DNA of 64,000 nt from NCBI RefSeq assembly GCF_001742165.1, contig NZ_CP016442.1, positions 2,232,001 to 2,296,000 on the forward strand, given 5' to 3'. Shown piece after piece: positions 1-64,000 of the stretch. Position 1 is the stretch's first letter. Each line of letters begins with the position of its first letter. The notes below the pieces were generated by a model, which ran no database searches, had not been told where the DNA came from, and worked only from the letters and a program-made list of their open reading frames with translations. A program made the translations under genes and the position numbers. This DNA is from Burkholderia stabilis (GTDB lineage Bacteria > Pseudomonadota > Gammaproteobacteria > Burkholderiales > Burkholderiaceae).

Positions 1-1217
1 CGGTGCGCATCCTCACCGCCGCGAACAATGTGATCGCGAACAACCCGAAGCTGTTCGAGAAGAAGCTGTGGTCCGAGCACGGGATGGGCGATTCGATCAC
101 CGTCACGCCGTGCAACGACGAGGAGCACGAGGCCGAATCGGTCGTGTTCCGGCTGTCGGCGCACAAGTTCGAGCGGCGCGCGCAGTTTCGCGACTACGCG
201 ATCCTGTATCGCGGCAACTTCCAGGCGCGGATCTTCGAGCAGGTGCTGCGGCGCGAGCGCATCCCGTACGTGCTGTCGGGCGGCCAGTCGTTCTTCGACA
301 AGGCCGAGATCAAGGACCTGTGCGCGTACCTGCGCCTGATCGCGAACGCCGACGACGATCCCGCGTTCATCCGCGCGGTCACGACGCCGCGCCGCGGGAT
401 CGGCAACACGACGCTCGAAGCGCTCGGCTCGTTCGCGGGCCAGGCGAAGGTGTCGCTGTTCGAAGCCGTGTACATGGGCGGGATCGAGGCGCGGCTGTCC
501 GCGCGCCAGGTCGAGCCGCTGCGCATGTTCTGCGACTTCATCCAGCGCCTGACCGACCGCGCGGACAAGGAGCCCGCGACCGTCGTGCTCGACGACATGA
601 TGGAGGCGATCCACTACGAAGCGTACCTGTACGACGCGTTCGACGAGCGTCAGGCGCAGTCGAAGTGGCAGAACGTGCTCGAATTCCTCGAATGGCTGAA
701 GCGCAAGGGCACGAAGCCCGAGGCGGAGGCCGTCGACGGCGAGGCGGAAGGTTTCCACAACGCGGACGGGCTCGCCGATACGGGCAAGAACCTGCTCGGC
801 CTGATCCAGACCGTCGCGCTGATGTCGATGCTCGAAGGCAAGGAGGAGGACCCGGACGCCGTGCGGCTGTCGACCGTCCATGCGTCGAAGGGGCTCGAGT
901 ATCCGCACGTGTTCCTGGTCGGCGTCGAGGAGGGCATCATGCCGCACCGCGGCGGCAGCGAGGACGACGGCCCGATCGACAACGAGCGGATCGAGGAAGA
1001 GCGCCGGCTGATGTACGTCGCGATCACGCGCGCGCAACGCAGCCTGCACCTGAACTGGTGCAAGAAGCGCAAGCGGGCGCGCGAGACGGTCGTGTGCGAG
1101 CCGTCTCGCTTCATCCCCGAGATGGGCCTCGACGAAGCGCCGCCGCCCACGCCGGAAGAGGCGCCGATGTCGCCGAAGGACCGGCTCGCGAGCCTGAAGG
1201 CGCTGCTGCAGAAGTGA
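1..1217 (+). CDS. rep: ATP-dependent DNA helicase Rep, 3' part
   Basis: C-terminal ~405 residues of a UvrD/Rep superfamily 1 3'-5' DNA helicase; the 5' part (Walker A domain) lies before the window. Helicase motif IV is seen in YAILYRGNFQARIFE (~66-80), motif V in LSTVHASKGLEYPHVFLVG (~288-306) and motif VI in RRLMYVAITRAQRSLHL (~337-353). The family acts at replication forks, removing proteins ahead of the replisome. Rep rather than UvrD is chosen because the protein ends soon after motif VI with no long C-terminal Tudor-like tail. A strong terminator follows. The gene is convergent with the cytochrome gene, and base use is typical of a Burkholderia chromosome. Confidence 0.88.
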   Translation, partial: VRILTAANNVIANNPKLFEKKLWSEHGMGDSITVTPCNDEEHEAESVVFRLSAHKFERRAQFRDYAILYRGNFQARIFEQVLRRERIPYVLSGGQSFFDKAEIKDLCAYLRLIANADDDPAFIRAVTTPRRGIGNTTLEALGSFAGQAKVSLFEAVYMGGIEARLSARQVEPLRMFCDFIQRLTDRADKEPATVVLDDMMEAIHYEAYLYDAFDERQAQSKWQNVLEFLEWLKRKGTKPEAEAVDGEAEGFHNADGLADTGKNLLGLIQTVALMSMLEGKEEDPDAVRLSTVHASKGLEYPHVFLVGVEEGIMPHRGGSEDDGPIDNERIEEERRLMYVAITRAQRSLHLNWCKKRKRARETVVCEPSRFIPEMGLDEAPPPTPEEAPMSPKDRLASLKALLQK

Positions 1218-1287
1218 TGCGGCAGAAGTGACGCGGCGCGGCGCCGTGGTGCGCGATGCGATCCGGCGGCCGGCGATCCGCAAAGAC

Positions 1288-1323
1288 AAAACCCCCGCGA
1301 TGCGCGTGCGTCGCGGGGGTTTT
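1288..1323. terminator. Bidirectional intrinsic terminator between rep and cytochrome gene
   Basis: Perfect 13-bp inverted repeat: AAAACCCCCGCGA at 1288-1300 pairs with TCGCGGGGGTTTT at 1311-1323, with a 10-nt loop. The A tract on one side and T tract on the other make it work in both directions, which fits its place between two convergent genes. Confidence 0.9.
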
Positions 1324-1340
1324 TTGTTGGCCGGCTGGCG

Positions 1341-2228
1341 TTACTTCGCCGAGTTGACCATGTAGTCGACGGCTGCCTTCACGTCGGCGTCGGATGCGCT
1401 CGACCCGCCCTTCGGCGGCATCGCGCCCTTGCCGTGCAGCGCGTAGTTGTAGACCGTGTCCATCGAGTCCTTCAGGCGCGGCGCCCAGTCTTCCTTGCTG
1501 CCGAACTTCGGCGCGCCGAGCACGCCAGCCGCGTGGCAGGCCTGGCAGGTCGACGTGTACAGCGCCTTGCCGGCCGTTGCGGCATCGGCGCTGGCTGGTG
1601 CGGCGGCGGGCTTTTCGCCGGCCTTCGGGATCGCGGCGATCGCAGCCATCGCGGCGGCGGCCTGCGCGTTCGACGCGTCGCCGCCCGATGCTGCGGCCCC
1701 GCTGGCGGCGGTCGCCGCGTTCGCGGCAGGCGCGGCCGGTTCGGGGAAGTTCGCGCCGTCGTTGTTCGCCATGTAGACGATCGCGCGGGCGATTTCATAG
1801 TCGCTGACGTCGTCGGGGCTCGTGCCGCCGCGCGCCGGCATCGCGCCCTTGCCCGCGAGGGCCGTCTTCAGCAGCGTGTCGAAACCTTGCGAGATGCGTG
1901 GCGCCCAGTCGTCCTTGTTGCCGAACTTCGGCGCGCCGGCAGCGCCCGTGCCGTGACAGGTCACGCAGACGGCCTTGTAGACTTCCTCGCCAGTCTTGTA
2001 CGTGCGTGGCGCGTTGGCGTCCTTCACGTCGACCTGCGCGAGCGGGGCGATACGCGCGGCGACCTGCTCGTCGGATAGCGCGTCCGTGCCGGCGCCGGAA
2101 CGGAACGCATGGTTCGCATAGTTGGCGAACAGGACGATCAGGATGATCGGAATCGCGAACGACGCGATGATGACGGCAATCAGCTGCCCGGGGGTTTTGA
2201 CGGGGGATTCGTGGGGTGCTTCGCTCAT
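1341..2228 (-). CDS. Membrane-anchored di-haem c-type cytochrome (cytochrome c5 family)
   Basis: 295-residue periplasmic electron carrier. One N-terminal membrane segment (~16-36) acts as uncleaved anchor. Two haem-binding CXXCH motifs are seen, CVTCH at 88-92 and CQACH near 230, each followed by a GAPKFG(N/S)K(E/D)DWAPR block, so the protein is an internal duplication of a cytochrome c5-like domain. The two domains are joined by a long Ala/Pro-rich linker (~165-220). Each domain has a downstream GKGAMP(A/P)(R/K)GG segment carrying the probable Met axial ligand. The role is transfer of electrons to a terminal oxidase or other periplasmic acceptor; the partner cannot be told from sequence. Monocistronic, ending at the bidirectional terminator. 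Confidence 0.88.
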   Translation of the reverse strand: MSEAPHESPVKTPGQLIAVIIASFAIPIILIVLFANYANHAFRSGAGTDALSDEQVAARIAPLAQVDVKDANAPRTYKTGEEVYKAVCVTCHGTGAAGAPKFGNKDDWAPRISQGFDTLLKTALAGKGAMPARGGTSPDDVSDYEIARAIVYMANNDGANFPEPAAPAANAATAASGAAASGGDASNAQAAAAMAAIAAIPKAGEKPAAAPASADAATAGKALYTSTCQACHAAGVLGAPKFGSKEDWAPRLKDSMDTVYNYALHGKGAMPPKGGSSASDADVKAAVDYMVNSAK

Positions 2229-2480
2229 GCTTGCCTCGTCTCCATGAATAGGAATTTTGAGCGCGGTGCAACGGCAGAATGGCAGTCCAATGAAGCACGG
2301 ACGATTATAGACGGAACGTTTACATCACGGCGAGCGGTGCGATGGCGCGTGTTTACCCGCACGAAACGTGGCCCGGCGGGGATTCGGCGGGCAAGGTGGA
2401 CGCGTCATGGGAAACCGGGTATCCTTGCCGTCTTGCCAATTGTGGGCGGCCTGTATATTGGGGTCGCTTCACTGTCACAA

Positions 2481-2556
2481 GCGCCCGTAGCTCAATGGAT
2501 AGAGTACTGCCCTCCGAAGGCAGGGGTTGCTGGTTCGATCCCAGCCGGGCGCGCCA
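2481..2556 (+). tRNA. tRNA-Arg (anticodon CCG), CCA encoded
   Basis: 76-nt cloverleaf: acceptor stem GCGCCCG (2481-2487) pairs with CGGGCGC (2546-2552), followed by discriminator G and encoded CCA (2554-2556). The anticodon stem CTGCC/GGCAG encloses loop CTCCGAA, giving anticodon CCG (reads CGG). The T arm contains GGTTCGATCCC. No duplicate of its 3' end is visible near the conjugation module, so it is not the attachment site of that element. Confidence 0.95.
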
Positions 2557-2743
2557 AGTCTAGTCTGTTCAGGCTCTCCGCAGTTTCGCCACATCATCGG
2601 CGCATCCTTTTCCCGCTAGCAGTAACATCCCGGCCGGTTGGCTGCTCTCGGCATTGCACCGTCACGCGGTTATGCGAGAATCGCCCGCAACGACAACTCC
2701 AAGCGTCGATCGCGGCGGCCGTCCGTGCATCGCGCCGACTCCC

Positions 2744-4366
2744 ATGACTGCCACCCCGTCTACCCCGACCGCAGTCGATGCCCGTGCGCCGACCGATGCG
2801 CAGCAGGCGCTGCTCGCGCGCCTGCAAGCCTATTCCCCCGACGACCCCGACGCGCCCCTGCCGTACAGCCGGCGCCTCGCCGAAGCCGAAGGCTGGTCGC
2901 ACGCCCACGCGCTGGCCGTGATCGACGAATACAAACGCTTCGCGTTTCTCGCTCAAGCGGCCGGGCACCCGGTCACGCCGTCGGTTGCGGTCGATGCGGC
3001 ATGGCATTTCCACCTGCAGTACACGCTCGAATACTGGGACGTCTTCTGCGCCGGCGTGCTGCGCGCGCGGCTGCATCACATGCCCGGCACGGGTGCGCCG
3101 GACGAGGCCGCCGTGTATGCGCAGCGCTATCGCGACACGCTCGACAGCTATCGCCGGCTGTTCGGCAGCGAGCCGCCGGAGTCGATCTGGCCGTCGCCTG
3201 CCGGCTCGCGCACAGCGCCGGAATCGTCGGAGCCTGAGACGGCCCTGCCGGGCGAATCGGGTTCACCGGCTCGCAGAACCTGGCGCAACCGGCTGCCGAA
3301 ACTCGTGTGGCCGGCGGCCGTCGCGAGCGTCGCGGCGACCTGCGCATCGGCGCAGGACTTCAACGTGCTGAACTACACGGGGCCGCAGTTTCTCGTGTTC
3401 TATGTGCCGGCCTGCGTCGTCGCGTTGTTGCTGATCGTGGCGCTTCAGGCGATCGAGTTCCGGTGTCGCCGCCGGGGCGGGCACACCCGCAACGCGTCGG
3501 CAGACATGACGGCCGACGAGGTTGCCTATCTGACCGGTGGCGAAACGCGGGTCGCGCAGGTCGTGACGATGTCGCTCGCGCACACGGGCGCGATCGAATT
3601 GCGTAGCGTCCCGAAGCACGGCGGTTATGTGCGGATCGGCGACCTGGCGCGCGCGGGGGCGCACGACGACCATTGCGCGTGGCTGAGCGAGCAGCCGGAC
3701 GGCGAAGTGCGCTTCGAAGCGTTTCGCCAGCGGCTTGCGCGGTACGTGCAGGAGGTCGTCGACGGCATGCGTGCGCAGGGCTGGCTCTGGGCGCCCGGCG
3801 AGATGCGCGCGTCGCGCATGGCCGCGCGCGCGATCGTCCTGCTCGTGCTGGGCGTCGGCGCCGCGAAACTCGCGATTGGCCTGAGCCGCGGACGGCCCGT
3901 GCTGCTGCTGGTCCTGTGCATGGCGGTGTTCGCGATCGCGTACCGGATCGTCGCCAAACGCCTGACCGGCTTCGGGCGAGGTGGCGCGACGGCTGCCGGG
4001 CGTGCTGCGTTGCTCGCGCGCCGGATCGCGCACGATCCGCGGGCCGCGCGAGCGCCGCAGTCCGCCGGCGACATGCCGGAAACGCGCGCGGCAGCAGGCC
4101 GCGAACGCGACGAGCCGGACCCGTTGCTGTGGACGGCCGCACTGTTCGGCACCGGCGCGCTGGCCGGCACCGCATGGTCCGCGTATTCGAGCACGGTGCA
4201 GGCCGCGTCGCGGGCGTCGTGGGCCGCAGCGGCAAAAACGGGCAGCGGCGGTTCGTCCGACCTGTCCGACAGCAGTTGCTCGTCGTCGAGCTGCAGTTCG
4301 TCGAGTTCGTGCAGCTCCAGCTCGTGCAGCTCGAGCAGCTGCGGCGGATGCTCGTCGAGCAACTGA
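2744..4366 (+). CDS. Membrane protein with TIGR04222-like region and Ser/Cys-rich tail
   Basis: About 540 residues, counted from the ATG at 2744 where coding character begins; an in-frame opening at 2654 runs through poor sequence. Residues ~15-170 form a soluble His/Trp-rich region with DAAWHFHLQYTLEYWDVFC, like N-terminal domains of glycine-rich-domain proteins. Membrane segments follow at ~205-225, ~230-252 and two near 365-410. The middle segment containing YLTGGETRVAQVVTMSLAHTGAI resembles the TIGR04222 family of conserved membrane proteins. The last ~40 residues are almost only Ser and Cys with Gly (runs of SSC). Function is unknown. The tail could bind metal, be lipidated or be disulfide-linked, but none of this is shown by sequence. 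Confidence 0.75.
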   Translation: MTATPSTPTAVDARAPTDAQQALLARLQAYSPDDPDAPLPYSRRLAEAEGWSHAHALAVIDEYKRFAFLAQAAGHPVTPSVAVDAAWHFHLQYTLEYWDVFCAGVLRARLHHMPGTGAPDEAAVYAQRYRDTLDSYRRLFGSEPPESIWPSPAGSRTAPESSEPETALPGESGSPARRTWRNRLPKLVWPAAVASVAATCASAQDFNVLNYTGPQFLVFYVPACVVALLLIVALQAIEFRCRRRGGHTRNASADMTADEVAYLTGGETRVAQVVTMSLAHTGAIELRSVPKHGGYVRIGDLARAGAHDDHCAWLSEQPDGEVRFEAFRQRLARYVQEVVDGMRAQGWLWAPGEMRASRMAARAIVLLVLGVGAAKLAIGLSRGRPVLLLVLCMAVFAIAYRIVAKRLTGFGRGGATAAGRAALLARRIAHDPRAARAPQSAGDMPETRAAAGRERDEPDPLLWTAALFGTGALAGTAWSAYSSTVQAASRASWAAAAKTGSGGSSDLSDSSCSSSSCSSSSSCSSSSCSSSSCGGCSSSN

Positions 4367-4763
4367 GCGCGGCGCCGGCGGGTGATGGCAACTAACGGCA
4401 GACAGCGTGCCGCAGGTGGTAAAAGCAACAACCCACCGCCGGGCAGGCCGACCCCTGCGGACAAGACGGGTTGACCGGATCGAAGCGCCGTTTCCGCCGA
4501 AGCCCACGTCAATGCGCCGGGATGAAAAAGCAGGCGCCGACGGCGAATCGATTTCGACGTCCGTTCTATCCAGCCCGCCCAAACGGGATCGCCCCCATCC
4601 CCGGAACAGAAGTCAGAACGCCGCTCTTTTTCGTTGTCGAGCGTCGCCGTGTGCTTTCTATACTGCATCGTCCACGATCGCGGCCCGTGTGCCGCGCCGT
4701 TTCCCGTTCCCGTCCCGTGCGGCCTCGCATCGAGCCGCTGCGCCGGCCTACTTGCGACCGCAA
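4367..4763. other. Intergenic region without a recognisable gene
   Basis: About 400 bp between the Ser/Cys-tail protein and the acyltransferase. Open frames here are shadows with no recognisable product. A possible sigma-70-like promoter for the acyltransferase is TTGTCG (4634-4639) with TATACT (4659-4664), but the 19-bp spacing is long, so support is weak. Confidence 0.4.
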
Positions 4764-5507
4764 ATGAACGTTACGACCTCCGACGATTGCATTGGCGTGC
4801 TGCCCGACCATCCGTGGGCGAAGCATTTCATCGTGCTGGGCTACCGGGATGGCGCTTTCTCGGCCATTCCGAACAATTTTTTCCGCAACTGGCTCGACGA
4901 AGAGGCTCAGGTTGGCACCTTCCATATCGGCCGTTGCTCGACGATCGGCGTGGGCTCGATCGCGAAGTACGACCAGGGGAGCCAGAAACTCGTGATCGGC
5001 AAGAACGTGGCCGGCGGAATGCGCCTGCGTTTCGTGCTGAACGGCCAGCACGAGATTCGAACCATTTCCACCACGCTGTTCAGCCTTTACGGAAATGGCC
5101 TCGACAACGCGTCGATGCCGCAATATCCGGATACCGTGATCCACAACGACGTCTGGATCGGCGACGAAGCGCTGTTCCTGGGCGGCAGCCAGATCGAGAG
5201 CGGATGCGTGATCGGCGCGCGGGCCGTCGTTCCGCCCAATTTCCGCACCGAGGCTTACGGGATCTATGCGGGTTCGCCGGCACGTCTGATTCGCTTCCGT
5301 TTCACGGAGAAAGTGCGCGAACAACTGTTGCAGCTCGCGTGGTGGGACATGCCGCTCGACTGGATCAAGCAGAACAACGACGCGTTTCTCGTCGATCTCG
5401 CGGCCGATGAAGGGCTCGCGCTCGACACGCTCGCGGCGCTCAAAGAGGCGAAGGACCGCGCAATGAGCGAGTCCGGCAGCCCGGCCGCCGCACCGACGCC
5501 GGTCTGA
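4764..5507 (+). CDS. Left-handed beta-helix acyltransferase (CatB/xenobiotic acyltransferase type)
   Basis: 247 residues from ATG 4764; the frame is open upstream but with non-protein-like sequence. Hexapeptide-repeat architecture is clear: isoleucine/valine-spaced turns through GTFHIGRCSTIGVGSIAKYDQG, then VIHNDVWIGDEALFLGGSQIESGCVIGARAVV and the terminal YGIYAGSPARLIRFRF block, which is the usual end of CatB/VatD-type O-acetyltransferases. A C-terminal ~50-residue helical tail follows. The family transfers acetyl from acetyl-CoA to a hydroxyl of a sugar or antibiotic as a trimer. Beside the glycosyltransferase, NeuD-like and aminotransferase genes, a role in decorating a surface glycan is likely (inferred). 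Confidence 0.82.
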   Translation: MNVTTSDDCIGVLPDHPWAKHFIVLGYRDGAFSAIPNNFFRNWLDEEAQVGTFHIGRCSTIGVGSIAKYDQGSQKLVIGKNVAGGMRLRFVLNGQHEIRTISTTLFSLYGNGLDNASMPQYPDTVIHNDVWIGDEALFLGGSQIESGCVIGARAVVPPNFRTEAYGIYAGSPARLIRFRFTEKVREQLLQLAWWDMPLDWIKQNNDAFLVDLAADEGLALDTLAALKEAKDRAMSESGSPAAAPTPV

Positions 5508-5772
5508 TGGTTCGTTCGTGCTGCGCGGCCGGCCGCGCAGCGCGCATTCGCCGACGCGCTGCCGGCCACGCATTGCCGGCCGACCAAGGCGCCGCCACGC
5601 GCCGGCCGATCCCGCACCGCACGCCCCATCTGCCGAACAGCCGCGCGGAATGGACTCAGATCGCCGCATCGCGGCGATGTCCGCTTCGGTAGCCTGTCAT
5701 TCGAAGCTGTCCGCGCCGAAACGGTCACCTGAGCGCACCGCGCATGCCGGAGCGCCGCCGCGTCGGCCGGAC

Positions 5773-7746
5773 ATGACGAACCGCCGCCTTGCCCTGCCTT
5801 TCATGACGACGCCTGCTCCCGACGATTCCGCGCTTGTTCAGCAAGCCGCAACCCTGTGCCAGAACGGACGGTTCGCCGACGCATTGTCGTGCATCGCGCC
5901 GCTGCTCGACGTGCCGGCGCCGGCCATTGCGGCGTTGCACGTCGCGGCGATCTGCGCGCTCGGCCTGAACCGGCTCGCCGATGCGGAAGCATGGTGGCGG
6001 CGCGCGATCGACGCGATGCCTGCGTTCGATCCGGCTTACGAGAGCCTTGGCGCGCTGCTCGTGTCGCAGGGGCGGCTGCCCGAGGCCGAGGCGATCGTGC
6101 GCCGGCAGCTCGCGTCGGTCACGCCGTTGCGGGCGTCGCACCATCACCGGTTCGGCAAGGTGCTCGAAGCGCTCGGCCGGCTCGACGAGGCCGAGCAGGC
6201 GTTCGGGCAGGCGCTGCTGATCGAGCCGCAGTCCGCCGACGTGCTGGCCGATTTCGGCCACCTGCTGCGCGTCCTCGGCCGGCCGGCCGAGGCGGAACTC
6301 GCGTACCGGCTTGCGATTGCCGTGCGTGCCGACCACGTGCTCGCGCACGCGAACCTCGGTGCGGTGCTCGTCGACATGCGACGGTTGCCTGAAGCGGAAG
6401 CGGCCAGCCGGCAGGCGCTCGCGCTGTGCCCGGATCACCCGGAGGCGCACTACAACCTCGGCGTCGCGCTGCAGAATCTCGATCGCCTGCCCGAAGCGGA
6501 AGCGGCGTATCGCGACGCGATCCGCTGCCGCCCCGGCCTGCCGCAGCCGCACAACAATCCCGGCTGCGTCGTGCGCGCGCAGGGCCGCCACGACGAAGCG
6601 ATGGCCGCGTTCGCCGATGCGCTCGCGCTCGCGCCGGACATGGCCGAAGTGCACTACAACCTCGGCACGACGTTCGCGCATGCCGGCCGCCACGGCGACG
6701 CCGAACGCGCGTACCGCCGCGCGCTCGAACTGCGCGCCGACTACGACGATGCGCAGTTCGGGCTCGCGACGCTGCTGCTCGGCCTCGGCCGGTTCGAGGA
6801 AGGCTGGCGGCGCTACGAATCGCGCTACGAGCAGTCGGCGTTCGTGCATCGCCGCACGCGCGAGGTGCTGCGCTGCGCGCAATGGCAAGGCGAGCCGCTC
6901 GACGGCAAGACGCTGCTCGTCTGGCAGGAGGACGGCCTAGGCGACATGCTGCAGTTCAGCCGCTATTTCGCGGAGTTTCGCGCGCGGCAGGCGGCGCGAG
7001 TGGTCTTCGCGTGTCAGCCCGCGCTGCATCGGCTGATGGAAACGATCGACGGCATCGATGAAGTGCTCGATCACGACGCGGCCGCAGCGCGCGCGGATCG
7101 GTTCGACTTCTGGACGAGCCTGCTGAGCGCGCCGCTGCACGCCGGCACGACGCTCGACACGATCCCGCCGCCGGCGCGGCTCGTGCCCGATCTCGCCCGT
7201 GTCGCGCGCTGGCGTGCGCGCCTCGACGTGCTGCCGGTCGGCCCGCGCGTCGGGCTCGTCTGGAAGGGCAACCCGAAGCATCACAACGACGCGCACCGTT
7301 CGCTGCCGTCGCTCGCGTTGCTGACGCCGCTCTGGAGCGTGCCGGGCGTGAGTTTCGTGAGCCTGCAGAAAGGGCAGGGTGAAGACGAGGCGCGGCATCC
7401 GCCGGGCGGCCTGCCGTTGCTGCATCTTGGCTCGGAGCTCGATGATTTCGCGGATACGGCCGCGATCGTCGCGCAGCTCGATCTGGTGGTGTGCGTCGAC
7501 ACTTCGACCGCGCATCTGGCCGCATCGCTCGGCAAGCCCTGCTGGGTGCTGCTGCCGAATCAGGACGTGGACTGGCGCTGGATGCACGACCGCGACGATT
7601 CGCCGTGGTATCCGGGCACGGTGCGGCTGTTCCGGCGCGGCCGCGACGAAAGCTGGATCCGGATGGCCGAGCGCGTGCGCGAGGCGTTTGCCGCACATTT
7701 CACGGCCTGTTGCGCGACGACGGACGAAACGGCGCGTACCGTCTGA
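5773..7746 (+). CDS. TPR-repeat protein with glycosyltransferase family 9-like C-terminus
   Basis: Up to 657 residues; ATG 5773 or 5803 could be the start. Residues ~15-370 are ten or more tetratricopeptide repeats (patterns such as GRLPEAEAIVR, LGRLDEAEQAFGQAL, NLGVALQNLDRLPEAEAAYRDAI). The C-terminal ~270 residues have the look of glycosyltransferase B-fold proteins: LVWQEDGLGDMLQFSRYF, VGLVWKGNPKHHND and VDTSTAHLAASLGKPCWVLLP, the last being the usual GT9/ADP-heptose-transferase-like donor-binding end. Such TPR-GT fusions modify proteins, including flagellin, in Burkholderia and relatives. The neighbouring genes make or modify amino sugars, which supports protein glycosylation. Acceptor and sugar are inferred. 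Confidence 0.82.
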   Translation: MTNRRLALPFMTTPAPDDSALVQQAATLCQNGRFADALSCIAPLLDVPAPAIAALHVAAICALGLNRLADAEAWWRRAIDAMPAFDPAYESLGALLVSQGRLPEAEAIVRRQLASVTPLRASHHHRFGKVLEALGRLDEAEQAFGQALLIEPQSADVLADFGHLLRVLGRPAEAELAYRLAIAVRADHVLAHANLGAVLVDMRRLPEAEAASRQALALCPDHPEAHYNLGVALQNLDRLPEAEAAYRDAIRCRPGLPQPHNNPGCVVRAQGRHDEAMAAFADALALAPDMAEVHYNLGTTFAHAGRHGDAERAYRRALELRADYDDAQFGLATLLLGLGRFEEGWRRYESRYEQSAFVHRRTREVLRCAQWQGEPLDGKTLLVWQEDGLGDMLQFSRYFAEFRARQAARVVFACQPALHRLMETIDGIDEVLDHDAAAARADRFDFWTSLLSAPLHAGTTLDTIPPPARLVPDLARVARWRARLDVLPVGPRVGLVWKGNPKHHNDAHRSLPSLALLTPLWSVPGVSFVSLQKGQGEDEARHPPGGLPLLHLGSELDDFADTAAIVAQLDLVVCVDTSTAHLAASLGKPCWVLLPNQDVDWRWMHDRDDSPWYPGTVRLFRRGRDESWIRMAERVREAFAAHFTACCATTDETARTV

Positions 7747-7839
7747 CGGCACGGCAGCGTGTGCTGTGCCGCCGCGTCGCGGCATACTGCGGGGAACGCG
7801 GCGCTGCCGCCTCCGCTTTTCAGATCAATCGAGGCCCTC

Positions 7840-8502
7840 GTGGAAAACATCGTCATCGTCGGCTCGTCCGGTCACGCCAAGGTCGTGATCGACATCGTCG
7901 AACAGGCCGGCCGGTACCGGATCGCCGGGCTGATCGACGCGTTCAGGCCCCGCGGCGAGGAAACGCTCGGCTATGCGGTGCTGGGCACCGAGCGGGACCT
8001 GCCGCAGCTGATCGACACGCACGGGCTTGCCGGGGTGCTGGTCGCAATCGGTGACAACCACGCGCGCGAGACCGTGACGGCCACTCTCGCGGCCCTCGCG
8101 CCCGGCCTGCCATGCGTGTCGGCGGTGCATCCGTCTGCGTGCATCGGCAAGGCGTCGACGATCGGCGCGGGCACGGTCGTGATGGCCGGCGCGGTGATCA
8201 ATCCGTGTTGCACGATCGGCGAAGGGTGCATCGTCAACACGAATGCGTCGCTCGATCACGATGGCGTGATGGAGGATTTTTCGAGCCTCGCGCCGGGCGT
8301 CGTCACGGGCGGCAATTGCCGGATCGGCCAGGGCGCGGCGGTCGGCCTCGGCGCGATGCTGCGGCACCGGATCGCGGTCGGCGAGCACAGCGTCGTCGGC
8401 GCGGGCGCGGTCGTGCTGCGCGACGTCGCGCCGTATACGGTCGCGTACGGCAACCCGGCGCGCCGGGTTCGCGACCGTGCGGCCGGCGAGCGCTATCTGT
8501 GA
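7840..8502 (+). CDS. NeuD/PglD-family sugar acyltransferase
   Basis: 220 residues from a GTG at 7840, preceded by GAGG 5 nt upstream; the longer frame from 7759 lacks a good ribosome site. The N-terminus has the Rossmann-like NeuD signature IVIVGSSGHAKVVIDIV (3-19) that binds the nucleotide-sugar substrate. From ~95 a left-handed beta-helix of hexapeptide repeats follows, with the acetyl-CoA site and catalytic-base region around NTNASLDHDGVMEDFSSLAPG, and an end PYTVAYGNPARRVRD. The family N- or O-acetylates UDP- or dTDP-linked amino sugars. Convergent with the aminotransferase, and both probably serve the same sugar. Confidence 0.88.
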   Translation: MENIVIVGSSGHAKVVIDIVEQAGRYRIAGLIDAFRPRGEETLGYAVLGTERDLPQLIDTHGLAGVLVAIGDNHARETVTATLAALAPGLPCVSAVHPSACIGKASTIGAGTVVMAGAVINPCCTIGEGCIVNTNASLDHDGVMEDFSSLAPGVVTGGNCRIGQGAAVGLGAMLRHRIAVGEHSVVGAGAVVLRDVAPYTVAYGNPARRVRDRAAGERYL

Positions 8503-8512
8503 GCGTCGCGCG

Positions 8513-9655
8513 TCAGTAAGCGATCAGCTCGACGATACGGCGGACCATCGCGTCGGTGAGCGCCGGGTAGATCGGCAGGCACAGCACCTTGCGTGCGGCT
8601 TCCGACGCGACGGGCAGGTTGTCGCGGTTCGCGGACGGCAGCCCGCGATACATCGGGAATTCCGAAATCAGCGGATGGAAGTAGCGGCGCGCGTACACGT
8701 CGTATTCGCGCAGCTTCTGGTAGAGCGCATCGCGGTCGAGCGGGTAGTCCTCGTCGACGAGGATCGCGAAGTACGCATGGTTTGCGACGGTCTGGCCGCC
8801 GAGCGGCACGCAGCGGATGCCGCGCACGTCGCTCAGCAGCGCACGGTACAGCGCGTCGATCTCGCGGCGGCGCGCGAGCGCGCCGTCGATATGCTGCAGT
8901 TGCAGCATCCCGAACGCGGCGTTGATCTCGCTCATCTTGCCGTTGATGCCGGGCGCGACGACCGTGACTTCGTCGACGAAACCGAAGTTCTTCAGGTGAT
9001 CGATGCGTTGCTTCGTCTTCGCGTCGGGGCAGATGATCGCGCCGCCTTCGAACGTGTTGAACACCTTCGTCGCGTGGAAGCTCAACACCGACAGGTCGCC
9101 GTGAGTGAGCACGCTGCCGGCGGCGTTGCGCACGCCGAACGCATGCGCCGCGTCGTAGATCACACGCAGGTTGTAGTTGTCGGCGATCTTCTGGATGGCC
9201 TCGACGTCGCACGGGTTGCCGTAGCAGTGCACGGGCATGATCGCGGTGGTTTGCGGCGTGATCGCCGCCTCGATGCGTGCGGGGTCGAGATTGAGCGTGC
9301 CGGGCGTGACGTCGACGAATACCGGCTTGATGCCGTTCCACAGCAGCGAGTGCGCGGTCGCGACGAACGAGTACGGCGTCGTGATGACCTCGCCAGTGAT
9401 GCGCAGCGCCTGCAGCGCGGTGACGAGCGCGAGCGTGCCGTTCGCGAACAGCGACAGGTACGGCACGCCGAGGTACTCGCACAGCGCGCGCTCGAACTGC
9501 TGATGGAACGGGCCGCCGTTGGTCAGCGTGCGGGTTTCCCAGATCTTCTCGAGGTACGGCAGGAATTCTTCGAGCGGCGGCAGGTGCGGCTGCGTGACGT
9601 AGATGCGTTCGTGCGGCAATTGCGCGACGGACGACGCGGGCAGGCTGGCGGTCAT
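8513..9655 (-). CDS. DegT/DnrJ/EryC1/StrS-family sugar aminotransferase
   Basis: 380-residue PLP-dependent aminotransferase that makes amino sugars on a nucleotide carrier. Family features: TNGGPFHQQFERAL near 46, PYSFVATAHSLLWNGIKPVFVDV (~94-116), VIYDAAHAFG (cofactor Asp/His) and SFHATKVFNTFEGGAII with the Schiff-base lysine in HATK (~191). The specific sugar cannot be assigned; VioA/QdtB-like dTDP-4-keto-6-deoxyhexose aminotransferases are the closest idea. It lies 28 bp downstream of the GT41 gene on the same strand, so they probably form one transcript, and it converges with the NeuD-like gene. In Burkholderia such sets build the flagellin glycan (family knowledge; the link here is inferred). 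Confidence 0.9.
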   Translation of the reverse strand: MTASLPASSVAQLPHERIYVTQPHLPPLEEFLPYLEKIWETRTLTNGGPFHQQFERALCEYLGVPYLSLFANGTLALVTALQALRITGEVITTPYSFVATAHSLLWNGIKPVFVDVTPGTLNLDPARIEAAITPQTTAIMPVHCYGNPCDVEAIQKIADNYNLRVIYDAAHAFGVRNAAGSVLTHGDLSVLSFHATKVFNTFEGGAIICPDAKTKQRIDHLKNFGFVDEVTVVAPGINGKMSEINAAFGMLQLQHIDGALARRREIDALYRALLSDVRGIRCVPLGGQTVANHAYFAILVDEDYPLDRDALYQKLREYDVYARRYFHPLISEFPMYRGLPSANRDNLPVASEAARKVLCLPIYPALTDAMVRRIVELIAY

Positions 9656-9683
9656 GATGGTCTCTCTCGATCTGACGTGAGGT

Positions 9684-12032
9684 TCAGGCCTCTGCCGCGG
9701 CCTGTGCGGTAGCCGTGTCGTCGAACAGCGGCGTGTCGAATGCGGTGACGGGCTCGCCCGCGCACCAGCGGGTCCACATCGTGCGCAGCGCCGACGACAG
9801 CCCGGCTGCGACGATGGCCGGCTGGAACGCGGCGGATTGCAGGCAACGCGCGCGCAGTGCCGTGCGCAGTGTCTGCAGCGCGGCCGTGTCGCGGCCGAGC
9901 GCCAGTGCCTTCGCGACGAAATCGTCTTCGTCCGTCGCGATGTATTCGTCGAGCCCGACGTGCTGCAGCCAGCCCGCGCTGCCGCGCCCGGCCATCGTCG
10001 CGCCGGGGATCGTCACGGTCGGCACGCCCATCCACAGCGCATTCAGCGTCGTCGTCGAACCGGTGTACGGGAACGCGTCGAGACAGAGGTCGACGCTGTG
10101 ATGCTGCTGCATGTAAACGGGGGTGCTCGAGCGCCGGTGGAACGTCAGGCGGCCGGCATTGATGCCGGAGGCTGCGAACCATTCGGTCAGCGTCTGCTGG
10201 TCGCCGTCGTTGCCGATCGCGCCGAGCGCCATGCGCGCGGTCGGATCCGCGTGCAGCACGCGCGCCCAGACCTCGATCACGTGCGGGCTCAGCTTGTTCA
10301 GGCGGTTGAAGCTGGCGTACGTCGTATAGCCGTTGCGCAGCGCCGGCAGCACGTTGACGGGCGGGCAGTTCGGCGCCGGCATGAACGGCGCGATCGCGGG
10401 CAGCCGCACGAGCTGCTCGACGAACTGGTCGTCGAATGCGCCGTGCGGCGCGACGAAGCGGTCCGTCAGGTAGTAGTCCATTGCGGCGAGCCCGGTCGTG
10501 GCCGGATAGCCGATCCACGATGCCTGAACCGGCGCCGCGCGCTGCGCCAGCGCAACGAGCCGGTTGCGGCCGGTATGGCCCGACAGGTCGATCACGATGT
10601 CGATGTGGTCGTTGCGCACGCGTTCAAGGAAGGCCGTGTCGCTCATGCCGGCGACGTTGCGCCAGGTCGTCGCGTGGGCCTTGAAGCGTTCCGACGTGTA
10701 ATCTTCCTCGAAGTGATTGTGATAGAAGTGCATCGCAATGCCGGGATCGGCCGCGAGATGCTCGATCACGGGCACCGCGTAGGAGGCGACCGCGTGGCTG
10801 AACAGGTCGCCCGACACGAAGCCGACCTGCAGCTTGCGCGCCGGGTCGCGCGAGTTCGAGAACACGGCTGCGCGCTTGCGCTTGAGATTGTCGTAGCGCT
10901 CGCCGAACTTGCGGTGTGCCGCAACGAGCGCCTGCGGACCGAAGTCGCTGCTGTGCGCGATACAGAACAGCATGCTGCTGTGGGTGATGCTGTCGGTCGG
11001 ATTGATTTCGATCGAGCGCTTCAGCCAGCCGATCGCTTCCTGCGTTGCGCCCAGTTCGAGCAGCACGAAGCCCAGCGTGCCGCATGGCGCGGCGGCGCCG
11101 GGCGCGAGCTCGACCGCGCGCCGGCAGGCCGCGATCGCTTCATCCGTACGGCGCAGCGCGAACAGCACGAGACCGCGAATCCGCATTGTCTCCGGGTGAT
11201 CGGGCTGAAGCTGGAGCAGGCGCTTGCACTGCTCGTCGGCCTCCGCGAGACGGTTCATCATCCGCAGCGTATCGGCGAGCAGCATGCGCACGAGGATTTC
11301 ATCCGGCAGCAATTCGATCGTACGAAAGCCGGCCTTTATCATCTCCGCGAAGCTGCCTTCCCGGTGAAGCGATGCGGACAGTGCGCGCCAGCATGCGCCG
11401 TCTTCCGGGTAGTCGGCGACCAGTTGCTGCGCAAGTGCGGTGGCTTCCGCGTGCTTGTTCTTGTCGAACAGCGCCGCGTGCTTTTGCAGCAGCGTCTGGC
11501 TGGGGCGGCGGACAGGCTTGCCGGAGTCGCTCTTCCCGCCTGTGCCGGCCGCGGTTTCCAGGACGATTGCCGTGTCGATGCCGCTCGGGGCCGTAGCGAC
11601 CGCTGCAGTCGCGAGCACGATGTGGGGCGACGCCAACTGCGCGATCAGGCCGTCCAGTGCCGGGCCGTGCACGCCGCGCTGTTGCGCGATCTCGACGGCG
11701 ATCCATGCAGCGGCCGTTTGTCCGCTGCGATGCAGCGCGTGGATGTAGCTGACCCAGTAGTAGCCGTTGGCCGGATTCGCGCCGATGGCGGCTTCGAAAT
11801 GTGGCACCGCATCAGCCGCCTGGCCCGTATCGACCATCAACACCGCGAGGTTGTAATGTGCATCGCCATGCGCGGGCATCGCGTCGAGGATGGCCTCGTA
11901 CAGCGCCCGGGCGTCGTCGAACGCGCCGGCGCGCTGGCGCTCGAGCGCGTTTTCCATGACGAGCGCAATGTCCTGCGCAAGCTGCTGTTCAGGCGTGAGC
12001 GCGGCGGAGGCGGGCAGTTCGGTCGAGAACAT
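9684..12032 (-). CDS. TPR protein with O-GlcNAc transferase-like (GT41/SPINDLY) domain
   Basis: 782 residues. N-terminal TPR units (~15-130 and ~170-350) precede a C-terminal GT41 catalytic region: VGFVSGDLFSHAVASYAVPV (~401), IDIVIDLSGHTGRNRLVALA (~475-494), PVQASWIGYPATTGL, FMPAPNCPPVN, MALGAIGNDGDQQTLTEWF and the donor-site block YTGSTTTLNALWMGVPTVT. GT41 proteins transfer a sugar from a nucleotide donor to Ser/Thr of proteins. Beside aminotransferase and acyltransferase genes, this resembles the flagellin glycosyltransferase of Burkholderia cenocepacia (from memory, not checked). It is the last chromosomal gene before the mobile module, and its promoter must lie in 12,033-12,240. Confidence 0.85.
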   Translation of the reverse strand: MFSTELPASAALTPEQQLAQDIALVMENALERQRAGAFDDARALYEAILDAMPAHGDAHYNLAVLMVDTGQAADAVPHFEAAIGANPANGYYWVSYIHALHRSGQTAAAWIAVEIAQQRGVHGPALDGLIAQLASPHIVLATAAVATAPSGIDTAIVLETAAGTGGKSDSGKPVRRPSQTLLQKHAALFDKNKHAEATALAQQLVADYPEDGACWRALSASLHREGSFAEMIKAGFRTIELLPDEILVRMLLADTLRMMNRLAEADEQCKRLLQLQPDHPETMRIRGLVLFALRRTDEAIAACRRAVELAPGAAAPCGTLGFVLLELGATQEAIGWLKRSIEINPTDSITHSSMLFCIAHSSDFGPQALVAAHRKFGERYDNLKRKRAAVFSNSRDPARKLQVGFVSGDLFSHAVASYAVPVIEHLAADPGIAMHFYHNHFEEDYTSERFKAHATTWRNVAGMSDTAFLERVRNDHIDIVIDLSGHTGRNRLVALAQRAAPVQASWIGYPATTGLAAMDYYLTDRFVAPHGAFDDQFVEQLVRLPAIAPFMPAPNCPPVNVLPALRNGYTTYASFNRLNKLSPHVIEVWARVLHADPTARMALGAIGNDGDQQTLTEWFAASGINAGRLTFHRRSSTPVYMQQHHSVDLCLDAFPYTGSTTTLNALWMGVPTVTIPGATMAGRGSAGWLQHVGLDEYIATDEDDFVAKALALGRDTAALQTLRTALRARCLQSAAFQPAIVAAGLSSALRTMWTRWCAGEPVTAFDTPLFDDTATAQAAAEA

Positions 12033-12105
12033 GATGAATTCTGCGGAAAGTCGGTCGATACCATTATCGGTAGCGTGCCGCCGCGCCGATGCCGCGAGAT
12101 GACGG

Positions 12106-12132
12106 TAAAAGCCCGGTCAGTTTGGCCGATTG
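12106..12132 (+). promoter_or_regulatory. Candidate sigma-28 (FliA) flagellar promoter
   Basis: TAAA at 12106-12109, exactly 15 nt, then GCCGATTG at 12125-12132, against the FliA consensus TAAA-N15-GCCGATAA (6 of 8 in the -10 part). It points rightwards, away from the GT41 gene and into the mobile element, so any target gene would have been separated by the insertion. A chance match in GC-rich DNA cannot be ruled out. Confidence 0.4.
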
Positions 12133-12411
12133 AACGGGCGGCCGCGGCACCGGGCGACGCGGCCGGCGGCAGGCAAAAAAGTGCCGGTGTCAAGTCTTTC
12201 GCGCAAATCACGCAGGGCTTGAAACCGTATATGGGGCAGTAGGTTAGCTCTTTTCGGGGCCGCTTTGCAGAACCGCGGCTTCGTCGGCTAGGAGCCACAT
12301 AAGAGCGTCGGGAGAGAAAGCCGCATCGCACTGTGTCGTGCTGGATTGCCGAGGAACGGCGGGCCTGTCGCGTCATCATAGCCCAAGAGGCTTGGCGGCC
12401 TCCAGAATGAA

Positions 12412-12438
12412 GAACGCGCAGCTGAGGGCTGCGCGTTC
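12412..12438 (-). terminator. Possible terminator of the trb operon
   Basis: Perfect 11-bp inverted repeat, GAACGCGCAGC (12412-12422) and GCTGCGCGTTC (12428-12438), 5-nt loop, 28 bp past the last gene of the leftward operon. The following bases on that strand (TTCATTCT) are only moderately T-rich. Confidence 0.5.
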
Positions 12439-12465
12439 GATGGATGCCGTTGGAATGCGATGCCA

Positions 12466-12711
12466 TCATGTAGGCTTTGATGGCGCGCTCCGGGTCGTCG
12501 TGCCCTTCCTGAATCCCCGATCCCCCGCCATGAACGCCTCCAGCATGTGCGGGATCAACTTCTCTGCATCGACTGCTTCGCCATATGCCTGCGCGTGCAG
12601 CGCGGCGTAGCGGTCGAGGTCGGCTTTCAGGCTGGCCGGGCAGGCAAAGGTCAGCTTGACGTTCTCGGTCTTGGGCAGCGGCCCGAGCCGCAGCTTCTTG
12701 GTCGCGCTCAT
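12466..12711 (-). CDS. DUF2274-like small protein at the end of the trb operon
   Basis: 81 residues starting MSATKKLRLGPLPK and continuing with TFACPASLKADLDRYAALHAQ. This is the conserved DUF2274 protein found directly after trbI in Tn4371-type and related conjugation modules. It is soluble and basic, with a helical core (DLDRYAALHA) resembling ribbon-helix-helix regulators. Its ATG overlaps the trbI stop by 4 bp (ATGA), so it is translated with trbI. Function is not known; a regulatory or assembly role is only suggested by its constant place. Confidence 0.8.
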   Translation of the reverse strand: MSATKKLRLGPLPKTENVKLTFACPASLKADLDRYAALHAQAYGEAVDAEKLIPHMLEAFMAGDRGFRKGTTTRSAPSKPT

Positions 12712-13979
12712 TGCGAAGCTCCCCGATTGAAGAACAGCGGCTGGTAGGGCCGCAGCACTAGATCCCGGTTGACGATGATCCGCACCGGCAGGCCCGGCCG
12801 CTCGGTCAGCGTCGGCTGGATGTTCATGTTGCGCCGGGTGATCTCCTGGCCGACCTGATTGATGCCGTCCTGGGCGCTGTCGCGCCCGGCGATGACGATG
12901 CGGTTGCCGTCCTGGCGGTTCTCCGGCGCGGCCAGCTCGGCTCCGACGCCCAGCAGCGTCGTCAGCACCGCGCCCGCGACGATGCGATTCCAATGCCAAT
13001 CCACGTCATCCTCTAGACCGGAATAGCCGGCTGGATCGGTGCCGACAAGGTTGTCGAGCGTCAGCGAGGACGTGTCGGGCAGGATGATCCGGTTCCACAC
13101 CACCTGCACGCGGCTCTGCCCGTAGCTGACCTGGCTGTTGTAGCGCCCGAGGATGCGCGACCCCTGCGGGATCAGCAGGTACTTGCCTGTAGCCGTGTCA
13201 TAGACCGGCTCCGTCACCGTGGCGATCACGTCGCCCGGCAAGTCCGACTTGATGCCCGTCACCAGCGCGCCCGCGATCACGGTTCCAGCCATCACCTGAT
13301 AGGGCGACGCCGGCAGCGCCAGATTGCCGGAATTGCGGGTTTCCGTAGAACCGGCTTTCAGGAACGCCTCCTTCTGGTCTTGCCGGTTCTGCACGGCGGT
13401 CGGGTCGCCAGGCTGCGCCGCCGTCGAGGCCGACCCGGCTGCGAGCGGGTCGAAGGCCGCGAGCGCGCTTGCACCACCAGGCGCACCCGGCGTCGCCTGC
13501 GCCACCGCGGCGGTGGGGCCTTGGCCGCCCGAACGGAAGAACACCGACGAAGCCGCAGCGGCTTCTTCCTCCTTGCGCAAGGCATCGTTGGGATGGTGGC
13601 CGGGGGCCGCGTAAGCGGCCACGGCCGGCTGCTGCGAGTTCACGATGGCCGGGCCAAGATCGCCCGGCAGCGGCGGCCCCAACTCGGGCACCTTCGGCTG
13701 CAGCTTCGAGTAGTCGGCCGGCAGGCCGTCCAGCCCTTCGGACTTCGAGACGCGATCGACGTTGTAAAGCTCGGGCTGCTCGCCCGCGCTGCGCCGCTGC
13801 GGTTGCAACGACCAGATCGTGGCTCCGAGCACGGCGACCGACAGGCCGCCGACGAGGATGGCCAGCGTGCGCCGGTTCAGGCGCGTGACCGGGCGCGGCT
13901 GGGCGCGCAGCGCCAACGCCTCGGGCGCGACCTTGCCCGCTTGCGGCCTGGCGAGGTCGGGGGTGTCGTCCTGGATCAT
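12708..13979 (-). CDS. trbI: TrbI, VirB10-like channel protein of the conjugative type IV secretion system
   Basis: 423 residues from ATG 13979. A short cytoplasmic N-terminus is followed by one membrane segment (~38-58, TLAILVGGLSVAVLGATIW) and a long Pro/Ala-rich periplasmic stretch. The C-terminal VirB10 barrel domain includes PYQVMAGTVIAGALVTGIKSDLPGDVIATV and YLLIPQGSRILGRYNSQVSYGQ, with GNRIVIAGRDSAQDG near the end. It joins the inner-membrane energy complex to the outer-membrane pore (TrbG/TrbH). It starts 2 nt after the trbG stop and overlaps the DUF2274 gene by 4 bp. Confidence 0.93.
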   Translation of the reverse strand: MIQDDTPDLARPQAGKVAPEALALRAQPRPVTRLNRRTLAILVGGLSVAVLGATIWSLQPQRRSAGEQPELYNVDRVSKSEGLDGLPADYSKLQPKVPELGPPLPGDLGPAIVNSQQPAVAAYAAPGHHPNDALRKEEEAAAASSVFFRSGGQGPTAAVAQATPGAPGGASALAAFDPLAAGSASTAAQPGDPTAVQNRQDQKEAFLKAGSTETRNSGNLALPASPYQVMAGTVIAGALVTGIKSDLPGDVIATVTEPVYDTATGKYLLIPQGSRILGRYNSQVSYGQSRVQVVWNRIILPDTSSLTLDNLVGTDPAGYSGLEDDVDWHWNRIVAGAVLTTLLGVGAELAAPENRQDGNRIVIAGRDSAQDGINQVGQEITRRNMNIQPTLTERPGLPVRIIVNRDLVLRPYQPLFFNRGASQ

Positions 13980-13981
13980 GG

Positions 13982-14974
13982 TCAGTTCCTCCGTGCCACG
14001 CCATCCGTGCGCTCGATCCGCACCATGGCGCCCTTGTCGCCGCCCAGGCGCAGCTCTGCCGCGCCAAAGAGGCGATCCACGATGTAGTACGGCGAGCGGA
14101 AGCGGTAGTTCACCAGTTGCCCGTCGCCTTCCGGCCCTATCACGAACAGCGGCGGCAGCTCGCCTTGCGCGATGCCAGCGGGGAACTGGATATAGACCTT
14201 CTGCCCGTCGTCGAAGGCGCGCAACGGCTTCCACGGCGGATTGCTGCCGCTGATTGCGTAGCGGAAGCGCAGGTTCTCTAGCGCCAGCCCGGCATCGACC
14301 GGCGCGGCGGCATTGGCCGCCTGCGCTTGGCGCTGTAGCGCCAGCATCCGGTCGCGCGGGTACTCCCAGGACACCGACGCCATCCACGTCTTTTCCGTCG
14401 AAGCCAGCTCCAGCAGGTACGTCCTGCGGCTGGTGGTGATGACGAGATTGGTCTTGAGGCCTGAGCGAATCGGCTTGACCAGCACGTTCACGCGCAGATC
14501 GGCACCGCTGCCGCTGGACGTGTCGCCCACGATCCAGCGCACGGTATCGCCAGCGGCCACCGTCACCAGTTCCTCGCCCGGCTGGAGCGAAACCACGGTC
14601 ACGCGGCCCACGGCCGCATAGACCTGATAGAGCGCCCCGTCCGTGAAGGGCCAAACCTGAATCGCATTGACGTAGCCCTCGCGCGTGGGGGCTACGCGGG
14701 CCTCGGCATTGGCGCGCGAGACGCGCACCTTCTCGTCAGCCGGCTCCGGCGCAGGTTTGGCGTCCTCAGCTTCGGGCAACGGCTTCAACTGCGCCGGCAT
14801 CGGTAGAACCTCGGGCACGGCCACCACCTCCACCGGCGCGGGCGGCTCCGGCAGCGGCTGGGCCTGCACCGGCTCATCGAGCGAGATGGTCGGCGGTGGC
14901 TTGCCCTGCGAGGCGCAGCCCACGAGGGCAAGCAGGATCACCGGCAAAGCGGATTTACGGAAAAGATCATTCAT
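13982..14974 (-). CDS. trbG: TrbG, VirB9-like outer-membrane complex protein
   Basis: 330 residues from ATG 14974; the frame stays open far upstream inside trbF, but the lipoprotein-type signal sequence MNDLFRKSALPVILLALVGC fixes this start. Cys-20 is a likely lipidation site (lipobox LVGC). A Pro/Glu-rich spacer (~28-85) leads to the VirB9/CagX domain: YQVYAAVGRVTVVSLQPGEEL, DLRVNVLVKPIRSGLKTNLVI, TSRRTYLLELAST and the C-terminal YFRSPYYIVDRLF-like block (here NYRFRSPYYIVDRLFGAAEL). It forms the outer ring of the mating pore with TrbI. Overlaps the trbF stop by 4 bp. Confidence 0.93.
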   Translation of the reverse strand: MNDLFRKSALPVILLALVGCASQGKPPPTISLDEPVQAQPLPEPPAPVEVVAVPEVLPMPAQLKPLPEAEDAKPAPEPADEKVRVSRANAEARVAPTREGYVNAIQVWPFTDGALYQVYAAVGRVTVVSLQPGEELVTVAAGDTVRWIVGDTSSGSGADLRVNVLVKPIRSGLKTNLVITTSRRTYLLELASTEKTWMASVSWEYPRDRMLALQRQAQAANAAAPVDAGLALENLRFRYAISGSNPPWKPLRAFDDGQKVYIQFPAGIAQGELPPLFVIGPEGDGQLVNYRFRSPYYIVDRLFGAAELRLGGDKGAMVRIERTDGVARRN

Positions 14975-15675
14975 GGCTTGGCTCCTTCGGAAGAATCCAG
15001 TTCGCGGCTCCACGACAGGCCGTTGACGTAGATGCCCAGGGGGTTCTTGCGCAGGCGTTCTTCGGTGCGCGGCGGCTGGAGCACGATGGACACCACGGCC
15101 GTCCACCGCTCCAGGCCCGCCGCGGCGCCGTTGACGTAGCGGCGTTCCGTCCAGCGCACGTTGAAAGACGTGTCGCTGGCGCGCACGACGCTGGTGATCT
15201 GCACCGTCACCGACTCCTTGCCGATGCGCGCGAACGGGTCGTTGACTCGCGCGTAGTCGTTGAGCACGGCCGCGCCCTTGTCGGTCGTGTAATCGTAGGC
15301 GTCCAGCCAGTTCTGGCGGACGACGATGGGGTCGATGGACAGCGAGCGCACCAGCGTCACGAAGCGCGCGATGTGGTGCGCCGTCTGTGCATCGTTGGGC
15401 CGGTACGGCGTGGCGGCTTCGCCCACGGCGCGCACCTGGCCCGCGTTGTCCACCTCCACGACGTAGGGCGTCACGAAGGACTGCGCCGAGCGCCACACCA
15501 GGCCGCCGGCCATCAACAGCGCGAGCGTCAGACAGCCGAAGGCCATCAGGCGCCAGTTCTTCGCCTGCACGCGCGGCGAGCCGATACGGTCGTCCCACAC
15601 CTGGCCGGCAGCTTGGTACGGCGTGGCAGGCTGCGGCGTGTCGGCATAGCGCACCTGCGGTTTTCTGAATCGCAT
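14971..15675 (-). CDS. trbF: TrbF, VirB8-like inner-membrane scaffold protein
   Basis: 234 residues. Short cytoplasmic N-terminus, a membrane segment at ~42-60 (LMAFGCLTLALLMAGGLVW), then the periplasmic VirB8 domain with FVTPYVVEVDNAGQVRAV, ARFVTLVRSLSIDPIVVRQNWLDAYDYTTDKGAAVLNDY and the closing NPLGIYVNGLSWSREL. It is the assembly hub linking the energy complex to TrbG/TrbI. It starts 24 bp after the trbL stop, one of the few real gaps in the operon. Confidence 0.93.
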   Translation of the reverse strand: MRFRKPQVRYADTPQPATPYQAAGQVWDDRIGSPRVQAKNWRLMAFGCLTLALLMAGGLVWRSAQSFVTPYVVEVDNAGQVRAVGEAATPYRPNDAQTAHHIARFVTLVRSLSIDPIVVRQNWLDAYDYTTDKGAAVLNDYARVNDPFARIGKESVTVQITSVVRASDTSFNVRWTERRYVNGAAAGLERWTAVVSIVLQPPRTEERLRKNPLGIYVNGLSWSRELDSSEGAKP

Positions 15676-15699
15676 GGTCAGTTCTCCTTGTGAATCGCT

Positions 15700-17079
15700 T
15701 TACTCGTCGGAGCCGCGCAGGCTCGGGCCTTGCCCCGAGCCGCCACCGTCACCGCCGCGCAGCGTGTGCGCGGCGGTGGTCGCGGCGTGGGTGAGTTGCT
15801 GGCGGCGATGCAGCCGCTTGGCCCAGGCGGGTTGTTCCGGCTTCTGTGCAGCGGCGTCGCCTGCGGGGGCTTCTCCTGCGGAGGCTTGGCCGGCTGACGC
15901 GCCAGCGTCGGCCATCGAGCCATTCCAGCCAGCACGGAACGGAGCGGCCATCCGCTGCCCGGCAGCGGAAACACGGGATGCAGCCGCGTATCCGGCGGCC
16001 TGCGCGCCGGTCTTGGCGACGTTGCCCAGGCCCGCCATCGCGCCCTTTGCGCCGCCGCCAGCGGCGGCGGAACCGGCCTGGAACGCCGACTTCGCACTGC
16101 CGGCCGCCGTCGTGGCGGCGCGCGCACCGCTTCCGGCCAGCTTGGCGGCAGCCGGGGCCATGCGCGCGCCAGCAGCCACGGCGCCACCCACGCCCGTCGC
16201 GGCGGCGCCGATGGCGACAGCCGTGCCGGCAGCGCCGACAGCAGCACCGGCCATTGCGCCAGCGCCGAGCTGCGGCGCACCGGACACGAGGCCCGTGGCG
16301 ACGCCGGGGCCGAAGATCCCCAGCGCCAGCAAGGTGAGCGAGGCCAGCATGATGACCAGCGCGTGGTCGATGGACGGTTCGGCGGGATGGACTTGAAACT
16401 GCGCGAACAGGCCCGAGCCGATGCCCACGATCACGGCCAGCACCAGTACCTTGACGCCGGACGACACCACGTTGCCCAGCACCTTCTCGGCGAGGAAGCT
16501 GGTCTTGTTCCACAGCGCGAACGGCACCAACACGAAGCCCGCGAGTGTGGTCAGCTTGAACTCGATCAGCGTGATGAAAAGCTGGATCGCCAGCACGAAG
16601 AAGCACAGGACCACGACCAACCAAGCGAGGAACATCACCACGATGGGATCGAGGTTCACGAACACCTCGGGAAACCCGGCCATCTCGCCGATCTGTTCCA
16701 GAATTGGCGCCCCGGCGTCGATGCCGGTCTTGGCCAGCCGGCCCGGCTGGAGGAAGTTCTCCATCGTGATGGCCGAGCCGGTGGCGGTGATGCCCAACCC
16801 GGCGAACGAGCGGAACACGATGCTGGCCAGCCAGTTGAAGTTGTTGAGGATATAGGCGAAGGCACCGACGTAGAGCACCTTGCGCAGCAGCTTGGCGATC
16901 ACGTCCTCGCCCTGGCCGGTGGCATGGCTCATGGCCCAATACAGGCCGGCGATCGTCATGTCGATGACGATCAGCGTGGCCGTGAGGAACGCCACTTCGC
17001 CCCGCAGCAGTCCGAAACCCGAGTCGATGTAGGTGGCGAAGGTGTTGAGGAACTGGTCGATGATGGTCACGTCATTCAT
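15700..17079 (-). CDS. trbL: TrbL, VirB6-like polytopic channel protein
   Basis: 459 residues. At least five hydrophobic segments lie between ~30 and ~265 (e.g. VAFLTATLIVIDMTIAGLYW, PIVVMFLAWLVVVLCFFVLA, ALVIMLASLTLLALGIFGPG), followed by a long Ala/Gly-rich cytoplasmic or periplasmic tail (~265-459) of low complexity. TrbL/VirB6 proteins form part of the inner-membrane passage for DNA and substrates. The gene follows the small lipoprotein gene with a 4-bp overlap. The tail length varies in the family, so its size is not informative. Confidence 0.93.
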   Translation of the reverse strand: MNDVTIIDQFLNTFATYIDSGFGLLRGEVAFLTATLIVIDMTIAGLYWAMSHATGQGEDVIAKLLRKVLYVGAFAYILNNFNWLASIVFRSFAGLGITATGSAITMENFLQPGRLAKTGIDAGAPILEQIGEMAGFPEVFVNLDPIVVMFLAWLVVVLCFFVLAIQLFITLIEFKLTTLAGFVLVPFALWNKTSFLAEKVLGNVVSSGVKVLVLAVIVGIGSGLFAQFQVHPAEPSIDHALVIMLASLTLLALGIFGPGVATGLVSGAPQLGAGAMAGAAVGAAGTAVAIGAAATGVGGAVAAGARMAPAAAKLAGSGARAATTAAGSAKSAFQAGSAAAGGGAKGAMAGLGNVAKTGAQAAGYAAASRVSAAGQRMAAPFRAGWNGSMADAGASAGQASAGEAPAGDAAAQKPEQPAWAKRLHRRQQLTHAATTAAHTLRGGDGGGSGQGPSLRGSDE

Positions 17080-17396
17080 GGCGTGTCCTCCGGTTCGACG
17101 GGAACGGCCGGCGCCATGCCATCGGCCGATTCCTCGAAGCTCGGCGGGATCGGCGGCAGGTCGGGCAGCGTCAGGTATTCATCAGGCCCGGCCTGGCCAG
17201 AAAAGAAGCGCCGCCGGAAGGCTTCGGTAGCGGCGCGGCAGGCGTCCTCGCCCGTAGCCTGTCGGTCGGCCGCGCATTGCGCGCGCAATGCCTTGAGCCG
17301 CACGGGATCGGCGGCCAAGGCATCGGCAAGATTGTCGGCCGGCTGCTCGCTGCAAGCGGCCAGCAGCACAGCACACAGGACGAGGACACATCGCAT
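17076..17396 (-). CDS. EexN-like entry-exclusion lipoprotein between trbJ and trbL
   Basis: 106 residues. An N-terminal signal and lipobox (VLLAAC, Cys-15) mark it as a lipoprotein. The body carries NLADALAADPVRLKALRAQCAADRQATGEDACRAATEAFRRRF, matching the EexN pattern of a short helix, a Cys-containing turn and a second helix ending RRF. It sits where trbK, the entry-exclusion lipoprotein of RP4-type systems, is expected, so it probably blocks uptake of the same element by a cell that already carries it. A paralogue lies at 25,014-25,292. Overlaps trbL by 4 bp. Confidence 0.75.
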   Translation of the reverse strand: MRCVLVLCAVLLAACSEQPADNLADALAADPVRLKALRAQCAADRQATGEDACRAATEAFRRRFFSGQAGPDEYLTLPDLPPIPPSFEESADGMAPAVPVEPEDTP

Positions 17397-17408
17397 GGCG
17401 GCCTCCCG

Positions 17409-18146
17409 TCAGTCGCGGTAGAAGTTCACGGTCTGCGGCGTGTACGGCGTGCCTTCGCCCAGGAAGCGCCGCCGCACTTCGCGGGCACGTTCCGTGGCCG
17501 CCGCCTGTCGCGCCAGCTCCAGCGAGGCGGCCCGGTCTTGTGTGATCTGGAGCCGTTGCGCCTGTATCGATTGCTTGGCCTGCAAGGCGAGCAACTGATT
17601 CATGGCCTGCATGGCCTGCAATGCACCGTGGGCCGACTGGCTCTTGCTCACAAGGTCGGCCAGCACGCTTTCGTCTTCGCCCAGGTTCTGCGACACCTGC
17701 GCCTGCATCTGCATGGTGGTCTGCAAGCCGTTGAGCGTGTTCCGCCAACGCTCCTGCGCGTCGCGGTACATCTGGTCGCCGCTGACGGTGGCGGCGTACT
17801 GCTCGGGATACAGGCGCGCGAACTCCCGATCGAGGTTCGTCACGTCGTAGGCCAAGCCGCGAGCCTGAGCGATCAGCCGCTCGGTCGTCGCCAGATTGGC
17901 GCGCAACTGGTTCACCACGCTGGACGGCAGGCTGGCGAGGTTGCGCGCCTGGTTCATCAGCATCTGCGCTTCGTTCTGAAGCTGCTGGATCTGGTTGTTG
18001 ATCTGCTCCAGCGTGCGAATCGCGGTCAGCGTGTTCTGCACGAAGTTGGACGGATCGAACACCGTGATGGCAGATGCCGGTTGTACGGCCAGCAGCGATA
18101 CCGACAGCGCGGCGGCGAGAGAAATGGAAAGCGCACGGATCTTCAT
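17409..18146 (-). CDS. trbJ: TrbJ, VirB5-like pilus-associated protein
   Basis: 245 residues with a cleavable signal peptide (cut near ASAIT, residue ~26). The mature part is almost entirely helical with long coiled-coil stretches rich in Gln and Asn, such as TLEQINNQIQQLQNEAQMLMNQARNLASLP. It shows the motif set of P-type conjugative transfer protein TrbJ: VVNQLRANLATTERLI and ERWRNTLNGLQTTMQMQ. The protein is thought to be a minor pilus-tip component. Its start overlaps the trbE stop by 4 bp. Confidence 0.92.
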   Translation of the reverse strand: MKIRALSISLAAALSVSLLAVQPASAITVFDPSNFVQNTLTAIRTLEQINNQIQQLQNEAQMLMNQARNLASLPSSVVNQLRANLATTERLIAQARGLAYDVTNLDREFARLYPEQYAATVSGDQMYRDAQERWRNTLNGLQTTMQMQAQVSQNLGEDESVLADLVSKSQSAHGALQAMQAMNQLLALQAKQSIQAQRLQITQDRAASLELARQAAATERAREVRRRFLGEGTPYTPQTVNFYRD

Positions 18147-20602
18147 AGCTGGTTCTCCAATAGGTGGTCAGCGGTACGGAGGGAACCCGGCGCGAGGCCG
18201 GGGAACGAGGGCAGCAGATCGGCCGCCCAATCGAGGCCGCAATGGCGCAGCCAGCCGCCTGCGAAGCCGGGCGTGCCGGCGTCCAGCAGCACGCGGTCCA
18301 TGTCGCGCTGGTCTTGCGGCGTGGAAGCGCCCGCAAAGGCCAGCGTCGCCGGCCCCAGGTCGAGGTCGAATAGGCGGTTGCCGAAGCGGGATTGGTAGTA
18401 GTAGTCGCGCTTGGGCTGCGCGGTGGCGACGATTTCGATCTGCCGTGAGTTCAGGCCGAAGCCCTCGTAGATCGTACGAATCTGCGGCTCGGTCGCCTGC
18501 GGGTTCGGCAGGAAGATGCGGCTTGCGCAGCTCTCGATGATCGCGGGTGCGATGCTCGAATCCTTGATGTCCGCCAGCGATTGCGTGGCGAAGATGACAC
18601 TGACGTTCTTTTTCCTGAGCGTCTTGAGCCATTGCCGGATACGCGCGGCAAACACCGGGTCATCGAGGAACAGCCACGCTTCATCGAGGATCAGCAGCGT
18701 GGGCGCACCGTCGAAGCGTTCATCGAAGCGCGCAAAGAGGTAATGCAGCACGGCCATGACGGCGGCCTTGTTGTGCATCAGTTCCTCCATCTCGAAGCAC
18801 TGCACGTCGGCCATGCCTAGCCGGTCATGGTCGGCGTCCAGCAGCTTGCCGTGGGCACCGCCGAGCACATAGGGCGACAGCGCCTGACGCAGCGTGTTCG
18901 ATTGCAGCAGCACGGAAAGCCCCGTCATCGTGCGCTGCTCCAACGGCGCACCGGCGAGGCTTCCCAGCGCCGACCAGATAGCCGCTTTCTCGTCGGGACC
19001 GACCGCCACGCCTTCATGCAGCAAGCGGCCTTCGATCCATTCGGCCGCCCAGGTGCGGTAGCCCTCGCGGTCGATGTGTGCCAAGGGCTGGAAGGCGATT
19101 TCGCCGTCCGTCCCGAGGTCGTAGTGCTCGCCGCCCAGCCCGAGAACCGTGGCGCGCATCGAGCGGCCCATGTCGAACGCGAAGATGCGCGAGCCGCGAT
19201 AGCGGCGGAACTGCATTGCCAGCGTGGCGAGCAAAACCGACTTGCCCATGCCGGTCGGCCCCGCGACCAGCGTGTGGCCCACGTCGCCGATGTGAGTGAC
19301 CAAGCGAAAAGGCGTGGCGCCATCGGTGCGCGTGACGATCAGCGGCGGGCCGTCCAGGTGCTCGTCCTTTTCCGGCCCGGCCCATACCGCCGACACCGGC
19401 ATCATGTGAGCCAGGTTCAGCGTCGAGACGATGGGCTGCCGCACGTTGGCGTAGGCGTTGCCCGGAATGGACGACAGCCACGCATCCACGGCGTTGAGCG
19501 TTTCCGGGATGGTGATGAAGCCGCGTCCCTGAATGACGCGCTCAACCATGCGCAGCTTCTCGTCGGCCACGGCCGGGTCGGCATCGAGCACCGTCACCGT
19601 CGCGGTGAGGTAGCCGAAGGCGACTTGATCGCTGCCCAGCTCCTGCAAGGCCGCGTCTGCATCCGCCGCCTTGTTGCTGGCGTCGGTATCCACCAGCGGG
19701 CTTTCTTGCTGGAAGATCGTTTCGCGCAGCAGCGCGATGACGTTCTTGCGCTTGGCGAACCACTGGCGGCGCAGGCGCCCCAACTCCCGTTCCGCCTCGG
19801 CTTTGTCGAGGCACAGGAAGCGCGTGCTCCAGCGGTAGGCAAAGCCGAGGCGGTTGAGGTCGTCCAGAATCCCCGGCCAGGTCGAGGTCGGGAAGCCCCG
19901 CACCGACACCACGCGCAGGTGCTGGTCGCCCAGCATCGGTGCCAGGCCACCGACCAGCGCGGAATCGGTCAGCAGCGCGTCGATGTGGAACGGCACTTCG
20001 GGCACGCCGACGCGATAGCGCCGCGTCGAGATGGTGGCGTGTAGGTAGGTCAGCGTCTGGCTGTCATCGAGCCAGGTGATTTCCGGCATCACGCCATCGA
20101 GCAGGTCAAAGACGCGATCCGTCTCCGCGACGAAGGCTTGCAGGCGCTCGCGCCAGTCCACGCCATTCGTCGGCGTGTTCTCGTAGAGCATCTTGGCGGC
20201 ACGGGCGCGCGATTCCTCGGGCGGCAGGTACACCAGCGTCAGGTGATAGCCGCTCTCGAAGTGGTTGCCCGAGTCCTCGAAGGTGGCGCGGCGTTCCTCG
20301 TCCACCAGCCACGACAGTGGCTCGGGAAACTCCGAGTGCGGATAGTCGGCGGCGGGTCGGCGCTCTGCTTCAATGAACAGCGCCCAGCCCGAACCCATGC
20401 GGCGCAGGGCGTTGTTCAGGCGTGCCGACGTGGCGATCAACTCGCCTTGCGTCGCGCTGTCGAGGTCAGGCCCGCGAAACCGGGCCGTGCGCTGGAAACT
20501 GCCGTCCTTGTTCAAGACGACGCCCGGCGCAACCAATCCAGCCCACGGCAGCCAGTCGGCGAGCAATGCGGGTCGCTGGCGGTATTCGGCAAGGTTCAGC
20601 AT
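18143..20602 (-). CDS. trbE: TrbE, VirB4-family conjugation ATPase
   Basis: 819 residues, the largest gene of the module. N-terminal CagE/TrbE region (~1-400), then the ATPase domain with Walker A GPTGMGKSVLL (~452) and Walker B TLLILDEAWLFLDD (~645). The motif IFATQSLADIKDSSIAP follows, typical of VirB4 proteins. It powers pilus assembly and substrate transfer at the inner membrane. Its ATG lies 12 bp after the trbD stop. Full length for the family and no frameshift, so the motor is predicted functional. Confidence 0.95.
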   Translation of the reverse strand: MLNLAEYRQRPALLADWLPWAGLVAPGVVLNKDGSFQRTARFRGPDLDSATQGELIATSARLNNALRRMGSGWALFIEAERRPAADYPHSEFPEPLSWLVDEERRATFEDSGNHFESGYHLTLVYLPPEESRARAAKMLYENTPTNGVDWRERLQAFVAETDRVFDLLDGVMPEITWLDDSQTLTYLHATISTRRYRVGVPEVPFHIDALLTDSALVGGLAPMLGDQHLRVVSVRGFPTSTWPGILDDLNRLGFAYRWSTRFLCLDKAEAERELGRLRRQWFAKRKNVIALLRETIFQQESPLVDTDASNKAADADAALQELGSDQVAFGYLTATVTVLDADPAVADEKLRMVERVIQGRGFITIPETLNAVDAWLSSIPGNAYANVRQPIVSTLNLAHMMPVSAVWAGPEKDEHLDGPPLIVTRTDGATPFRLVTHIGDVGHTLVAGPTGMGKSVLLATLAMQFRRYRGSRIFAFDMGRSMRATVLGLGGEHYDLGTDGEIAFQPLAHIDREGYRTWAAEWIEGRLLHEGVAVGPDEKAAIWSALGSLAGAPLEQRTMTGLSVLLQSNTLRQALSPYVLGGAHGKLLDADHDRLGMADVQCFEMEELMHNKAAVMAVLHYLFARFDERFDGAPTLLILDEAWLFLDDPVFAARIRQWLKTLRKKNVSVIFATQSLADIKDSSIAPAIIESCASRIFLPNPQATEPQIRTIYEGFGLNSRQIEIVATAQPKRDYYYQSRFGNRLFDLDLGPATLAFAGASTPQDQRDMDRVLLDAGTPGFAGGWLRHCGLDWAADLLPSFPGLAPGSLRTADHLLENQL

Positions 20603-20614
20603 GGCGGCGTCCCC

Positions 20615-20887
20615 TCACACGTCCAGCAGCGGGCGGTGCTTGATGTGCCGGACGAACACGGCCATGAACTGCGGATCGACGCGCGCGCCCCATACCGCCA
20701 GCGAATGGCCGACGATCCAGAGCACGACGCCAGGAATCCACAGTTGCAGGCCTAGCCCGACGGCGGCGGCCAGCGTGCCGTTGGCGATTGCCACGGTGCG
20801 CGGCGCACCGCCCAGCAGGATCGGCTCGGTCAGCGAGCGATGCAGCGGCACCTCGAACCCAGCCGCGAAGGTATCCGGGCCGCTCAT
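20615..20887 (-). CDS. trbD: TrbD, VirB3-like membrane protein
   Basis: 90 residues: short N-terminus with PLHRSLTEPILLGGAPR, two closely spaced hydrophobic segments (~34-68, with GLGLQLWIPGVVLWIVGHSL), then DPQFMAVFVRHIKHR. This is the compact VirB3/TrbD layout. It assists TrbE at the inner membrane. ATG at 20887 is chosen because it overlaps the trbC stop by 4 bp; the frame is open far upstream inside trbC. Confidence 0.9.
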   Translation of the reverse strand: MSGPDTFAAGFEVPLHRSLTEPILLGGAPRTVAIANGTLAAAVGLGLQLWIPGVVLWIVGHSLAVWGARVDPQFMAVFVRHIKHRPLLDV

Positions 20888-21267
20888 ACGACGGCCCCGC
20901 CGGAGAAGCTGAAGAACGACAGGAAGAAGCTCGAAGCCGCGAACGCGATGGACAGGCCGAACACGATCTGGATCAGCTTGCGGAAACCACCCGACGTGTC
21001 GCCGAAGGCCAGCGCGAGGCCGGTTGCGATGATGATGATGACCGCGACGATGCGCGCCACCGGCCCCTGGATGGATTCGAGGATGGATTGCAGCGGGCCT
21101 TCCCACGGCATCGAGGAACCGGCGGCCTGCGCGGTGCCGGCCAGGAACAGCAGCAGCGCGGCCAGCAGCAGCCCTTGCCCAGCAGGGCGGGCCAGGCTAC
21201 GCAGCCGTGCAAGGCGCAAAGCCGGATTTACGGAAACACGGAAAGCAGAAATGGTCATCTGCGTCAT
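20884..21267 (-). CDS. trbC: TrbC, VirB2-like pilin precursor
   Basis: 127 residues. The first ~48 residues are basic and then hydrophobic, forming a long signal region ending near AQAAGSS. The mature part SMPWEGPLQSILESIQGPVARIVAVIIIIATGLALAFG with a second hydrophobic stretch (IQIVFGLSIAFAASSFFLSFF) is the usual two-helix conjugative pilin. In RP4-type systems TrbC is trimmed and cyclised; whether this holds here is not visible. Overlaps trbB and trbD by 4 bp each. Confidence 0.92.
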   Translation of the reverse strand: MTQMTISAFRVSVNPALRLARLRSLARPAGQGLLLAALLLFLAGTAQAAGSSMPWEGPLQSILESIQGPVARIVAVIIIIATGLALAFGDTSGGFRKLIQIVFGLSIAFAASSFFLSFFSFSGGAVV

Positions 21268-22316
21268 GGCAGTTCTCCAGGTTGGTCAGGGGACGGGGAA
21301 GTCGCCGCAGCGGATGCGGCATCGGGGATCGGCAGTAGCTCGGGAAACGACGTTTCCAGCGCGTCCGCCAGTTGGTAGCCCACGCCGTCGAAGCCGACGA
21401 CGCGGGCGATGCTCTCGATGCGGCGCTTGCGCCCGCGCCCGACGATGTGGATCACCACGTTGACCGCCTCGGCGATCAGCGCACGGGGCGGATTCACGGC
21501 CACTTCGAGAATCAGTTGTTCCAGGCGCAGCAGCGCGCCCAGCGCGGAGCCGGCATGGATCGTGGCGATGCCGCCGGGGTGGCCCGTGCCCCACACCTTG
21601 ATGAGATCCAGCGCCTCGGCGCCGCGCACCTCGCCGACGACGACGCGATCCGGCCGCAGGCGCATGGACGAGCGCACCAGTTCCGTCATGGACACCACGC
21701 CTGCGCGCGTGCGCAGTGGAACGTGGTCGCGCGCCGCGCATTGCAGTTCCACCGTGTCTTCGAGCACCAGTACGCGGTCGCCGGTGGCGGCGATCTCGGC
21801 CAGCAGTGCATTGGCCAAGGTCGTCTTGCCGCTGCTGGTAGCGCCGGCGATCAGCACGTTCTGACGCTCGCGCACGGCGCGAACGAGAAAGCCCGCTTGG
21901 GCGCTGGTCATCATCCCGTCGATGACGTACCGCTCCAGCGGAATCACGCCGATGGCGCGCTTGCGCAGCGCGAAGGCCGGCCCCGGTGCAGCAGGCGGCA
22001 AGATGCCCTCGAAGCGTTCGCCCGTCTCGGGCAGCTCCGCCGACAAGAGCGGCTGGCCGCGATGGACTTCCGCGCCGACATGGGCCGCGACCAGGCGGAT
22101 GATTCGCTCGCCATCAGCCTCGGGCATCTCAACGCCCATCGGCGCGCGGCCCGACGACAGGCGATCCACCCAAAGGGTGCGATCCGGGTTGAGCATGATT
22201 TCCACCACGTCGGGGTCTTCGAGCGCAGCGGCGATCAGCGGCCCCATTGCCGTGCGCAGCATCTGGATGCGGCGGTCGAGCGACGTGGCACTCATGGACT
22301 GCGGAACGGCGCTCAT
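21264..22316 (-). CDS. trbB: TrbB, VirB11-family secretion ATPase
   Basis: 350 residues. N-terminal domain with DPDVVEIMLNPDRTLWVDRL, then the RecA-like domain: Walker A AGATSSGKTTLANALL (~165-180), Asp box VLVLEDTVELQCAA, Walker B region MRLRPDRVVVGEVRGAEAL and the His box TGHPGGIATIHAGSALGAL. This hexameric ATPase drives pilus biogenesis with TrbE. Overlaps the RHH gene upstream and trbC downstream by 4 bp. Confidence 0.95.
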   Translation of the reverse strand: MSAVPQSMSATSLDRRIQMLRTAMGPLIAAALEDPDVVEIMLNPDRTLWVDRLSSGRAPMGVEMPEADGERIIRLVAAHVGAEVHRGQPLLSAELPETGERFEGILPPAAPGPAFALRKRAIGVIPLERYVIDGMMTSAQAGFLVRAVRERQNVLIAGATSSGKTTLANALLAEIAATGDRVLVLEDTVELQCAARDHVPLRTRAGVVSMTELVRSSMRLRPDRVVVGEVRGAEALDLIKVWGTGHPGGIATIHAGSALGALLRLEQLILEVAVNPPRALIAEAVNVVIHIVGRGRKRRIESIARVVGFDGVGYQLADALETSFPELLPIPDAASAAATSPSPDQPGELP

Positions 22317-22777
22317 GACGCACGCTCCTGCGCTTGCGCGGCTGCCGCCGCGTCCTCCATCTGCATCGGGTCGGCATGCAGTTCCTCCACCACGTCGCGC
22401 ACCAGGCTGCGGCCCCGCAGCAGGTTGCGGCCAAGCTGCTCGGTGAACTGCTCGAAGCGCGCCTTGCCCTGGGCGCGCGCCGCCTCCTGATGGGCCTCCG
22501 GCACCGGCGTGCTGACGGTCAGGTAGTAGCGGATGAACAGTGCCAGCGTCTCGATGGCGATGTTCTGGTCGCGCTCCATGCGCTCGGCCTGACGCGACAG
22601 GCGATCAAGCCGCTTGGCGATGGCCGCCTCGCGCTGGTCGGCGGCATCGGGCGACAGCCACGATGCGAGCGCCGCCGCGACGATGGACGACTTGGACACG
22701 CCTTTCTTGGCGGCCAGCTCGTCCAGGCGCTTGGCGTGCTCCGGCTGGATAAAGAGATTCAGGCGGTAGTGGCTCAT
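22313..22777 (-). CDS. Ribbon-helix-helix (CopG-type) protein between traG and trbB
   Basis: 154 residues. The N-terminus MSHYRLNLFIQPEHAKRLDE followed by LAAKKGVSKSSIVAAALASW is a ribbon-helix-helix DNA-binding fold; the rest is helical (RLDRLSRQAERMERDQNIAIETLALFIRYYL). Tn4371-family elements carry a protein of this kind at exactly this place. It could autoregulate the operon, or link TraG to the relaxosome like other RHH accessory proteins. Both are inference. 4-bp overlaps on both sides. Confidence 0.8.
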   Translation of the reverse strand: MSHYRLNLFIQPEHAKRLDELAAKKGVSKSSIVAAALASWLSPDAADQREAAIAKRLDRLSRQAERMERDQNIAIETLALFIRYYLTVSTPVPEAHQEAARAQGKARFEQFTEQLGRNLLRGRSLVRDVVEELHADPMQMEDAAAAAQAQERAS

Positions 22778-24777
22778 AGCTCGATTCCGTCGTTGGGGTC
22801 GAGGGAAGCCAGCCGGGCCGTGCGCTGCATGGCCGGATTAAGCTGGCGAGGAAGGGGAAGCGGCAGGTCGTCGTCGTCATCGAGCAGGTCGAGGTCGGCG
22901 GTGCTCGCGGCCAGCTCGGGGGCGTAGGCGACGGTTTCGGAGAGTTCGGGTTGACGGCGTGGGCCACCGTCGTCGGTCGAAGCGCCGAAGCCTTCGGCGG
23001 CATCGGCCGCAGGCGCGGCGGGTACAGCAGGAATCGCCAGGCCGCTCCAGTCGTCCGGGCGCACCGGCGGCGCGTCGGCGTATCGGCCGTCCGCCAGCAC
23101 AGGAGGCGGCAGCACGCGCCGCTTGAAATTGGCGTCCGCGTAGTAGCGCAGCTTCTTCGCCTTGATCGGCGCCACGCTCGACACCATCACCACCGCCACG
23201 TCAGGCGGAAGCTGCATGACTTCGCCGGGCGTCAGCAGCGGGCGCGCGGTTTCCTGACGCGACACCATGAGGTGGCCCAGCCACGGAGCCAGCCGGTGGC
23301 CTGCGTAATTGCGCTGGGCGCGCAGTTCGGTCGCAGTGCCCAACGTCTCGGAAATGCGCTTGGCGGTGCGCTCGTCATTCGTCGCAAACGTCACGCGCAC
23401 ATGGCAGTTGTCCAGAATCGAATGGTTCTGGCCGTAGGCTTTGTCGATCTGGTTGAGCGACTGCGCGATGAGGAAGCTGCGGATGCCATAGCCCGCCATG
23501 AAGGCTAGGGCCGTCTCGAAGAAGTCCAGACGCCCCAGCGCTGGGAACTCATCGAGCATCAGCAGCAGCTTGTGGCGGCGTGCGATGCCGTCGGAGCCAT
23601 CGAGCGACTCGGTGAGGCGCCGGCCGATCTGGTTGAGGATCAGGCGGATGAGCGGCTTTGTCCGCGAAATGTCCGAAGGCGGCACCACCAGATATAGCGA
23701 TACCGGATGCTCGGCCGCGATCAGATCGGCGATGCGCCAGTCGCAACGCGAGGTGACTTCGGCCACCGTGGGATCGCGGTACAGGCCGAGGAACGACATG
23801 GCAGTGCTCAACACGCCGGAACGCTCGTTGTCCGACTTGTTGAGCACTTCGCGCGCCGCCGATGCGACGACCGGATGCGGCCCATCGCCGAGGTGCGGCG
23901 TGGTCATCATCCGATGCAAGGTCAGCTCGAACGGGCTGGCCGGATCGGAGAGGAAGTTGGCGACGCCGCGCAGCGTCTTGTCTTCGCCCGCGTAGAGGAC
24001 ATGCAAGATGGCCCCGACCAGCAGCGCGTGGCTGGTCTTCTCCCAATGGTTGCGCTTCTCCAGCGCACCTTCGGGATCAACCAGAATGTCCGCGATGTTC
24101 TGCACATCGCGCACCTCATGCGCGCCGCGCCGCACCTCCAGCAGCGGGTTGTAGGCCGCCGACTTCGCATCGGTCGGGTTGAACAGCAGGCAATGCGAGA
24201 AGCGCGAGCGCCAGCCCGCAGTGATCTGCCAGTTCTCGCCTTTGATGTCGTGGATGACGGCGGATGCAGGCCAGGACAGCAGCGTCGGCACCACGAGGCC
24301 GACGCCCTTGCCCGAGCGCGTAGGCGCGAAGGTCAGGACGTGTTCCGGGCCTTCATGCCGCAGGTACTGGCGGTCGTGCTGGCCGAGGAAGACGCCGGCT
24401 GGATGCGTGAGGCCCGCCATGCGAATGTCCTGCGCGTTAGCCCAACGCGCCGAGCCGTAGGTGGTGACGAGGCGAGCTTGGCGCGAGCGCCAGACCGACA
24501 TGGCGATGGCAACGCCCACGGCGACCATGCCACTGGCGCCGGCGATGGCGCCGCCGGTGTCGAATACTTCCGGCGCATAGGCGCCGAAGAAGAACCACCA
24601 CTCAAACAGCTTCCACGGGTGGTAGATCGGCGTGCCAAGAAGATCGAACCAGGGAGAGCCAAGGCGTACTTGATAGCCAAGGGCCGCTGCTGTCCATTGT
24701 GTGGCGCCCCACACGCCGGCGATCACGATGCCGAACACCACGGCGATCTGACCGAACAGCACGTTCGTCCCTTGCAT
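22774..24777 (-). CDS. traG: TraG, VirD4-family conjugative coupling protein
   Basis: 667 residues. Two N-terminal membrane segments (~10-30 and ~75-95) precede the cytoplasmic ATPase domain: Walker A VLTFAPTRSGKGVGLVVPTL (~147-166) and Walker B KLLLMLDEFPALGRLDFFE (~400), then SFLIAQSLNQIDKAYGQNHS and the C-terminal block with TLGTATELRAQRNYAG. It links the relaxase-DNA complex to the mating pore. The first gene of the trb operon proper, with ribosome site GGAGG ahead of ATG 24777. The relaxase gene that normally precedes it is not in the window. Confidence 0.95.
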   Translation of the reverse strand: MQGTNVLFGQIAVVFGIVIAGVWGATQWTAAALGYQVRLGSPWFDLLGTPIYHPWKLFEWWFFFGAYAPEVFDTGGAIAGASGMVAVGVAIAMSVWRSRQARLVTTYGSARWANAQDIRMAGLTHPAGVFLGQHDRQYLRHEGPEHVLTFAPTRSGKGVGLVVPTLLSWPASAVIHDIKGENWQITAGWRSRFSHCLLFNPTDAKSAAYNPLLEVRRGAHEVRDVQNIADILVDPEGALEKRNHWEKTSHALLVGAILHVLYAGEDKTLRGVANFLSDPASPFELTLHRMMTTPHLGDGPHPVVASAAREVLNKSDNERSGVLSTAMSFLGLYRDPTVAEVTSRCDWRIADLIAAEHPVSLYLVVPPSDISRTKPLIRLILNQIGRRLTESLDGSDGIARRHKLLLMLDEFPALGRLDFFETALAFMAGYGIRSFLIAQSLNQIDKAYGQNHSILDNCHVRVTFATNDERTAKRISETLGTATELRAQRNYAGHRLAPWLGHLMVSRQETARPLLTPGEVMQLPPDVAVVMVSSVAPIKAKKLRYYADANFKRRVLPPPVLADGRYADAPPVRPDDWSGLAIPAVPAAPAADAAEGFGASTDDGGPRRQPELSETVAYAPELAASTADLDLLDDDDDLPLPLPRQLNPAMQRTARLASLDPNDGIEL

Positions 24778-25013
24778 GACCTGGCCTCCGATTTCTCCTG
24801 CGCTGATTCCTCATGGAAATCGCGGCACAGGAACGTGCCGCATGCGTCAGGATCGGTGCCGGGTCAGTGCCGGTCAAAGACCGTTTTCAGCAGAATGGTC
24901 GAGCAAAAAGAAAGAATTAGTGTGACGGCGAGCCGAAGAAAAGCGCCGCAAGCGAAGGCGCATCGCGGCGTGTCGGACAAGAATATGAAGCCGATGCGGC
25001 GCGTCACCGACGA

Positions 25014-25292
25014 TCAGAACTTGGGCGATTGTTTCGGTGGCGTGTACGGAGTATCACGGTCGCCATAGAACCGTTTGCGCGTGGCTTCGGCGACCCGATC
25101 GCATATCGTATCGCCCAACTTGGGGCGGTCGGTCTTGCATTGCAGACGCAGTTCTTTGAGGTGCTCTGGGTTAGCCGCCAGTTCTTCTACTGTCGGAATC
25201 CTTGCCTTTGAATTGGTGGCGTTCAGAGGTGTCTCGGACTGACCGCAGGCGGTCAAGGCAGCCACCAGCAAGAACGGAATGATCTTCTTCAT
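25014..25292 (-). CDS. Second EexN-like entry-exclusion lipoprotein
   Basis: 92 residues. Signal plus lipobox LTAC (Cys-16), then IPTVEELAANPEHLKELRLQCKTDRPKLGDTICDRVAEATRKRF, which is the EexN signature almost in full. It shares the plan NP.LKELR.QCKTDR..........R.AEATRKRF with the lipoprotein at 17,076-17,396. Predicted role is to stop redundant transfer into cells that already hold a related element. Its ATG overlaps the LysR stop by 4 bp, an unexpected coupling of an exclusion protein to a LysR gene. The carboxy end is followed by ~235 bp before traG. Confidence 0.75.
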   Translation of the reverse strand: MKKIIPFLLVAALTACGQSETPLNATNSKARIPTVEELAANPEHLKELRLQCKTDRPKLGDTICDRVAEATRKRFYGDRDTPYTPPKQSPKF

Positions 25293-26233
25293 GGCATCAG
25301 TTCCTCCGGGTGATCGGGATTGCGGCCTCGTGCGGGTCTGGGAGTTTCTGGCAGATCGATGGCCTTTACGCGCTCAATGAACCGCGCCAGTTCATCGGAC
25401 GGATCACTGTCAAGACGAAGCAAATAGGTCGTCAGCGGTGGCACGCGTGACGCCAAAGGTCGTGCCACCACACCTGATTCACGACTGGCGGCAATGTGAG
25501 CTGCACCCGCCAACCCAAGTGCGAAGCCCGCTGACACCAACGCCATCATCAAATCGCTTGTGGCAACTCGCTCCGCGACCAGCGGCTCCATGTCCACTCG
25601 GCGAAGCACCCGCTCAACATGCTTCGCGAGGCCTTCACAGACTTGCGGATCGCACAGTACCAATGGGTAGCGCAGTAACTCATCCAAGGGGATGCGCTTG
25701 TGGATCAGCAGCGGATGCCGGGCGGGCACCGCCACCATCAACGCATCGCTCCAGGCGGGCAAAGCGACGATGCCGTCGCCCACTTCATCGGATTGGGCAA
25801 ATCCCACGTCGTACAGGTCATCATGCAGCCCTTTGATCTGCTGCGACAGCGGCACCTCGAAGAAGCGAATTTCGACCTCGGGCTCCTCTTGTCGGCATAG
25901 CGCCAGCAAGGCCGGTAAGCGCGAAGGCGTGATGCCATCCGACAAGGCCACACGCAATTGCCCGTGGAAACCATTGGCGACCGCTTTCACGCTGTCACGC
26001 GCCTGCTGCAAGGCAGTAAAGATGCGTGGCACGTGTTCCAGGAAGAGCTGGCCCGCGCGGGTGAGGCGGGTACTGCGGGTGGTGCGTTCGAATAATTGCA
26101 CACCCAAGTCCTCCTCCAATTCCTTGATGGCCCGCGACAATGGCGACTGCTCGATATGTAGCCGCTCGGCGGCGCGCGCGAAGTGGAGTTCTTCCGCGAC
26201 AGCGATGAAGCATCGAAGGTGGCGCAACTCCAC
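25289..26233 (-). CDS. LysR-family transcriptional regulator
   Basis: 314 residues from a GTG at 26233 with AGGAAGG just upstream; the frame is open much further (26,773) but through non-coding-like sequence antisense to the SDR frame. N-terminal winged helix-turn-helix: LRHLRCFIAVAEELHFARAA then LSRAIKELEEDLGVQLFERT (~3-58). The effector-binding domain (~90-295) contains LRVALSDGITPSRLPALLAL and GIVALPAWSDALMVAVPARHPLL. It follows the SDR gene by 14 bp on the same strand, unlike the usual divergent arrangement, so it probably controls its own operon. Effector unknown. Confidence 0.88.
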   Translation of the reverse strand: MELRHLRCFIAVAEELHFARAAERLHIEQSPLSRAIKELEEDLGVQLFERTTRSTRLTRAGQLFLEHVPRIFTALQQARDSVKAVANGFHGQLRVALSDGITPSRLPALLALCRQEEPEVEIRFFEVPLSQQIKGLHDDLYDVGFAQSDEVGDGIVALPAWSDALMVAVPARHPLLIHKRIPLDELLRYPLVLCDPQVCEGLAKHVERVLRRVDMEPLVAERVATSDLMMALVSAGFALGLAGAAHIAASRESGVVARPLASRVPPLTTYLLRLDSDPSDELARFIERVKAIDLPETPRPARGRNPDHPEELMP

Positions 26234-26247
26234 TGTGCCCTTCCTAT

Positions 26248-27000
26248 TCAAGCCGCCGTATAACCGCCATCTACCACCATGGCGCTGCCGCACATGAAGC
26301 TGGCACCTTCGGACAGCAGGAAGCAGGCTGCGTGGGCGATCTCCTCGGGCCGGCCCAGGCGCCCGATGGCGTGCAGCCCCTTCAGCGCTGCCAGTGTGGC
26401 CTCGTCGAGCGCCTTGAGCAGCGGAGTTTCGATATAGCCCGGATGGAGCGAGTTGATGCGGACGCCCTGTGCCGAATAGGCCAACGCCGCCGAGCGCGTG
26501 AGACCTGTCACCCCGTGCTTGGCCGCGACGTAGGCCGGTGCGTCCGCGCTGCCGACTAATCCCAGGACCGACGACATGTTGACGATGGCGCCGCCGCCGG
26601 CGGCCAGGATGGCCGGGATCTGCGCGCGCATGGCATGCTGCACACCCGAGAGGTTGGTATCGATGACACGTTGCCATTCCTCGGCCGCCAGTTCGCCTGC
26701 AGGCTTGAGTTCTCCGGCAATGCCAGCGTTGTTGAAAGCCAGGTGCAGAGAACCGAAATGCTTGAGTGCGCACTGCACCGCCGCACCGGCGTCCTCGGGT
26801 TTGGCCGCATTGCCCTCGTGTGCCACGGCGCGGCCGCCGGCGGCGATGATGGCCTGTGTCACACGTCGGGCGGCCTCGAAGTCGATGTCGGAGGCAACCA
26901 CCTGCACACCATTTATGGCGAGCAGGTGTGCCGTTGCCTCGCCGATACCCGAGCCGGCGCCACTGACCAGCGCGCTGTCACCTTTGAAGATGTATTTCAT
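26248..27000 (-). CDS. Short-chain dehydrogenase/reductase
   Basis: 250 residues from ATG 27000, which has GGAGG 10 nt upstream; a 12-residue longer form is possible. Classical SDR: cofactor loop GAGSGIGEATAHLLA (~12-26), Asp at the end of beta-2 (ASDIDFEAA) suggesting NAD(H), NNAGIAGEL, catalytic Ser in NMSSVLGLVGSADAPAYVAAK with the Tyr-x3-Lys pair, and the C-terminal GSAMVVDGGYTAA. Substrate cannot be assigned. Together with the LysR gene it may act on an alcohol or keto intermediate, but no link to the aromatic pathway is visible. Confidence 0.88.
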   Translation of the reverse strand: MKYIFKGDSALVSGAGSGIGEATAHLLAINGVQVVASDIDFEAARRVTQAIIAAGGRAVAHEGNAAKPEDAGAAVQCALKHFGSLHLAFNNAGIAGELKPAGELAAEEWQRVIDTNLSGVQHAMRAQIPAILAAGGGAIVNMSSVLGLVGSADAPAYVAAKHGVTGLTRSAALAYSAQGVRINSLHPGYIETPLLKALDEATLAALKGLHAIGRLGRPEEIAHAACFLLSEGASFMCGSAMVVDGGYTAA

Positions 27001-27060
27001 AGTGAATCGTCCTCCTTCGGGATTTGATTGATTCATAGTTCGGACGGTGACTCTCCGCGC

Positions 27061-27216
27061 TCAACTAGCACGAGTGCGATGGCACAGCACGCCAGAGCGC
27101 GTCGCAAAGATGCGCCGCCGCAGTGCGTACCGGCGCCATGGTTTTGAAATGGGCGACGAGGCGCTCGACACCGCTTTGAGCACCTGCGCGAGCGCCTCCA
27201 CGGGCTGTTGATTCAT
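27061..27216 (-). CDS. Small ORF coupled to the universal stress gene, possibly a frameshifted remnant
   Basis: 51 codons starting MNQQPVEALAQVLKAVSSAS. The ATG overlaps the stop of the universal stress gene by 4 bp (ATGA), which supports a real start. After codon 14 the reading frame becomes Arg-rich and unlike a protein, whereas a neighbouring frame continues as GVERLVAHFKTMAPVRTAAA and ends at a stop ~35 codons on. This suggests a one-base change in a once longer small protein. No family is recognised. Confidence 0.35.
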   Translation of the reverse strand: MNQQPVEALAQVLKAVSSASSPISKPWRRYALRRRIFATRSGVLCHRTRAS

Positions 27217-27677
27217 GTGATCTCTTTTCTGCGCGACTGGCGCACCAGCATCACGGGAACAGGTGCGATACGCGCCACCTGTTCCGCATCGCTTCCCAGC
27301 AGCAGCCGGTCCACCCCACGGCGTCCATGGGTGCCCAGGATGACCAGGTCGCAATCGTTCTCCTTGGCCTGCCGGGCAATTTGCTCTGATACCCGCTCTG
27401 CAGTGCTTTCAAGCAGTACTGTCTCTGTTGCAATTCCGTCCTGACGCAGCCGGTTTGCGGCCTCGTCCAACAAGGCATGCCCGGCTGCCAGGAAGTGAGG
27501 GCGGACGTCCTCGATGTAGACCTTGGGGCGCTCGAAACCCGTGCTGTGCCGGGTCGGCTCGATGACATGCAGCAGGACCACGGTGGCGCCGTTCAGGCGT
27601 GCCATGTCCGCCGCATGATCGAGGGCCAGAAGGGATGTGGGACTGCCATCAAGCGGCACCAGAAATCGTGAATACAT
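27213..27677 (-). CDS. Universal stress protein (UspA family)
   Basis: 154 residues from ATG 27677 with GGAGG 6 nt ahead. Fold features: RFLVPLDGSPTSLLALDHAA at the start, VVLLHVIEP, DLVILGTHGRRGVDRLLLGSDAEQVARIAPVPVMLVR with the G-2x-G-9x-G(S/T) nucleotide-binding pattern. Such proteins aid survival under starvation or respiratory stress. It follows phaB on the same strand with 59 bp between. Pairing with PHB genes is common in betaproteobacterial stress-response clusters. Confidence 0.9.
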   Translation of the reverse strand: MYSRFLVPLDGSPTSLLALDHAADMARLNGATVVLLHVIEPTRHSTGFERPKVYIEDVRPHFLAAGHALLDEAANRLRQDGIATETVLLESTAERVSEQIARQAKENDCDLVILGTHGRRGVDRLLLGSDAEQVARIAPVPVMLVRQSRRKEIT

Positions 27678-27736
27678 GGAACTCCTCCAAGAGCTGCGGA
27701 TTGCCGCGTCGGAAGTCAGCCGCTCGCGCAGTGGGC

Positions 27737-28483
27737 TCAAGACATGTGCTGACCGCCGTTCATCGCCACGTTGCTGCCGGTCATGAAGGCGGCGGCTTCG
27801 CTGGCGATGAAGGCGACAAGAGCTGCAATCTCGGCCGGCTGGCCGAGACGGCCAACCGGAATCGCATCGATGATCTTCTGGCGCATGTCCTCTCGCACCG
27901 CCATCACCATCTCGGTGGCCAGATAGCCCGGCGAGACGGTGTTGACCGTCACGCCCTTGCGCGCCACCTCCTGTGCGAGCGCCTTGGTGAATCCATGTAC
28001 CCCGGCCTTGGCCGCCGAATAATTGGTCTGCCCGAACTGGCCCTTGCTGCCGTTGATCGAAGAGATGTTGACGATGCGGCCCCAGCCGCGCTCGGCCATC
28101 GGGTCGATGAACGGCTTGGTGACGTTGAACATGGAGTCCAGGTTGGTGCGCAGTACGGCATCCCAACCGGCCTTGTCGAGCTTGCGCAGCGTTGCATCGC
28201 GGGTGATGCCGGCGTTGTTCACCAGGATGTCGATCCGATGACCGTCGGCGTGGATGCGCCGCGCCAGTTCCTGCGTTGATTCGTAGTCCGATACATCCAC
28301 CCCGTAGGCGGCAAATGAGTAGCCCTGTGTCGCTTGCGCTTGCTGCCACTGGCCAATCGTGGTGTTGCCGGGGGTATGCGTGACGATCACGCGGTGGCCG
28401 GCATCGTGCAGGGCACGGGCGATCGCAGCGCCCAACCCCCGGTTGCCTCCCGTCACGAGCGCCGTCCGTTGCGTCGTATTCAT
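27737..28483 (-). CDS. phaB: Acetoacetyl-CoA reductase (PhaB-type SDR)
   Basis: 248 residues from ATG 28483. SDR fold: TGGNRGLGAAIARALHDAGH (~10-29), NNAGITRDATLRKLDKAGWDAVLRTNLDSMFNVT and the active site NISSINGSKGQFGQTNYSAAK with Ser, Tyr and Lys, ending MTGSNVAMNGGQHMS. The segment ITRDATLRKLDKAGWDAVLRTNLDSMFN and the GQFGQTNYSAAKAG motif are typical of PhaB, which reduces acetoacetyl-CoA to (R)-3-hydroxybutyryl-CoA with NADPH for polyhydroxybutyrate. It starts 10 bp after a phasin-like gene. No PHA synthase is in the window, so it would feed the host's own pathway. Confidence 0.85.
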   Translation of the reverse strand: MNTTQRTALVTGGNRGLGAAIARALHDAGHRVIVTHTPGNTTIGQWQQAQATQGYSFAAYGVDVSDYESTQELARRIHADGHRIDILVNNAGITRDATLRKLDKAGWDAVLRTNLDSMFNVTKPFIDPMAERGWGRIVNISSINGSKGQFGQTNYSAAKAGVHGFTKALAQEVARKGVTVNTVSPGYLATEMVMAVREDMRQKIIDAIPVGRLGQPAEIAALVAFIASEAAAFMTGSNVAMNGGQHMS

Positions 28484-28493
28484 TGCCGTCCCC

Positions 28494-28835
28494 TCATTTC
28501 TTGGTCTTGCCCTGGGGTACGGCGCTTGGGGCGGTCCAGGGCTGCGCCAAGCGCTGGCAAAGCTGCGTGAAAGAGGCTGCGTCGCCACTGGCGCCGAATG
28601 CCTCGGAGACAGATTCCTGCCAAGTCGTGAGCGCTTGGCGCAGACCATTGGCAAAGGCCGCCTGGCTTTGGGCTGCTACTTGCCCGACCGCTTGGGCATC
28701 GCCCATGCGGCCTTGGCACAGGCGCCAGAACACCTCGGACGGCAAGGTCGCGAGCGCCTGCCAGTCGGCTGCCTGTTGGAGGCCCTGGATGCGCGAGGTG
28801 GTCTCCAGCACGCCGCCAGCGCTGAGCTGTTGCAT
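28494..28835 (-). CDS. Phasin-like granule-associated protein
   Basis: 113 residues, helical and Gln/Ala-rich without signal or membrane segment: LQQAADWQALATLPSEVFWR, QAVGQVAAQSQAAFANGLRQ, ALTTWQESVSEAFGAS. The pattern and its place directly before phaB suggest a phasin coating PHB granules. The assignment is by composition and context, as phasins are poorly conserved. It is preceded by a 110-bp IS6-derived remnant whose edge lies 20 bp from the start codon and may supply or disturb its promoter. Confidence 0.6.
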   Translation of the reverse strand: MQQLSAGGVLETTSRIQGLQQAADWQALATLPSEVFWRLCQGRMGDAQAVGQVAAQSQAAFANGLRQALTTWQESVSEAFGASGDAASFTQLCQRLAQPWTAPSAVPQGKTKK

Positions 28836-28855
28836 GGCTTAACAGAACCGACAGG

Positions 28856-28965
28856 GGCTCTGTCAATTTGATGACGACGGCAGGGAAACGGTGACCGTGA
28901 TAAAGCGATTTCGTTTTCTTCACCACTTCATTCTACCGCTGCCTCGCCATCAAATTGACAGAGCC
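28856..28965 (-). mobile_element. 110-bp miniature remnant of an IS6-like element
   Basis: Perfect 18-bp terminal inverted repeats at 28856-28873 and 28948-28965, beginning GGCTCTGTCAATTTGATG. On the - strand a start codon near 28926 opens MVKKTKSLYHGHRFPAVV, like the N-terminus of IS6-family transposases (which begin ...YHGHRFPAEVI). The frame then runs straight into the other terminal repeat. It therefore looks like an IS whose transposase was deleted except for ~17 codons. No clear target duplication. Confidence 0.65.
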
Positions 28966-29092
28966 TTGCTGGGGTGTGCATTTCAGAAATTTCTGATCTA
29001 AGCGACCTGCGCCCCTTTCCTAGTTCGCGAATTTTATGACAGCACCCCAGAGATTTTTCGATGTGCGATTGCACAATGAGCTTGACCTCGTT
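28966..29092. other. Sequence between IS6-like remnant and IS21 element
   Basis: No gene seen. The last 8 bp, ACCTCGTT (29085-29092), are repeated at 31778-31785 and are the target-site duplication of the IS21-family element, so before that insertion this DNA was continuous with the region upstream of dmpK. Confidence 0.6.
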
Positions 29093-29099
29093 TGCGTAT

Positions 29100-29270
29100 T
29101 CCGGCGAACGTGATCACGCATTTCGGCGGATCGTGATCATGGATTCCGAATGATCGTGATCACCCGTTTCGGTTGATCGTGATCGCTGATCACAGGTTTC
29201 CGAAACGCGTGATCACGATGCCGGAATGAGCGATCACGGGACCGAAACGGGTGATCACGTAACCGGAACG
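29100..29270. repeat. Left-end transposase-binding repeats of the IS21 element
   Basis: Degenerate tandem and inverted copies of GATCGTGATCAC alternating with (A/T)TTTC(C)GG units within 170 bp. They explain an otherwise striking repeat field and are not a CRISPR: no uniform repeat length or spacer length. Confidence 0.8.
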
Positions 29271-29356
29271 TAATCCGGGTTTGAGTCTGGCGGTGGCGTT
29301 GCGCATGTATTCACCGACGGCGTTAGCCTGCTCCCTTTTTTGCGGGAGAAGTGCCG

Positions 29357-30913
29357 ATGCCGACACCTCGGATGAGCATGCGCAAATTGAAGGAAGTCCT
29401 GCGACTAAAGTGGGCGTGTGGCCTGACGCATCGGCAGATCAGCCGGGCTATCGGCATCAGCGTCGGTGCCGTCTCGAAGTTCGCGGCCCAAGCCAGCCAG
29501 GCGGGACTCGATTGGGCGGCAGCCGAAGCAATGTCCGACGACGAACTGGACGCGCGCCTGAGGCCTGCGGCAACCAATGCCGCGGCGACGACGACGCGAC
29601 GCATCGAGCCCGACTACACGGCATTGCATCGCGAGCTGCGCCGCAAGGGCGTGACGCTGCAACTGCTGTGGGAAGAATACGCTGAAGCGAACCCCGGCCA
29701 GCGGACGTACCGCTACACGCAGTTCTGCCAGAAGTACAAGGACTGGGCGAAGTCGATCAAGCGCTCGATGCGTCAGCAGCACCGCGCCGGCGAGAAGCTG
29801 TTCGCGGACTTCGCGGGTCCCACCGTGCCGGTCCTGGCGAGCGATGGCGGCGTCGAGTTCGAGGCGCACGTGTTCGTTGCCGTGCTCGGCGCATCCAACT
29901 ACACGTTCGCGTGCGCGACGCGCACCGAGACGATGGCGGACTGGATCGGCAGCCTGTGCGATGCGCTAGAGTTCATTGGCGGCGTGCCCGAGCTGCTCGT
30001 GCCCGACAACCCGAAGGCGCTGATCGCGCGACCCGACCGTTACGAACCCGGACTCGGCACGACCACGCAGGACTTCGTGAACCACTACGGCACCGCGATG
30101 CTGCCGGCGCGTCCGCGCAAACCGCAGGACAAGGCCAAGGTCGAAGTCGGCGTGCAGATCGTCGAGCGCTGGGTGCTGGCCCGACTGCGCCACTATCGCT
30201 TCTACAGTCTGGCTGAACTCAACAAGGCGATTGCAGAACTGATCGCCGACCTAAACCAGCGCCCGTTCAAGCGGCTCGAAGGCAACCGGCGTGAATGGTT
30301 CGAACGGCTGGACCAACCCGTCCTGCGCCCGTTGCCCGTGCGTCGCTACGAGATCGCCACCTTCCAGAAGTGCCGTGTGAACATCGATTACCACGTCGAT
30401 GTCGGCGGCCACTATTACAGCGTCCCGCATAGCCTCGCACGGCAGGAGGTCTGGGCGCGTATCACACGCCACGGCGTAGAGATCCTGCATGGCGGCAAGC
30501 GTGTCGCTGCGCACGCTCGCTCGCGCCTCAAAGGCAAACACACGACCATCGCCGAACACATGCCGGCTGCGCATCGCGCGCACATGGAATGGACGCCTGG
30601 GCGCCTGCTCAACTGGGGCGCATCCGTCGGCCCCGGCGCCGAGGCTGTCGTGCGGCATCTGCTGACCAACAAACCTCACCCCGAGATGGGCTATCGCGCC
30701 TGTCTCGGTCTTCTCTCGCTCGCGCGCAAGTACGGCAAACACCGCCTCGAGGCCGCATGCCAGCGTGCATTGAAGATCGGCTCGCCCACGCGTCGCTCCG
30801 TGCTGTCAATCCTGGAAGCGGGACTTGACCTGCAGCCCTCGCTCCCGACCACGCCCGCCGAATGGCGCTCGCCCGAGCACGAGAACGTGCGCGGCCCCGA
30901 CTACTACCACTGA
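29357..30913 (+). CDS. istA: IS21-family transposase IstA
   Basis: 518 residues from ATG 29357 with GGGAGA 8 nt ahead; a GTG two codons earlier is possible. N-terminal helix-turn-helix [20 protein letters not shown] then [20 protein letters not shown] (~7-46). The integrase core holds [13 protein letters not shown] (first Asp), [13 protein letters not shown] (second Asp) and [20 protein letters not shown] (Glu). The C-terminal domain contains [20 protein letters not shown]. It catalyses strand transfer of the element together with IstB. Full length. Confidence 0.95.
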
Positions 30914-30929
30914 CCCGAAGGAGGTCACG

Positions 30930-31679
30930 ATGTTGATGCAGCACACCCTTACCCAGCTAAAGGCGCTCAAACTGGACGGCATGGCTCGCGCGTTCGAGGA
31001 GCAGTCAACGCTCACGGCAAGCACCAGCCTGTCATTCGAGGAACGCGTGGGCATGCTCGTAGATCGCGAGCTGGCCTGGCGTGATACGCGACGACTCGAA
31101 CGTTTGCTGCGCGCCGCGAAGCTCAAGAACCCACAGGCCTGCGTCGAAGACATTGAATACCGGCAAACCCGTGGGCTGGACCAGCGCATCGTCGCCACGC
31201 TCGCCGGCTGCGACTGGGTGCGCAATGCTCAGAACCTGATCCTGACCGGCCCCACCGGCGCGGGCAAGACGTGGCTCGCTTGCGCGTTCGGCCAGCAGGC
31301 GTGCCGGCAGGGCTTCTCCGTGTTCTATGTGCGCGTCGCGCGGCTGTTCGAAGAGCTGAAAATCGCGCACGGCGACGGCAGCTTCACACGTCGGCTTGCG
31401 CAACTCGCGAAGATTGATGTGCTGATCCTCGACGATTGGGGCTTGCAGGATCTCGACCAGGCGGCGCGCAATGATCTGCTTGAGGTACTTGATGATCGTG
31501 TCGGTACGCGCTCGACTGTGATCACCAGCCAGTTGCCGCTCGAACACTGGCACGCGTGGCTGCAGGACCCCACGCTCGCCGATGCGATTCTCGATCGGCT
31601 CGTGCATCAGGCCCACAAGCTTCCGGTCAAGGGCGATTCGATGAGAAAGAAAACGAAATCCGAGTCCGCTGACGCCTGA
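30930..31679 (+). CDS. istB: IS21-family helper ATPase IstB
   Basis: 249 residues from ATG 30930 with a strong AAGGAGG site; the longer frame overlaps istA. AAA+ ATPase related to Dna[14 protein letters not shown] near the N-terminus, Walker [21 protein letters not shown] (~101-120), Walker [15 protein letters not shown] (~158-172), and [20 protein letters not shown]. It selects the target and stimulates IstA. 16 bp after istA. Confidence 0.95.
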
Positions 31680-31777
31680 TCGTGATCACCGTCGCTATAA
31701 TCCATTGACCGCGCAACACCACCTTCCAGACTGATCACGTTCGCCGAAACGATTGATCACCATCGCCGAAATCCGCA

Positions 31778-32062
31778 ACCTCGTTCGCTGGCACCTCCGT
31801 AGATACCCTGTGTTGTATCGATTCTGTGTGACGGTTGTGCTGACCTGCGTCCTTCGGTTTGTGCCTGGCAGAAGGCGGCGCCCAAACGCAGGAAGCATCT
31901 GGCCGTTTAACGCAGGATGCTTGGGCCGAATTGCGACAGATGACGATCCCGCAGCAGCTCACCTGTAAATGCATTGCTGCAAGGCAGCAATAAAGGCTCA
32001 TTTCTGCCGATGGCACGCGACTTGCTTTGAGATATCAAAACACAGAATCGGAGACACAGGCG
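31778..32062 (+). promoter_or_regulatory. Regulatory region of the phenol operon
   Basis: 285 bp from the IS21 duplication to the dmpK start. It holds a near-perfect sigma-54 promoter (32011-32026) and two inverted repeats that could bind an activator: AAGCATC (31893-31899) with GATGCTT (31916-31922), about 105-130 bp before the transcription start, and ATTGCTGC (31973-31980) with GCAGCAAT (31984-31991) about 55 bp before it. No TTGATCAA-type XylR/DmpR site is apparent, so the binding site is uncertain. Confidence 0.65.
32011..32026 (+). promoter_or_regulatory. Sigma-54 (-24/-12) promoter of the dmp operon
   Basis: TGGCAC (32011-32016), N5, TTGCT (32022-32026) matches the RpoN consensus TGGCAC-N5-TTGCW at every fixed position. 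Predicted start of transcription is near 32037, 26 nt before the dmpK ATG. This is the promoter class used by phenol hydroxylase operons under DmpR-type activators. Confidence 0.93.
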
Positions 32063-32287
32063 ATGCACAAGCAAGCAGCCCTTGAGGCGGAACCCAGGTT
32101 CGATCCGAACCTCAGGTTTGTCAGCGTTACCGCCATCAACACACAGGGATTCGTCCAGTTCGAATTTTCAGTCGGCACCCCCGAGCTCTGTGTCGAGCTC
32201 ATGCTGCCTATTGCTGCGTTCGAAGAATTTTGCCTCGCGCAGAAGGTGACGCGATTGGATGCCTTCGGCGAGATTGTGCGGCATTGA
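32063..32287 (+). CDS. dmpK: Phenol hydroxylase assembly protein DmpK
   Basis: 74 residues from ATG 32063, preceded by GGAG 9 nt upstream; a TTG at 32027 is excluded because it lies inside the sigma-54 promoter/start region. The sequence RFVSVTAINTQGFVQFEFSV and LMLPIAAFEEFCLAQKVTRL matches the phenol hydroxylase P0 (DmpK/PhyZ/MopK) family. DmpK binds the apo-oxygenase and helps load iron, and is not needed for catalysis itself. First gene of the operon. Confidence 0.9.
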   Translation: MHKQAALEAEPRFDPNLRFVSVTAINTQGFVQFEFSVGTPELCVELMLPIAAFEEFCLAQKVTRLDAFGEIVRH

Positions 32288-32374
32288 TTTTCTTGTGAGC
32301 AGCGCCGAGCAGCCTGATGAAGCGCGCCTAGTCTGATCGCATCCCATCCCGGTTCACAACCACAGGAGCAGTTA

Positions 32375-33370
32375 ATGACCATCGATTTGAAGACGCGGGA
32401 AATCAAACCACTGCGTCACACCTACACGCACGTGGCTCAATACATCGGAGCCGATAAAGCCGCTTCGCGCTATCAGGAAGGCACTGTAGGTGCTCAACCG
32501 GCAGCGAATTTTCATTACCGGCCCACGTGGGATCCCGAGCATGAACTGTTCGACACGTCGCGCACCGCGATCCAAATGAAGGACTGGTATGCGCTGAAAG
32601 ACCCGCGTCAGTTCTACTACGCGTCGTGGACGATGACCCGAGCGCGGCAGCAAGACGCGATGGAATCCAACTTCGAGTTTGTCGAGTCGCGCGGCATGAT
32701 CGATCTCGTTTCCGATGAGGTTCGACAACAGGCGCTTTCCGTTCTCGTGCCTTTGCGCCACGCGGCCTGGGGCGCGAACATGAACAACTCCCAGATCTGT
32801 GCCTTGGGTTATGGCACGACCTTCACTGCGCCGGCTATGTTCCACGCAATGGACAATCTGGGTGTAGCGCAGTATCTCACACGACTGGCGCTGGTAATGT
32901 CCGGGCCCGATCTTCTTGACGAAGCCAAGCAAGCCTGGATGACGAGTCCCGATTGGCAACCGTTGCGTCGTTATGTGGAAAACACTCTGGTGCTGCAAGA
33001 CCCGGTGGAACTGTTCGTCGCCCAAAATCTGGCGCTCGACGGTCTTCTTTATCCCATGATCTACGGCGCTTTCGTCGACGATTACATCGCACTCAACGGT
33101 GGTAGCGCAGTGGCAATGCTAACCACTTTCATGCCCGCGTGGCATGACGAATCCAGTCGCTGGGTCGATGCGGTAGTGAAGACCATGGCGACGGAATCGG
33201 AGGATAACAAAGCGCTGCTCATTCACTGGTTGCGTACCTGGGAAGATCAGGCGGCGTCAGCGTTGTTGCCTGTCGCTGAAATGGCTTTGGCGGAAAACGG
33301 CCACGACGCCTTGGAAGAAGTAAGGCAGCGACTTCGTGCCCGCGTTGCGAAGGCCGGGATTGTTCTGTAA
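32375..33370 (+). CDS. dmpL: Phenol hydroxylase beta subunit DmpL
   Basis: 331 residues with AGGAG 6 nt ahead of ATG 32375. Ferritin-like helical protein of the bacterial multicomponent monooxygenase beta family: YAQYIGADKAASRY-type start (here HVAQYIGADKAASRYQEGTV), HYRPTWDPEHELFDTSRTAI, ARQQDAMESNFEFVESRGM. It lacks the iron ligands and forms the (alpha beta gamma)2 oxygenase core with DmpN and DmpO. Length as usual for the family. Confidence 0.93.
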   Translation: MTIDLKTREIKPLRHTYTHVAQYIGADKAASRYQEGTVGAQPAANFHYRPTWDPEHELFDTSRTAIQMKDWYALKDPRQFYYASWTMTRARQQDAMESNFEFVESRGMIDLVSDEVRQQALSVLVPLRHAAWGANMNNSQICALGYGTTFTAPAMFHAMDNLGVAQYLTRLALVMSGPDLLDEAKQAWMTSPDWQPLRRYVENTLVLQDPVELFVAQNLALDGLLYPMIYGAFVDDYIALNGGSAVAMLTTFMPAWHDESSRWVDAVVKTMATESEDNKALLIHWLRTWEDQAASALLPVAEMALAENGHDALEEVRQRLRARVAKAGIVL

Positions 33371-33409
33371 CCGCTAATTTATATTCCTGACCGTCATAGA
33401 GGAATGTTC

Positions 33410-33679
33410 ATGTCTAACGTATTTATCGCGTTTCAGGCTAACGAGGAGTCTCGATCGGTGGTGGAGGCGATTCTCGCTGATAACCCTAATGCGGTCGCCA
33501 CAGAGTCGCCTGGCATGGTGAAGATCGATGCGCCCGGGCATCTCACAATAAACCGTCGAAGCATCGAAGACAGGATCGGCATGAAGTTCGATCTCCAGCA
33601 AATCCACATCAACCTAATCACCTTGTCCGGATATATCGACGAGGATGACGAACAGTTCACGCTGAGCTGGAAACACTGA
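33410..33679 (+). CDS. dmpM: Phenol hydroxylase effector (regulatory) protein DmpM
   Basis: 89 residues. ATG 33410 is preferred over 33404 because GAGG at 33399-33402 is then 7 nt away. It contains FIAFQANEESRSVVEAILAD and GHLTINRRSIEDRIG, the cofactor-free coupling protein fold (MmoB/DmpM). It binds the oxygenase near the diiron site and tunes electron use and substrate access. Family length is ~90. Confidence 0.93.
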   Translation: MSNVFIAFQANEESRSVVEAILADNPNAVATESPGMVKIDAPGHLTINRRSIEDRIGMKFDLQQIHINLITLSGYIDEDDEQFTLSWKH

Positions 33680-33701
33680 ACACGGCAAAGAGGAAATTGA
33701 A

Positions 33702-35261
33702 ATGGACACTTCTGTGCAGAAGAAGAAACTCGGTTTAAAGGATCGCTACGCAGCGATGACCCGCGGTCTTGGCTGGCAGACCAGCTACCAGCCGATGGAA
33801 AAAGTGTTTCCGTACGACAAGTACGAAAGCATAAAGATCCACGATTGGGATAAATGGGAAGACCCCTTCCGCCTGACCATGGACGCCTACTGGAAATATC
33901 AGGGCGAGAAGGAAAAAAAGCTTTACGCCGTCATCGACGCTTTCGCGCAGAACAACGGGCAGTTGAGCATTTCCGACGCGCGCTATGTCAACGCACTCAA
34001 GGTGTTTATCCAGGGTGTGACACCGCTGGAGTATATGGCACACCGAGGTTTTGCCCACGTTGGTCGGCATTTTACGGGTGAAGGGGCGCGTGTTGCTTGC
34101 CAGATGCAGTCCATCGACGAGCTGCGTCACTTCCAGACCGAAATGCATGCTCTCTCGCACTACAACAAGTATTTTAACGGCCTGCACAACTCCATCCATT
34201 GGTACGACCGGGTCTGGTATTTGTCGGTGCCCAAGTCATTTTTTGAAGACGCGGCCACCGGTGGACCGTTCGAGTTTCTTACCGCGGTGAGCTTTTCGTT
34301 CGAATATGTGTTGACCAACCTGCTGTTTGTCCCCTTCATGTCGGGTGCTGCTTACAACGGGGACATGTCGACGGTCACCTTCGGTTTTTCGGCGCAAAGT
34401 GACGAATCGCGCCACATGACACTCGGCATCGAATGCATCAAGTTCATGCTGGAACAGGATCCGGACAACGTGCCCATCGTGCAGCGCTGGATCGACAAGT
34501 GGTTCTGGCGCGGCTATCGGCTGTTGAGCATCGTGGCCATGATGCAGGACTACATGCTGCCCAACCGGGTGATGAGCTGGCGCGAGAGCTGGGAGATGTA
34601 CGTCGAGCAGAACGGCGGCGCGCTGTTCAAGGATCTGGCGCGTTACGGCATCCGCAAGCCCAAGGGCTGGGACCAGGCTTGCGAAGGCAAGGACCACATC
34701 AGCCATCAGACCTTCGCCGTGTTCTATAACTATAACGCCGCGGCCCCCATCCACACCTGGGTTCCCACAGAAGAAGAAATGGGGTGGCTGTCGGAGAAGT
34801 ACCCCGAGACGTTCGACAAGTATTACCGTCCGCGTTGGGACTACTGGCGCGAGCAGGCCGCCAAGGGCAACCGTTTCTACAACAAGACGCTGCCGATGCT
34901 CTGCACTACCTGCCAGATTCCGATGATATTCACCGAGCCTGGCGACGCAACCAAGATCTGCTATCGCGAGTCGGACTACCTCGGCGACAAGTATCACTTC
35001 TGCAGCGACCACTGCAAGGAGATTTTTGACAACGAACCCGAGAAGTTCGTGCAGTCATGGCTTCCGCCGCAGCAAGTGTATCAAGGAAACTGTTTCAAGC
35101 CGGATGCCGATCCGACCAAGGAAGGTTTCGATCCCTTGATGGCCTTGCTCGACTACTACAACCTGAATGTAGGCCGGGACAACTTCGATTTCGAGGGGTC
35201 GGAAGACCAAAAGAACTTTGCTGCCTGGCGTGGAGAGGTCTTGCAAGGAGAAGCCAAATGA
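33702..35261 (+). CDS. dmpN: Phenol hydroxylase alpha (diiron oxygenase) subunit DmpN
   Basis: 519 residues. Diiron ligands are all present: Glu-110, then DELRH (Glu-140, His-143), Glu-201 in SFSFEYVLTN, and DESRH (Glu-235, His-238). The C-terminal part has the zinc/structural Cys cluster region TLPMLCTTCQIPMIF and FCSDHCKEIF seen in DmpN/PHH proteins. It hydroxylates phenol and cresols to catechols using O2 and electrons from DmpP. Intact and full length (CF600 DmpN is about 517 residues). Its stop overlaps the dmpO ATG. Confidence 0.96.
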   Translation: MDTSVQKKKLGLKDRYAAMTRGLGWQTSYQPMEKVFPYDKYESIKIHDWDKWEDPFRLTMDAYWKYQGEKEKKLYAVIDAFAQNNGQLSISDARYVNALKVFIQGVTPLEYMAHRGFAHVGRHFTGEGARVACQMQSIDELRHFQTEMHALSHYNKYFNGLHNSIHWYDRVWYLSVPKSFFEDAATGGPFEFLTAVSFSFEYVLTNLLFVPFMSGAAYNGDMSTVTFGFSAQSDESRHMTLGIECIKFMLEQDPDNVPIVQRWIDKWFWRGYRLLSIVAMMQDYMLPNRVMSWRESWEMYVEQNGGALFKDLARYGIRKPKGWDQACEGKDHISHQTFAVFYNYNAAAPIHTWVPTEEEMGWLSEKYPETFDKYYRPRWDYWREQAAKGNRFYNKTLPMLCTTCQIPMIFTEPGDATKICYRESDYLGDKYHFCSDHCKEIFDNEPEKFVQSWLPPQQVYQGNCFKPDADPTKEGFDPLMALLDYYNLNVGRDNFDFEGSEDQKNFAAWRGEVLQGEAK

Positions 35262-35614
35262 GCGTTGTTGCCCTCAAACCCTACAAGTTCCCGGCACGAG
35301 ACGCGCGCGAAAACTTTCCGGCGCCGTTGCTGTTTATCGGCTGGGAAGACCATCTGTTGTTTGCGGCACCTGTTGCCTTGCCCCTGCCGTCGGACACGTT
35401 GTTCGGTGCGCTGTGCACCCAGGTGTTGCCCGGCACTTATGGCTATCACCCCGATTTCTCAAAAATCGACTGGAGCCAGGTGCAGTGGTTTAAGTCCGGC
35501 CAGCCGTGGCATCCCGACCCGGCGAAGTCGCTGGCTGAAAACGGTCTGACGCACAAAGACGTGATCCGCTTTCGCACGCCTGGCTTGAACGGTCTGAGCG
35601 GTTCCTGCAATTGA
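35258..35614 (+). CDS. dmpO: Phenol hydroxylase gamma subunit DmpO
   Basis: 118 residues from ATG 35258, overlapping the dmpN stop by 4 bp; AAGGAG lies upstream. It has ALKPYKFPARDARENFPAPL, FIGWEDHLLFAAPVALPLP and LPGTYGYHPDFSKIDWSQVQ, the conserved P4/DmpO family body. Third subunit of the oxygenase core. The C-terminus is followed by a 12-bp stem hairpin before dmpP. Confidence 0.93.
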   Translation: MSVVALKPYKFPARDARENFPAPLLFIGWEDHLLFAAPVALPLPSDTLFGALCTQVLPGTYGYHPDFSKIDWSQVQWFKSGQPWHPDPAKSLAENGLTHKDVIRFRTPGLNGLSGSCN

Positions 35615-35632
35615 GATTGCGTCATGGCAGCG

Positions 35633-35673
35633 CAATCACACCGCAGCCGAAGTTACAGGCCGCGGTGTGATTG
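35633..35673 (+). promoter_or_regulatory. Intercistronic hairpin between dmpO and dmpP
   Basis: Perfect 12-bp stem: CAATCACACCGC (35633-35644) with GCGGTGTGATTG (35662-35673), 17-nt loop. No T tract follows, so it is more likely an RNA-stability or processing element, or a leaky terminator, than a full terminator. It would set dmpP/downstream expression apart from the oxygenase subunits. Confidence 0.65.
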
Positions 35674-35692
35674 GCCTCTGGCGATTTGAACA

Positions 35693-36757
35693 ATGACCTA
35701 TCAACTCAACATTCAGCCCCTGGGTGCCACCATTGAGGTGGAGGAAGGGCAAACTATACTCGACGCGGCCTTGCGCCAAGGCATTTACATTCCGCACGCG
35801 TGTGGTCACGGGCTATGTGGAACCTGCAAGGTGCAGGTGTGTGACGGAGAAGTCGATCTCGGCGATGCGAATCCCTTCGCGCTGATGGACTTCGAGCGCG
35901 AGGAGCGCAAGGCGTTGGCCTGCTGTGCCACCTTGCTCGATGACACGACCATCGAGGCCGACATCGAGGAAGACCCGGACGCCGAAGTCATCCCGGTCGA
36001 GGATTTCAATGCCGAGGTGACACGCATCGAGCAACTCACACCGACGATCAAAGCCGTCTTCCTGAGACTCGATCAACCGATTCATTTTCAGGCGGGTCAG
36101 TACGTGCAACTTGAAATTCCCGAGTTGCGCCAGACACGGGCGTTTTCCATTGCCAATTCACCTGCGGACGTCGCAGCAACGGGGGAGATCGAGCTCAATA
36201 TTCGCCGGGTTCCGGGAGGACAGGGCACGGGTTACATCCATGAACAACTGGCGGTGGGGAACATACTGCACGTGACGGGTCCCTATGGCCGGTTTTTCGT
36301 GCGCAGGTCAGCCGACCAACCCATGGTTTTCATGGCAGGTGGTTCAGGCCTGTCGAGCCCTCGGTCGATGATTATCGACTTGTTGCAAAGCGGATGGAGC
36401 AGGCCTATCACTCTGGTCTATGGCCAGCGCAATGAGGCAGAACTGTATTACGACGAGGAGTTCCGCGAGCTCAGCCAGCGGTATTCGAACTTCAGCTACG
36501 TGCCGGCACTATCGGAAAAAGCAGAAGGTGCGACGCATCCCTTGGCGCAGGGTTTCGTTCACGAGGTCGCCAAGGCTCATTTCGGGAACAACTTTTCCGG
36601 CCACAAAGCCTATTTGTGCGGGCCGCCGGCGATGATCGACGCCTGCGTCACGACCCTGATCCAGGGCCGGTTGTTCGAACGCGACATCTATTTTGAGAAG
36701 TTCATTTCCGCAGCCGATGCCCAACAAGTACGCAGTCCGCTTTTCAAGAGGGTGTGA
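35693..36757 (+). CDS. dmpP: Phenol hydroxylase reductase DmpP
   Basis: 354 residues. N-terminal plant-type [2Fe-2S] domain with Cys-37, Cys-42, Cys-45 and Cys-77 (ACGHGLCGTCKVQVC). FAD domain with RAFSIANSP and the NAD-binding domain starting MVFMAGGSGLSSPRSMI, ending with AYLCGPPAMIDACV. It passes electrons from NADH to DmpN. Because the toluene monooxygenase reductase gene is broken in this window, DmpP is the only intact oxygenase reductase here and may have to serve both enzymes (inferred). Confidence 0.95.
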   Translation: MTYQLNIQPLGATIEVEEGQTILDAALRQGIYIPHACGHGLCGTCKVQVCDGEVDLGDANPFALMDFEREERKALACCATLLDDTTIEADIEEDPDAEVIPVEDFNAEVTRIEQLTPTIKAVFLRLDQPIHFQAGQYVQLEIPELRQTRAFSIANSPADVAATGEIELNIRRVPGGQGTGYIHEQLAVGNILHVTGPYGRFFVRRSADQPMVFMAGGSGLSSPRSMIIDLLQSGWSRPITLVYGQRNEAELYYDEEFRELSQRYSNFSYVPALSEKAEGATHPLAQGFVHEVAKAHFGNNFSGHKAYLCGPPAMIDACVTTLIQGRLFERDIYFEKFISAADAQQVRSPLFKRV

Positions 36758-36759
36758 TC

Positions 36760-37116
36760 GTGACTACTCAGGACGGGAAGGTCAACGTGACCGTCAAGCA
36801 GACCGGCGAGCGTTTCAGCTGCGCTCTCGGTGAGTCTCTGCTTTCCGGCATGGCACGCCTTGGGCGTCGCGGCATACCAGTTGGTTGCCTTAGCGGCGGG
36901 TGCGGGGTGTGTAAGGTCGCGGTGTGCAGAGGCAGCGTGCGCAAAACTGGAGCAATGAGCCGTGCGCACATTTCCGAGGCGGAAGAAGCGCAAGGTGTGG
37001 TGCTGGCGTGCCGGGCGGCTCCCACTGATGATGTGGAACTGGAGGTGGTCGGCAAGATGCAAAAGCCCTTTTTCAAAGGGTTGAGCTTTCAGGTAGCCCA
37101 AGATTCAACGAAATAA
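36760..37116 (+). CDS. dmpQ: XylT/DmpQ-type [2Fe-2S] ferredoxin
   Basis: 118 residues from GTG 36760, 7 nt after AGAGGG; a GTG at 36754 overlapping the dmpP stop is an alternative. The cluster motif CLSGGCGVCKVAVC with a further Cys (VLACRAAP) is a plant-type [2Fe-2S] ferredoxin. The known role of DmpQ/XylT is to re-reduce the iron of catechol 2,3-dioxygenase that has been inactivated by 4-methylcatechol. Its place directly before dmpB fits, and it matters for cresol-derived catechols. Confidence 0.92.
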   Translation: MTTQDGKVNVTVKQTGERFSCALGESLLSGMARLGRRGIPVGCLSGGCGVCKVAVCRGSVRKTGAMSRAHISEAEEAQGVVLACRAAPTDDVELEVVGKMQKPFFKGLSFQVAQDSTK

Positions 37117-37133
37117 GCCGAAGGAGATAGACC

Positions 37134-38078
37134 ATGGGTGTGATGCGAATCGGCCATGCCAGTCTGAAAGTGATGGACATGGCGTTGGCAATCAAGCACT
37201 ACGAAAACGTCCTGGGAATGAAAAGGACGATGGAGGACGAACATGGAAACGTGTACCTCAAGTGCTGGGACGAATGGGACAAGTACTCCGTTATTCTGAC
37301 GCCGTCCGATCAAGCAGGGCTCAACCATGTCGCCTACAAGGTTGAGCACGATGCCGACCTGGACGCGCTGCAAAAGCGTATCGAAGCCTATGGCTTCAAG
37401 ACACAAATGCTCCCCGAAGGTACCCTTCCTTCGACCGGTCGTATGCTGCAGTTCAACCTGCCGAGCGGACATGAGATGCGTCTGTTTGCGACGAAGGAAT
37501 ATGTGGGCACCGGAGTCGGAACGACCAATCCTGACCCGTGGCCCGATGACGTCAAGGGGGCAGGCGCCCATTGGCTGGATCACTGCCTATTGATGTGTGA
37601 ACTCAATCCGGAGACGGGCGTGAATCGGGTGGCGGAAAATACCCGGTTCATGAAGGAATGCCTGGGCTTTTATCTGGCTGAGCAAGTTATGGTAGGTCCG
37701 GATAGTAGCATTCAGGCTGCAACGTGGATGTTCCGCACGTCCACGCCGCACGACATCGCTTTCGTAGGTGGGCCTCGCAATGGTTTGCACCACATTGCCT
37801 TCTTCCTCGACTCGTGGCATGACGTACTGAAATCGGCTGACGTCATGGCCAAGAACAAGGTCAAGATCGACGTGGCGCCGACGCGCCATGGGATTACCCG
37901 CGGGGAGACGATCTATTTCTTCGATCCAAGTGGGAATCGCAACGAGACCTTTGCCGGCCTGGGCTACCTCGCTCAACCTGATCGGCCTGTGACGACCTGG
38001 ACGGAAGAGCATCTCGGCAGCGGCATCTTCTATCACACCGGTGAGTTGGTCCAGTCATTCACCGAGGTTTACACCTGA
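37134..38078 (+). CDS. dmpB: Catechol 2,3-dioxygenase
   Basis: 314 residues of the type I extradiol dioxygenase family, made of two vicinal-oxygen-chelate modules. Fe(II) ligands: His-150 (HWLDHCLL), His-220 ([14 protein letters not shown]) and Glu-271 ([12 protein letters not shown]), with catalytic-region [13 protein letters not shown] upstream. It cleaves catechol and methylcatechols next to the hydroxyls to 2-hydroxymuconic semialdehydes or ketones. Ribosome site AGGAGAT is 8 nt before the ATG. Length matches the ~307-314 of the family. Confidence 0.95.
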
Positions 38079-38099
38079 CTGCCACGCAGGAGATAGCAC

Positions 38100-38549
38100 A
38101 TGACTCAGGCTGACTCACTTCATAGCGTCGAGGCGCGGCTGATCAACTGGCCTGCGGCTAACCGCGTCGTCGAGGCAGCTGCGCTGCACGCGCAGCGCCT
38201 CGGCGTATGCGTGAACATCGCGGTGGTCGATGTGGCGGGGAATCTTGCCGCGTTTCTGCGCATGCCTGGAGCGCCGTTGCACTCCATCGAGATCGCCATC
38301 GACAAGGCATACACGGCAGCCAGTTTCGGCTTACCGACCAGTCGGTGGAGTGAGGCCTTGCTGAGTCATTCCGAAGCGGTCCGCCAAGGCATCGTGCGAA
38401 GGCCCCGCTTCATCGCCTTCGGCGGTGGTTTGCCGATTGTTGAAAGTGGCCATCGCATCGGGGGTATTGGCGTGTCTGGCGGTACCGAAGAGCAGGACGA
38501 GCACTGTGCGCAAGCCGGATTGAGCCTGCTAGGTCTAACTCAAACCTGA
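38100..38549 (+). CDS. GlcG/HbpS-family (DUF336) protein of the meta-cleavage operon
   Basis: 149 residues: ANRVVEAAALHAQRLGVCVN, IAVVDVAGNLAAFLRMPGAP, SIEIAIDKAYTAASFGLPT and FIAFGGGLPIVESGHRIGGI, a complete GlcG/HbpS domain. The family includes haem-binding and stress proteins, and members are often found inside meta-cleavage operons between the dioxygenase and the semialdehyde dehydrogenase, with no proven role. It may protect or repair the dioxygenase, which is speculation. 21 bp after dmpB and translated from a good AGGAGAT site. Confidence 0.85.
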   Translation: MTQADSLHSVEARLINWPAANRVVEAAALHAQRLGVCVNIAVVDVAGNLAAFLRMPGAPLHSIEIAIDKAYTAASFGLPTSRWSEALLSHSEAVRQGIVRRPRFIAFGGGLPIVESGHRIGGIGVSGGTEEQDEHCAQAGLSLLGLTQT

Positions 38550-38615
38550 ATCTTTCCGGAAAGTCGACTGCCGCCGCGACCACATTTGCCTAACAAGGAA
38601 GTTTACTGAAACATC

Positions 38616-40127
38616 ATGCTGATTACCGATCCCCAAGCGACCGCGAGCACTGGAAACCAGTCCGTCGCTCGTGCTAAAGAAATCCACAACTTCATCAACG
38701 GCGAATATGTGCCGGGTCAGCGTTGGTTCGAGAAGCGCTCGCCGTTGAACAACGCGGTCATTGCCAAGGTGGCCGAAGCCGGCCGTGCCGAAGTCGACGC
38801 GGCGGTGGCTGCGGCGCAGGCCGCGCTCAAGGGAGCATGGGGGCGCATGAGCTTGGCCCAGCGCGTGGAAGTGCTGTACGCGGTGGCCGACGGCATCAAC
38901 CGTCGTTTTGACGACTTCCTTGCCGCTGAGGTAGAGGACACGGGCAAGCCTATGAGCCTGGCGCGGCATGTGGACATTCCGCGTGGGGCGGCCAATTTCA
39001 AGATCTTCGCCGATGTGGTGAAGAACGTGCCCACTGAGTTTTTTGAAATGCCTACACCGGATGGTGTCGGGGCGATCAACTACGCCATGCGTCGACCGGT
39101 CGGGGTGGTCGGGGTGATCTGTCCATGGAACCTGCCGCTGCTGCTGATGACCTGGAAAGTCGGCCCAGCGCTGGCCTGTGGCAACACCGTTGTGGTCAAG
39201 CCCTCCGAAGAGACGCCGCAGACCGCTGCATTGCTGGGCGAAGTGATGAACGCGGCGGGCGTGCCGCCAGGGGTCTACAACGTCGTGCACGGCTTCGGCC
39301 CCAGCTCCACCGGCGAATTCCTCACCACCCACCGCGGCATCAACGCCATCACCTTCACCGGTGAAACCCGCACGGGTGCGGCCATCATGAAGGCCGCGGC
39401 TGACGGTGCGCGCCCCGTGAGTCTGGAGATGGGCGGCAAGAACGCTGCCATCGTGTTTGCCGATTGCGACTTCGACGCCGCCATTGAAGGCACGCTGCGC
39501 TCGTGCTTCGCCAACTGTGGCCAGGTCTGCCTGGGTACGGAGCGGGTATATGTCGAGCGCCCTATCTTTGATCGTTTTGTCTCCGCGCTCAAAAAAGGCG
39601 CTGAAGGCATGCAGCTCGGCCGCCCGGAAGATCCGGCCACCGGCATGGGCCCGCTGATTTCGCAAGAGCATCGTGACAAGGTGCTGTCGTATTACAAGAA
39701 GGCGGTTGAAGCGGGCGCGACGGTGGTGGCGGGCGGCGGTGTACCCGATATGCCGGACGCGCTCAAAGGCGGCGCGTGGGTACAGCCCACCATCTGGACG
39801 GGCTTGGGCGACGACTCGGTGATTGCCCGCGAGGAGATCTTCGGCCCTTGCGCGCTGGTCATGCCATTCGACAGCGAAGAAGAGGTGATCCGCCGTGCCA
39901 ACGATAACGACTACGGCCTGGCCACGGCGATCTGGACCACCAATCTGTCGCGTGCGCACCGCGTGGCGGGGGCCATCGAGGTCGGCATTGCGTGGGTGAA
40001 CTCCTGGTTCCTGCGCGATTTGCGCACGCCGTTCGGCGGGGCCAAGCAGTCGGGTATCGGGCGCGAGGGCGGAGTCCACTCGCTGGAGTTCTACACGGAA
40101 CTCAAAAACGTTTGCATCAAATTGTGA
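38616..40127 (+). CDS. dmpC: 2-hydroxymuconic semialdehyde dehydrogenase
   Basis: 503 residues of the aldehyde dehydrogenase superfamily. N-terminal KEIHNFINGEYVPGQRWFEK, NAD site GVICPWNLPLLLMTWKVGPA, catalytic Glu in SLEMGGKNAAIVF and the nucleophile Cys in CFANCGQVCLGTERVYVE (~304). It oxidises the ring-fission semialdehyde to 4-oxalocrotonate, the NAD-dependent branch. The start lacks a well-placed ribosome site: GGAAG is about 15 nt away. N-terminal length is ~15 residues longer than DmpC of CF600. 2 bp before dmpE. Confidence 0.93.
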   Translation: MLITDPQATASTGNQSVARAKEIHNFINGEYVPGQRWFEKRSPLNNAVIAKVAEAGRAEVDAAVAAAQAALKGAWGRMSLAQRVEVLYAVADGINRRFDDFLAAEVEDTGKPMSLARHVDIPRGAANFKIFADVVKNVPTEFFEMPTPDGVGAINYAMRRPVGVVGVICPWNLPLLLMTWKVGPALACGNTVVVKPSEETPQTAALLGEVMNAAGVPPGVYNVVHGFGPSSTGEFLTTHRGINAITFTGETRTGAAIMKAAADGARPVSLEMGGKNAAIVFADCDFDAAIEGTLRSCFANCGQVCLGTERVYVERPIFDRFVSALKKGAEGMQLGRPEDPATGMGPLISQEHRDKVLSYYKKAVEAGATVVAGGGVPDMPDALKGGAWVQPTIWTGLGDDSVIAREEIFGPCALVMPFDSEEEVIRRANDNDYGLATAIWTTNLSRAHRVAGAIEVGIAWVNSWFLRDLRTPFGGAKQSGIGREGGVHSLEFYTELKNVCIKL

Positions 40128-40129
40128 TC

Positions 40130-40912
40130 ATGGACAAAACTCAAATCACCGAGCTTGGCGACGCCCTGTATCAGGCACTGACCACGCGAACCGTGCTCGA
40201 TCCGCTGACCGAGCGCCACCCCGATATGACGATCGAGGACGCCTATCACATCCAGCAGCGCATGATCGAGCGTCGTGTGCAGGCTGGTGAAACCATCATC
40301 GGCAAGAAGATCGGCGTGACGTCAGCGGCCGTGATGAACATGCTTGGCGTGTATCAGCCGGATTTCGGCTACATGCTCGACGGCATGATCTACAACGAAG
40401 GGCAGTCGATCGAGATCGGCACGCTGATTCAGCCGAAGGCCGAAGGCGAGATCGCGTTCATCCTCAAGAAAGACCTGATGGGGCCGGGGGTGACCAACGT
40501 GGACGTGCTGGCGGCGACCGAATGCGTGATGCCGTGCTTTGAAATTGTCGATTCGCGCATCCGCGACTGGAAGATCAAGATTCAGGACACCGTGGCGGAC
40601 AACGCCTCCTGTGGCGTATTCGTGCTGGGTGATCACGCGGTCGATCCACGCAAGCTCGACCTGACGCTGTGCGGCATGGTGATGGAGCGTAATGGCGAGA
40701 TTATCGCCACGGGCTGCGGCGCGGCGGCACTGGGCTCACCGGTCAACGCCGTGGCCTGGCTGGCCAACACGCTGGGGCGTCTGGGCATTGCACTCAAGGC
40801 GGGCGAGGTGATCTTGTCCGGCGCGCTGGCGGCGATGTTCCCGGCCAAGGCGGGCGACAGTTTCCGCGTCAGTATTGGCGGTCTGGGCGGTTGTTCGGTC
40901 CGGTTTCACTGA
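40130..40912 (+). CDS. dmpE: 2-oxopent-4-enoate hydratase
   Basis: 260 residues from ATG 40130; an in-frame extension to 39,992 lies inside dmpC. Family features: RHPDMTIEDAYHIQQRMIER, GKKIGVTSAAVMNMLGVYQP, EGEIAFILKKDL (metal-binding Glu-Glu region) and GEVILSGALAAMFPAKAGDSF near the end. It adds water to 2-hydroxypenta-2,4-dienoate to give 4-hydroxy-2-oxovalerate. DmpE and DmpH are paralogues; this one is named DmpE from its order and its pairing before dmpF. Confidence 0.9.
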   Translation: MDKTQITELGDALYQALTTRTVLDPLTERHPDMTIEDAYHIQQRMIERRVQAGETIIGKKIGVTSAAVMNMLGVYQPDFGYMLDGMIYNEGQSIEIGTLIQPKAEGEIAFILKKDLMGPGVTNVDVLAATECVMPCFEIVDSRIRDWKIKIQDTVADNASCGVFVLGDHAVDPRKLDLTLCGMVMERNGEIIATGCGAAALGSPVNAVAWLANTLGRLGIALKAGEVILSGALAAMFPAKAGDSFRVSIGGLGGCSVRFH

Positions 40913-40990
40913 ACGCGCCCGGCCAGGCACCACGCCCGGCCGTTGTCGGATGCCGTGCGTAAAAGTCATTTTTATAGGAAGGACAAGGTC

Positions 40991-41902
40991 ATGAAAAAGA
41001 TCAAATGTGCGCTGATCGGACCAGGCAATATCGGCACCGATCTGCTGGCCAAGCTCAAGCGCAGCTCGGTGCTGGAGCCGGTGTGGATGGTGGGCATCGA
41101 CCCGGAATCGGAAGGGCTGAATCGAGCCCGTGAGCTCGGCATCAAAACCACGGCGGAAGGTGTCGACGGGCTGCTGCCGCATGTGCTGGCCGATGGTGTG
41201 CAGATCGCGTTTGATGCCACCAGTGCATATGTTCACGCGGAAAACGCGCGCAAGCTTAACGCGCTGGGCGTGATGATGATCGATCTGACGCCGGCGGCAA
41301 TTGGCCCGTACTGCGTACCGCCGGTCAATTTGAAAGGGCACCTGGGCAAACGCGAGATGAATGTAAACATGGTCACCTGTGGCGGGCAGGCCACCATTCC
41401 GATGGTCGCTGCGGTCTCGCGCGTGCAGCCGGTGGCATACGCAGAAATCGTCGCGACCGTATCGAGCCGATCGGTGGGGCCCGGCACGCGCAAAAACATT
41501 GACGAATTCACGCGGACCACGGCCGGCGCGGTGGAAAAGGTGGGGGGCGCGAGGAAGGGCAAAGCCATCATCATCATCAACCCGGCGGAGCCTCCGCTGA
41601 TGATGCGCGACACGATTCATTGCCTGACCGAAAGTGAGCCGGATCACGAGAAGATTACCGAGTCGATTCACGCGATGATCAGGGAAGTCCAGAAGTACGT
41701 GCCCGGTTACCGGCTGGTCAACGGCCCGGTGTTTGACGGCAAGCGTGTGACGGTCTTCATGGAGGTGGCGGGCCTGGGGGACTATCTGCCCACGTACGCC
41801 GGCAACCTGGACATCATGACCGCTGCCGCGGCCCGGACCGCCGAGATGTTTGCCGAAGAGATGATTGCCGGCAATCTCACGCTCGAACCGGTTGTCGCTT
41901 GA
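40991..41902 (+). CDS. dmpF: Acetaldehyde dehydrogenase (acylating)
   Basis: 303 residues from ATG 40991. Rossmann start [40 protein letters not shown], catalytic Cys in [20 protein letters not shown] (~130) and the C-terminal [20 protein letters not shown]. It turns acetaldehyde, channelled from DmpG, into acetyl-CoA with NAD and CoA. Forms a complex with the aldolase encoded by the next gene, 19 bp downstream. Confidence 0.94.
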
Positions 41903-41921
41903 GCCGTCAAGGAGAACAGAG

Positions 41922-42968
41922 ATGAACCTGCAAGGAAAAAAAATCACCGTCCACGACATGACGTTGCGTGACGGCATGCATCCGAAGCGCCATTTGATGA
42001 CGCTGGAGCAAATGAAAAGCATCGCCTGCGGCCTGGACGCAGCCGGGATCCCCCTGATTGAAGTCACGCACGGCGATGGCCTGGGCGGCTCGTCGGTCAA
42101 CTATGGCTTTCCGGCCCACAGCGATGAAGAATATCTGGGGGCCGTGATCCCGCTCATGAAGCAGGCCAAGGTCTCGGCTTTACTGTTGCCGGGCATCGGC
42201 ACCGTCGATCATCTGAAGATGGCCAAGGAGCTTGGCGTGCACACCATCCGGGTGGCTACGCACTGCACCGAGGCTGACGTGTCAGAGCAGCACATTGCCC
42301 TGGCGCGCAAGCTTGAGATGGACACGGTGGGCTTCCTGATGATGGCGCATATGAACAGTCCTGAAGGGCTGGTCGGGCAGGCAAAGCTGATGGAGTCGTA
42401 CGGCGCCAACTGTGTCTACATTACCGATTCGGCTGGCTACATGCTGCCCGATGATGTCAGGGCCCGCCTTGGCGCGGTGCGTGAGGCGCTCAAGCCGGAG
42501 ACGGAACTGGGCTTTCACGGCCACCACAATCTGGCGATGGGGATCGCCAACTCCATTGCGGCCGTTGAGTGTGGCGCCACCCGCATCGACGCCGCCTCGG
42601 CTGGTCTCGGTGCGGGTGCGGGCAACACGCCGATGGAGGTGCTGGTCGCCGTATGCGACCGAATGGGGATTCAGACCGGAGTGGATGTGTGGGCCATTCA
42701 GGACGTGGCCGAAGACCTGGTCGTGCCGATCATGGACTTCCCCATCCGGATCGACCGCGACTCGCTCACCCTGGGTTACGCCGGGGTCTACGGGTCGTTC
42801 CTGCTGTTTGCCAAGCGCGCCGAGCAAAAGTATGGCGTACCGGCGCGCGAGATCCTGGTCGAGCTTGGGCGCCGGGGCATGGTCGGTGGCCAGGAAGACA
42901 TGATTGAAGACACGGCCATCACGCTGGCCAAAGCGCGTGCGTCAAAGGCGCAGAAGGTGGCGGCATGA
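41922..42968 (+). CDS. dmpG: 4-hydroxy-2-oxovalerate aldolase
   Basis: 348 residues from ATG 41922 with AAGGAG upstream. HMGL-like TIM barrel: [20 protein letters not shown] (catalytic Arg-Asp), [16 protein letters not shown], metal ligands in [16 protein letters not shown] and the C-terminal communication domain ending [16 protein letters not shown] (here [15 protein letters not shown]). It splits 4-hydroxy-2-oxovalerate to pyruvate and acetaldehyde. 4-bp overlap with dmpH. Confidence 0.95.
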
Positions 42969-43753
42969 AACTGGATCGCACCACCATTGCGCGCCTTGCA
43001 GAGCACCTCGAGAACTGCGAGCTCCACGCGCAAGACACGCTCAAGATCACCGATGAGCATCCCGAGATGGATTGGGATGACGCTTACGCGATCCAGGACG
43101 AGATTCGCCGCCGCAAGCTGGCCCGCGGCGGGAAGATCGTTGGGCTCAAAGCGGGGCTGACCTCGCACGCCAAAATGAAGCAGATGGGGGTTGAGAGCCC
43201 TGTCTTCGGCTTCATGGCCGACTATTACGCGATCCCCGATGGCGGCACGTGCAAGACCGAGGCGCTGATCCATCCCAAGGTCGAGCCGGAAATCGCCTTT
43301 GTTACCAAAGCGCCGTTGAAAGGCCCGGGCTGTCATATTGGAGCGGTGCTGGCGGCGACTGACTTCGTGATGCCGGGCATCGAAGTCATTGACTCGCGCT
43401 ACCGCGATTTCAAGTTCGATCTCAAAAGTGTGGTAGCGGACAACACGTCGGCCGCACGCTTTGTGGTGGGTGGGCGCGCACTGCCAGTGTCTGAGGTGGA
43501 TCTGCGCACCGTCGGCATCGTGCTGGAGAAAAACGGTGAGCCGGTTGCGTTCGGGGCGGGCGCCGCGGTGCTGGGCCACCCGGCCGCGGCGATTGCGATG
43601 CTGGCCAATCATCTGGGCGCGCGTGGCGAGGAGATTCCGGCGGGCAGTTTGATTCTGTCAGGGGGGATCACGGAGGCCATTGCCGTGCGAGCGGGGGATG
43701 CCATCGCCCTGCGGGTGCAGGGGATGGGCAGCACCGGTTTGCGCTTCGTTTAA
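42965..43753 (+). CDS. dmpH: 4-oxalocrotonate decarboxylase
   Basis: 262 residues, a paralogue of Dmp[61 protein letters not shown] and [20 protein letters not shown]. It decarboxylates 2-oxo-3-hexenedioate with Mg and forms a complex with the hydratase DmpE. Naming as DmpH rests on order (E-F-G-H-I) and on [10 protein letters not shown] and GGITEAI motifs typical of decarboxylases. 4-bp overlap with dmpG. Confidence 0.92.
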
Positions 43754-43764
43754 AGGAGATAGCC

Positions 43765-43956
43765 ATGCCGATTGCGCAGCTGTACATCATCGAAGGCCGC
43801 GATGCGGAAAAGAAGGAGCGGCTGATCGCCGAGGTCACCGAGGCGATCCATCGCGCGATTGATGCGCCGGTGGAGTCCATCCGCGTGCTCATTACCGAAA
43901 TGCCGAAAGAACACTTTGGAATCGCGGGTCAAAGCGCCAGGAAACGAGGGCGTTAG
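43765..43956 (+). CDS. dmpI: 4-oxalocrotonate tautomerase
   Basis: 63 codons, giving 62 residues after Met removal with the catalytic N-terminal Pro (MPIAQLYIIEGRD), and Arg-11 and Arg-39 equivalents (EGRDAEKKE; SIRVLITEM). It isomerises the enol form of 4-oxalocrotonate before decarboxylation. The end, GIAGQSARKRGR, differs from the usual GIGG..A....RR tail, so there may be drift at the C-terminus, but length is right. Last gene of the dmp operon, 59 bp before tbuA1. Confidence 0.92.
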   Translation: MPIAQLYIIEGRDAEKKERLIAEVTEAIHRAIDAPVESIRVLITEMPKEHFGIAGQSARKRGR

Positions 43957-44015
43957 GACGTTGTGTGTTTGGTGTGTTGAGGGCCAGTTGGCCTTAGAAA
44001 TTATGGAGACTGAAA

Positions 44016-45518
44016 ATGGCTTTGTTAAATCGGATGGACTGGTACGACCTTGCCAGGACGACTAACTGGTCGCCGAAGTACGTCACGGAGAGCGAGCTTT
44101 TTCCGCCCGAGCTCAGTGGAGATCACGGCATTCCCATGGAAAAGTGGGAGACCTACGACGAACCATACAAGCAGACTTACCCGGAGTATGTCAAAGTCCA
44201 ACGCGAGAAGGACGCTGGCGCGTACTCCGTGAAGGCCGCGCTCGAGCGCAGTCAAATCTATGAAAAAGCAGATCCGGGTTGGCTCACGGTGATGAAGCAG
44301 CACTATGGCGCGATCGCTCTCGGCGAGTACGCAGCCGCGAGCGCAGAGGCAAGGATGATGCGTTTCTCCAAGGCACCGGGCATGCGCAATATGGCGACCC
44401 TGGGAAGTATGGACGAAATTCGTCACGGTCAGATCCAGCTCTACTTTCCTCATGAGCACGTCTCGAAAGACCGTCAGTTCGACTGGGCTGCCAAGGCCTT
44501 CCATACCAACGAATGGGCAGCGATTGCCGCACGTCATTTCTTCGATGACATCATGATGACGCGCGACGCGATCAGCGTCGCCATCATGCTGACCTTCAGC
44601 TTTGAAACCGGCTTCACCAACATGCAGTTTCTTGGGCTGGCGGCAGACGCTGCGGAGGCCGGGGATCACACATTCGCCAGTCTGATCTCGAGTGTGCAGA
44701 CCGACGAGTCGCGCCATGCACAGATCGGCGGTCCAACGCTCCAGATTCTGATCGAGAACGGCAAGAAAGCCGAGGCCCAGAAAAAGGTTGACATCGCTTT
44801 TTGGCGCGCGTGGAGGCTGTTTTCGGTGCTGACTGGGCCGGTGATGGACTACTACACCCCGCTCGAGCATCGCAAGCAGTCGTTCAAGGAGTTTATGCAG
44901 GAATGGATTGTTGCGCAGTTTGAACGCGCACTGAGCGATCTGGGGCTCGACAAGCCTTGGTATTGGGACACGTTCCTGCAGCAGCTCGATCAGCAGCATC
45001 ATGGCATGCATTTGGGCGTCTGGTATTGGCGTCCTACCGTCTGGTGGAACCCGGCAGCCGGCGTCACGCCCGCAGAACGGGATTGGCTGGAAGAAAAATA
45101 CCCTGGCTGGAACGACACCTGGGGCCAGTGCTGGGATGTGATCATCGACAATCTGGTCGACGGGAACATCGCGCAAACGTACCCGGAGACGTTGCCGATC
45201 GTGTGCAACATGTGCAACCTGCCGATCAATTACACGCCGGGCAACGGGTGGGCCGTGCAGGATTATCCGCTCGAATACAACGGCAGGCTGTATCACTTCG
45301 GCTCGGAGCCGGATCGGTGGTGCTTTGAGCAGGAGCCGGAGCGTTATGCGGGCCATATGACTTTGGTGGACCGTTTCCTGGCTGGCTTGGTGCAGCCGAT
45401 GGATCTGGGGGGCGCATTGGCTTACATGGGTCTGGCACCCGGCGAAATCGGTGATGACGCCCACGGCTACTCATGGGTGGACATTTACAAGAAGATGCGC
45501 ATGAAGAAGGCAAGTTGA
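44016..45518 (+). CDS. tbuA1: Toluene monooxygenase alpha (diiron) subunit
   Basis: 500 residues, collinear with TmoA/TbuA1. Diiron ligands by direct count: Glu-104 (GEY), Glu-134 and His-137 (DEIRH), Glu-197 (FSFETGF), Glu-231 and His-234 (DESRH). Pocket residues known to steer regiospecificity are Ile-100, Gly-103, Ala-107, Thr-201 and Phe-205, the same as in toluene 4-/3-monooxygenases. It hydroxylates toluene, mainly to p- or m-cresol. ATG 44016 follows TGGAGAC 7 nt upstream. Intact. Confidence 0.95.
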   Translation: MALLNRMDWYDLARTTNWSPKYVTESELFPPELSGDHGIPMEKWETYDEPYKQTYPEYVKVQREKDAGAYSVKAALERSQIYEKADPGWLTVMKQHYGAIALGEYAAASAEARMMRFSKAPGMRNMATLGSMDEIRHGQIQLYFPHEHVSKDRQFDWAAKAFHTNEWAAIAARHFFDDIMMTRDAISVAIMLTFSFETGFTNMQFLGLAADAAEAGDHTFASLISSVQTDESRHAQIGGPTLQILIENGKKAEAQKKVDIAFWRAWRLFSVLTGPVMDYYTPLEHRKQSFKEFMQEWIVAQFERALSDLGLDKPWYWDTFLQQLDQQHHGMHLGVWYWRPTVWWNPAAGVTPAERDWLEEKYPGWNDTWGQCWDVIIDNLVDGNIAQTYPETLPIVCNMCNLPINYTPGNGWAVQDYPLEYNGRLYHFGSEPDRWCFEQEPERYAGHMTLVDRFLAGLVQPMDLGGALAYMGLAPGEIGDDAHGYSWVDIYKKMRMKKAS

Positions 45519-45533
45519 GCACTGCTGCCTGAA

Positions 45534-45558
45534 GAGCCGGTGGTATGACCACCGGCTC
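45534..45558 (+). promoter_or_regulatory. Intercistronic hairpin between tbuA1 and tbuU
   Basis: Perfect 11-bp stem GAGCCGGTGGT (45534-45544) with ACCACCGGCTC (45548-45558), 3-nt loop ATG. No T tract follows. Likely protects the tbuA1 message from 3' decay or sets relative yield of subunits; position is 28 bp before tbuU. Confidence 0.7.
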
Positions 45559-45586
45559 AACCACCAACCAAACAGAGGACTCCAAA

Positions 45587-45853
45587 ATGGCTTTGTTTCC
45601 CTTGAGCTCCAATTTCGAAGGCGACTTCGTGCTTCAACTGGTGGCGGTCGATACCGAGAACACCATGGACGAAGTGGCGACCGCTGCTGCGCATCACTCC
45701 GTTGGACGGCGTGTGAAAGCGCGTCCCGGGCATATCCTGCGGGTGCGCCGGCAAGGTAGCAAGGAATGTTTGCCCCGAACGATGAAAGTGGCTGATTCGG
45801 GCCTCAAGCCGACCGAGTGTGTTGAGGTCATCTGGGAACCCGCCCAGCAATAA
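45587..45853 (+). CDS. tbuU: Toluene monooxygenase gamma subunit
   Basis: 88 residues from ATG 45587, with AGAGGAC upstream; a longer frame from 45,545 runs through the hairpin and is excluded. MALFPLSSNFEGDFVLQLVA and TMDEVATAAAHHSVGRRVKA are the TmoB/TbuU family. It has a ubiquitin-like fold and is part of the hydroxylase hexamer. Sits second in the operon as in tbu/tmo clusters. Confidence 0.92.
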   Translation: MALFPLSSNFEGDFVLQLVAVDTENTMDEVATAAAHHSVGRRVKARPGHILRVRRQGSKECLPRTMKVADSGLKPTECVEVIWEPAQQ

Positions 45854-45908
45854 CCAGGCATTCGGCAGTTGATGTGCTGGGGCCCCTTCATCAATAGAAA
45901 GGAAGTTC

Positions 45909-46244
45909 ATGACATTTAAGAAAGTGTGCTCTCTGGACGATCTTTGGGAGGGCGAAATGGAGTCGTTCGAGGTCGATGGGCAGGAAATTCTGATGGTTTG
46001 GCCGCAGGGCGGCGACCTGAAGGCGTTCCAAGGTATTTGCCCACACCAGGACATTCCGCTCATTGAAGGCAAATTCGACGGCAAGACGGTGATCTGCAGG
46101 GCGCATCTTTGGCAGTTCGATGCCTGCTCTGGAAAAGGTATCAACCCGTCGGACTGTGCGCTGGCCGAGTACCCAATCAAGATCGAAGGCGATGCGGTAT
46201 TTGTGGAAACCGAGGGTGTGAAGCCGCTGTTCGCACATACGTGA
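45909..46244 (+). CDS. tbuB: Rieske [2Fe-2S] ferredoxin of toluene monooxygenase
   Basis: 111 residues. Rieske motif CPHQD (Cys-44, His-46) and CRAHLWQF (Cys-63, His-66), spaced as in TmoC. It carries electrons from the reductase TbuC to the diiron hydroxylase; phenol hydroxylase has no such component, so DmpP could only serve this enzyme if it can reduce TbuB or the hydroxylase directly. Confidence 0.94.
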   Translation: MTFKKVCSLDDLWEGEMESFEVDGQEILMVWPQGGDLKAFQGICPHQDIPLIEGKFDGKTVICRAHLWQFDACSGKGINPSDCALAEYPIKIEGDAVFVETEGVKPLFAHT

Positions 46245-46284
46245 GCAGCATTCGGTCCGCCAATTCGAAAGCAAGGAGAAAGCT

Positions 46285-46599
46285 GTGACTAAAAACGATA
46301 TTGCATCGGCCCACCTTAACAACAGGGTGGGTCCGGTCATGCGTGCTGGGGAGCTCGCTGAGGCAGTAGTTGAGGCAGCGCGAGAGGACAACCCTGGCAA
46401 GGAAATTCGCGTGGACGACAAGCGCGCCTATTTGCGCATCGACACCGACGGGGAGTTAATCCTGCGCCGCGAAACGATCGAGCGGGCGCTGGGCCGACCG
46501 TTCAAAATGCCTGACCTCGAGGTTGAATTGAGTTCGTTTGCCGGGCGTATTGAAACTATGCCCGATCAGGTCCGCTTCTACTTTGAGAAGCAAGTCTGA
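46285..46599 (+). CDS. tbuV: Effector protein of toluene monooxygenase
   Basis: 104 residues: NNRVGPVMRAGELAEAVVEA, VDDKRAYLRIDTDGELILRR and ETIERALGRPFKMPDLEVEL. This matches the TmoD/TbuV coupling proteins that bind the hydroxylase and raise rate and coupling. AAGGAGA site ahead of GTG 46285. Cofactor-free. Confidence 0.93.
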   Translation: MTKNDIASAHLNNRVGPVMRAGELAEAVVEAAREDNPGKEIRVDDKRAYLRIDTDGELILRRETIERALGRPFKMPDLEVELSSFAGRIETMPDQVRFYFEKQV

Positions 46600-46653
46600 G
46601 TAGCGGTACCGGACAACATCCGCCCCACCAAGTAAAGATTCGAGGAGACAAGC

Positions 46654-47640
46654 ATGTCTGAAGTTCAAGTTCTCAAGCCGCTCAAGACCTGGAGTCATCT
46701 CGCGACGCGGCGCCGCAAACCGAGCGAATACGAGATCGTTTCCACCAATTTGCACTACAACAAGAGGGATCCGAATGCTCCCTACGAGCTCGATCCGGAT
46801 ATGTGGATGAGCCGCTGGTTCAAGCAGCACACCCTCAATAGTCCGCTCAAGCACGACGATTGGAACGCGTTCCGCGATCCGGACGAAGTCATCTATCGCA
46901 CGTACAACCTGATGCAGGACGGCCAGGAGACGTATGTCTTCGGGTTGTTCGACCAGTTCAATTCCCGTGAACATGATAAGTCGCTGGATCCCCGCTGGGC
47001 TGGTAAGCTGGCCCGGCTATATACCCCGGCCCGCTACCTGTTCCACACGCTGCAAATGGCCTCCGCTTACGTCGGCCAGATGGCTCCAGCGAGCACTATC
47101 ACCAACTGCAACTATTTTCAGATGGCCGATTCTTTCCGCTGGTTGAGCCATACGGCCTATCGTACGAAAGAGTTGTCGCTAGCATTCCAGGACAAGGGCT
47201 TTGGTAGCGACGAACGTAAATATTGGGAAGATGACGTCGCCTGGCAAGGCTTCCGTGAGCTTATGGAAAAGGTTCTCGTAACATGGGACTGGGCCGAAGC
47301 GTTTGTGGCGCTCAACCTGGTCGCCAAGCCTGCGGTGGAGGAATCGGTGCTGCGCAAGCTGGGCGAGTCCGGACGCCATAACGGAGATACTTTGCTAGGC
47401 CTGTTGACGGACGCCCAACTCATCGACGCGGCACGTCACAGGCGTTGGGCCACGGCGTTGGTCAAGATGGCGCTCGAAAAGCCAGGTAACGCCGAAGTTA
47501 TCAAGAATTGGATTGCCAATTGGGAATCGCTCGGCGATGCGGCTATCGATGCCTATTGCAGCACGCTTGCCGATGTACCAGACGCCTCGGAGTCGGCCAA
47601 GTCGGCGACTCGAGAGTTTCGTCGATCCCTGGGTCTGTAA
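46654..47640 (+). CDS. tbuA2: Toluene monooxygenase beta subunit
   Basis: 328 residues of the TmoE/TbuA2 family: TWSHLATRRRKPSEYEIVST, NLHYNKRDPNAPYELDPDMW, MSRWFKQHTLNSPLKHDDWN and PARYLFHTLQMASAYVGQMA. Ferritin-like fold without iron ligands, forming the hydroxylase hexamer with TbuA1 and TbuU. A 9-bp stem hairpin (47678-47704) lies between it and tbuC. Confidence 0.94.
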   Translation: MSEVQVLKPLKTWSHLATRRRKPSEYEIVSTNLHYNKRDPNAPYELDPDMWMSRWFKQHTLNSPLKHDDWNAFRDPDEVIYRTYNLMQDGQETYVFGLFDQFNSREHDKSLDPRWAGKLARLYTPARYLFHTLQMASAYVGQMAPASTITNCNYFQMADSFRWLSHTAYRTKELSLAFQDKGFGSDERKYWEDDVAWQGFRELMEKVLVTWDWAEAFVALNLVAKPAVEESVLRKLGESGRHNGDTLLGLLTDAQLIDAARHRRWATALVKMALEKPGNAEVIKNWIANWESLGDAAIDAYCSTLADVPDASESAKSATREFRRSLGL

Positions 47641-47677
47641 GGAAAGACTTCCAGCCGATGCTGTCTCAGGGGACCAT

Positions 47678-47704
47678 CAAGAGCGCCTGGATCACGCGCT
47701 CTTG
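47678..47704 (+). promoter_or_regulatory. Intercistronic hairpin between tbuA2 and tbuC
   Basis: Perfect 9-bp stem CAAGAGCGC (47678-47686) with GCGCTCTTG (47696-47704), 9-nt loop, no T tract. Third example in this cargo of a stem between oxygenase and reductase or subunit genes. Confidence 0.55.
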
Positions 47705-48349
47705 GTGATCTTGACAGCGTAATCACAGGGATTTCATGTATGTCTGAACATCAAATACTCATAGAGGGAGAGAAAAATGCCTTTGTCCAGGCGGGGGAAG
47801 ACACTGTCCTGCGGGCAGCTTTGCGCGCCGGAATAGGATTTCCCTATGAGTGCAACTCGGGCGGGTGTGGCAGCTGCAAGTTTGATCTTCTGGACGGAGA
47901 GGCCGAGAATCTTTGGCCAGACGCGCCAGGGCTGACCGAACGCGATCGCCGTAAAGGTCGTCTGTTAGCGTGCCAATGCAGAGCCAAGGGGAACATACAG
48001 ATAAAGGTGCGCGTCGAGGCGGACCATCAAGCTCAAGTGAGGCCGAAGCGACTGCTGGCCAAGTTTGTGGAATCGCATGAAGTCACCCACGACATTCGCG
48101 AATTTCGCTTTGTGACGGATGGCCCGGCCACCTTCTTGGCGGGACAGTATGCGATGCTTTCGGTCCCTGGTGTGACCGCGCCGCGAGCCTACTCCATGTC
48201 TAACACCGGCAATGATCGAGGCGAGTGGCATTTCCAGATCCGGCGCGTGCCGCAAGGTAAAGCGACAGAGCAGTTGTTCCATCACCTTCGTGCGGGCGAT
48301 CTGACCTGCCCCCTTCGATAGGGCCACGGAGCTTCTAGTAAAGTCCTGT

Positions 48350-49210
48350 TCAAACATGCTCCTGCAAGACAGGAGCGCCTACTGGTGCCGGATGCTTCGC
48401 CGCGAATTCGGCCGGCGACTGGTAGTTCAATGCGCTGTGCGGCCGTGCCTCGTTGTAGTCCCGGCGCCATGCCGACACCACGGCCCGGGCGTGGGCGAGC
48501 GTCGTGAACCAGTGCTCGTTCAGACACTCGTCACGAAACTTGCCATTGAACGACTCGATGTACGCATTCTGCGTCGGCTTGCCCGCCTGAATCAATTTCA
48601 ACGTCACGCCGTTGGCGTAGGCCCACTGGTCCAGCGCGCGGCTCGTGAATTCGGGTCCCTGGTCCGTGCGCAACGCTTTCGGGTAGCCCCTGAAGCGCGC
48701 CACCCGGTCCAGCACGCGCGTCACATACCGACCCGAGATGCCGTGGTCCACCACGATCTCGACCGCTTCCTTGGTGAAGTCGTCGACAATGGTCAGGCAC
48801 TTCAGGCGACGCCCGTTGGACAATGCGTCCATCACGAAATCGAGGGACCACACCTCGTTCGGCGTACTCGGCAAAGCCAGCTGCTCGCGCTCGACCATCA
48901 CGCCGTGGCGCCGTCGCCGGCGCCGCACGGCCAGTCCGGCCTCGCGATACAGCCGGTGCACGCGCTTGTGGTTTACGTGCCTTCCTTCGCGCGCCAGCAG
49001 CGCGTGTAGCCGCCGATAGCCGAAACGCCGCCTCTGGTGCCCCAGCTCGATGAGGCGCGCCTTGAGCGCCTCATTCTCGTGGTCCGGCTGCGCTTCATAA
49101 TGCAGCACGCTGCGCGAAAGCCCGACAAGCCGGCAGGCACGGCGCTCGGAGACATTGACCTTCTGCCGAATCGCCGCGACCGCCTCGCGCCTGGCCTGCG
49201 GGCTCAGGGC
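48350..49210 (-). CDS. IS3-family transposase OrfB (DDE integrase domain)
   Basis: About 285 residues; made as an OrfAB fusion by frameshift from OrfA, so the start is nominal. It has the HTH_21-like region RLVGLSRSVLHYEAQPDHEN, and the catalytic core with EVWSLDFVMDALSNGRRLKC (first Asp), LRTDQGPEFTSRALDQWAYA (second Asp) and NAYIESFNGKFRDECLNEHW (Glu), a full D,D,(35)E set, ending with RPHSALNYQSPAEFA. Confidence 0.93.
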   Translation of the reverse strand, partial: ALSPQARREAVAAIRQKVNVSERRACRLVGLSRSVLHYEAQPDHENEALKARLIELGHQRRRFGYRRLHALLAREGRHVNHKRVHRLYREAGLAVRRRRRRHGVMVEREQLALPSTPNEVWSLDFVMDALSNGRRLKCLTIVDDFTKEAVEIVVDHGISGRYVTRVLDRVARFRGYPKALRTDQGPEFTSRALDQWAYANGVTLKLIQAGKPTQNAYIESFNGKFRDECLNEHWFTTLAHARAVVSAWRRDYNEARPHSALNYQSPAEFAAKHPAPVGAPVLQEHV

Positions 49211-49467
49211 TTTCCCTTCACGACCACCTTCAGGGCTTCCATATCGAGCATCGCCTCGGCCAGCAGCTTCTTCAGCCTCGCGTTCTCGGCTTCCAGCTCC
49301 TTGAGCCGACGGGCTTCCGACACCTCCATGCCGCCGAACTTCGCGCGCCACGTGTAGAACGAGGCGTCACTGAACCCATGCTTCCTGCACAGCTCCTTCA
49401 CCGGCAGGCCCGCCTCCGCTTCCTTCAGGAAGCCGATGATCTGTTCTTCCGAAAAGCGCTTCTTCAT
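49204..49467 (-). CDS. IS3-family transposase OrfA (helix-turn-helix)
   Basis: 87 residues: MKKRFSEEQIIGFLKEAEAG, VKELCRKHGFSDASFYTWRA and a leucine-zipper-like tail LKELEAENARLKKLLAEAML. Binds the IS ends. The frame end overlaps OrfB, where a -1 shift would give the active OrfAB transposase. Confidence 0.93.
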   Translation of the reverse strand: MKKRFSEEQIIGFLKEAEAGLPVKELCRKHGFSDASFYTWRAKFGGMEVSEARRLKELEAENARLKKLLAEAMLDMEALKVVVKGKP

Positions 49468-50065
49468 GTCCGTCTTCCTCTCCGAAAACGGACTTTACTA
49501 GATTCCGACTGGCCCGGTTTACGGGGAGCAGGTCAGATCAACTGGAGATCGATGGACCTTACGGCCTTGCTTTCTTGAGAACGGAGGCCCCACGCGACAT
49601 TGTTTGCGTAGCGGGCGGGTCGGGTCTTGCACCGATGGTGTCAATTGCACGTGGCGCGTCGCAGTCCGGCATGCTGGAAACACGCCATCTCCATTTTTTC
49701 TATGGTGGGAGAACGCCGTCAGACATTTGCGGAGAATCGTTCCTGCGCATGTTACGTGGCTACGACGAACGCATTCATTTTTACCCCGTCGTGTCTTTGC
49801 CGGGTGAGGCCTCCGGATTTCAGTGGAGCGGTGAAACGGGATTTGTTCATGACGTGGTTCGGCGTGTGTTCGGGGATACGCTGTCAAATTTTGAGTTTTA
49901 TTTCGCCGGTCCTCCACCTATGACTCAGGCTCTTCAGGAGATGTTGATGATCGGCTACTGTGTTCCTTTCGAACAGCTTCATTTCGATCGTTTCTTTTAA
50001 TGAAGCGTCCACACGACTTGCGAATTAATGTCAATGCAAGTCTATTAATCAGAGGAGAGTAATCG

Positions 50066-50671
50066 ATGAAACTGTACTACAGTCCTGGCGCTTGTTCGCT
50101 TTCACCGCACATCGTATTGCGTGAAATGGGCTTGACATTCGAGCTCGAAAAAGTGGATCTGCAAAGCAAAAAGACCGAGAGCGGTTCTGACTTTCGCAGC
50201 GTCAACCCCAATGGTTATGTGCCGCTGCTGGTTCTCGACGATGGGCAGGTGCTCACGGAAGGTCCGGCGATCGTACAGTACTTGGCCGATCGGGCTCCCG
50301 AAGCGCGGCTTGCGCCTGAAGCCGGGACGATGGAGCGCTATCGTTTGGTGGAATGGCTAAACTTTATTTCGACCGAGCTTCACAAGGCTTTTGCACCGCT
50401 TTTCAATCCTAAAACGCCGGAAGAATGGAAAGCCATCGTAAATGATTTGATCGCGGCGCGTCTGGCTTATGTTGAAAAAAAGCTCGGTGGTCAGGTCTAT
50501 CTGATGGGAGATAACTTCACGGTTGCTGATGCTTATCTGTTCACCGTGCTGTCTTGGGGCAAGTGGGTCGGCGTAGATATCGGACGCTGGCCGACTTTGC
50601 AGAGCTATACGAATCGAATTTCTTCTCGCCCGACCGTGCAGGCCGCGCTCAAAGCCGAGGGTCTGATCTAA
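50066..50671 (+). CDS. Glutathione S-transferase (bacterial beta class)
   Basis: 201 residues. N-terminal thioredoxin-like domain MKLYYSPGACSLSPHIVLRE with Cys-10, the beta-class catalytic residue, and NPNGYVPLLVLDDGQVLTEG (glutathione site with cis-Pro and Glu-Gly). C-terminal helical domain with DNFTVADAYLFTVLSWGKWV. GSTs are often found in aromatic degradation clusters, where they handle reactive intermediates; here the substrate is unknown. RBS AGAGGAGAG 8 nt upstream. Confidence 0.93.
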   Translation: MKLYYSPGACSLSPHIVLREMGLTFELEKVDLQSKKTESGSDFRSVNPNGYVPLLVLDDGQVLTEGPAIVQYLADRAPEARLAPEAGTMERYRLVEWLNFISTELHKAFAPLFNPKTPEEWKAIVNDLIAARLAYVEKKLGGQVYLMGDNFTVADAYLFTVLSWGKWVGVDIGRWPTLQSYTNRISSRPTVQAALKAEGLI

Positions 50672-50732
50672 CGAAGACCGGTTCTTGTTGCCCCAACTTT
50701 TTCGGAGTTTTGGGGTTCAAGATTTTCCTTTA

Positions 50733-51645
50733 GAGGCCAGTTCAAAAAGGCTGCTCCGTACGCCTGAAGATGTTCCAGCAGACGAGGGCGCAGCCGAATT
50801 TCAAGAATGCTTCGTGAATGTCAGCTCGACGATCGAAGCGTATGCGAAGACGACGGAAGTTTTGGAGCCACGAGTGAGTCCGTTCAACGACCCAACGGAA
50901 TTTGCCCAGACCACTGCCATGTTCAGTGCGGCGCCGTGCGATCACCGGTTTGATGCCGCGTTCGCGCAATCGTTGACGATGCGGATCGGAATCGTAACCA
51001 CGATCGGCATAGATGACCTTGGGTCTCTGAAGTGGTCGGCCGCGCGCGCCACGGATCGGGGGAATCGCGTCGACGAGCGGCAGCAACTGGGTGACGTCGT
51101 TGCGGTTCGCGCCTGTCAGGATGGCGCTGATGGGAACGCCATTGGCGTCTACGAGGATGTGGTGTTTGGAACCGGGTCGCGAGCGATCCGTGGGGTTCGG
51201 GCCAGTTTTTCGCCCGCCCCAACAGCTCGTACCGACGAGGAATCGACGGCAGCGTATGAAAGATCGATCTGCCCGGCCTCGCGCAACTTGTCGAGCAGCA
51301 GTTCGTGCAGTCGATCCCATACGCCTGCTTTGCGCCAGTCGTTCAGTCGTCGCCAGCAGGTCGCGCCGGAGCCAAAGCCCAATACGGTCGGCAGGTGGTT
51401 CCATCGCAGTCCGGTTTTCAACACGAACAGGATGCCATTCAACGCCGCCCGATCCGATACGCGTGGGCGACCAGGATGCCCTTTGCGCCGGGGCTTGGGC
51501 GGCGGCAGTAACGGTTCGATCAGTGTCCACAATTCGTCATCAATAATCGGCGCTTCCATCCCTTGGGTTCCGTTGTTCAGACATCCAAGGTTAACAGCTT
51601 ACCGAGAAAGTAAACAGCCGCCTCAGGGGTTTTTGAACTGGCCTC
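50733..51645 (-). mobile_element. IS5-family insertion sequence between GST and alcohol dehydrogenase genes
   Basis: 913 bp with 16-bp perfect terminal inverted repeats GAGGCCAGTTCAAAAA (50733 onward; reverse ends at 51645). Flanked by TTA on each side (50730-50732; 51646-51648), a 3-bp duplication. Carries a two-frame transposase of the IS427 group. It separates the alcohol dehydrogenase from upstream transcription of the tbu operon. Confidence 0.93.
50742..51559 (-). CDS. IS5-family (IS427-group) transposase read in two overlapping frames
   Basis: The first frame (51559-51149, 136 residues) starts MEAPIIDDELWTLIEPLLPP and carries RWNHLPTVLGFGSGATCWRR and AAVDSSSVRAVGAGEK. The second frame continues with GSKHHILVDANGVPISAILT, KVIYADRGYDSD (Asp) and RWVVERTHSWLQNFRRLRIR (Glu), ending 50742. 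The frames meet at a GCGAAAAACTGG stretch, suited to -1 slippage, which is the normal way this group makes its transposase. So it is probably functional rather than broken. Confidence 0.88.
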
Positions 51646-51728
51646 TTAAGTATGAAGAGGGGTTGAGACATCAGGATACGGGAAGGTGAAAGCACCACTT
51701 ATGCTAACTAATCTATAAGGAATCCAAA

Positions 51729-52790
51729 ATGAAAGCCGCAGTCTATTACGGTCCGCAGGATATTCGCTGTACGGATATTCCAGACCCTGTCATTCGCTCC
51801 GACCACGAAATGCTAGTCAAAGTAACGGCCACATCGATATGTGGCTCCGATTTGCACCTTTACCGGGGCGCGCTTGATGGAATCATGGAAAAAGGCAAGT
51901 CCCAAACAGGTCATGAGTTGATCGGCGAAGTCGTGGAGGTCGGTAAGAGCGTCGGGCGCTTCAAGCAGGGGGATCGCGTCAGTATGGGGTACTCAGTCTC
52001 ATGCGGCCACTGCTACATGTGCGAGGTTGGGCAGACCGCACATTGTGAGACTACCAAAAACGCAGTCTATGGATTCGGCATACCTTTCGGCAGCATCAAT
52101 GGAACTCATGCGGAGGCCCTGATCGTCCCTCACGCGGATGGTCACGCGATGAATGTGCCGAAGGGAATTCCCGATGAAGCGGCGGTTACGCTTTCCTGCA
52201 ACCTGCCGTCGGCAATCATCGCCAACCGCCTGGCCGATATCCAGGTCGGGGAGAATGTTGCACTGGTGGGCTGCGGGCCGACGGGTATGATGACTCTCGA
52301 TATCGCGCTGCACAGAGGGCCAGGGCGCGTGGTTGTACTCGATAAGGTTGCCCATCGTCTTGACGTCGTGCGCAAAAAAGGGGGCGTGGCGATTGATGCG
52401 AACCAGGAAGACTGGAAAGAAAAAGCACTGGCAGAAACCGGCGGACGTGGCTTTGACAAAGTGATCGAGGTGGTCGGTTATCCCGAAACCCTACAGATGT
52501 GCCTCGATCTGGTTCGCCCCGGCGGAACGGTTGCCGCGATCGGCGTTTTCTGCGACTCAACTTTCAATCTGAATTTGGCCGATGTGTTTCTGCGCAATAT
52601 CAGCTTGCACATGAATGGCTTCGCTAACGCCCAGCCTTACATGTGGGAGGCATTGCGGCTGATGGAGCGTGGTGTGATCAATCCGCAAGAGTACTTTTCA
52701 CACGCGTTCGAACTTGCTGATGTCGACAAGGCATTCTCGGTCTTTCATCAGAAATCGGACAGCGCAATGAAGGTACTGATCCGGCCATAA
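51729..52790 (+). CDS. Zinc-dependent alcohol dehydrogenase
   Basis: 353 residues of the medium-chain dehydrogenase family. Catalytic zinc: SICGSDLHLYRG (Cys-38 region) and TGHELIGEV (His-Glu). Structural zinc cysteines in CGHCYMCEVGQTAHC. NAD site VALVGCGPTGMMTLDIALHR followed by VVVLDKVAHR (Asp, so NAD). Substrate unknown; benzyl-type alcohols or aldehyde intermediates from methyl oxidation are possible. RBS AAGGAATCC. Separate from tbu transcripts after the IS5 insertion. Confidence 0.9.
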   Translation: MKAAVYYGPQDIRCTDIPDPVIRSDHEMLVKVTATSICGSDLHLYRGALDGIMEKGKSQTGHELIGEVVEVGKSVGRFKQGDRVSMGYSVSCGHCYMCEVGQTAHCETTKNAVYGFGIPFGSINGTHAEALIVPHADGHAMNVPKGIPDEAAVTLSCNLPSAIIANRLADIQVGENVALVGCGPTGMMTLDIALHRGPGRVVVLDKVAHRLDVVRKKGGVAIDANQEDWKEKALAETGGRGFDKVIEVVGYPETLQMCLDLVRPGGTVAAIGVFCDSTFNLNLADVFLRNISLHMNGFANAQPYMWEALRLMERGVINPQEYFSHAFELADVDKAFSVFHQKSDSAMKVLIRP

Positions 52791-52868
52791 AGCTGCTTCG
52801 ACGTAAAGCGAGGGTGAGCGCGAGAACGCTCATACCATTATTAGAAAAAATCTGGTAAGGAGACGAAA

Positions 52869-54263
52869 TTGAAGATCAATCAGAGTTGTGTCGCTGTGCG
52901 GGTGATCGTGGTTTTTTCGGTCGCGTTATTTGCGATGGGCACTGCGAAGGCTACTGACGTGTTCAATCTGGAGGGCTATGGCCCCGTGTCCCGCGCCATG
53001 GGGGGCACAGGCGTGGCGTACGACATTGGCGCGGCCGCCATGATGACGAACCCGGCGACGCTGGGCTTGATGGAGCAGGGGGCCTATCTAGATTTCGGGC
53101 TGGATGTCATCAACACCGATATCAACATACGAAACGCCGCCACCGGTGAATCAGTTTCTTCTGGCAATCACGGCAACAACAACGGCCCCTACTTCGCGCC
53201 CGAAGCCGCATTCGTGTATCGGGCCGGGAAGTATGCATTCGGCGTGGGGGCCTTCGCGGGAGGGGGACTCGGCACGCAGTACGGCGGCAGCAGCTTTCTG
53301 TCGCGCACGACCACCAACGGCATCAACACCGGCTTCGACAATTTTTCGCGTCTCCTGGTGTTGCGCATTCCGTTTGCCATGTCTTACGACGTCACGGACA
53401 AGCTGACGGTCGGCGGCTCGCTCGACGCGGTCTGGACCTCGCTGAATCTCGGCATGCTGCTGGATGCCTCGCAGATCGGTACGCTCGCGGCCCAGCACCG
53501 CGCGTCCGGCACGCTGCTGCCCGCGCTCGCCAGCGTGCCAGGCCTGTCGGGCGGGTATATCAACTCCGCGCATAACGGAATCGTGGGCGGCGGTGCCGAT
53601 GCCTGGGGGATCGGCGGCAAGCTGGGCCTCACGTATCGCCTCACGCCGGACACCGTGTTTGGCCTGGCCTACAACTTCAAGACGCGCGTGGGCGATCTGG
53701 GCGGCCATGCAACGTTGTCGGCAGTAAGTTCCGTTGCCGGAAACATCCCGCTCGACGGTCAGATCACGGTCCACAGCTTCGAAATGCCCGCGCAGTTCAC
53801 GGCAGGTATTAGTCACCGGTTAAACGATCACTGGAGCGTTTCGGCCGACTATCAGCGCGTGTTTCTCGCGAGCGTGTTCAAGGACATCAACGTGAGCTTC
53901 GTGCAGTCGGGCACGGGGGCGAACCTGAACCTGTCGCTGCCGCAGAACTACCGTGACATCAACGTGTTTGGCGTGGGGGCGGAATACCGCTACAACGCGA
54001 GCCTCGCGTTCCGTGCGGGCTTCCATTATGCGCAGGAAGCCATACCCAACAATATGCTGTTGGCCGTCATTCCCGCCATCCCGACCACGACCCTGACCGG
54101 CGGCGTCTCTTATGCGTTCAGCCAAAACAGCAAGATCGACCTCGGCATATCATTCGCACTGCAGAAGACCTTGACGAACACGAGTCAGCCCAACACCTCC
54201 GTGCCGATAAAGGTGACCCACTCGCAGATCAACGCAGCGGTGGCCTGGCAAAAACGGTTTTGA
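52869..54263 (+). CDS. tbuX: TbuX/TodX-type outer-membrane toluene channel (FadL family)
   Basis: 464 residues from TTG 52869, chosen because AAGGAG lies 7 nt ahead and the signal peptide begins MKINQSCVAVRVIVV; cut near GTAKATD (~29). The mature start DVFNLEGYGPVSRAMGGTGV and AAAMMTNPATLGLMEQGAYL is the FadL hatch segment, followed by beta-barrel strands ending GVSYAFSQNSKIDLGISFAL and an AAVAWQKRF C-terminus with terminal Phe. It imports toluene and related hydrocarbons, next to tbuT as in known tbu loci. Confidence 0.93.
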   Translation: MKINQSCVAVRVIVVFSVALFAMGTAKATDVFNLEGYGPVSRAMGGTGVAYDIGAAAMMTNPATLGLMEQGAYLDFGLDVINTDINIRNAATGESVSSGNHGNNNGPYFAPEAAFVYRAGKYAFGVGAFAGGGLGTQYGGSSFLSRTTTNGINTGFDNFSRLLVLRIPFAMSYDVTDKLTVGGSLDAVWTSLNLGMLLDASQIGTLAAQHRASGTLLPALASVPGLSGGYINSAHNGIVGGGADAWGIGGKLGLTYRLTPDTVFGLAYNFKTRVGDLGGHATLSAVSSVAGNIPLDGQITVHSFEMPAQFTAGISHRLNDHWSVSADYQRVFLASVFKDINVSFVQSGTGANLNLSLPQNYRDINVFGVGAEYRYNASLAFRAGFHYAQEAIPNNMLLAVIPAIPTTTLTGGVSYAFSQNSKIDLGISFALQKTLTNTSQPNTSVPIKVTHSQINAAVAWQKRF

Positions 54264-54998
54264 TGCAGAGGCGGGCGCGGGTGGGGTTGACCCTGTAGGT
54301 CAGGACTGTCAGACACCGTTAAAGGCAAACATTGTGATTATTGACGTACCACGTTCATCGGCGAAATTTAAGCCCACAAGAGGTCGCGTGAGTCGGGAAC
54401 AGCAATTTTTGTGTTCACGAAGCCGGACATTGAAGTCATGAATGACCAAAGACGTTTTTAGACATAATGTATTGGACCTGCCGTACCTCAAGCGACGCGG
54501 GTTAAGCTTGAGGCTAGTGTCCTGAATTTGACGCTCGTAGAAGGGAAACGGAAGCGGACGCTCGTGCAATGAGATCTACGCGAAAATCCGCTAGCCGTTC
54601 AGGAAGTGGTACTTCCCCCAGAGGGCGCGGTCTAGCGTAAGTCGCATTGCGCAGATGATTGCTCCGAGTCATCAGAGGTCGACAAACTATGTTTGACGAG
54701 TCAAATATACTGACGCATCGGGGATGCAAAGCACCTGCAGGCGTGGACGAACGCCTGGTTTGAGGCGGCCGTCGAACTAGGTTTTATCCGGTGGCCCTAT
54801 GTACCCGACAAAGAAGTCGTCAAGCGTTTGCATGGCTACTTCAATGCAGGGTTGATGCCAATGGAAGCCGCCCAAGCATGCTTTGCGGCGAAGCATTGAG
54901 AAAGATCGATGATGATTCAACCAAGAAAAATCATACGAGGTTGTTAAGGGAAATCAAGTTATTGCTCGTTGCCGGATACTGGATATATGGAGTTGCAA
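54264..54998. other. Intergenic region between tbuX and the hydrolase gene
   Basis: 735 bp. No intact gene. Base composition is lower in GC than the neighbours. It contains one coding remnant (54714-54899, listed separately). The first 400 bp show no recognised product in either strand. Confidence 0.6.
54714..54899 (+). pseudogene. 3' remnant of an unidentified protein gene
   Basis: An open stretch without start codon ending in TGA at 54897-54899 reads GDAKHLQAWTNAWFEAAVEL, then GFIRWPYVPDKEVVKRLHGY and FNAGLMPMEAAQACFAAKH. The composition and the ordered Trp/Phe/Pro pattern look like true protein C-terminal sequence, but a stop codon just upstream cuts it off. No family recognised. It may mark a deletion that brought the hydrolase gene next to tbuX. 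Confidence 0.45.
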
Positions 54999-55829
54999 AT
55001 GTCGGATTCTTTAGAAATTGCGAATACAGTCACCGCAAATGGTATAAAAACCAATTATCACGATCGTGGTCAGGGAGTGCCTGTTCTTTTGATTCATGGA
55101 TCGGGCCCTGGAGTAACCGCATGGGCGAACTGGCGCCTCACAATCCCTGAACTCGCGAAGCAGTTTCGCGTCATCGCACCGGACATGGTGGGCTTTGGAT
55201 ATACCGAGCGGCCGGTGGGTATCCGGTATGACATGGATACCTGGGTCGGGCATGCGCTCGGGTTGCTGGATGCGCTTGGCATTGACAAGGCTCACGTGGT
55301 GGGCAACTCTTTCGGAGGGGCTCTGGCCTTGGCGCTGGCCATCCGGGCGCCCGAAAGAGTGCGCCGATTGGTCCTCATGGGCAGCGTGGGTATCTCCTTC
55401 CCGATAACGGAGGGGTTGGACAAGGTTTGGGGCTACGTTCCGTCAATCGACAACATGCGAGAGTTGCTCGATGTTTTTGCGTTCGACCGCAATCTCGTAA
55501 ATGACGACCTCGCTCGCCTGCGTTATGAGGCAAGCATCCGGCCGAACTTTCAGGAAGCGTTTTCAAGTATGTTTCCGGCACCGCGCCAGCGTTGGGTGGA
55601 CGCTATGGCGAGCCGGGAGGAGGACGTCGGCTCGCTTCCGCACGAGACACTCATCATCCATGGGCGCGAAGACCAGGTCATCCCGCTGTCCAATTCCTAT
55701 ACACTGCTCAGACTGATTCCACGGGCGCAGCTGCACGTGTTCGGCCGCTGTGGCCATTGGACGCAGATTGAACATGGAGAGCGATTTAACCGGTTGGTCG
55801 GTGACTTCTTCTCGGAAGAGGCGCTTTAA
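54999..55829 (+). CDS. dmpD: 2-hydroxymuconic semialdehyde / 2-hydroxy-6-oxohepta-2,4-dienoate hydrolase
   Basis: 276 residues from ATG 54999, 6-7 nt after GGAG; upstream in-frame starts (54969, 54987) are less likely. Alpha/beta hydrolase of meta-cleavage type: PVLLIHGSGPGVTAWANWRL (oxyanion region), nucleophile Ser in VVGNSFGGALALAL (~109), Asp in IIHGREDQVIPLSN and His in FGRCGHWTQIEHGERF. It splits ring-fission ketones, which arise from 3-methylcatechol. The dmp operon here lacks dmpD at its usual place after dmpC; this copy beside tbuX/tbuT fills the gap. Confidence 0.92.
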   Translation: MSDSLEIANTVTANGIKTNYHDRGQGVPVLLIHGSGPGVTAWANWRLTIPELAKQFRVIAPDMVGFGYTERPVGIRYDMDTWVGHALGLLDALGIDKAHVVGNSFGGALALALAIRAPERVRRLVLMGSVGISFPITEGLDKVWGYVPSIDNMRELLDVFAFDRNLVNDDLARLRYEASIRPNFQEAFSSMFPAPRQRWVDAMASREEDVGSLPHETLIIHGREDQVIPLSNSYTLLRLIPRAQLHVFGRCGHWTQIEHGERFNRLVGDFFSEEAL

Positions 55830-55845
55830 GCCTCCGCGCGGAGGC
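55830..55845 (+). terminator. GC-rich hairpin after the hydrolase gene
   Basis: GCCTCC (55830-55835), 4-nt loop GCGC, GGAGGC (55840-55845), starting directly after the stop codon, with only a short T run (CTTTG) after it. A possible weak terminator between the hydrolase and the regulator. Confidence 0.4.
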
Positions 55846-56002
55846 CTTTGGGGGGGCGTTCAAGTGACGCCAACGGCATGTGGCAACGAACGGTCCCCCA
55901 ATTAGGTTTTCGTTCCAGGCAGGTTTACGCACCCGGTGAGAGCGTGCGAGACGATGAACTTTTAAGAAAGAGCCCTGACTGGCGATTTCCTGAGGAGGGA
56001 AC

Positions 56003-57846
56003 ATGAAGGAGGAGAAAGGGAAAGCGGGAGAAATAGACAGAGGAATACCGCTTTTCGTGCCAGATGTAGTGGCTGATCTGCATTTTCCGGACATTCGGGA
56101 TCTGGCGGAACGGCTTCGTTTCAATCCTGCGGACGGTCGCATCTGGCTCGACGATCGTCGAATGGTCTTGATCCATACGGACGCGTTTGCTTCACTGCGA
56201 CAGGAACTCATCGAAGCTTTAGGTAGCGATGCTGCGCGCGGATTGCTGACCCGCATGGGATATCTATCGGGTTCTCGGGATGCCGCGCTCGCACGAAAGG
56301 TTCGCGGGCAAGACAGCGCATTTGATGCCTTCGCGGTAGGTCCTCAACTTCACGCCCTGGAAGGCATCGTCCTGGTAGAACCTGTCAGAGTGGATATCGA
56401 CAGCACCACCGGTCAGTATTACGGGGAATTTCTGTGGAAAGACTCGTCCGAGGATGAGGCTCACATATCCGTGTACGGCATCGGCTCCGAACCAGCCTGC
56501 TGGATGCAGATTGGCTACGCGTGCGGCTACACGAGCGCTTTCATGGGCCGGCGTATTCTATACCGGGAAGTCGAATGCCGCGCGATGGGCAATACATTAT
56601 GTCGAATCATTGGAAAGCCCGTGGACGAGTGGGACGCCCCCGATGCGGATCTTCGGTATATGCTGCCACAATCTCTGGAGAAACGTCGCTTTGTCGCGTT
56701 GAAAAGTTCAGGGCCAGCCCGACTGACTCTACAGATCATGAGTGTGTGCCTTGCAAGCCTGACGAAGTGCCTGTCAAAGAAGGACCAATAGGGGCGTCTG
56801 CTGGATTCAACGCAGTGATGCACAAAATATTCAGAGTGGCTCCCACTAGTGCGACCGTTTTACTGATGGGCGAGAGCGGCGTGGGCAAAAGCCTGTTTGC
56901 TCGGGAACTGCACAACAGAAGTTCGCGTGTAGGGAAACCATTCGTTGAATTAAATTGTGCAGCTCTTCCCGATTCGCTGATTGAATCGGAGCTTTTTGGT
57001 GTGGAGCGAGGGGCATTCACCGGCGCATCCGATGCCCGCGTTGGGCGTTTCGAAAGCGCAAACGAAGGGACCATTTTTTTGGATGAGATTGGTAATCTCA
57101 GTCTAACCGCTCAAGCGAAGCTATTGAGAGTTTTGCAAACGGGGGAGATGGAGCACCTCGGGAGTTCAAAGACGGTTAAGGTAAATGTTCGGGTAATTAC
57201 TGCGACTAATGACAACCTCAAACAGGCGATAAAAAGCGGGCGTTTTCGTGAGGATCTTTTCTACCGGCTGAATGTATTTCCAATTGTTATTCCACCTTTG
57301 CGTGAAAGAAAGGATGATATCCCGGTTTTGCTGGAATTTTTCATAAAGAAATTTTCAAAAAGGCATGGTCGGTCCCTCAAGGGCTTATCCAATCGTGCGC
57401 TTCATCTATTGCTGGATTACTCGTGGCCCGGGAATATCCGCGAGATGGAAAATGTGCTCGAACGTGGCGTTATCCTCGCCGAGGAAGGCGGTACGCTCGA
57501 TGTATGCCACTTGTTTAGTAGCGGTGACACCGTGGAATGTAAGGGTGCTTTTGGTTTAAGCGACCTTGGGTCGCTTGCCCTCGATTCCATATCGACGAGC
57601 GCTCCCCCCGAGACGATCCGCAAGAGCGGAGAAGCCCCGGAGGGGCTCGAGGATTGGGCAGCGCTTGCTGTACAGATGAACAAAGCGACACTTTGCGAGG
57701 TCGAAGATGCGCTCGTACGCGCGGCACTCAAAGCCGCGAACGGGAACATATCAGAAGCCGCACGTCTTCTCGGATTGACACGCGCGCAACTCGACTACCG
57801 TGTCAAGAAGTTGAACAATTCAATGCCAATCTCGACGGAGAAGTAG
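56003..57846 (+). pseudogene. tbuT: Sigma-54-dependent aromatic regulator (TbuT/DmpR/XylR type), frameshifted
   Basis: The first frame (56003-56791, AGGAGGG before ATG) encodes the V4R effector domain: DLAERLRFNPADGRIWLDDR, ARGLLTRMGYLSGSRDAALA, CWMQIGYACGYTSAFMGR, GNTLCRIIGKPVDEWDAPDA. It stops soon after in linker sequence. The -1 frame then carries the AAA+ domain: MGESGVGKSLFARELHNRSS (Walker A), VERGAFTGASDARVGRF (GAFTGA, sigma-54 contact), GTIFLDEIGNLSL (Walker B), and a Fis-type helix-turn-helix NISEAARLLGLTRAQLDYRV. The shift lies between ~56,700 and 56,790 and fits loss of one base. Both halves are otherwise intact, so it is recent, or an error. Confidence 0.88.
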
Positions 57847-57915
57847 AGAGCGCAAAGCACCAGCGTTTGGGATCAACCGAATCGAAGATCTGCTTCGGCT
57901 TTGTTCGGGAGGTTA

Positions 57916-58722
57916 GGGGCGCTGGTGGTGCAGACGCAATTAGGCTTTTTTAACGCACCTCGCCTGACCAAATGCATTCCATTGATTGATCAGGTTGGCG
58001 ATAGCGCGGCCTTCCTGAGTTTGTGACGCGATGCGACGCGTCAGCAGCGTGTCGCCGATGCAGCGCTTAATGCGCGAAAATTGCGCCTCAACGCGAGCGC
58101 GCAGGCCATAGCCATATTTGTTCTGGAATGCATACTGTCCCTTCTCTTTCAGATAACGCACAAGTTGATCGTGCCAACGATTTTGCTTCGCGTCATCGAC
58201 CGCATCGGCCTTGGGAGGAATCACCGGCACGACGCCGCTGGCGAGCAGTTGTTCATTGCGCTCGATCTGGTAATACGCCGTATCGGCAATGAGTCGATCG
58301 ATCTTACCGACTTGCGGCAACAGCAAATCGAGGCCGCTACTGTCTCCAGTGCCGGTATCGGTGATTTCCACTGCCAGTACGTCGCCTTCAGCATCCATGG
58401 CCAGATGCATCATGCGCCATGGCGTACGCTCAGCTTTCTTGCCGTATTTCTTTTCGTACCATGCGCCGGCATGAGAAAAGCGCAAGCCCGTGCTGTCCAC
58501 TATCACCGTCACCGGCTCGCCTTCATTGAGGCGCTCAGCCGCGCGCACGCACTTCCTGCGCACCGTGATGTCCAGCGAAGCAAACAGGTCCGACAGATGG
58601 CCAAAGCTGGGTACGGGCAGCTCGACGCCACGCCCGCGCCAATAGTCGTGCATGAAGCCCGCGAATTCCCGCAAACCCATCCGGTACATGCGATACAGCA
58701 TAAACAGCAAGTTTGAGATAGC
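57916..58722 (-). mobile_element. Truncated IS5-family element
   Basis: IS remnant after tbuT. The left end is near 57916 (approximate). The right end is missing: at ~58722 the transposase frame changes abruptly into an ABC-transporter ATPase on the other strand. No terminal repeat is seen on that side. The element cannot move by itself. Confidence 0.7.
57940..58722 (-). pseudogene. IS5-family transposase lacking its N-terminus
   Basis: ~260 residues of a DDE transposase: VTVIVDSTGLRFSHAGAWYE (first Asp), MAMDAEGDVLAVEI-like segment (here MMHLAMDAEGDVLAVEITDT), IDRLIADTAYYQIERNEQLL and RVEAQFSRIKRCIGDTLLTR (Glu). The sequence begins at NQGAISNLLFMLYRMYRMGL; roughly the first 50 residues of a normal IS5 transposase are absent because the right part of the IS was lost. 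Confidence 0.8.
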
Positions 58723-58986
58723 CCCTTGATTCACCGGACACGGTCTCTGTTTCTGGATGAACCCACTTCAGGGGTAGATCCCATCACCCGGCGCGAATTC
58801 TGGACCCACATCAACGGACTGGCCCGCAAGGGCGTGACCATCATGGTCACCACCCACTTCATGGACGAGGCCGAATACTGCGATCGCGTGGCCATGCTGT
58901 CGGTAAGCGACTCGGCCCGACCGTTTCCCGATGCTGATTTTGCTGGCGCATGATAGTCGCGTTTAGATTGACGGAGACGGTCAGCT

Positions 58987-59409
58987 ATGCCGAATGCAGC
59001 GCGCCCGGCCCATCGCACGTATGCGCGGGCATTCAAACAGCAAGTGATCAGGGAAACGTTGGAACCAGGCATGTCGGTGTCGATCGTCGCGCGGCGGCAC
59101 GACATCAACGCCAACGTCGTGTTCGGGTGGCGCAAGCAATATCGGGAAGGCAAGCTGGAACTGCCGGGACTCGAAGCTGCGCCGTCGGCCATGACAGGCA
59201 CGGAGTTGCTGAGCGTTGACGTGATCGATTCGGTGTTGATGCTGCCAGCGCCGCAGCCTACGGGAAACGCGACGTCGAAGGTGACAAGCGGCGTACCGAT
59301 GCCGACGCCCGTGTGCGAGATCGAGGTGGAGATCGGCAAGCGGCGCGTGAAGATTCGCGGCCTGTCTGCTGAGCGGGCCGAAGCGTTCCTGCAGGAATGC
59401 CTGAAGTGA
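58987..59409 (+). CDS. tnpA: IS66-family accessory protein TnpA
   Basis: 140 residues. N-terminal helix-turn-helix RTYARAFKQQVIRETLEPGM then SIVARRHDINANVVFGWRKQ, as in IS66 OrfA/IS3-like TnpA. Needed with TnpB and TnpC for transposition. Its end overlaps tnpB. Confidence 0.92.
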   Translation: MPNAARPAHRTYARAFKQQVIRETLEPGMSVSIVARRHDINANVVFGWRKQYREGKLELPGLEAAPSAMTGTELLSVDVIDSVLMLPAPQPTGNATSKVTSGVPMPTPVCEIEVEIGKRRVKIRGLSAERAEAFLQECLK

Positions 59410-59750
59410 TCACATTGCCGGCCGGCACCCGCATCTGGCTTGCTGCGGGCGTCACGGACATGCGCTGCGGCTTCCAGGGGCTTGCCACGAAGGTACAGGC
59501 GACGCTCGAGGAGAATCCGTTGTGCGGCCATGTGTTCATCTTCCGCGGACGTCGAGGCGATCTCGTGAAGCTGCTTTGGGCCACCGACGACGGGCTCTGG
59601 CTGCTGTCGAAGCGATTGGAACGCGGCCGCTTCATCTGGCCGCAAGCCGATGGCGGCAAGATCTCGCTCACGGTCGCGCAGTTGTCGATGCTTCTCGAAG
59701 GCATCGATTGGCGGCAGCCCCGCCGTACGGCACCTCTGTCGATGCTGTAG
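59397..59750 (+). CDS. tnpB: IS66-family protein TnpB (Orf2)
   Basis: 117 residues from ATG 59397, overlapping tnpA by 13 bp; a GTG at 59406 is an alternative. It has RIWLAAGVTDMRCGFQGLAT, HVFIFRGRRGDLVKLLWATD and the Leu/Arg-rich WLLSKRLERGRFIWP, fully diagnostic of IS66 Orf2. The exact function is unknown in the family. Confidence 0.95.
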   Translation: MPEVITLPAGTRIWLAAGVTDMRCGFQGLATKVQATLEENPLCGHVFIFRGRRGDLVKLLWATDDGLWLLSKRLERGRFIWPQADGGKISLTVAQLSMLLEGIDWRQPRRTAPLSML

Positions 59751-59789
59751 GTGTTGTAAACCGCTCGGGAGGCTCGTAAACTCCGGCGC

Positions 59790-61382
59790 ATGCCGAATCT
59801 CGACGATCTGCCCGACGATGTCGCTGCACTGAAGGCCATGCTGGCTGAGGCTCGCGCGTCGGCCATCGAACGGGAACTCGAGATCGAACAGCTGCGCCGC
59901 GACATCGCCGCAAGCGATCTCGAGATCACACGGTTGAAGCTCCTGATCGACAAGCTCAAGCGAATGCACTTCGGCCGCAAGTCGGAACAACTTGCCCGAG
60001 AGATCGAGAAGCTTGAGCTCCGGCTTGAGGATTTGGCCGCAGGCAGCGGTGTCGCCGACGTTCAGCACACAAAGGTCCGACGAGAAAGGTCCACGACTAG
60101 CAGCGATCCGGCCGTACGTGAGCCGCTGCCACCGCACCTTACGCGAGAAGATCGCGTGCTCAAACCGGATTCGATCTGCCCCAAGTGTGAAGGTGCTATG
60201 CAGTGCCTCGGCGAGGACGTCTCGGAACAGCTCGCCCGTGTTGCGGCGATGTTCAAGGTGATCCGCACGATCCGGCACAAGACGGTCTGTCCGGCCTGCG
60301 GCCACATCGCGCAGCCACCGATGCCGGGACTGCCGATCGAGCGCAGTATCGCGCATCCGAGCTTGCTTGCCGACATTCTGGTGTCGAAGTACGCAGATCA
60401 TGCGCCGCTGTACCGACAATCGGAAATTGCGGCGCGCGACGGGGTGACGCTTGACCGCGCCAGCATGGGTCGCTGGGTCGGACAGTGTGAGGCGCTCTGC
60501 CGCCCGCTGACCGACGCGCTGCGCCGGTATACGATGGCGGGCACGAAGTTGCACGCGGACGACACGCCGATCCCCGTGCTCGCGCCAGGCAACAAGAAGA
60601 CGAAGACCGGGCGACTCTGGGTGTACGTGCGCGACGACAGCCGTTCGGGCTCGACGGAGCCGGCTGCGGTGTGGTTCGCGTACTCGTGCGATCGCAAAGG
60701 CATCCATCCTCAGACGCATCTCGCCGGATTCGAAGGCATCCTGCAAGCCGATGCCTACGGCGGCTTCGACGAGTTGTACGTAAGTGGCAAGATCCGCGAG
60801 GCTGCTTGTTGGGACCACGCGCGGAGAAAGTACTACGAGATCCACGCGAGCACACCGACGGACGAGACCCAGAAACTGCTCGAGATGATCGGCGAGTTCT
60901 ACGGCATTGAAACCGACATCCGCGGCAAGCCGCCCGATGAACGGCAGCGCGTGCGGCGTGAGAAAAGCAAGCCGCTGCTGGACGCCTTCGAAACGAGAAT
61001 CCGGGCCAAGCTCGCGACGCTGTCGCGCAAGTCGGAGCTGGCCGGCGCGATCCAGTACTCGCTGAATCACTGGACTGCGCTGACGCTGTTCTGCGAGGAT
61101 GGGCAAGCCGAGATCAGCAACGCGTTGGCAGAAAACGCCCTGCGTTGCGTGAGCCTCGGGAGAAAGAACTTCCTGTTCGCTGGTTCCGACAGCGGGGGTG
61201 AGCGGGCCGCCGCGATGTACAGCTTGATTGGTGCGTGCAAACTCAATGGCATCAACCCGCGCGCCTATCTGGAATACGTCTTGACCCACATCGCTGATCA
61301 CGTCATCACCCGCGTCGACGAACTGCTGCCTTGGAATGTGGTCGACAAGCTGACGTCGGTCAGCTCGCATGGCACTGCCTGA
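59790..61382 (+). CDS. tnpC: IS66-family transposase TnpC
   Basis: 530 residues. Coiled-coil start (ALKAMLAEARASAIERELEI), leucine-zipper region and zinc-finger pair CPKCEGAMQC and CPACGHIAQPP (~130-175). DDE core: TMAGTKLHADDTPIPVLAPG (first Asp), LQADAYGGFDELY (second Asp) and EISNALAENALRCVSLGRKN (Glu). C-terminus KLNGINPRAYLEYVLTHIAD. Full length. Confidence 0.95.
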   Translation: MPNLDDLPDDVAALKAMLAEARASAIERELEIEQLRRDIAASDLEITRLKLLIDKLKRMHFGRKSEQLAREIEKLELRLEDLAAGSGVADVQHTKVRRERSTTSSDPAVREPLPPHLTREDRVLKPDSICPKCEGAMQCLGEDVSEQLARVAAMFKVIRTIRHKTVCPACGHIAQPPMPGLPIERSIAHPSLLADILVSKYADHAPLYRQSEIAARDGVTLDRASMGRWVGQCEALCRPLTDALRRYTMAGTKLHADDTPIPVLAPGNKKTKTGRLWVYVRDDSRSGSTEPAAVWFAYSCDRKGIHPQTHLAGFEGILQADAYGGFDELYVSGKIREAACWDHARRKYYEIHASTPTDETQKLLEMIGEFYGIETDIRGKPPDERQRVRREKSKPLLDAFETRIRAKLATLSRKSELAGAIQYSLNHWTALTLFCEDGQAEISNALAENALRCVSLGRKNFLFAGSDSGGERAAAMYSLIGACKLNGINPRAYLEYVLTHIADHVITRVDELLPWNVVDKLTSVSSHGTA

Positions 61383-61524
61383 CTGCTTCATAGATCCAGA
61401 TAGATCGTGCCCATGATCCACGATCGTGGGCACGATCTCACGTGATCCTCACGGAACTCCCCAAGCTCTCACATCATGCCCCATGCGCGCGCGAATATGG
61501 AACTGGTCGCGCCGAGCCGCTTAC
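61383..61524. other. Right non-coding end of IS66
   Basis: Contains a hairpin ATCGTGCCC...GGGCACGAT around 61,406-61,436 and the right terminal inverted repeat ending at 61524. No gene. Confidence 0.6.
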
Positions 61525-61821
61525 TGCTGTCGCGTGCGCAACTGATTGCGCTGGATACGCCCGACGCGCTCAGTATGAGCTCCATTAACCGCATCCTATT
61601 TGCCTAGAGGGAAGTCGTGCACAGTTGACTGGGTGATGATTGAAAACGGAGTCGAGGATGTCGGAAGCGGTAGCGCAGTGGGCGGGCCACTTGGAGGCGA
61701 TCGAGGCCGAGGGTACCGCGCTCAAGCGTTCGGCGATCAGCCCAGAACGGCCCGACCCGACGATGGAGGACGCCTTCATTCACCTGGTGGAGTCGGCGGA
61801 CCGCGAGATGGAGGCCACCAT

Positions 61822-62284
61822 ATGAACGGCGCCACAATGCACAAAGACGGGAGTGGCCCCCTGCAGACCGACTTGCGCCGTTTTGATCTGCGGCGCTTGA
61901 TGGCACTGGTGACCAAGGAAAGCTACGGGCTCGTTTGCGCTCCTGCTCGCCAGTCTGGTGCTGTTCATCCTGTCGGTGGTCGGCATCGGTCTGATGATTT
62001 CCGCGGTCAGCATGACGCAGCAGCAGGCCATCCTGGGGGCGTTCGCCATCGGCGTGCCGGCGGTGCTGATGTCCGGCTTTGCGACGCCTGTGGAAAACAT
62101 GCCCGTCGTCCTGCAATGGCTGGCCCAGGCCATTCCGCTGACCCACTTCCTCATCATCGTCGAAGGCAGCTTTCTCAAGGCCATGCCGCCCGGTGACATT
62201 CTCGCCAGCCTGTGGCCGCTGGCGGTCATCGCCCTGGCCACGCTGACGATGGCCACCGTATTCGTCCGAGGACGCCTGCAATGA
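61822..62284 (+). pseudogene. ABC-2 type efflux permease, internally deleted
   Basis: Starts MNGATMHKDGSGPLQTDLRR with RRLMALVTKESYGLV, the usual opening of YbhS/YbhR-like permeases, overlapping the ATPase stop by 4 bp. At ~61,930 the frame changes and the sequence jumps to the C-terminal part LLASLVLFILSVVGIGLMIS, QQQAILGAFAIGVPAVLMSG, IPLTHFLIIVEGSFLKAMPP. About two thirds of a normal ~375-residue permease are missing and the join is out of frame, so no transporter is made. The last codon overlaps the next gene by 4 bp. Confidence 0.85.
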
Positions 62285-63648
62285 AATCCAAGCCCCGCAC
62301 TCCCTTTCTTCGCGCAACCGTCACCGGCCTGACCCCTGGGCGCGCGCGTCCGCTCGCGCTGGCCCTGTCCTGCGTGCTGCTGACTGCCTGCGCAAGCGTG
62401 GGCCCCGACTACCGCGAGCCGCCGCCGGTCGACGTCGGCAGCGGCTGGAGCTTGCCGTTGGCAAGCGAATCCCAGTCCGCAGACTTGAGCCAATGGTGGT
62501 CTGCACTGGACGATCCCATCCTCGATCGCCTGATGGCCACGGCGCTGGCACAGAACCTGGATCTGCGCCAGGCTGCGGCACGCATCGATGAGGCACGCGC
62601 CCTGCGCGATCGTGTGGCCGGCGAGGCATTGCCCACCGCCGCCGCTGGCGCGAGCGTCAACCGGCGCCGTCAAAGCGAGAACGGCCCCTTGCCCGTAGGC
62701 TCGATCCCCGGCCTTGACGCCACGCAGACCATCTACGACGCGGGCTTCGACGCGGCCTGGGAGGCCGACTTGTTCGGGGCCAAGCGGCGCGCCCTGGAAG
62801 GCGCCAACGCCCGCCTGCAGGCGACCGAAGCCGAGGCACAGGGCATACGCATGCGCATCGTGGCCGAGGTCGCGCGCACCTGGTTCACCGCCGTCGGCGC
62901 CCGCTACGAGTTGCACGCACAACAGGCCACGCTGGATACGCTGCAGCAGACTTGGGAATTGGTGCGCCTTCGGCATGCGCTGGGCGACGCGTCGACCGCC
63001 GACGTGGAGGCGGCGTACGCCCAATGGACAGCAGTCAACGCGCTCATCCCGGATATCCAGGCGCGCCAGCGCGCCGCGGTACTCAGCCTGGGCGTGCTGC
63101 TGGGCGCACCGCCGGAGCGGGAGCTGGCACTGCTGGATGGCCCCTTGACGCCGAGCACGCTGCGGGCGCTGCCGGTGGGCGAGCGTGCCGACATGCTGCG
63201 CCGGCGCCCTGACGTACTGGCTGCGGAACGTCGCCTGGCGGCGAGTTCTGCCGACATCGGCGTGGCCACGGCCGAGTTGTTCCCCAAACTCTCCATTGGT
63301 GTCGGCGGCGGGTTCCAAGCGCTCAGTACGGGCGATTGGTTCGATGCATCCAGTTCGCGTTTTTCCATCCTGCCGCTGATTTCCTGGCGCCTGTTCGACG
63401 GCGGCCGCGTGCGCGCCGAGATTCGGGCGCGCGAGGCGGGGCAGCGGCAGGCCGCGCTGGCCTACGAGCAGGCCGTGCTGGCGGCGCTGGGCGACGCCGA
63501 ACGCGCGCTGGGCGACTACCACGGCGGGCTGGACACACTGGAACGCCGTGGCATGGCACTGGATGCCGCGCGCACAAGCTACGGCCACGCCATGTCACGG
63601 GGCGGCGCTATGGAGCCAATGCGGGGTCGGCATAAGGGCGCCACTTGA
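62281..63648 (+). pseudogene. NodT/TolC-family outer-membrane efflux lipoprotein, 3' end lost
   Basis: From ATG 62281 the frame has a signal with lipobox LLTAC (Cys-39), the NodT start SVGPDYREPPPVDVGSGWSL, and TolC-type helices (LMATALAQNLDLRQAAARID; PLISWRLFDGGRVRAEIRAR). The native sequence ends about 63592 at RTSYGHAM, where an IS21-like end begins; the last ~18 codons are IS sequence. The missing part is the final ~70-80 residues of the barrel/helix repeat, so it is probably not functional. Confidence 0.88.
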
Positions 63649-63720
63649 GGGGCGGCACATAGGCGCCAGTCCAAGGGCGGCGTAATGGCGCCACGTTAGG
63701 GGCGGCGCATAGGCGCCAGC
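63599..63720 (+). repeat. Terminal repeats of the IS21-like element
   Basis: Five degenerate ~20-bp units, consensus GGGGCGGCGCATAGGCGCCA, spaced 22-40 bp, between the IS tip and its istA gene. They are IS end repeats, not a CRISPR. Confidence 0.8.
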
Positions 63721-63790
63721 AGCATCAGGGCGAGAACGCGGTTCGAACTTTCCGAGTCGGTACGCTCCGTTCTTTTTGAACGGAGCGTCC

Positions 63791-64000
63791 ATGGCCAACA
63801 GGAGGTTCGAATTGTTTGAATACCGCCAAGTCCTTGTCCGCATGCGGCAAGGCGATTCTGACCGCGACATCGCGCGCGGCGGTTTGATGGGGCGCAAGAA
63901 GCTGACGACCGTGCGCCGCGAGGCTGAAGCGCGTAGTTGGCTGGATCCGGTGCAGCCGCTGCCGGACGACGCTACGATCGCGGGTGTCTTCGGGCGCACG
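63791..64000 (+). CDS. IS21-family transposase IstA, 5' part
   Basis: First 70 residues, open at the window edge. Start ATG 63791. MANRRFELFEYRQVLVRMRQ and GDSDRDIARGGLMGRKKLTT is the helix-turn-helix region of IstA proteins of the IS408/IS1326-like group. The remainder is outside the window. Confidence 0.8.
   Translation, partial: MANRRFELFEYRQVLVRMRQGDSDRDIARGGLMGRKKLTTVRREAEARSWLDPVQPLPDDATIAGVFGRT

What the first reader, a model, noticed from the sequence alone, without database searches (positions are those of the whole stretch)
47740..50000. Toluene monooxygenase reductase gene tbuC knocked out by an IS407-like element at a GATC site
Seen: both halves of the reading frame are intact, the 4-bp duplication GATC flanks the IS, and removing it restores 340 codons. 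All five other components (tbuA1,U,B,V,A2) are intact. Inference: the strain would lack its dedicated reductase. Phenol hydroxylase reductase DmpP, 11 kb upstream, could cross-feed the Rieske protein TbuB, which would be an unusual hybrid electron chain; otherwise the enzyme is dead and toluene growth is lost.
Basis: partly seen in the sequence, partly recalled or inferred. Interest (0 to 1): 0.75.

Follow-up and report, generated by a model that had tools for sequence, protein, structure and literature searches.

The report
IS-broken reductase of redundant toluene oxygenase
A jumping DNA element has cut the reductase gene of one of two toluene-oxidising enzymes on a shared catabolic island; the break looks real and recent, but it is an ordinary kind of gene loss, and the island's other toluene enzyme still has its own reductase.

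Summary
A 1,234-bp IS3-family (IS407-group) element at 48302-49535, with GATC on both sides, splits a tbuC/tmoF-type reductase gene (47740-50000). At least ten full copies lie in the genome, seven identical, nine with a 4-bp duplication. Burkholderia aenigmatica has the same DNA uninterrupted (340 aa; 6,859 and 1,326 identical bases beside the insertion). The other five monooxygenase genes are intact; no second TbuC was found in the genome.

The interpretation needs changing. Toluene oxidation need not be lost, and no hybrid chain is needed. G4 carries the same cluster with the second monooxygenase already deleted.

If this is no sequencing error, it would matter more for toluene growth than the IS. 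Verdict: real, ordinary decay of a redundant enzyme; a new member of a known kind.

The parts
47740..48321 (+). 5' fragment of tbuC/tmoF/btxU-type NADH:ferredoxin reductase gene (Fer2 and most of the FAD domain), 193 aa, the last 6 residues read from the IS
48298..48301 (.). left copy of target duplication GATC
48302..49535 (-). IS3-family, IS407-group insertion sequence, 1,234 bp, transposase genes on the - strand
48350..49351 (-). orfB, IS3-family transposase (HTH_21, rve, rve_3)
49204..49467 (-). orfA, overlapping orfB
49536..49539 (.). right copy of target duplication GATC
49540..50000 (+). 3' fragment of the reductase gene (NAD_binding_1 domain)
44016..45518 (+). tbuA1/btxP, alpha subunit of four-component toluene monooxygenase, 500 aa, intact
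45545..45853 (+). tbuU/btxQ, gamma subunit (TmoB), intact; 102 aa from the first start (88 aa annotated in relatives)
45909..46244 (+). tbuB/btxR, Rieske ferredoxin, intact, CPH and CRAH motifs present
46285..46599 (+). tbuV/btxS, effector (MmoB_DmpM), intact
46654..47640 (+). tbuA2/btxT, beta subunit, 328 aa, intact
32011..32026 (+). sigma-54 promoter-like site, 36 bases before tomA0 (one exact match in the window, 0.38 expected by chance; weak by itself)
56003..56791 (+). sensor half (XylR_N, V4R) of the cluster's XylR/DmpR-type activator, in one frame
56521..57846 (+). ORF holding the sigma-54-AAA+ and HTH_8 half of the activator, in another frame

Best explanation
A copy of an IS407-group element, present in at least ten full copies in this Burkholderia genome, recently transposed into the reductase gene of a four-component toluene monooxygenase. 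It separated the ferredoxin/FAD part from the NADH-binding part. Shown: the insertion, its duplication, the uninterrupted allele in relatives, and that a search of this assembly finds no other TbuC. Inferred: the allele is null and the four-component enzyme gets no dedicated NADH electrons. Because the same island carries a complete TOM-type toluene 2-monooxygenase with its own reductase, the lost enzyme was largely redundant; the break should narrow substrate range and product pattern rather than abolish toluene attack by itself (inference). The same second enzyme was lost by a different lesion in B. vietnamiensis G4. The only XylR/DmpR-type activator found in the genome is also split here, which suggests that the whole pathway is decaying under relaxed selection (inference).
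For: IS boundaries, ends and GATC duplication; 10 full copies, 7 identical (this one included), 3 one base shorter; duplication in 9 of 10; one open frame over both halves in 67 of 80 related loci, uninterrupted 340 aa in B. aenigmatica and in P. aromaticivorans BN5 pBN2; identical DNA for 6,859 and 1,326 bases beside the insertion; no other TbuC found in the genome; both halves fall in the TmoF clade, the four best other reductases of the genome do not (weaker matches were not put in the tree); TOM operon open and 96.6-100% identical per protein to G4; Btxm1 makes o-cresol and Btxm2 all three cresols in E. coli (PMC10394343 section 17); G4 pBVIE04 keeps only a 5' piece of tmoA, with an IS4-family transposase close by.
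Against: No expression or growth data. Raw reads cannot be seen, so neither the IS nor the one-base difference in the activator could be checked against reads. One IS copy (L008) lacks a duplication. That the fragments are inactive is inferred from domain layout.
Confidence: 0.88

Rival explanations
1. Hybrid electron chain: the reductase of the upstream TOM-type enzyme (TomA5/'DmpP') reduces the orphan Rieske protein TbuB, so the four-component enzyme still works.
For: TomA5 is intact and in the same gene array, has the same three domains and is 32-33% identical to TbuC. Use of foreign reductases in such systems is reported: the T4MO reductase reduced IsoC, and T4MO components served the Xanthobacter Py2 enzyme (PMC9004368 section 8). 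Leaving out the added T4MO reductase did not lower activity in a Rhodococcus lysate (PMC9004368 conclusions, passage), though that lysate came from a strain with its own reductase gene.
Against: TOM/phenol hydroxylases are three-component systems without a Rieske protein (recalled; no Rieske gene is annotated among tomA0-A5 in G4). TomA5 lies outside the TmoF clade. In PMC9004368 section 8 the four-component T4MO reductase reduced IsoC, but the reductase of a three-component system did not, at similar sequence identity. 67 of 80 related loci keep an open reductase frame beside the oxygenase (one of these, L071, runs off its contig); 12 of the other 13 end before the gene would end at the usual spacing (with the lengths and match positions), and the thirteenth has a TmoF-like protein elsewhere in its genome.
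Confidence: 0.07
2. Dead enzyme and loss of toluene growth, caused by the IS alone.
For: No other TbuC found.
Against: The TOM-type operon is complete and its counterpart Btxm1 hydroxylates toluene. B. vietnamiensis G4, a classic toluene degrader (recalled), has lost the same second monooxygenase.
Confidence: 0.08
3. The IS or the junction is an assembly artefact.
For: Ten near-identical copies are the kind of repeat that assemblers confuse.
Against: The assembly has three contigs and is 100% complete by the tool's estimate. Nine copies have their own 4-bp duplication, nine different words. The flanks match an uninterrupted relative base for base.
Confidence: 0.03
4. The two fragments are made separately and reassemble into a working reductase.
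For: Both halves are open and carry their motifs (CNSGGCGSC in Fer2; GGSGLAP in the NAD part) (motifs recalled).
Against: The FAD domain is cut before its end (profile positions 3-86 of 99). The first start in frame in the 3' half is TTG. No sigma-70-like promoter match was found in 47600-50700, although outward promoters are reported for IS407-group elements (PMC3281130 section 21).
Confidence: 0.01

Closest known systems
btx gene cluster of Cupriavidus cauae PHS1 (btxA-O, btxPQRSTU, btxV, IS, adh, btxW; PMC10394343)
   Same: Same gene order and the same protein lengths for most genes, including 340 aa for btxU and an IS between gst and adh (Table 3); trb/traG genes on the same island.
   Different: PHS1 has an uninterrupted btxU and a further IS between btxI and btxJ that the window lacks (window spacing). 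The PHS1 sequence itself was not compared here.
Paraburkholderia aromaticivorans BN5 plasmid pBN2 (NZ_CP022992.1)
   Same: 99.3% DNA identity over 16.5 kb up to the insertion point.
   Different: Reductase (340 aa) and activator (614 aa) both open; on a plasmid, not on contig C1 of 3.89 Mb.
Plasmid pBVIE04 of Burkholderia vietnamiensis G4 (CP000620.1; that it is the TOM plasmid is recalled, its 107 kb fits the 108 kb given in PMC10394343)
   Same: TOM operon, meta pathway, hydrolase and activator region about 98% identical; second monooxygenase lost.
   Different: G4 lacks the whole tmo-gst-adh-tbuX stretch; an IS4-family element stands about 0.2 kb from the break, so its part in the loss is not shown (PMC6449761 calls it possible). 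Here only the reductase is cut, by an IS407-group element. G4's activator is annotated as one CDS of 611 codons.
IS407-group elements on Burkholderia and Mycetohabitans plasmids
   Same: Six full-length matches, one annotated as IS407 family, the others as IS3 family or not at all.
   Different: 80.5-83.2% identical, so a separate element of the group.
T4MO reductase TmoF (PDB 4wqm)
   Same: The uninterrupted relative matches it over residues 17-340 (E 2e-68).
   Different: The gene here is split.

Membership tests
IS3 family, IS407 group | IS3-type DDE transposase | tested here: met
   NF033516 transpos_IS3, 261 bits against a cut-off of 160; rve and rve_3
IS3 family, IS407 group | two overlapping ORFs with programmed frameshift | tested here: inconclusive
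   orfA and orfB overlap; the slippage itself was not tested
IS3 family, IS407 group | 4-bp target duplication (4 bp in three of the four IS407-group rows shown from PMC3281130, 2 bp in one) | tested here: met
   9 of 10 copies
IS3 family, IS407 group | about 1.2-1.27 kb (the four rows) with related inverted ends | tested here: met
   1,234 bp; both ends begin TGACCTGC and share CTAGTAAAGTC; 15 of the first 26 bases agree without gaps
TbuC/TmoF reductase of four-component monooxygenases | Fer2 - FAD_binding_6 - NAD_binding_1 in this order | tested here: met
   found on the two pieces apart
TbuC/TmoF reductase of four-component monooxygenases | clade with reductases that lie beside tmo/tbu genes | tested here: met
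   both pieces inside the group of 66 TmoF-like rows, support 100/99 (long branches warned of)
TbuC/TmoF reductase of four-component monooxygenases | single open frame | tested here: not met
   split by the IS; hence a broken member
TOM-type toluene 2-monooxygenase | six-gene operon close to tomA0-A5 of G4, all open | tested here: met
   96.6-100% per protein, no stops
TOM-type toluene 2-monooxygenase | o-cresol from toluene | not testable with these tools
   shown in print for Btxm1 only
XylR/DmpR/TbuT sigma-54 activator | XylR_N, V4R, sigma-54 AAA+, HTH_8 in one frame | tested here: not met
   all domains present but in two frames; one frame of 607-614 codons in B. aenigmatica and C. udeis and in BN5 and G4

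The most novel reading that the evidence does not exclude
The island has been rewired rather than killed. The split in the activator frees the AAA+/DNA-binding half from the sensor half, as in DmpR lacking its sensory domain, which is active without effector (PMC7264223, passages). The IS has removed the redundant second monooxygenase. The result would be a natural strain with constitutive TOM. Against it: the break (residue 239; V4R ends at 205) probably lies past the linker, the sensor-less DmpR in that paper kept its linker, and the start codons available to the second half have no clear ribosome site.
Probability: 0.05. Interest if true: 0.5.

Novelty: new member of a known kind. Interest (0 to 1): 0.27.

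Why it matters
It is a clean snapshot of pruning of a mobile catabolic island by insertion sequences soon after it spread. The same second monooxygenase has been lost on at least two copies of this cluster by different lesions (here and in G4), which suggests that TOM makes it dispensable. For bioremediation surveys it is a warning: a strain scored as carrying tbu/tmo genes may lack that activity, yet still attack toluene by TOM, or be silent if the activator is really broken.

Tried and rejected
Second TbuC in the genome: none found; the next-best are TomA5 (33%), C1:3517756 (32%), C2:2343558 (31%) and C3:891422 (30%, BenC by NCBIfam above its cut-off); weaker matches were not followed. IS-borne outward promoter: no sigma-70-like match in 47600-50700, which does not exclude one. 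IS shared with B. aenigmatica: no match at E <= 1e-100 there, with only 6 of 219 candidate places scored; 12 of 65 genus genomes (this one included) have a match, those outside this genome at 77-83% in the rows shown. A relaxed sigma-54 pattern gave 11 matches against 18.6 expected, so no enrichment. A natural cluster without a reductase (L084): its genome has a TmoF-like protein elsewhere (50%). Literature on an IS in tmoF/tbuC: the titles and abstract starts listed (15 of 19 papers shown) showed no such report; two of the ten answered searches used IS407 by name; the library holds open-licence papers only. Papers seen: PMC9004368 passages and section 8; PMC10394343 outline, passages and sections 6, 13, 14, 16, 17, 21; PMC6449761, PMC7264223 and PMC4814904 passages; PMC3281130 passages and section 21. 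Recalled, from no call: that B. vietnamiensis G4 grows on toluene, that pBVIE04 is the TOM plasmid, that TOM and phenol hydroxylases are three-component systems.

Full report
Observation. The window lies in a three-contig, 8.53-Mb genome at C1:2232001-2296000. The genus listing that includes this genome holds B. aenigmatica LMG 13014 as 'same genus': G004:C45:13796-14815 fits, by contig number and coordinates, the place of L011:13725-14744. ORF 47740-48321 carries Fer2 and most of FAD_binding_6; the frame ending at 50000 carries NAD_binding_1. Between them lies 48302-49535, with GATC on each side. On the minus strand it holds an IS3-family orfB (48350-49351; NF033516, 261 bits against a cut-off of 160) overlapped by orfA (49204-49467). 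Both ends begin TGACCTGC. Six plasmid records match the element over its whole length at 80.5-83.2%; one is annotated as IS407 family.

Not chance, and unlikely to be an artefact. Ten full copies were found in the genome (only 40 of 228 candidate places were scored, so ten is a lower bound): seven identical, this one included, and three of 1,233 bp. Nine of ten have their own 4-bp duplication; L008 does not. B. aenigmatica L011 has the gene in one frame of 340 codons, identical to both halves. The DNA beside the insertion is identical for 6,859 bases on the left and 1,326 on the right. The scan for the alpha subunit found 152 relatives, of which the best 80 were kept. Of these 80, 67 have one open frame over both halves, one of them (L071) running off its contig. 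Of the other 13, 12 end before the gene would end at the usual spacing (lengths and match positions). The thirteenth, L084, has no reductase found on its 15-kb locus but a 50% identical one elsewhere in its genome. An uninterrupted dedicated reductase is thus the rule.

What was lost. tbuA1, U, B, V and A2 are open and identical in DNA to B. aenigmatica; the Rieske motifs CPH and CRAH are present. Among the other reductases of the genome none is a TbuC by similarity. In a tree of 89 rows, both halves fall with 66 TmoF-like proteins (support 100/99). TomA5 falls with the phenol-hydroxylase reductases, and three other reductases of the genome lie apart. The program warns of long branches, and 2 of 17 DmpP-like rows fall elsewhere. 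The break lies before the end of the FAD domain (profile positions 3-86 of 99). A null allele is the natural inference.

Why toluene attack need not be lost. The 15 genes from tomA0 to the tautomerase are open here, 96.6-100% identical to G4. The published counterpart in Cupriavidus cauae PHS1, a cluster of the same gene order, has two monooxygenases: in E. coli Btxm1 made only o-cresol from toluene, Btxm2 all three cresols; btxABCDEF are reported over 98% identical to TomABCDEF of G4 (PMC10394343, sections 14, 16, 17 and Table 3). The same paper speculates that Btxm2 does most of the first hydroxylation and Btxm1 mainly the second, so the loss of Btxm2 may slow growth. Btxm2 corresponds to the enzyme broken here. 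In G4 the match to the window stops at 44479 and resumes at 54515: only the first part of tmoA remains, and an IS4-family transposase stands about 0.2 kb away. PMC6449761 also notes this loss and calls transposases a possible cause (passages). The second enzyme has thus been lost on at least two copies of the cluster, by different lesions.

Hybrid chain. It is not excluded, but it is not needed and is unlikely. PMC9004368 (section 8) reports that the reductase of four-component T4MO reduced the Rieske protein IsoC, while the reductase of a three-component system did not, although both are about equally similar to the native reductase. TomA5 is of the three-component kind (recalled). On the other side, the same paper found that leaving out the added reductase did not lower activity in a cell lysate (passage); the lysate came from a strain with its own.

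A second lesion. The cluster's XylR/DmpR-type activator has its sensor domains in one frame (56003-56791) and its AAA+ and HTH_8 domains in another (56521-57846). The window is one base shorter than both B. aenigmatica and P. phenoliruptrix near 56.7 kb; the longest run of one base in the 35 bases around is four. Relatives have one frame: 614 codons in B. aenigmatica, 607 in C. udeis, 614 in BN5 and 611 in G4. It is the only XylR_N match found in the genome (30 of 30 candidates scored). The one exact sigma-54-like site in the window, 32011-32026, stands 36 bases before tomA0; 0.38 were expected by chance and a relaxed pattern showed no enrichment, so it is weak by itself. If the split is real, the TOM operon may be uninduced, or constitutive if the C-terminal half is made alone: DmpR truncates lacking the sensor domain are active without effector (PMC7264223 passages). 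That paper's sensor-less form kept its linker, which the half here probably lacks. A sequencing error cannot be excluded without reads.

History. The cluster is shared almost unchanged by B. aenigmatica, P. phenoliruptrix, BN5 and, in part, G4. Conjugation genes of Trb/TraG type lie at 15.7-24.8 kb, as reported for the PHS1 island. Compared with the B. aenigmatica copy, this copy also has an IS66-family element at 58903-61524 with an 8-bp duplication. The picture is a recently spread island being pruned by insertion sequences (inference).

Verdict. Observation confirmed; interpretation partly supported; an ordinary mechanism with an informative parallel. Interest 0.27.

Noticed in passing
56003-57846: XylR/DmpR-type activator split over two frames; the only XylR_N match found in the genome; in one frame in four relatives.
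   Followed up: partly
58903-61524: IS66-family element with 8-bp duplication, absent from the matching B. aenigmatica stretch.
   Followed up: partly
50733-51645: IS5-family element between gst and adh; shared with B. aenigmatica, an IS is listed at this place in PHS1, missing at this place in P. phenoliruptrix L012 and BN5 pBN2.
   Followed up: partly
52000-54000: 125 of the 131 mismatches to B. aenigmatica right of the IS fall here (adh end and tbuX-like porin), a sign of a recombined tract.
   Followed up: no
15700-24777: TrbL, TrbE, TraG-type conjugation genes on the minus strand with a LysR gene beyond (25289-26773); looks like an integrative conjugative element carrying the cluster; its ends were not found. 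8.5 kb of this region is found twice (91% and 86%) in the P. phenoliruptrix genome and only in scraps in B. aenigmatica.
   Followed up: partly
L109:11125-12324: B. aenigmatica's copy has an extra insertion of about 1.2 kb with a 4-bp duplication that the window lacks.
   Followed up: no
L115:27717-29453: pBVIE04 of B. vietnamiensis G4 keeps only the first third of tmoA; an IS4-family transposase stands nearby; about 10 kb present in the window is missing there.
   Followed up: yes
L008: IS copy at C2:3062721-3063953 without a target duplication, perhaps a product of recombination between copies.
   Followed up: no
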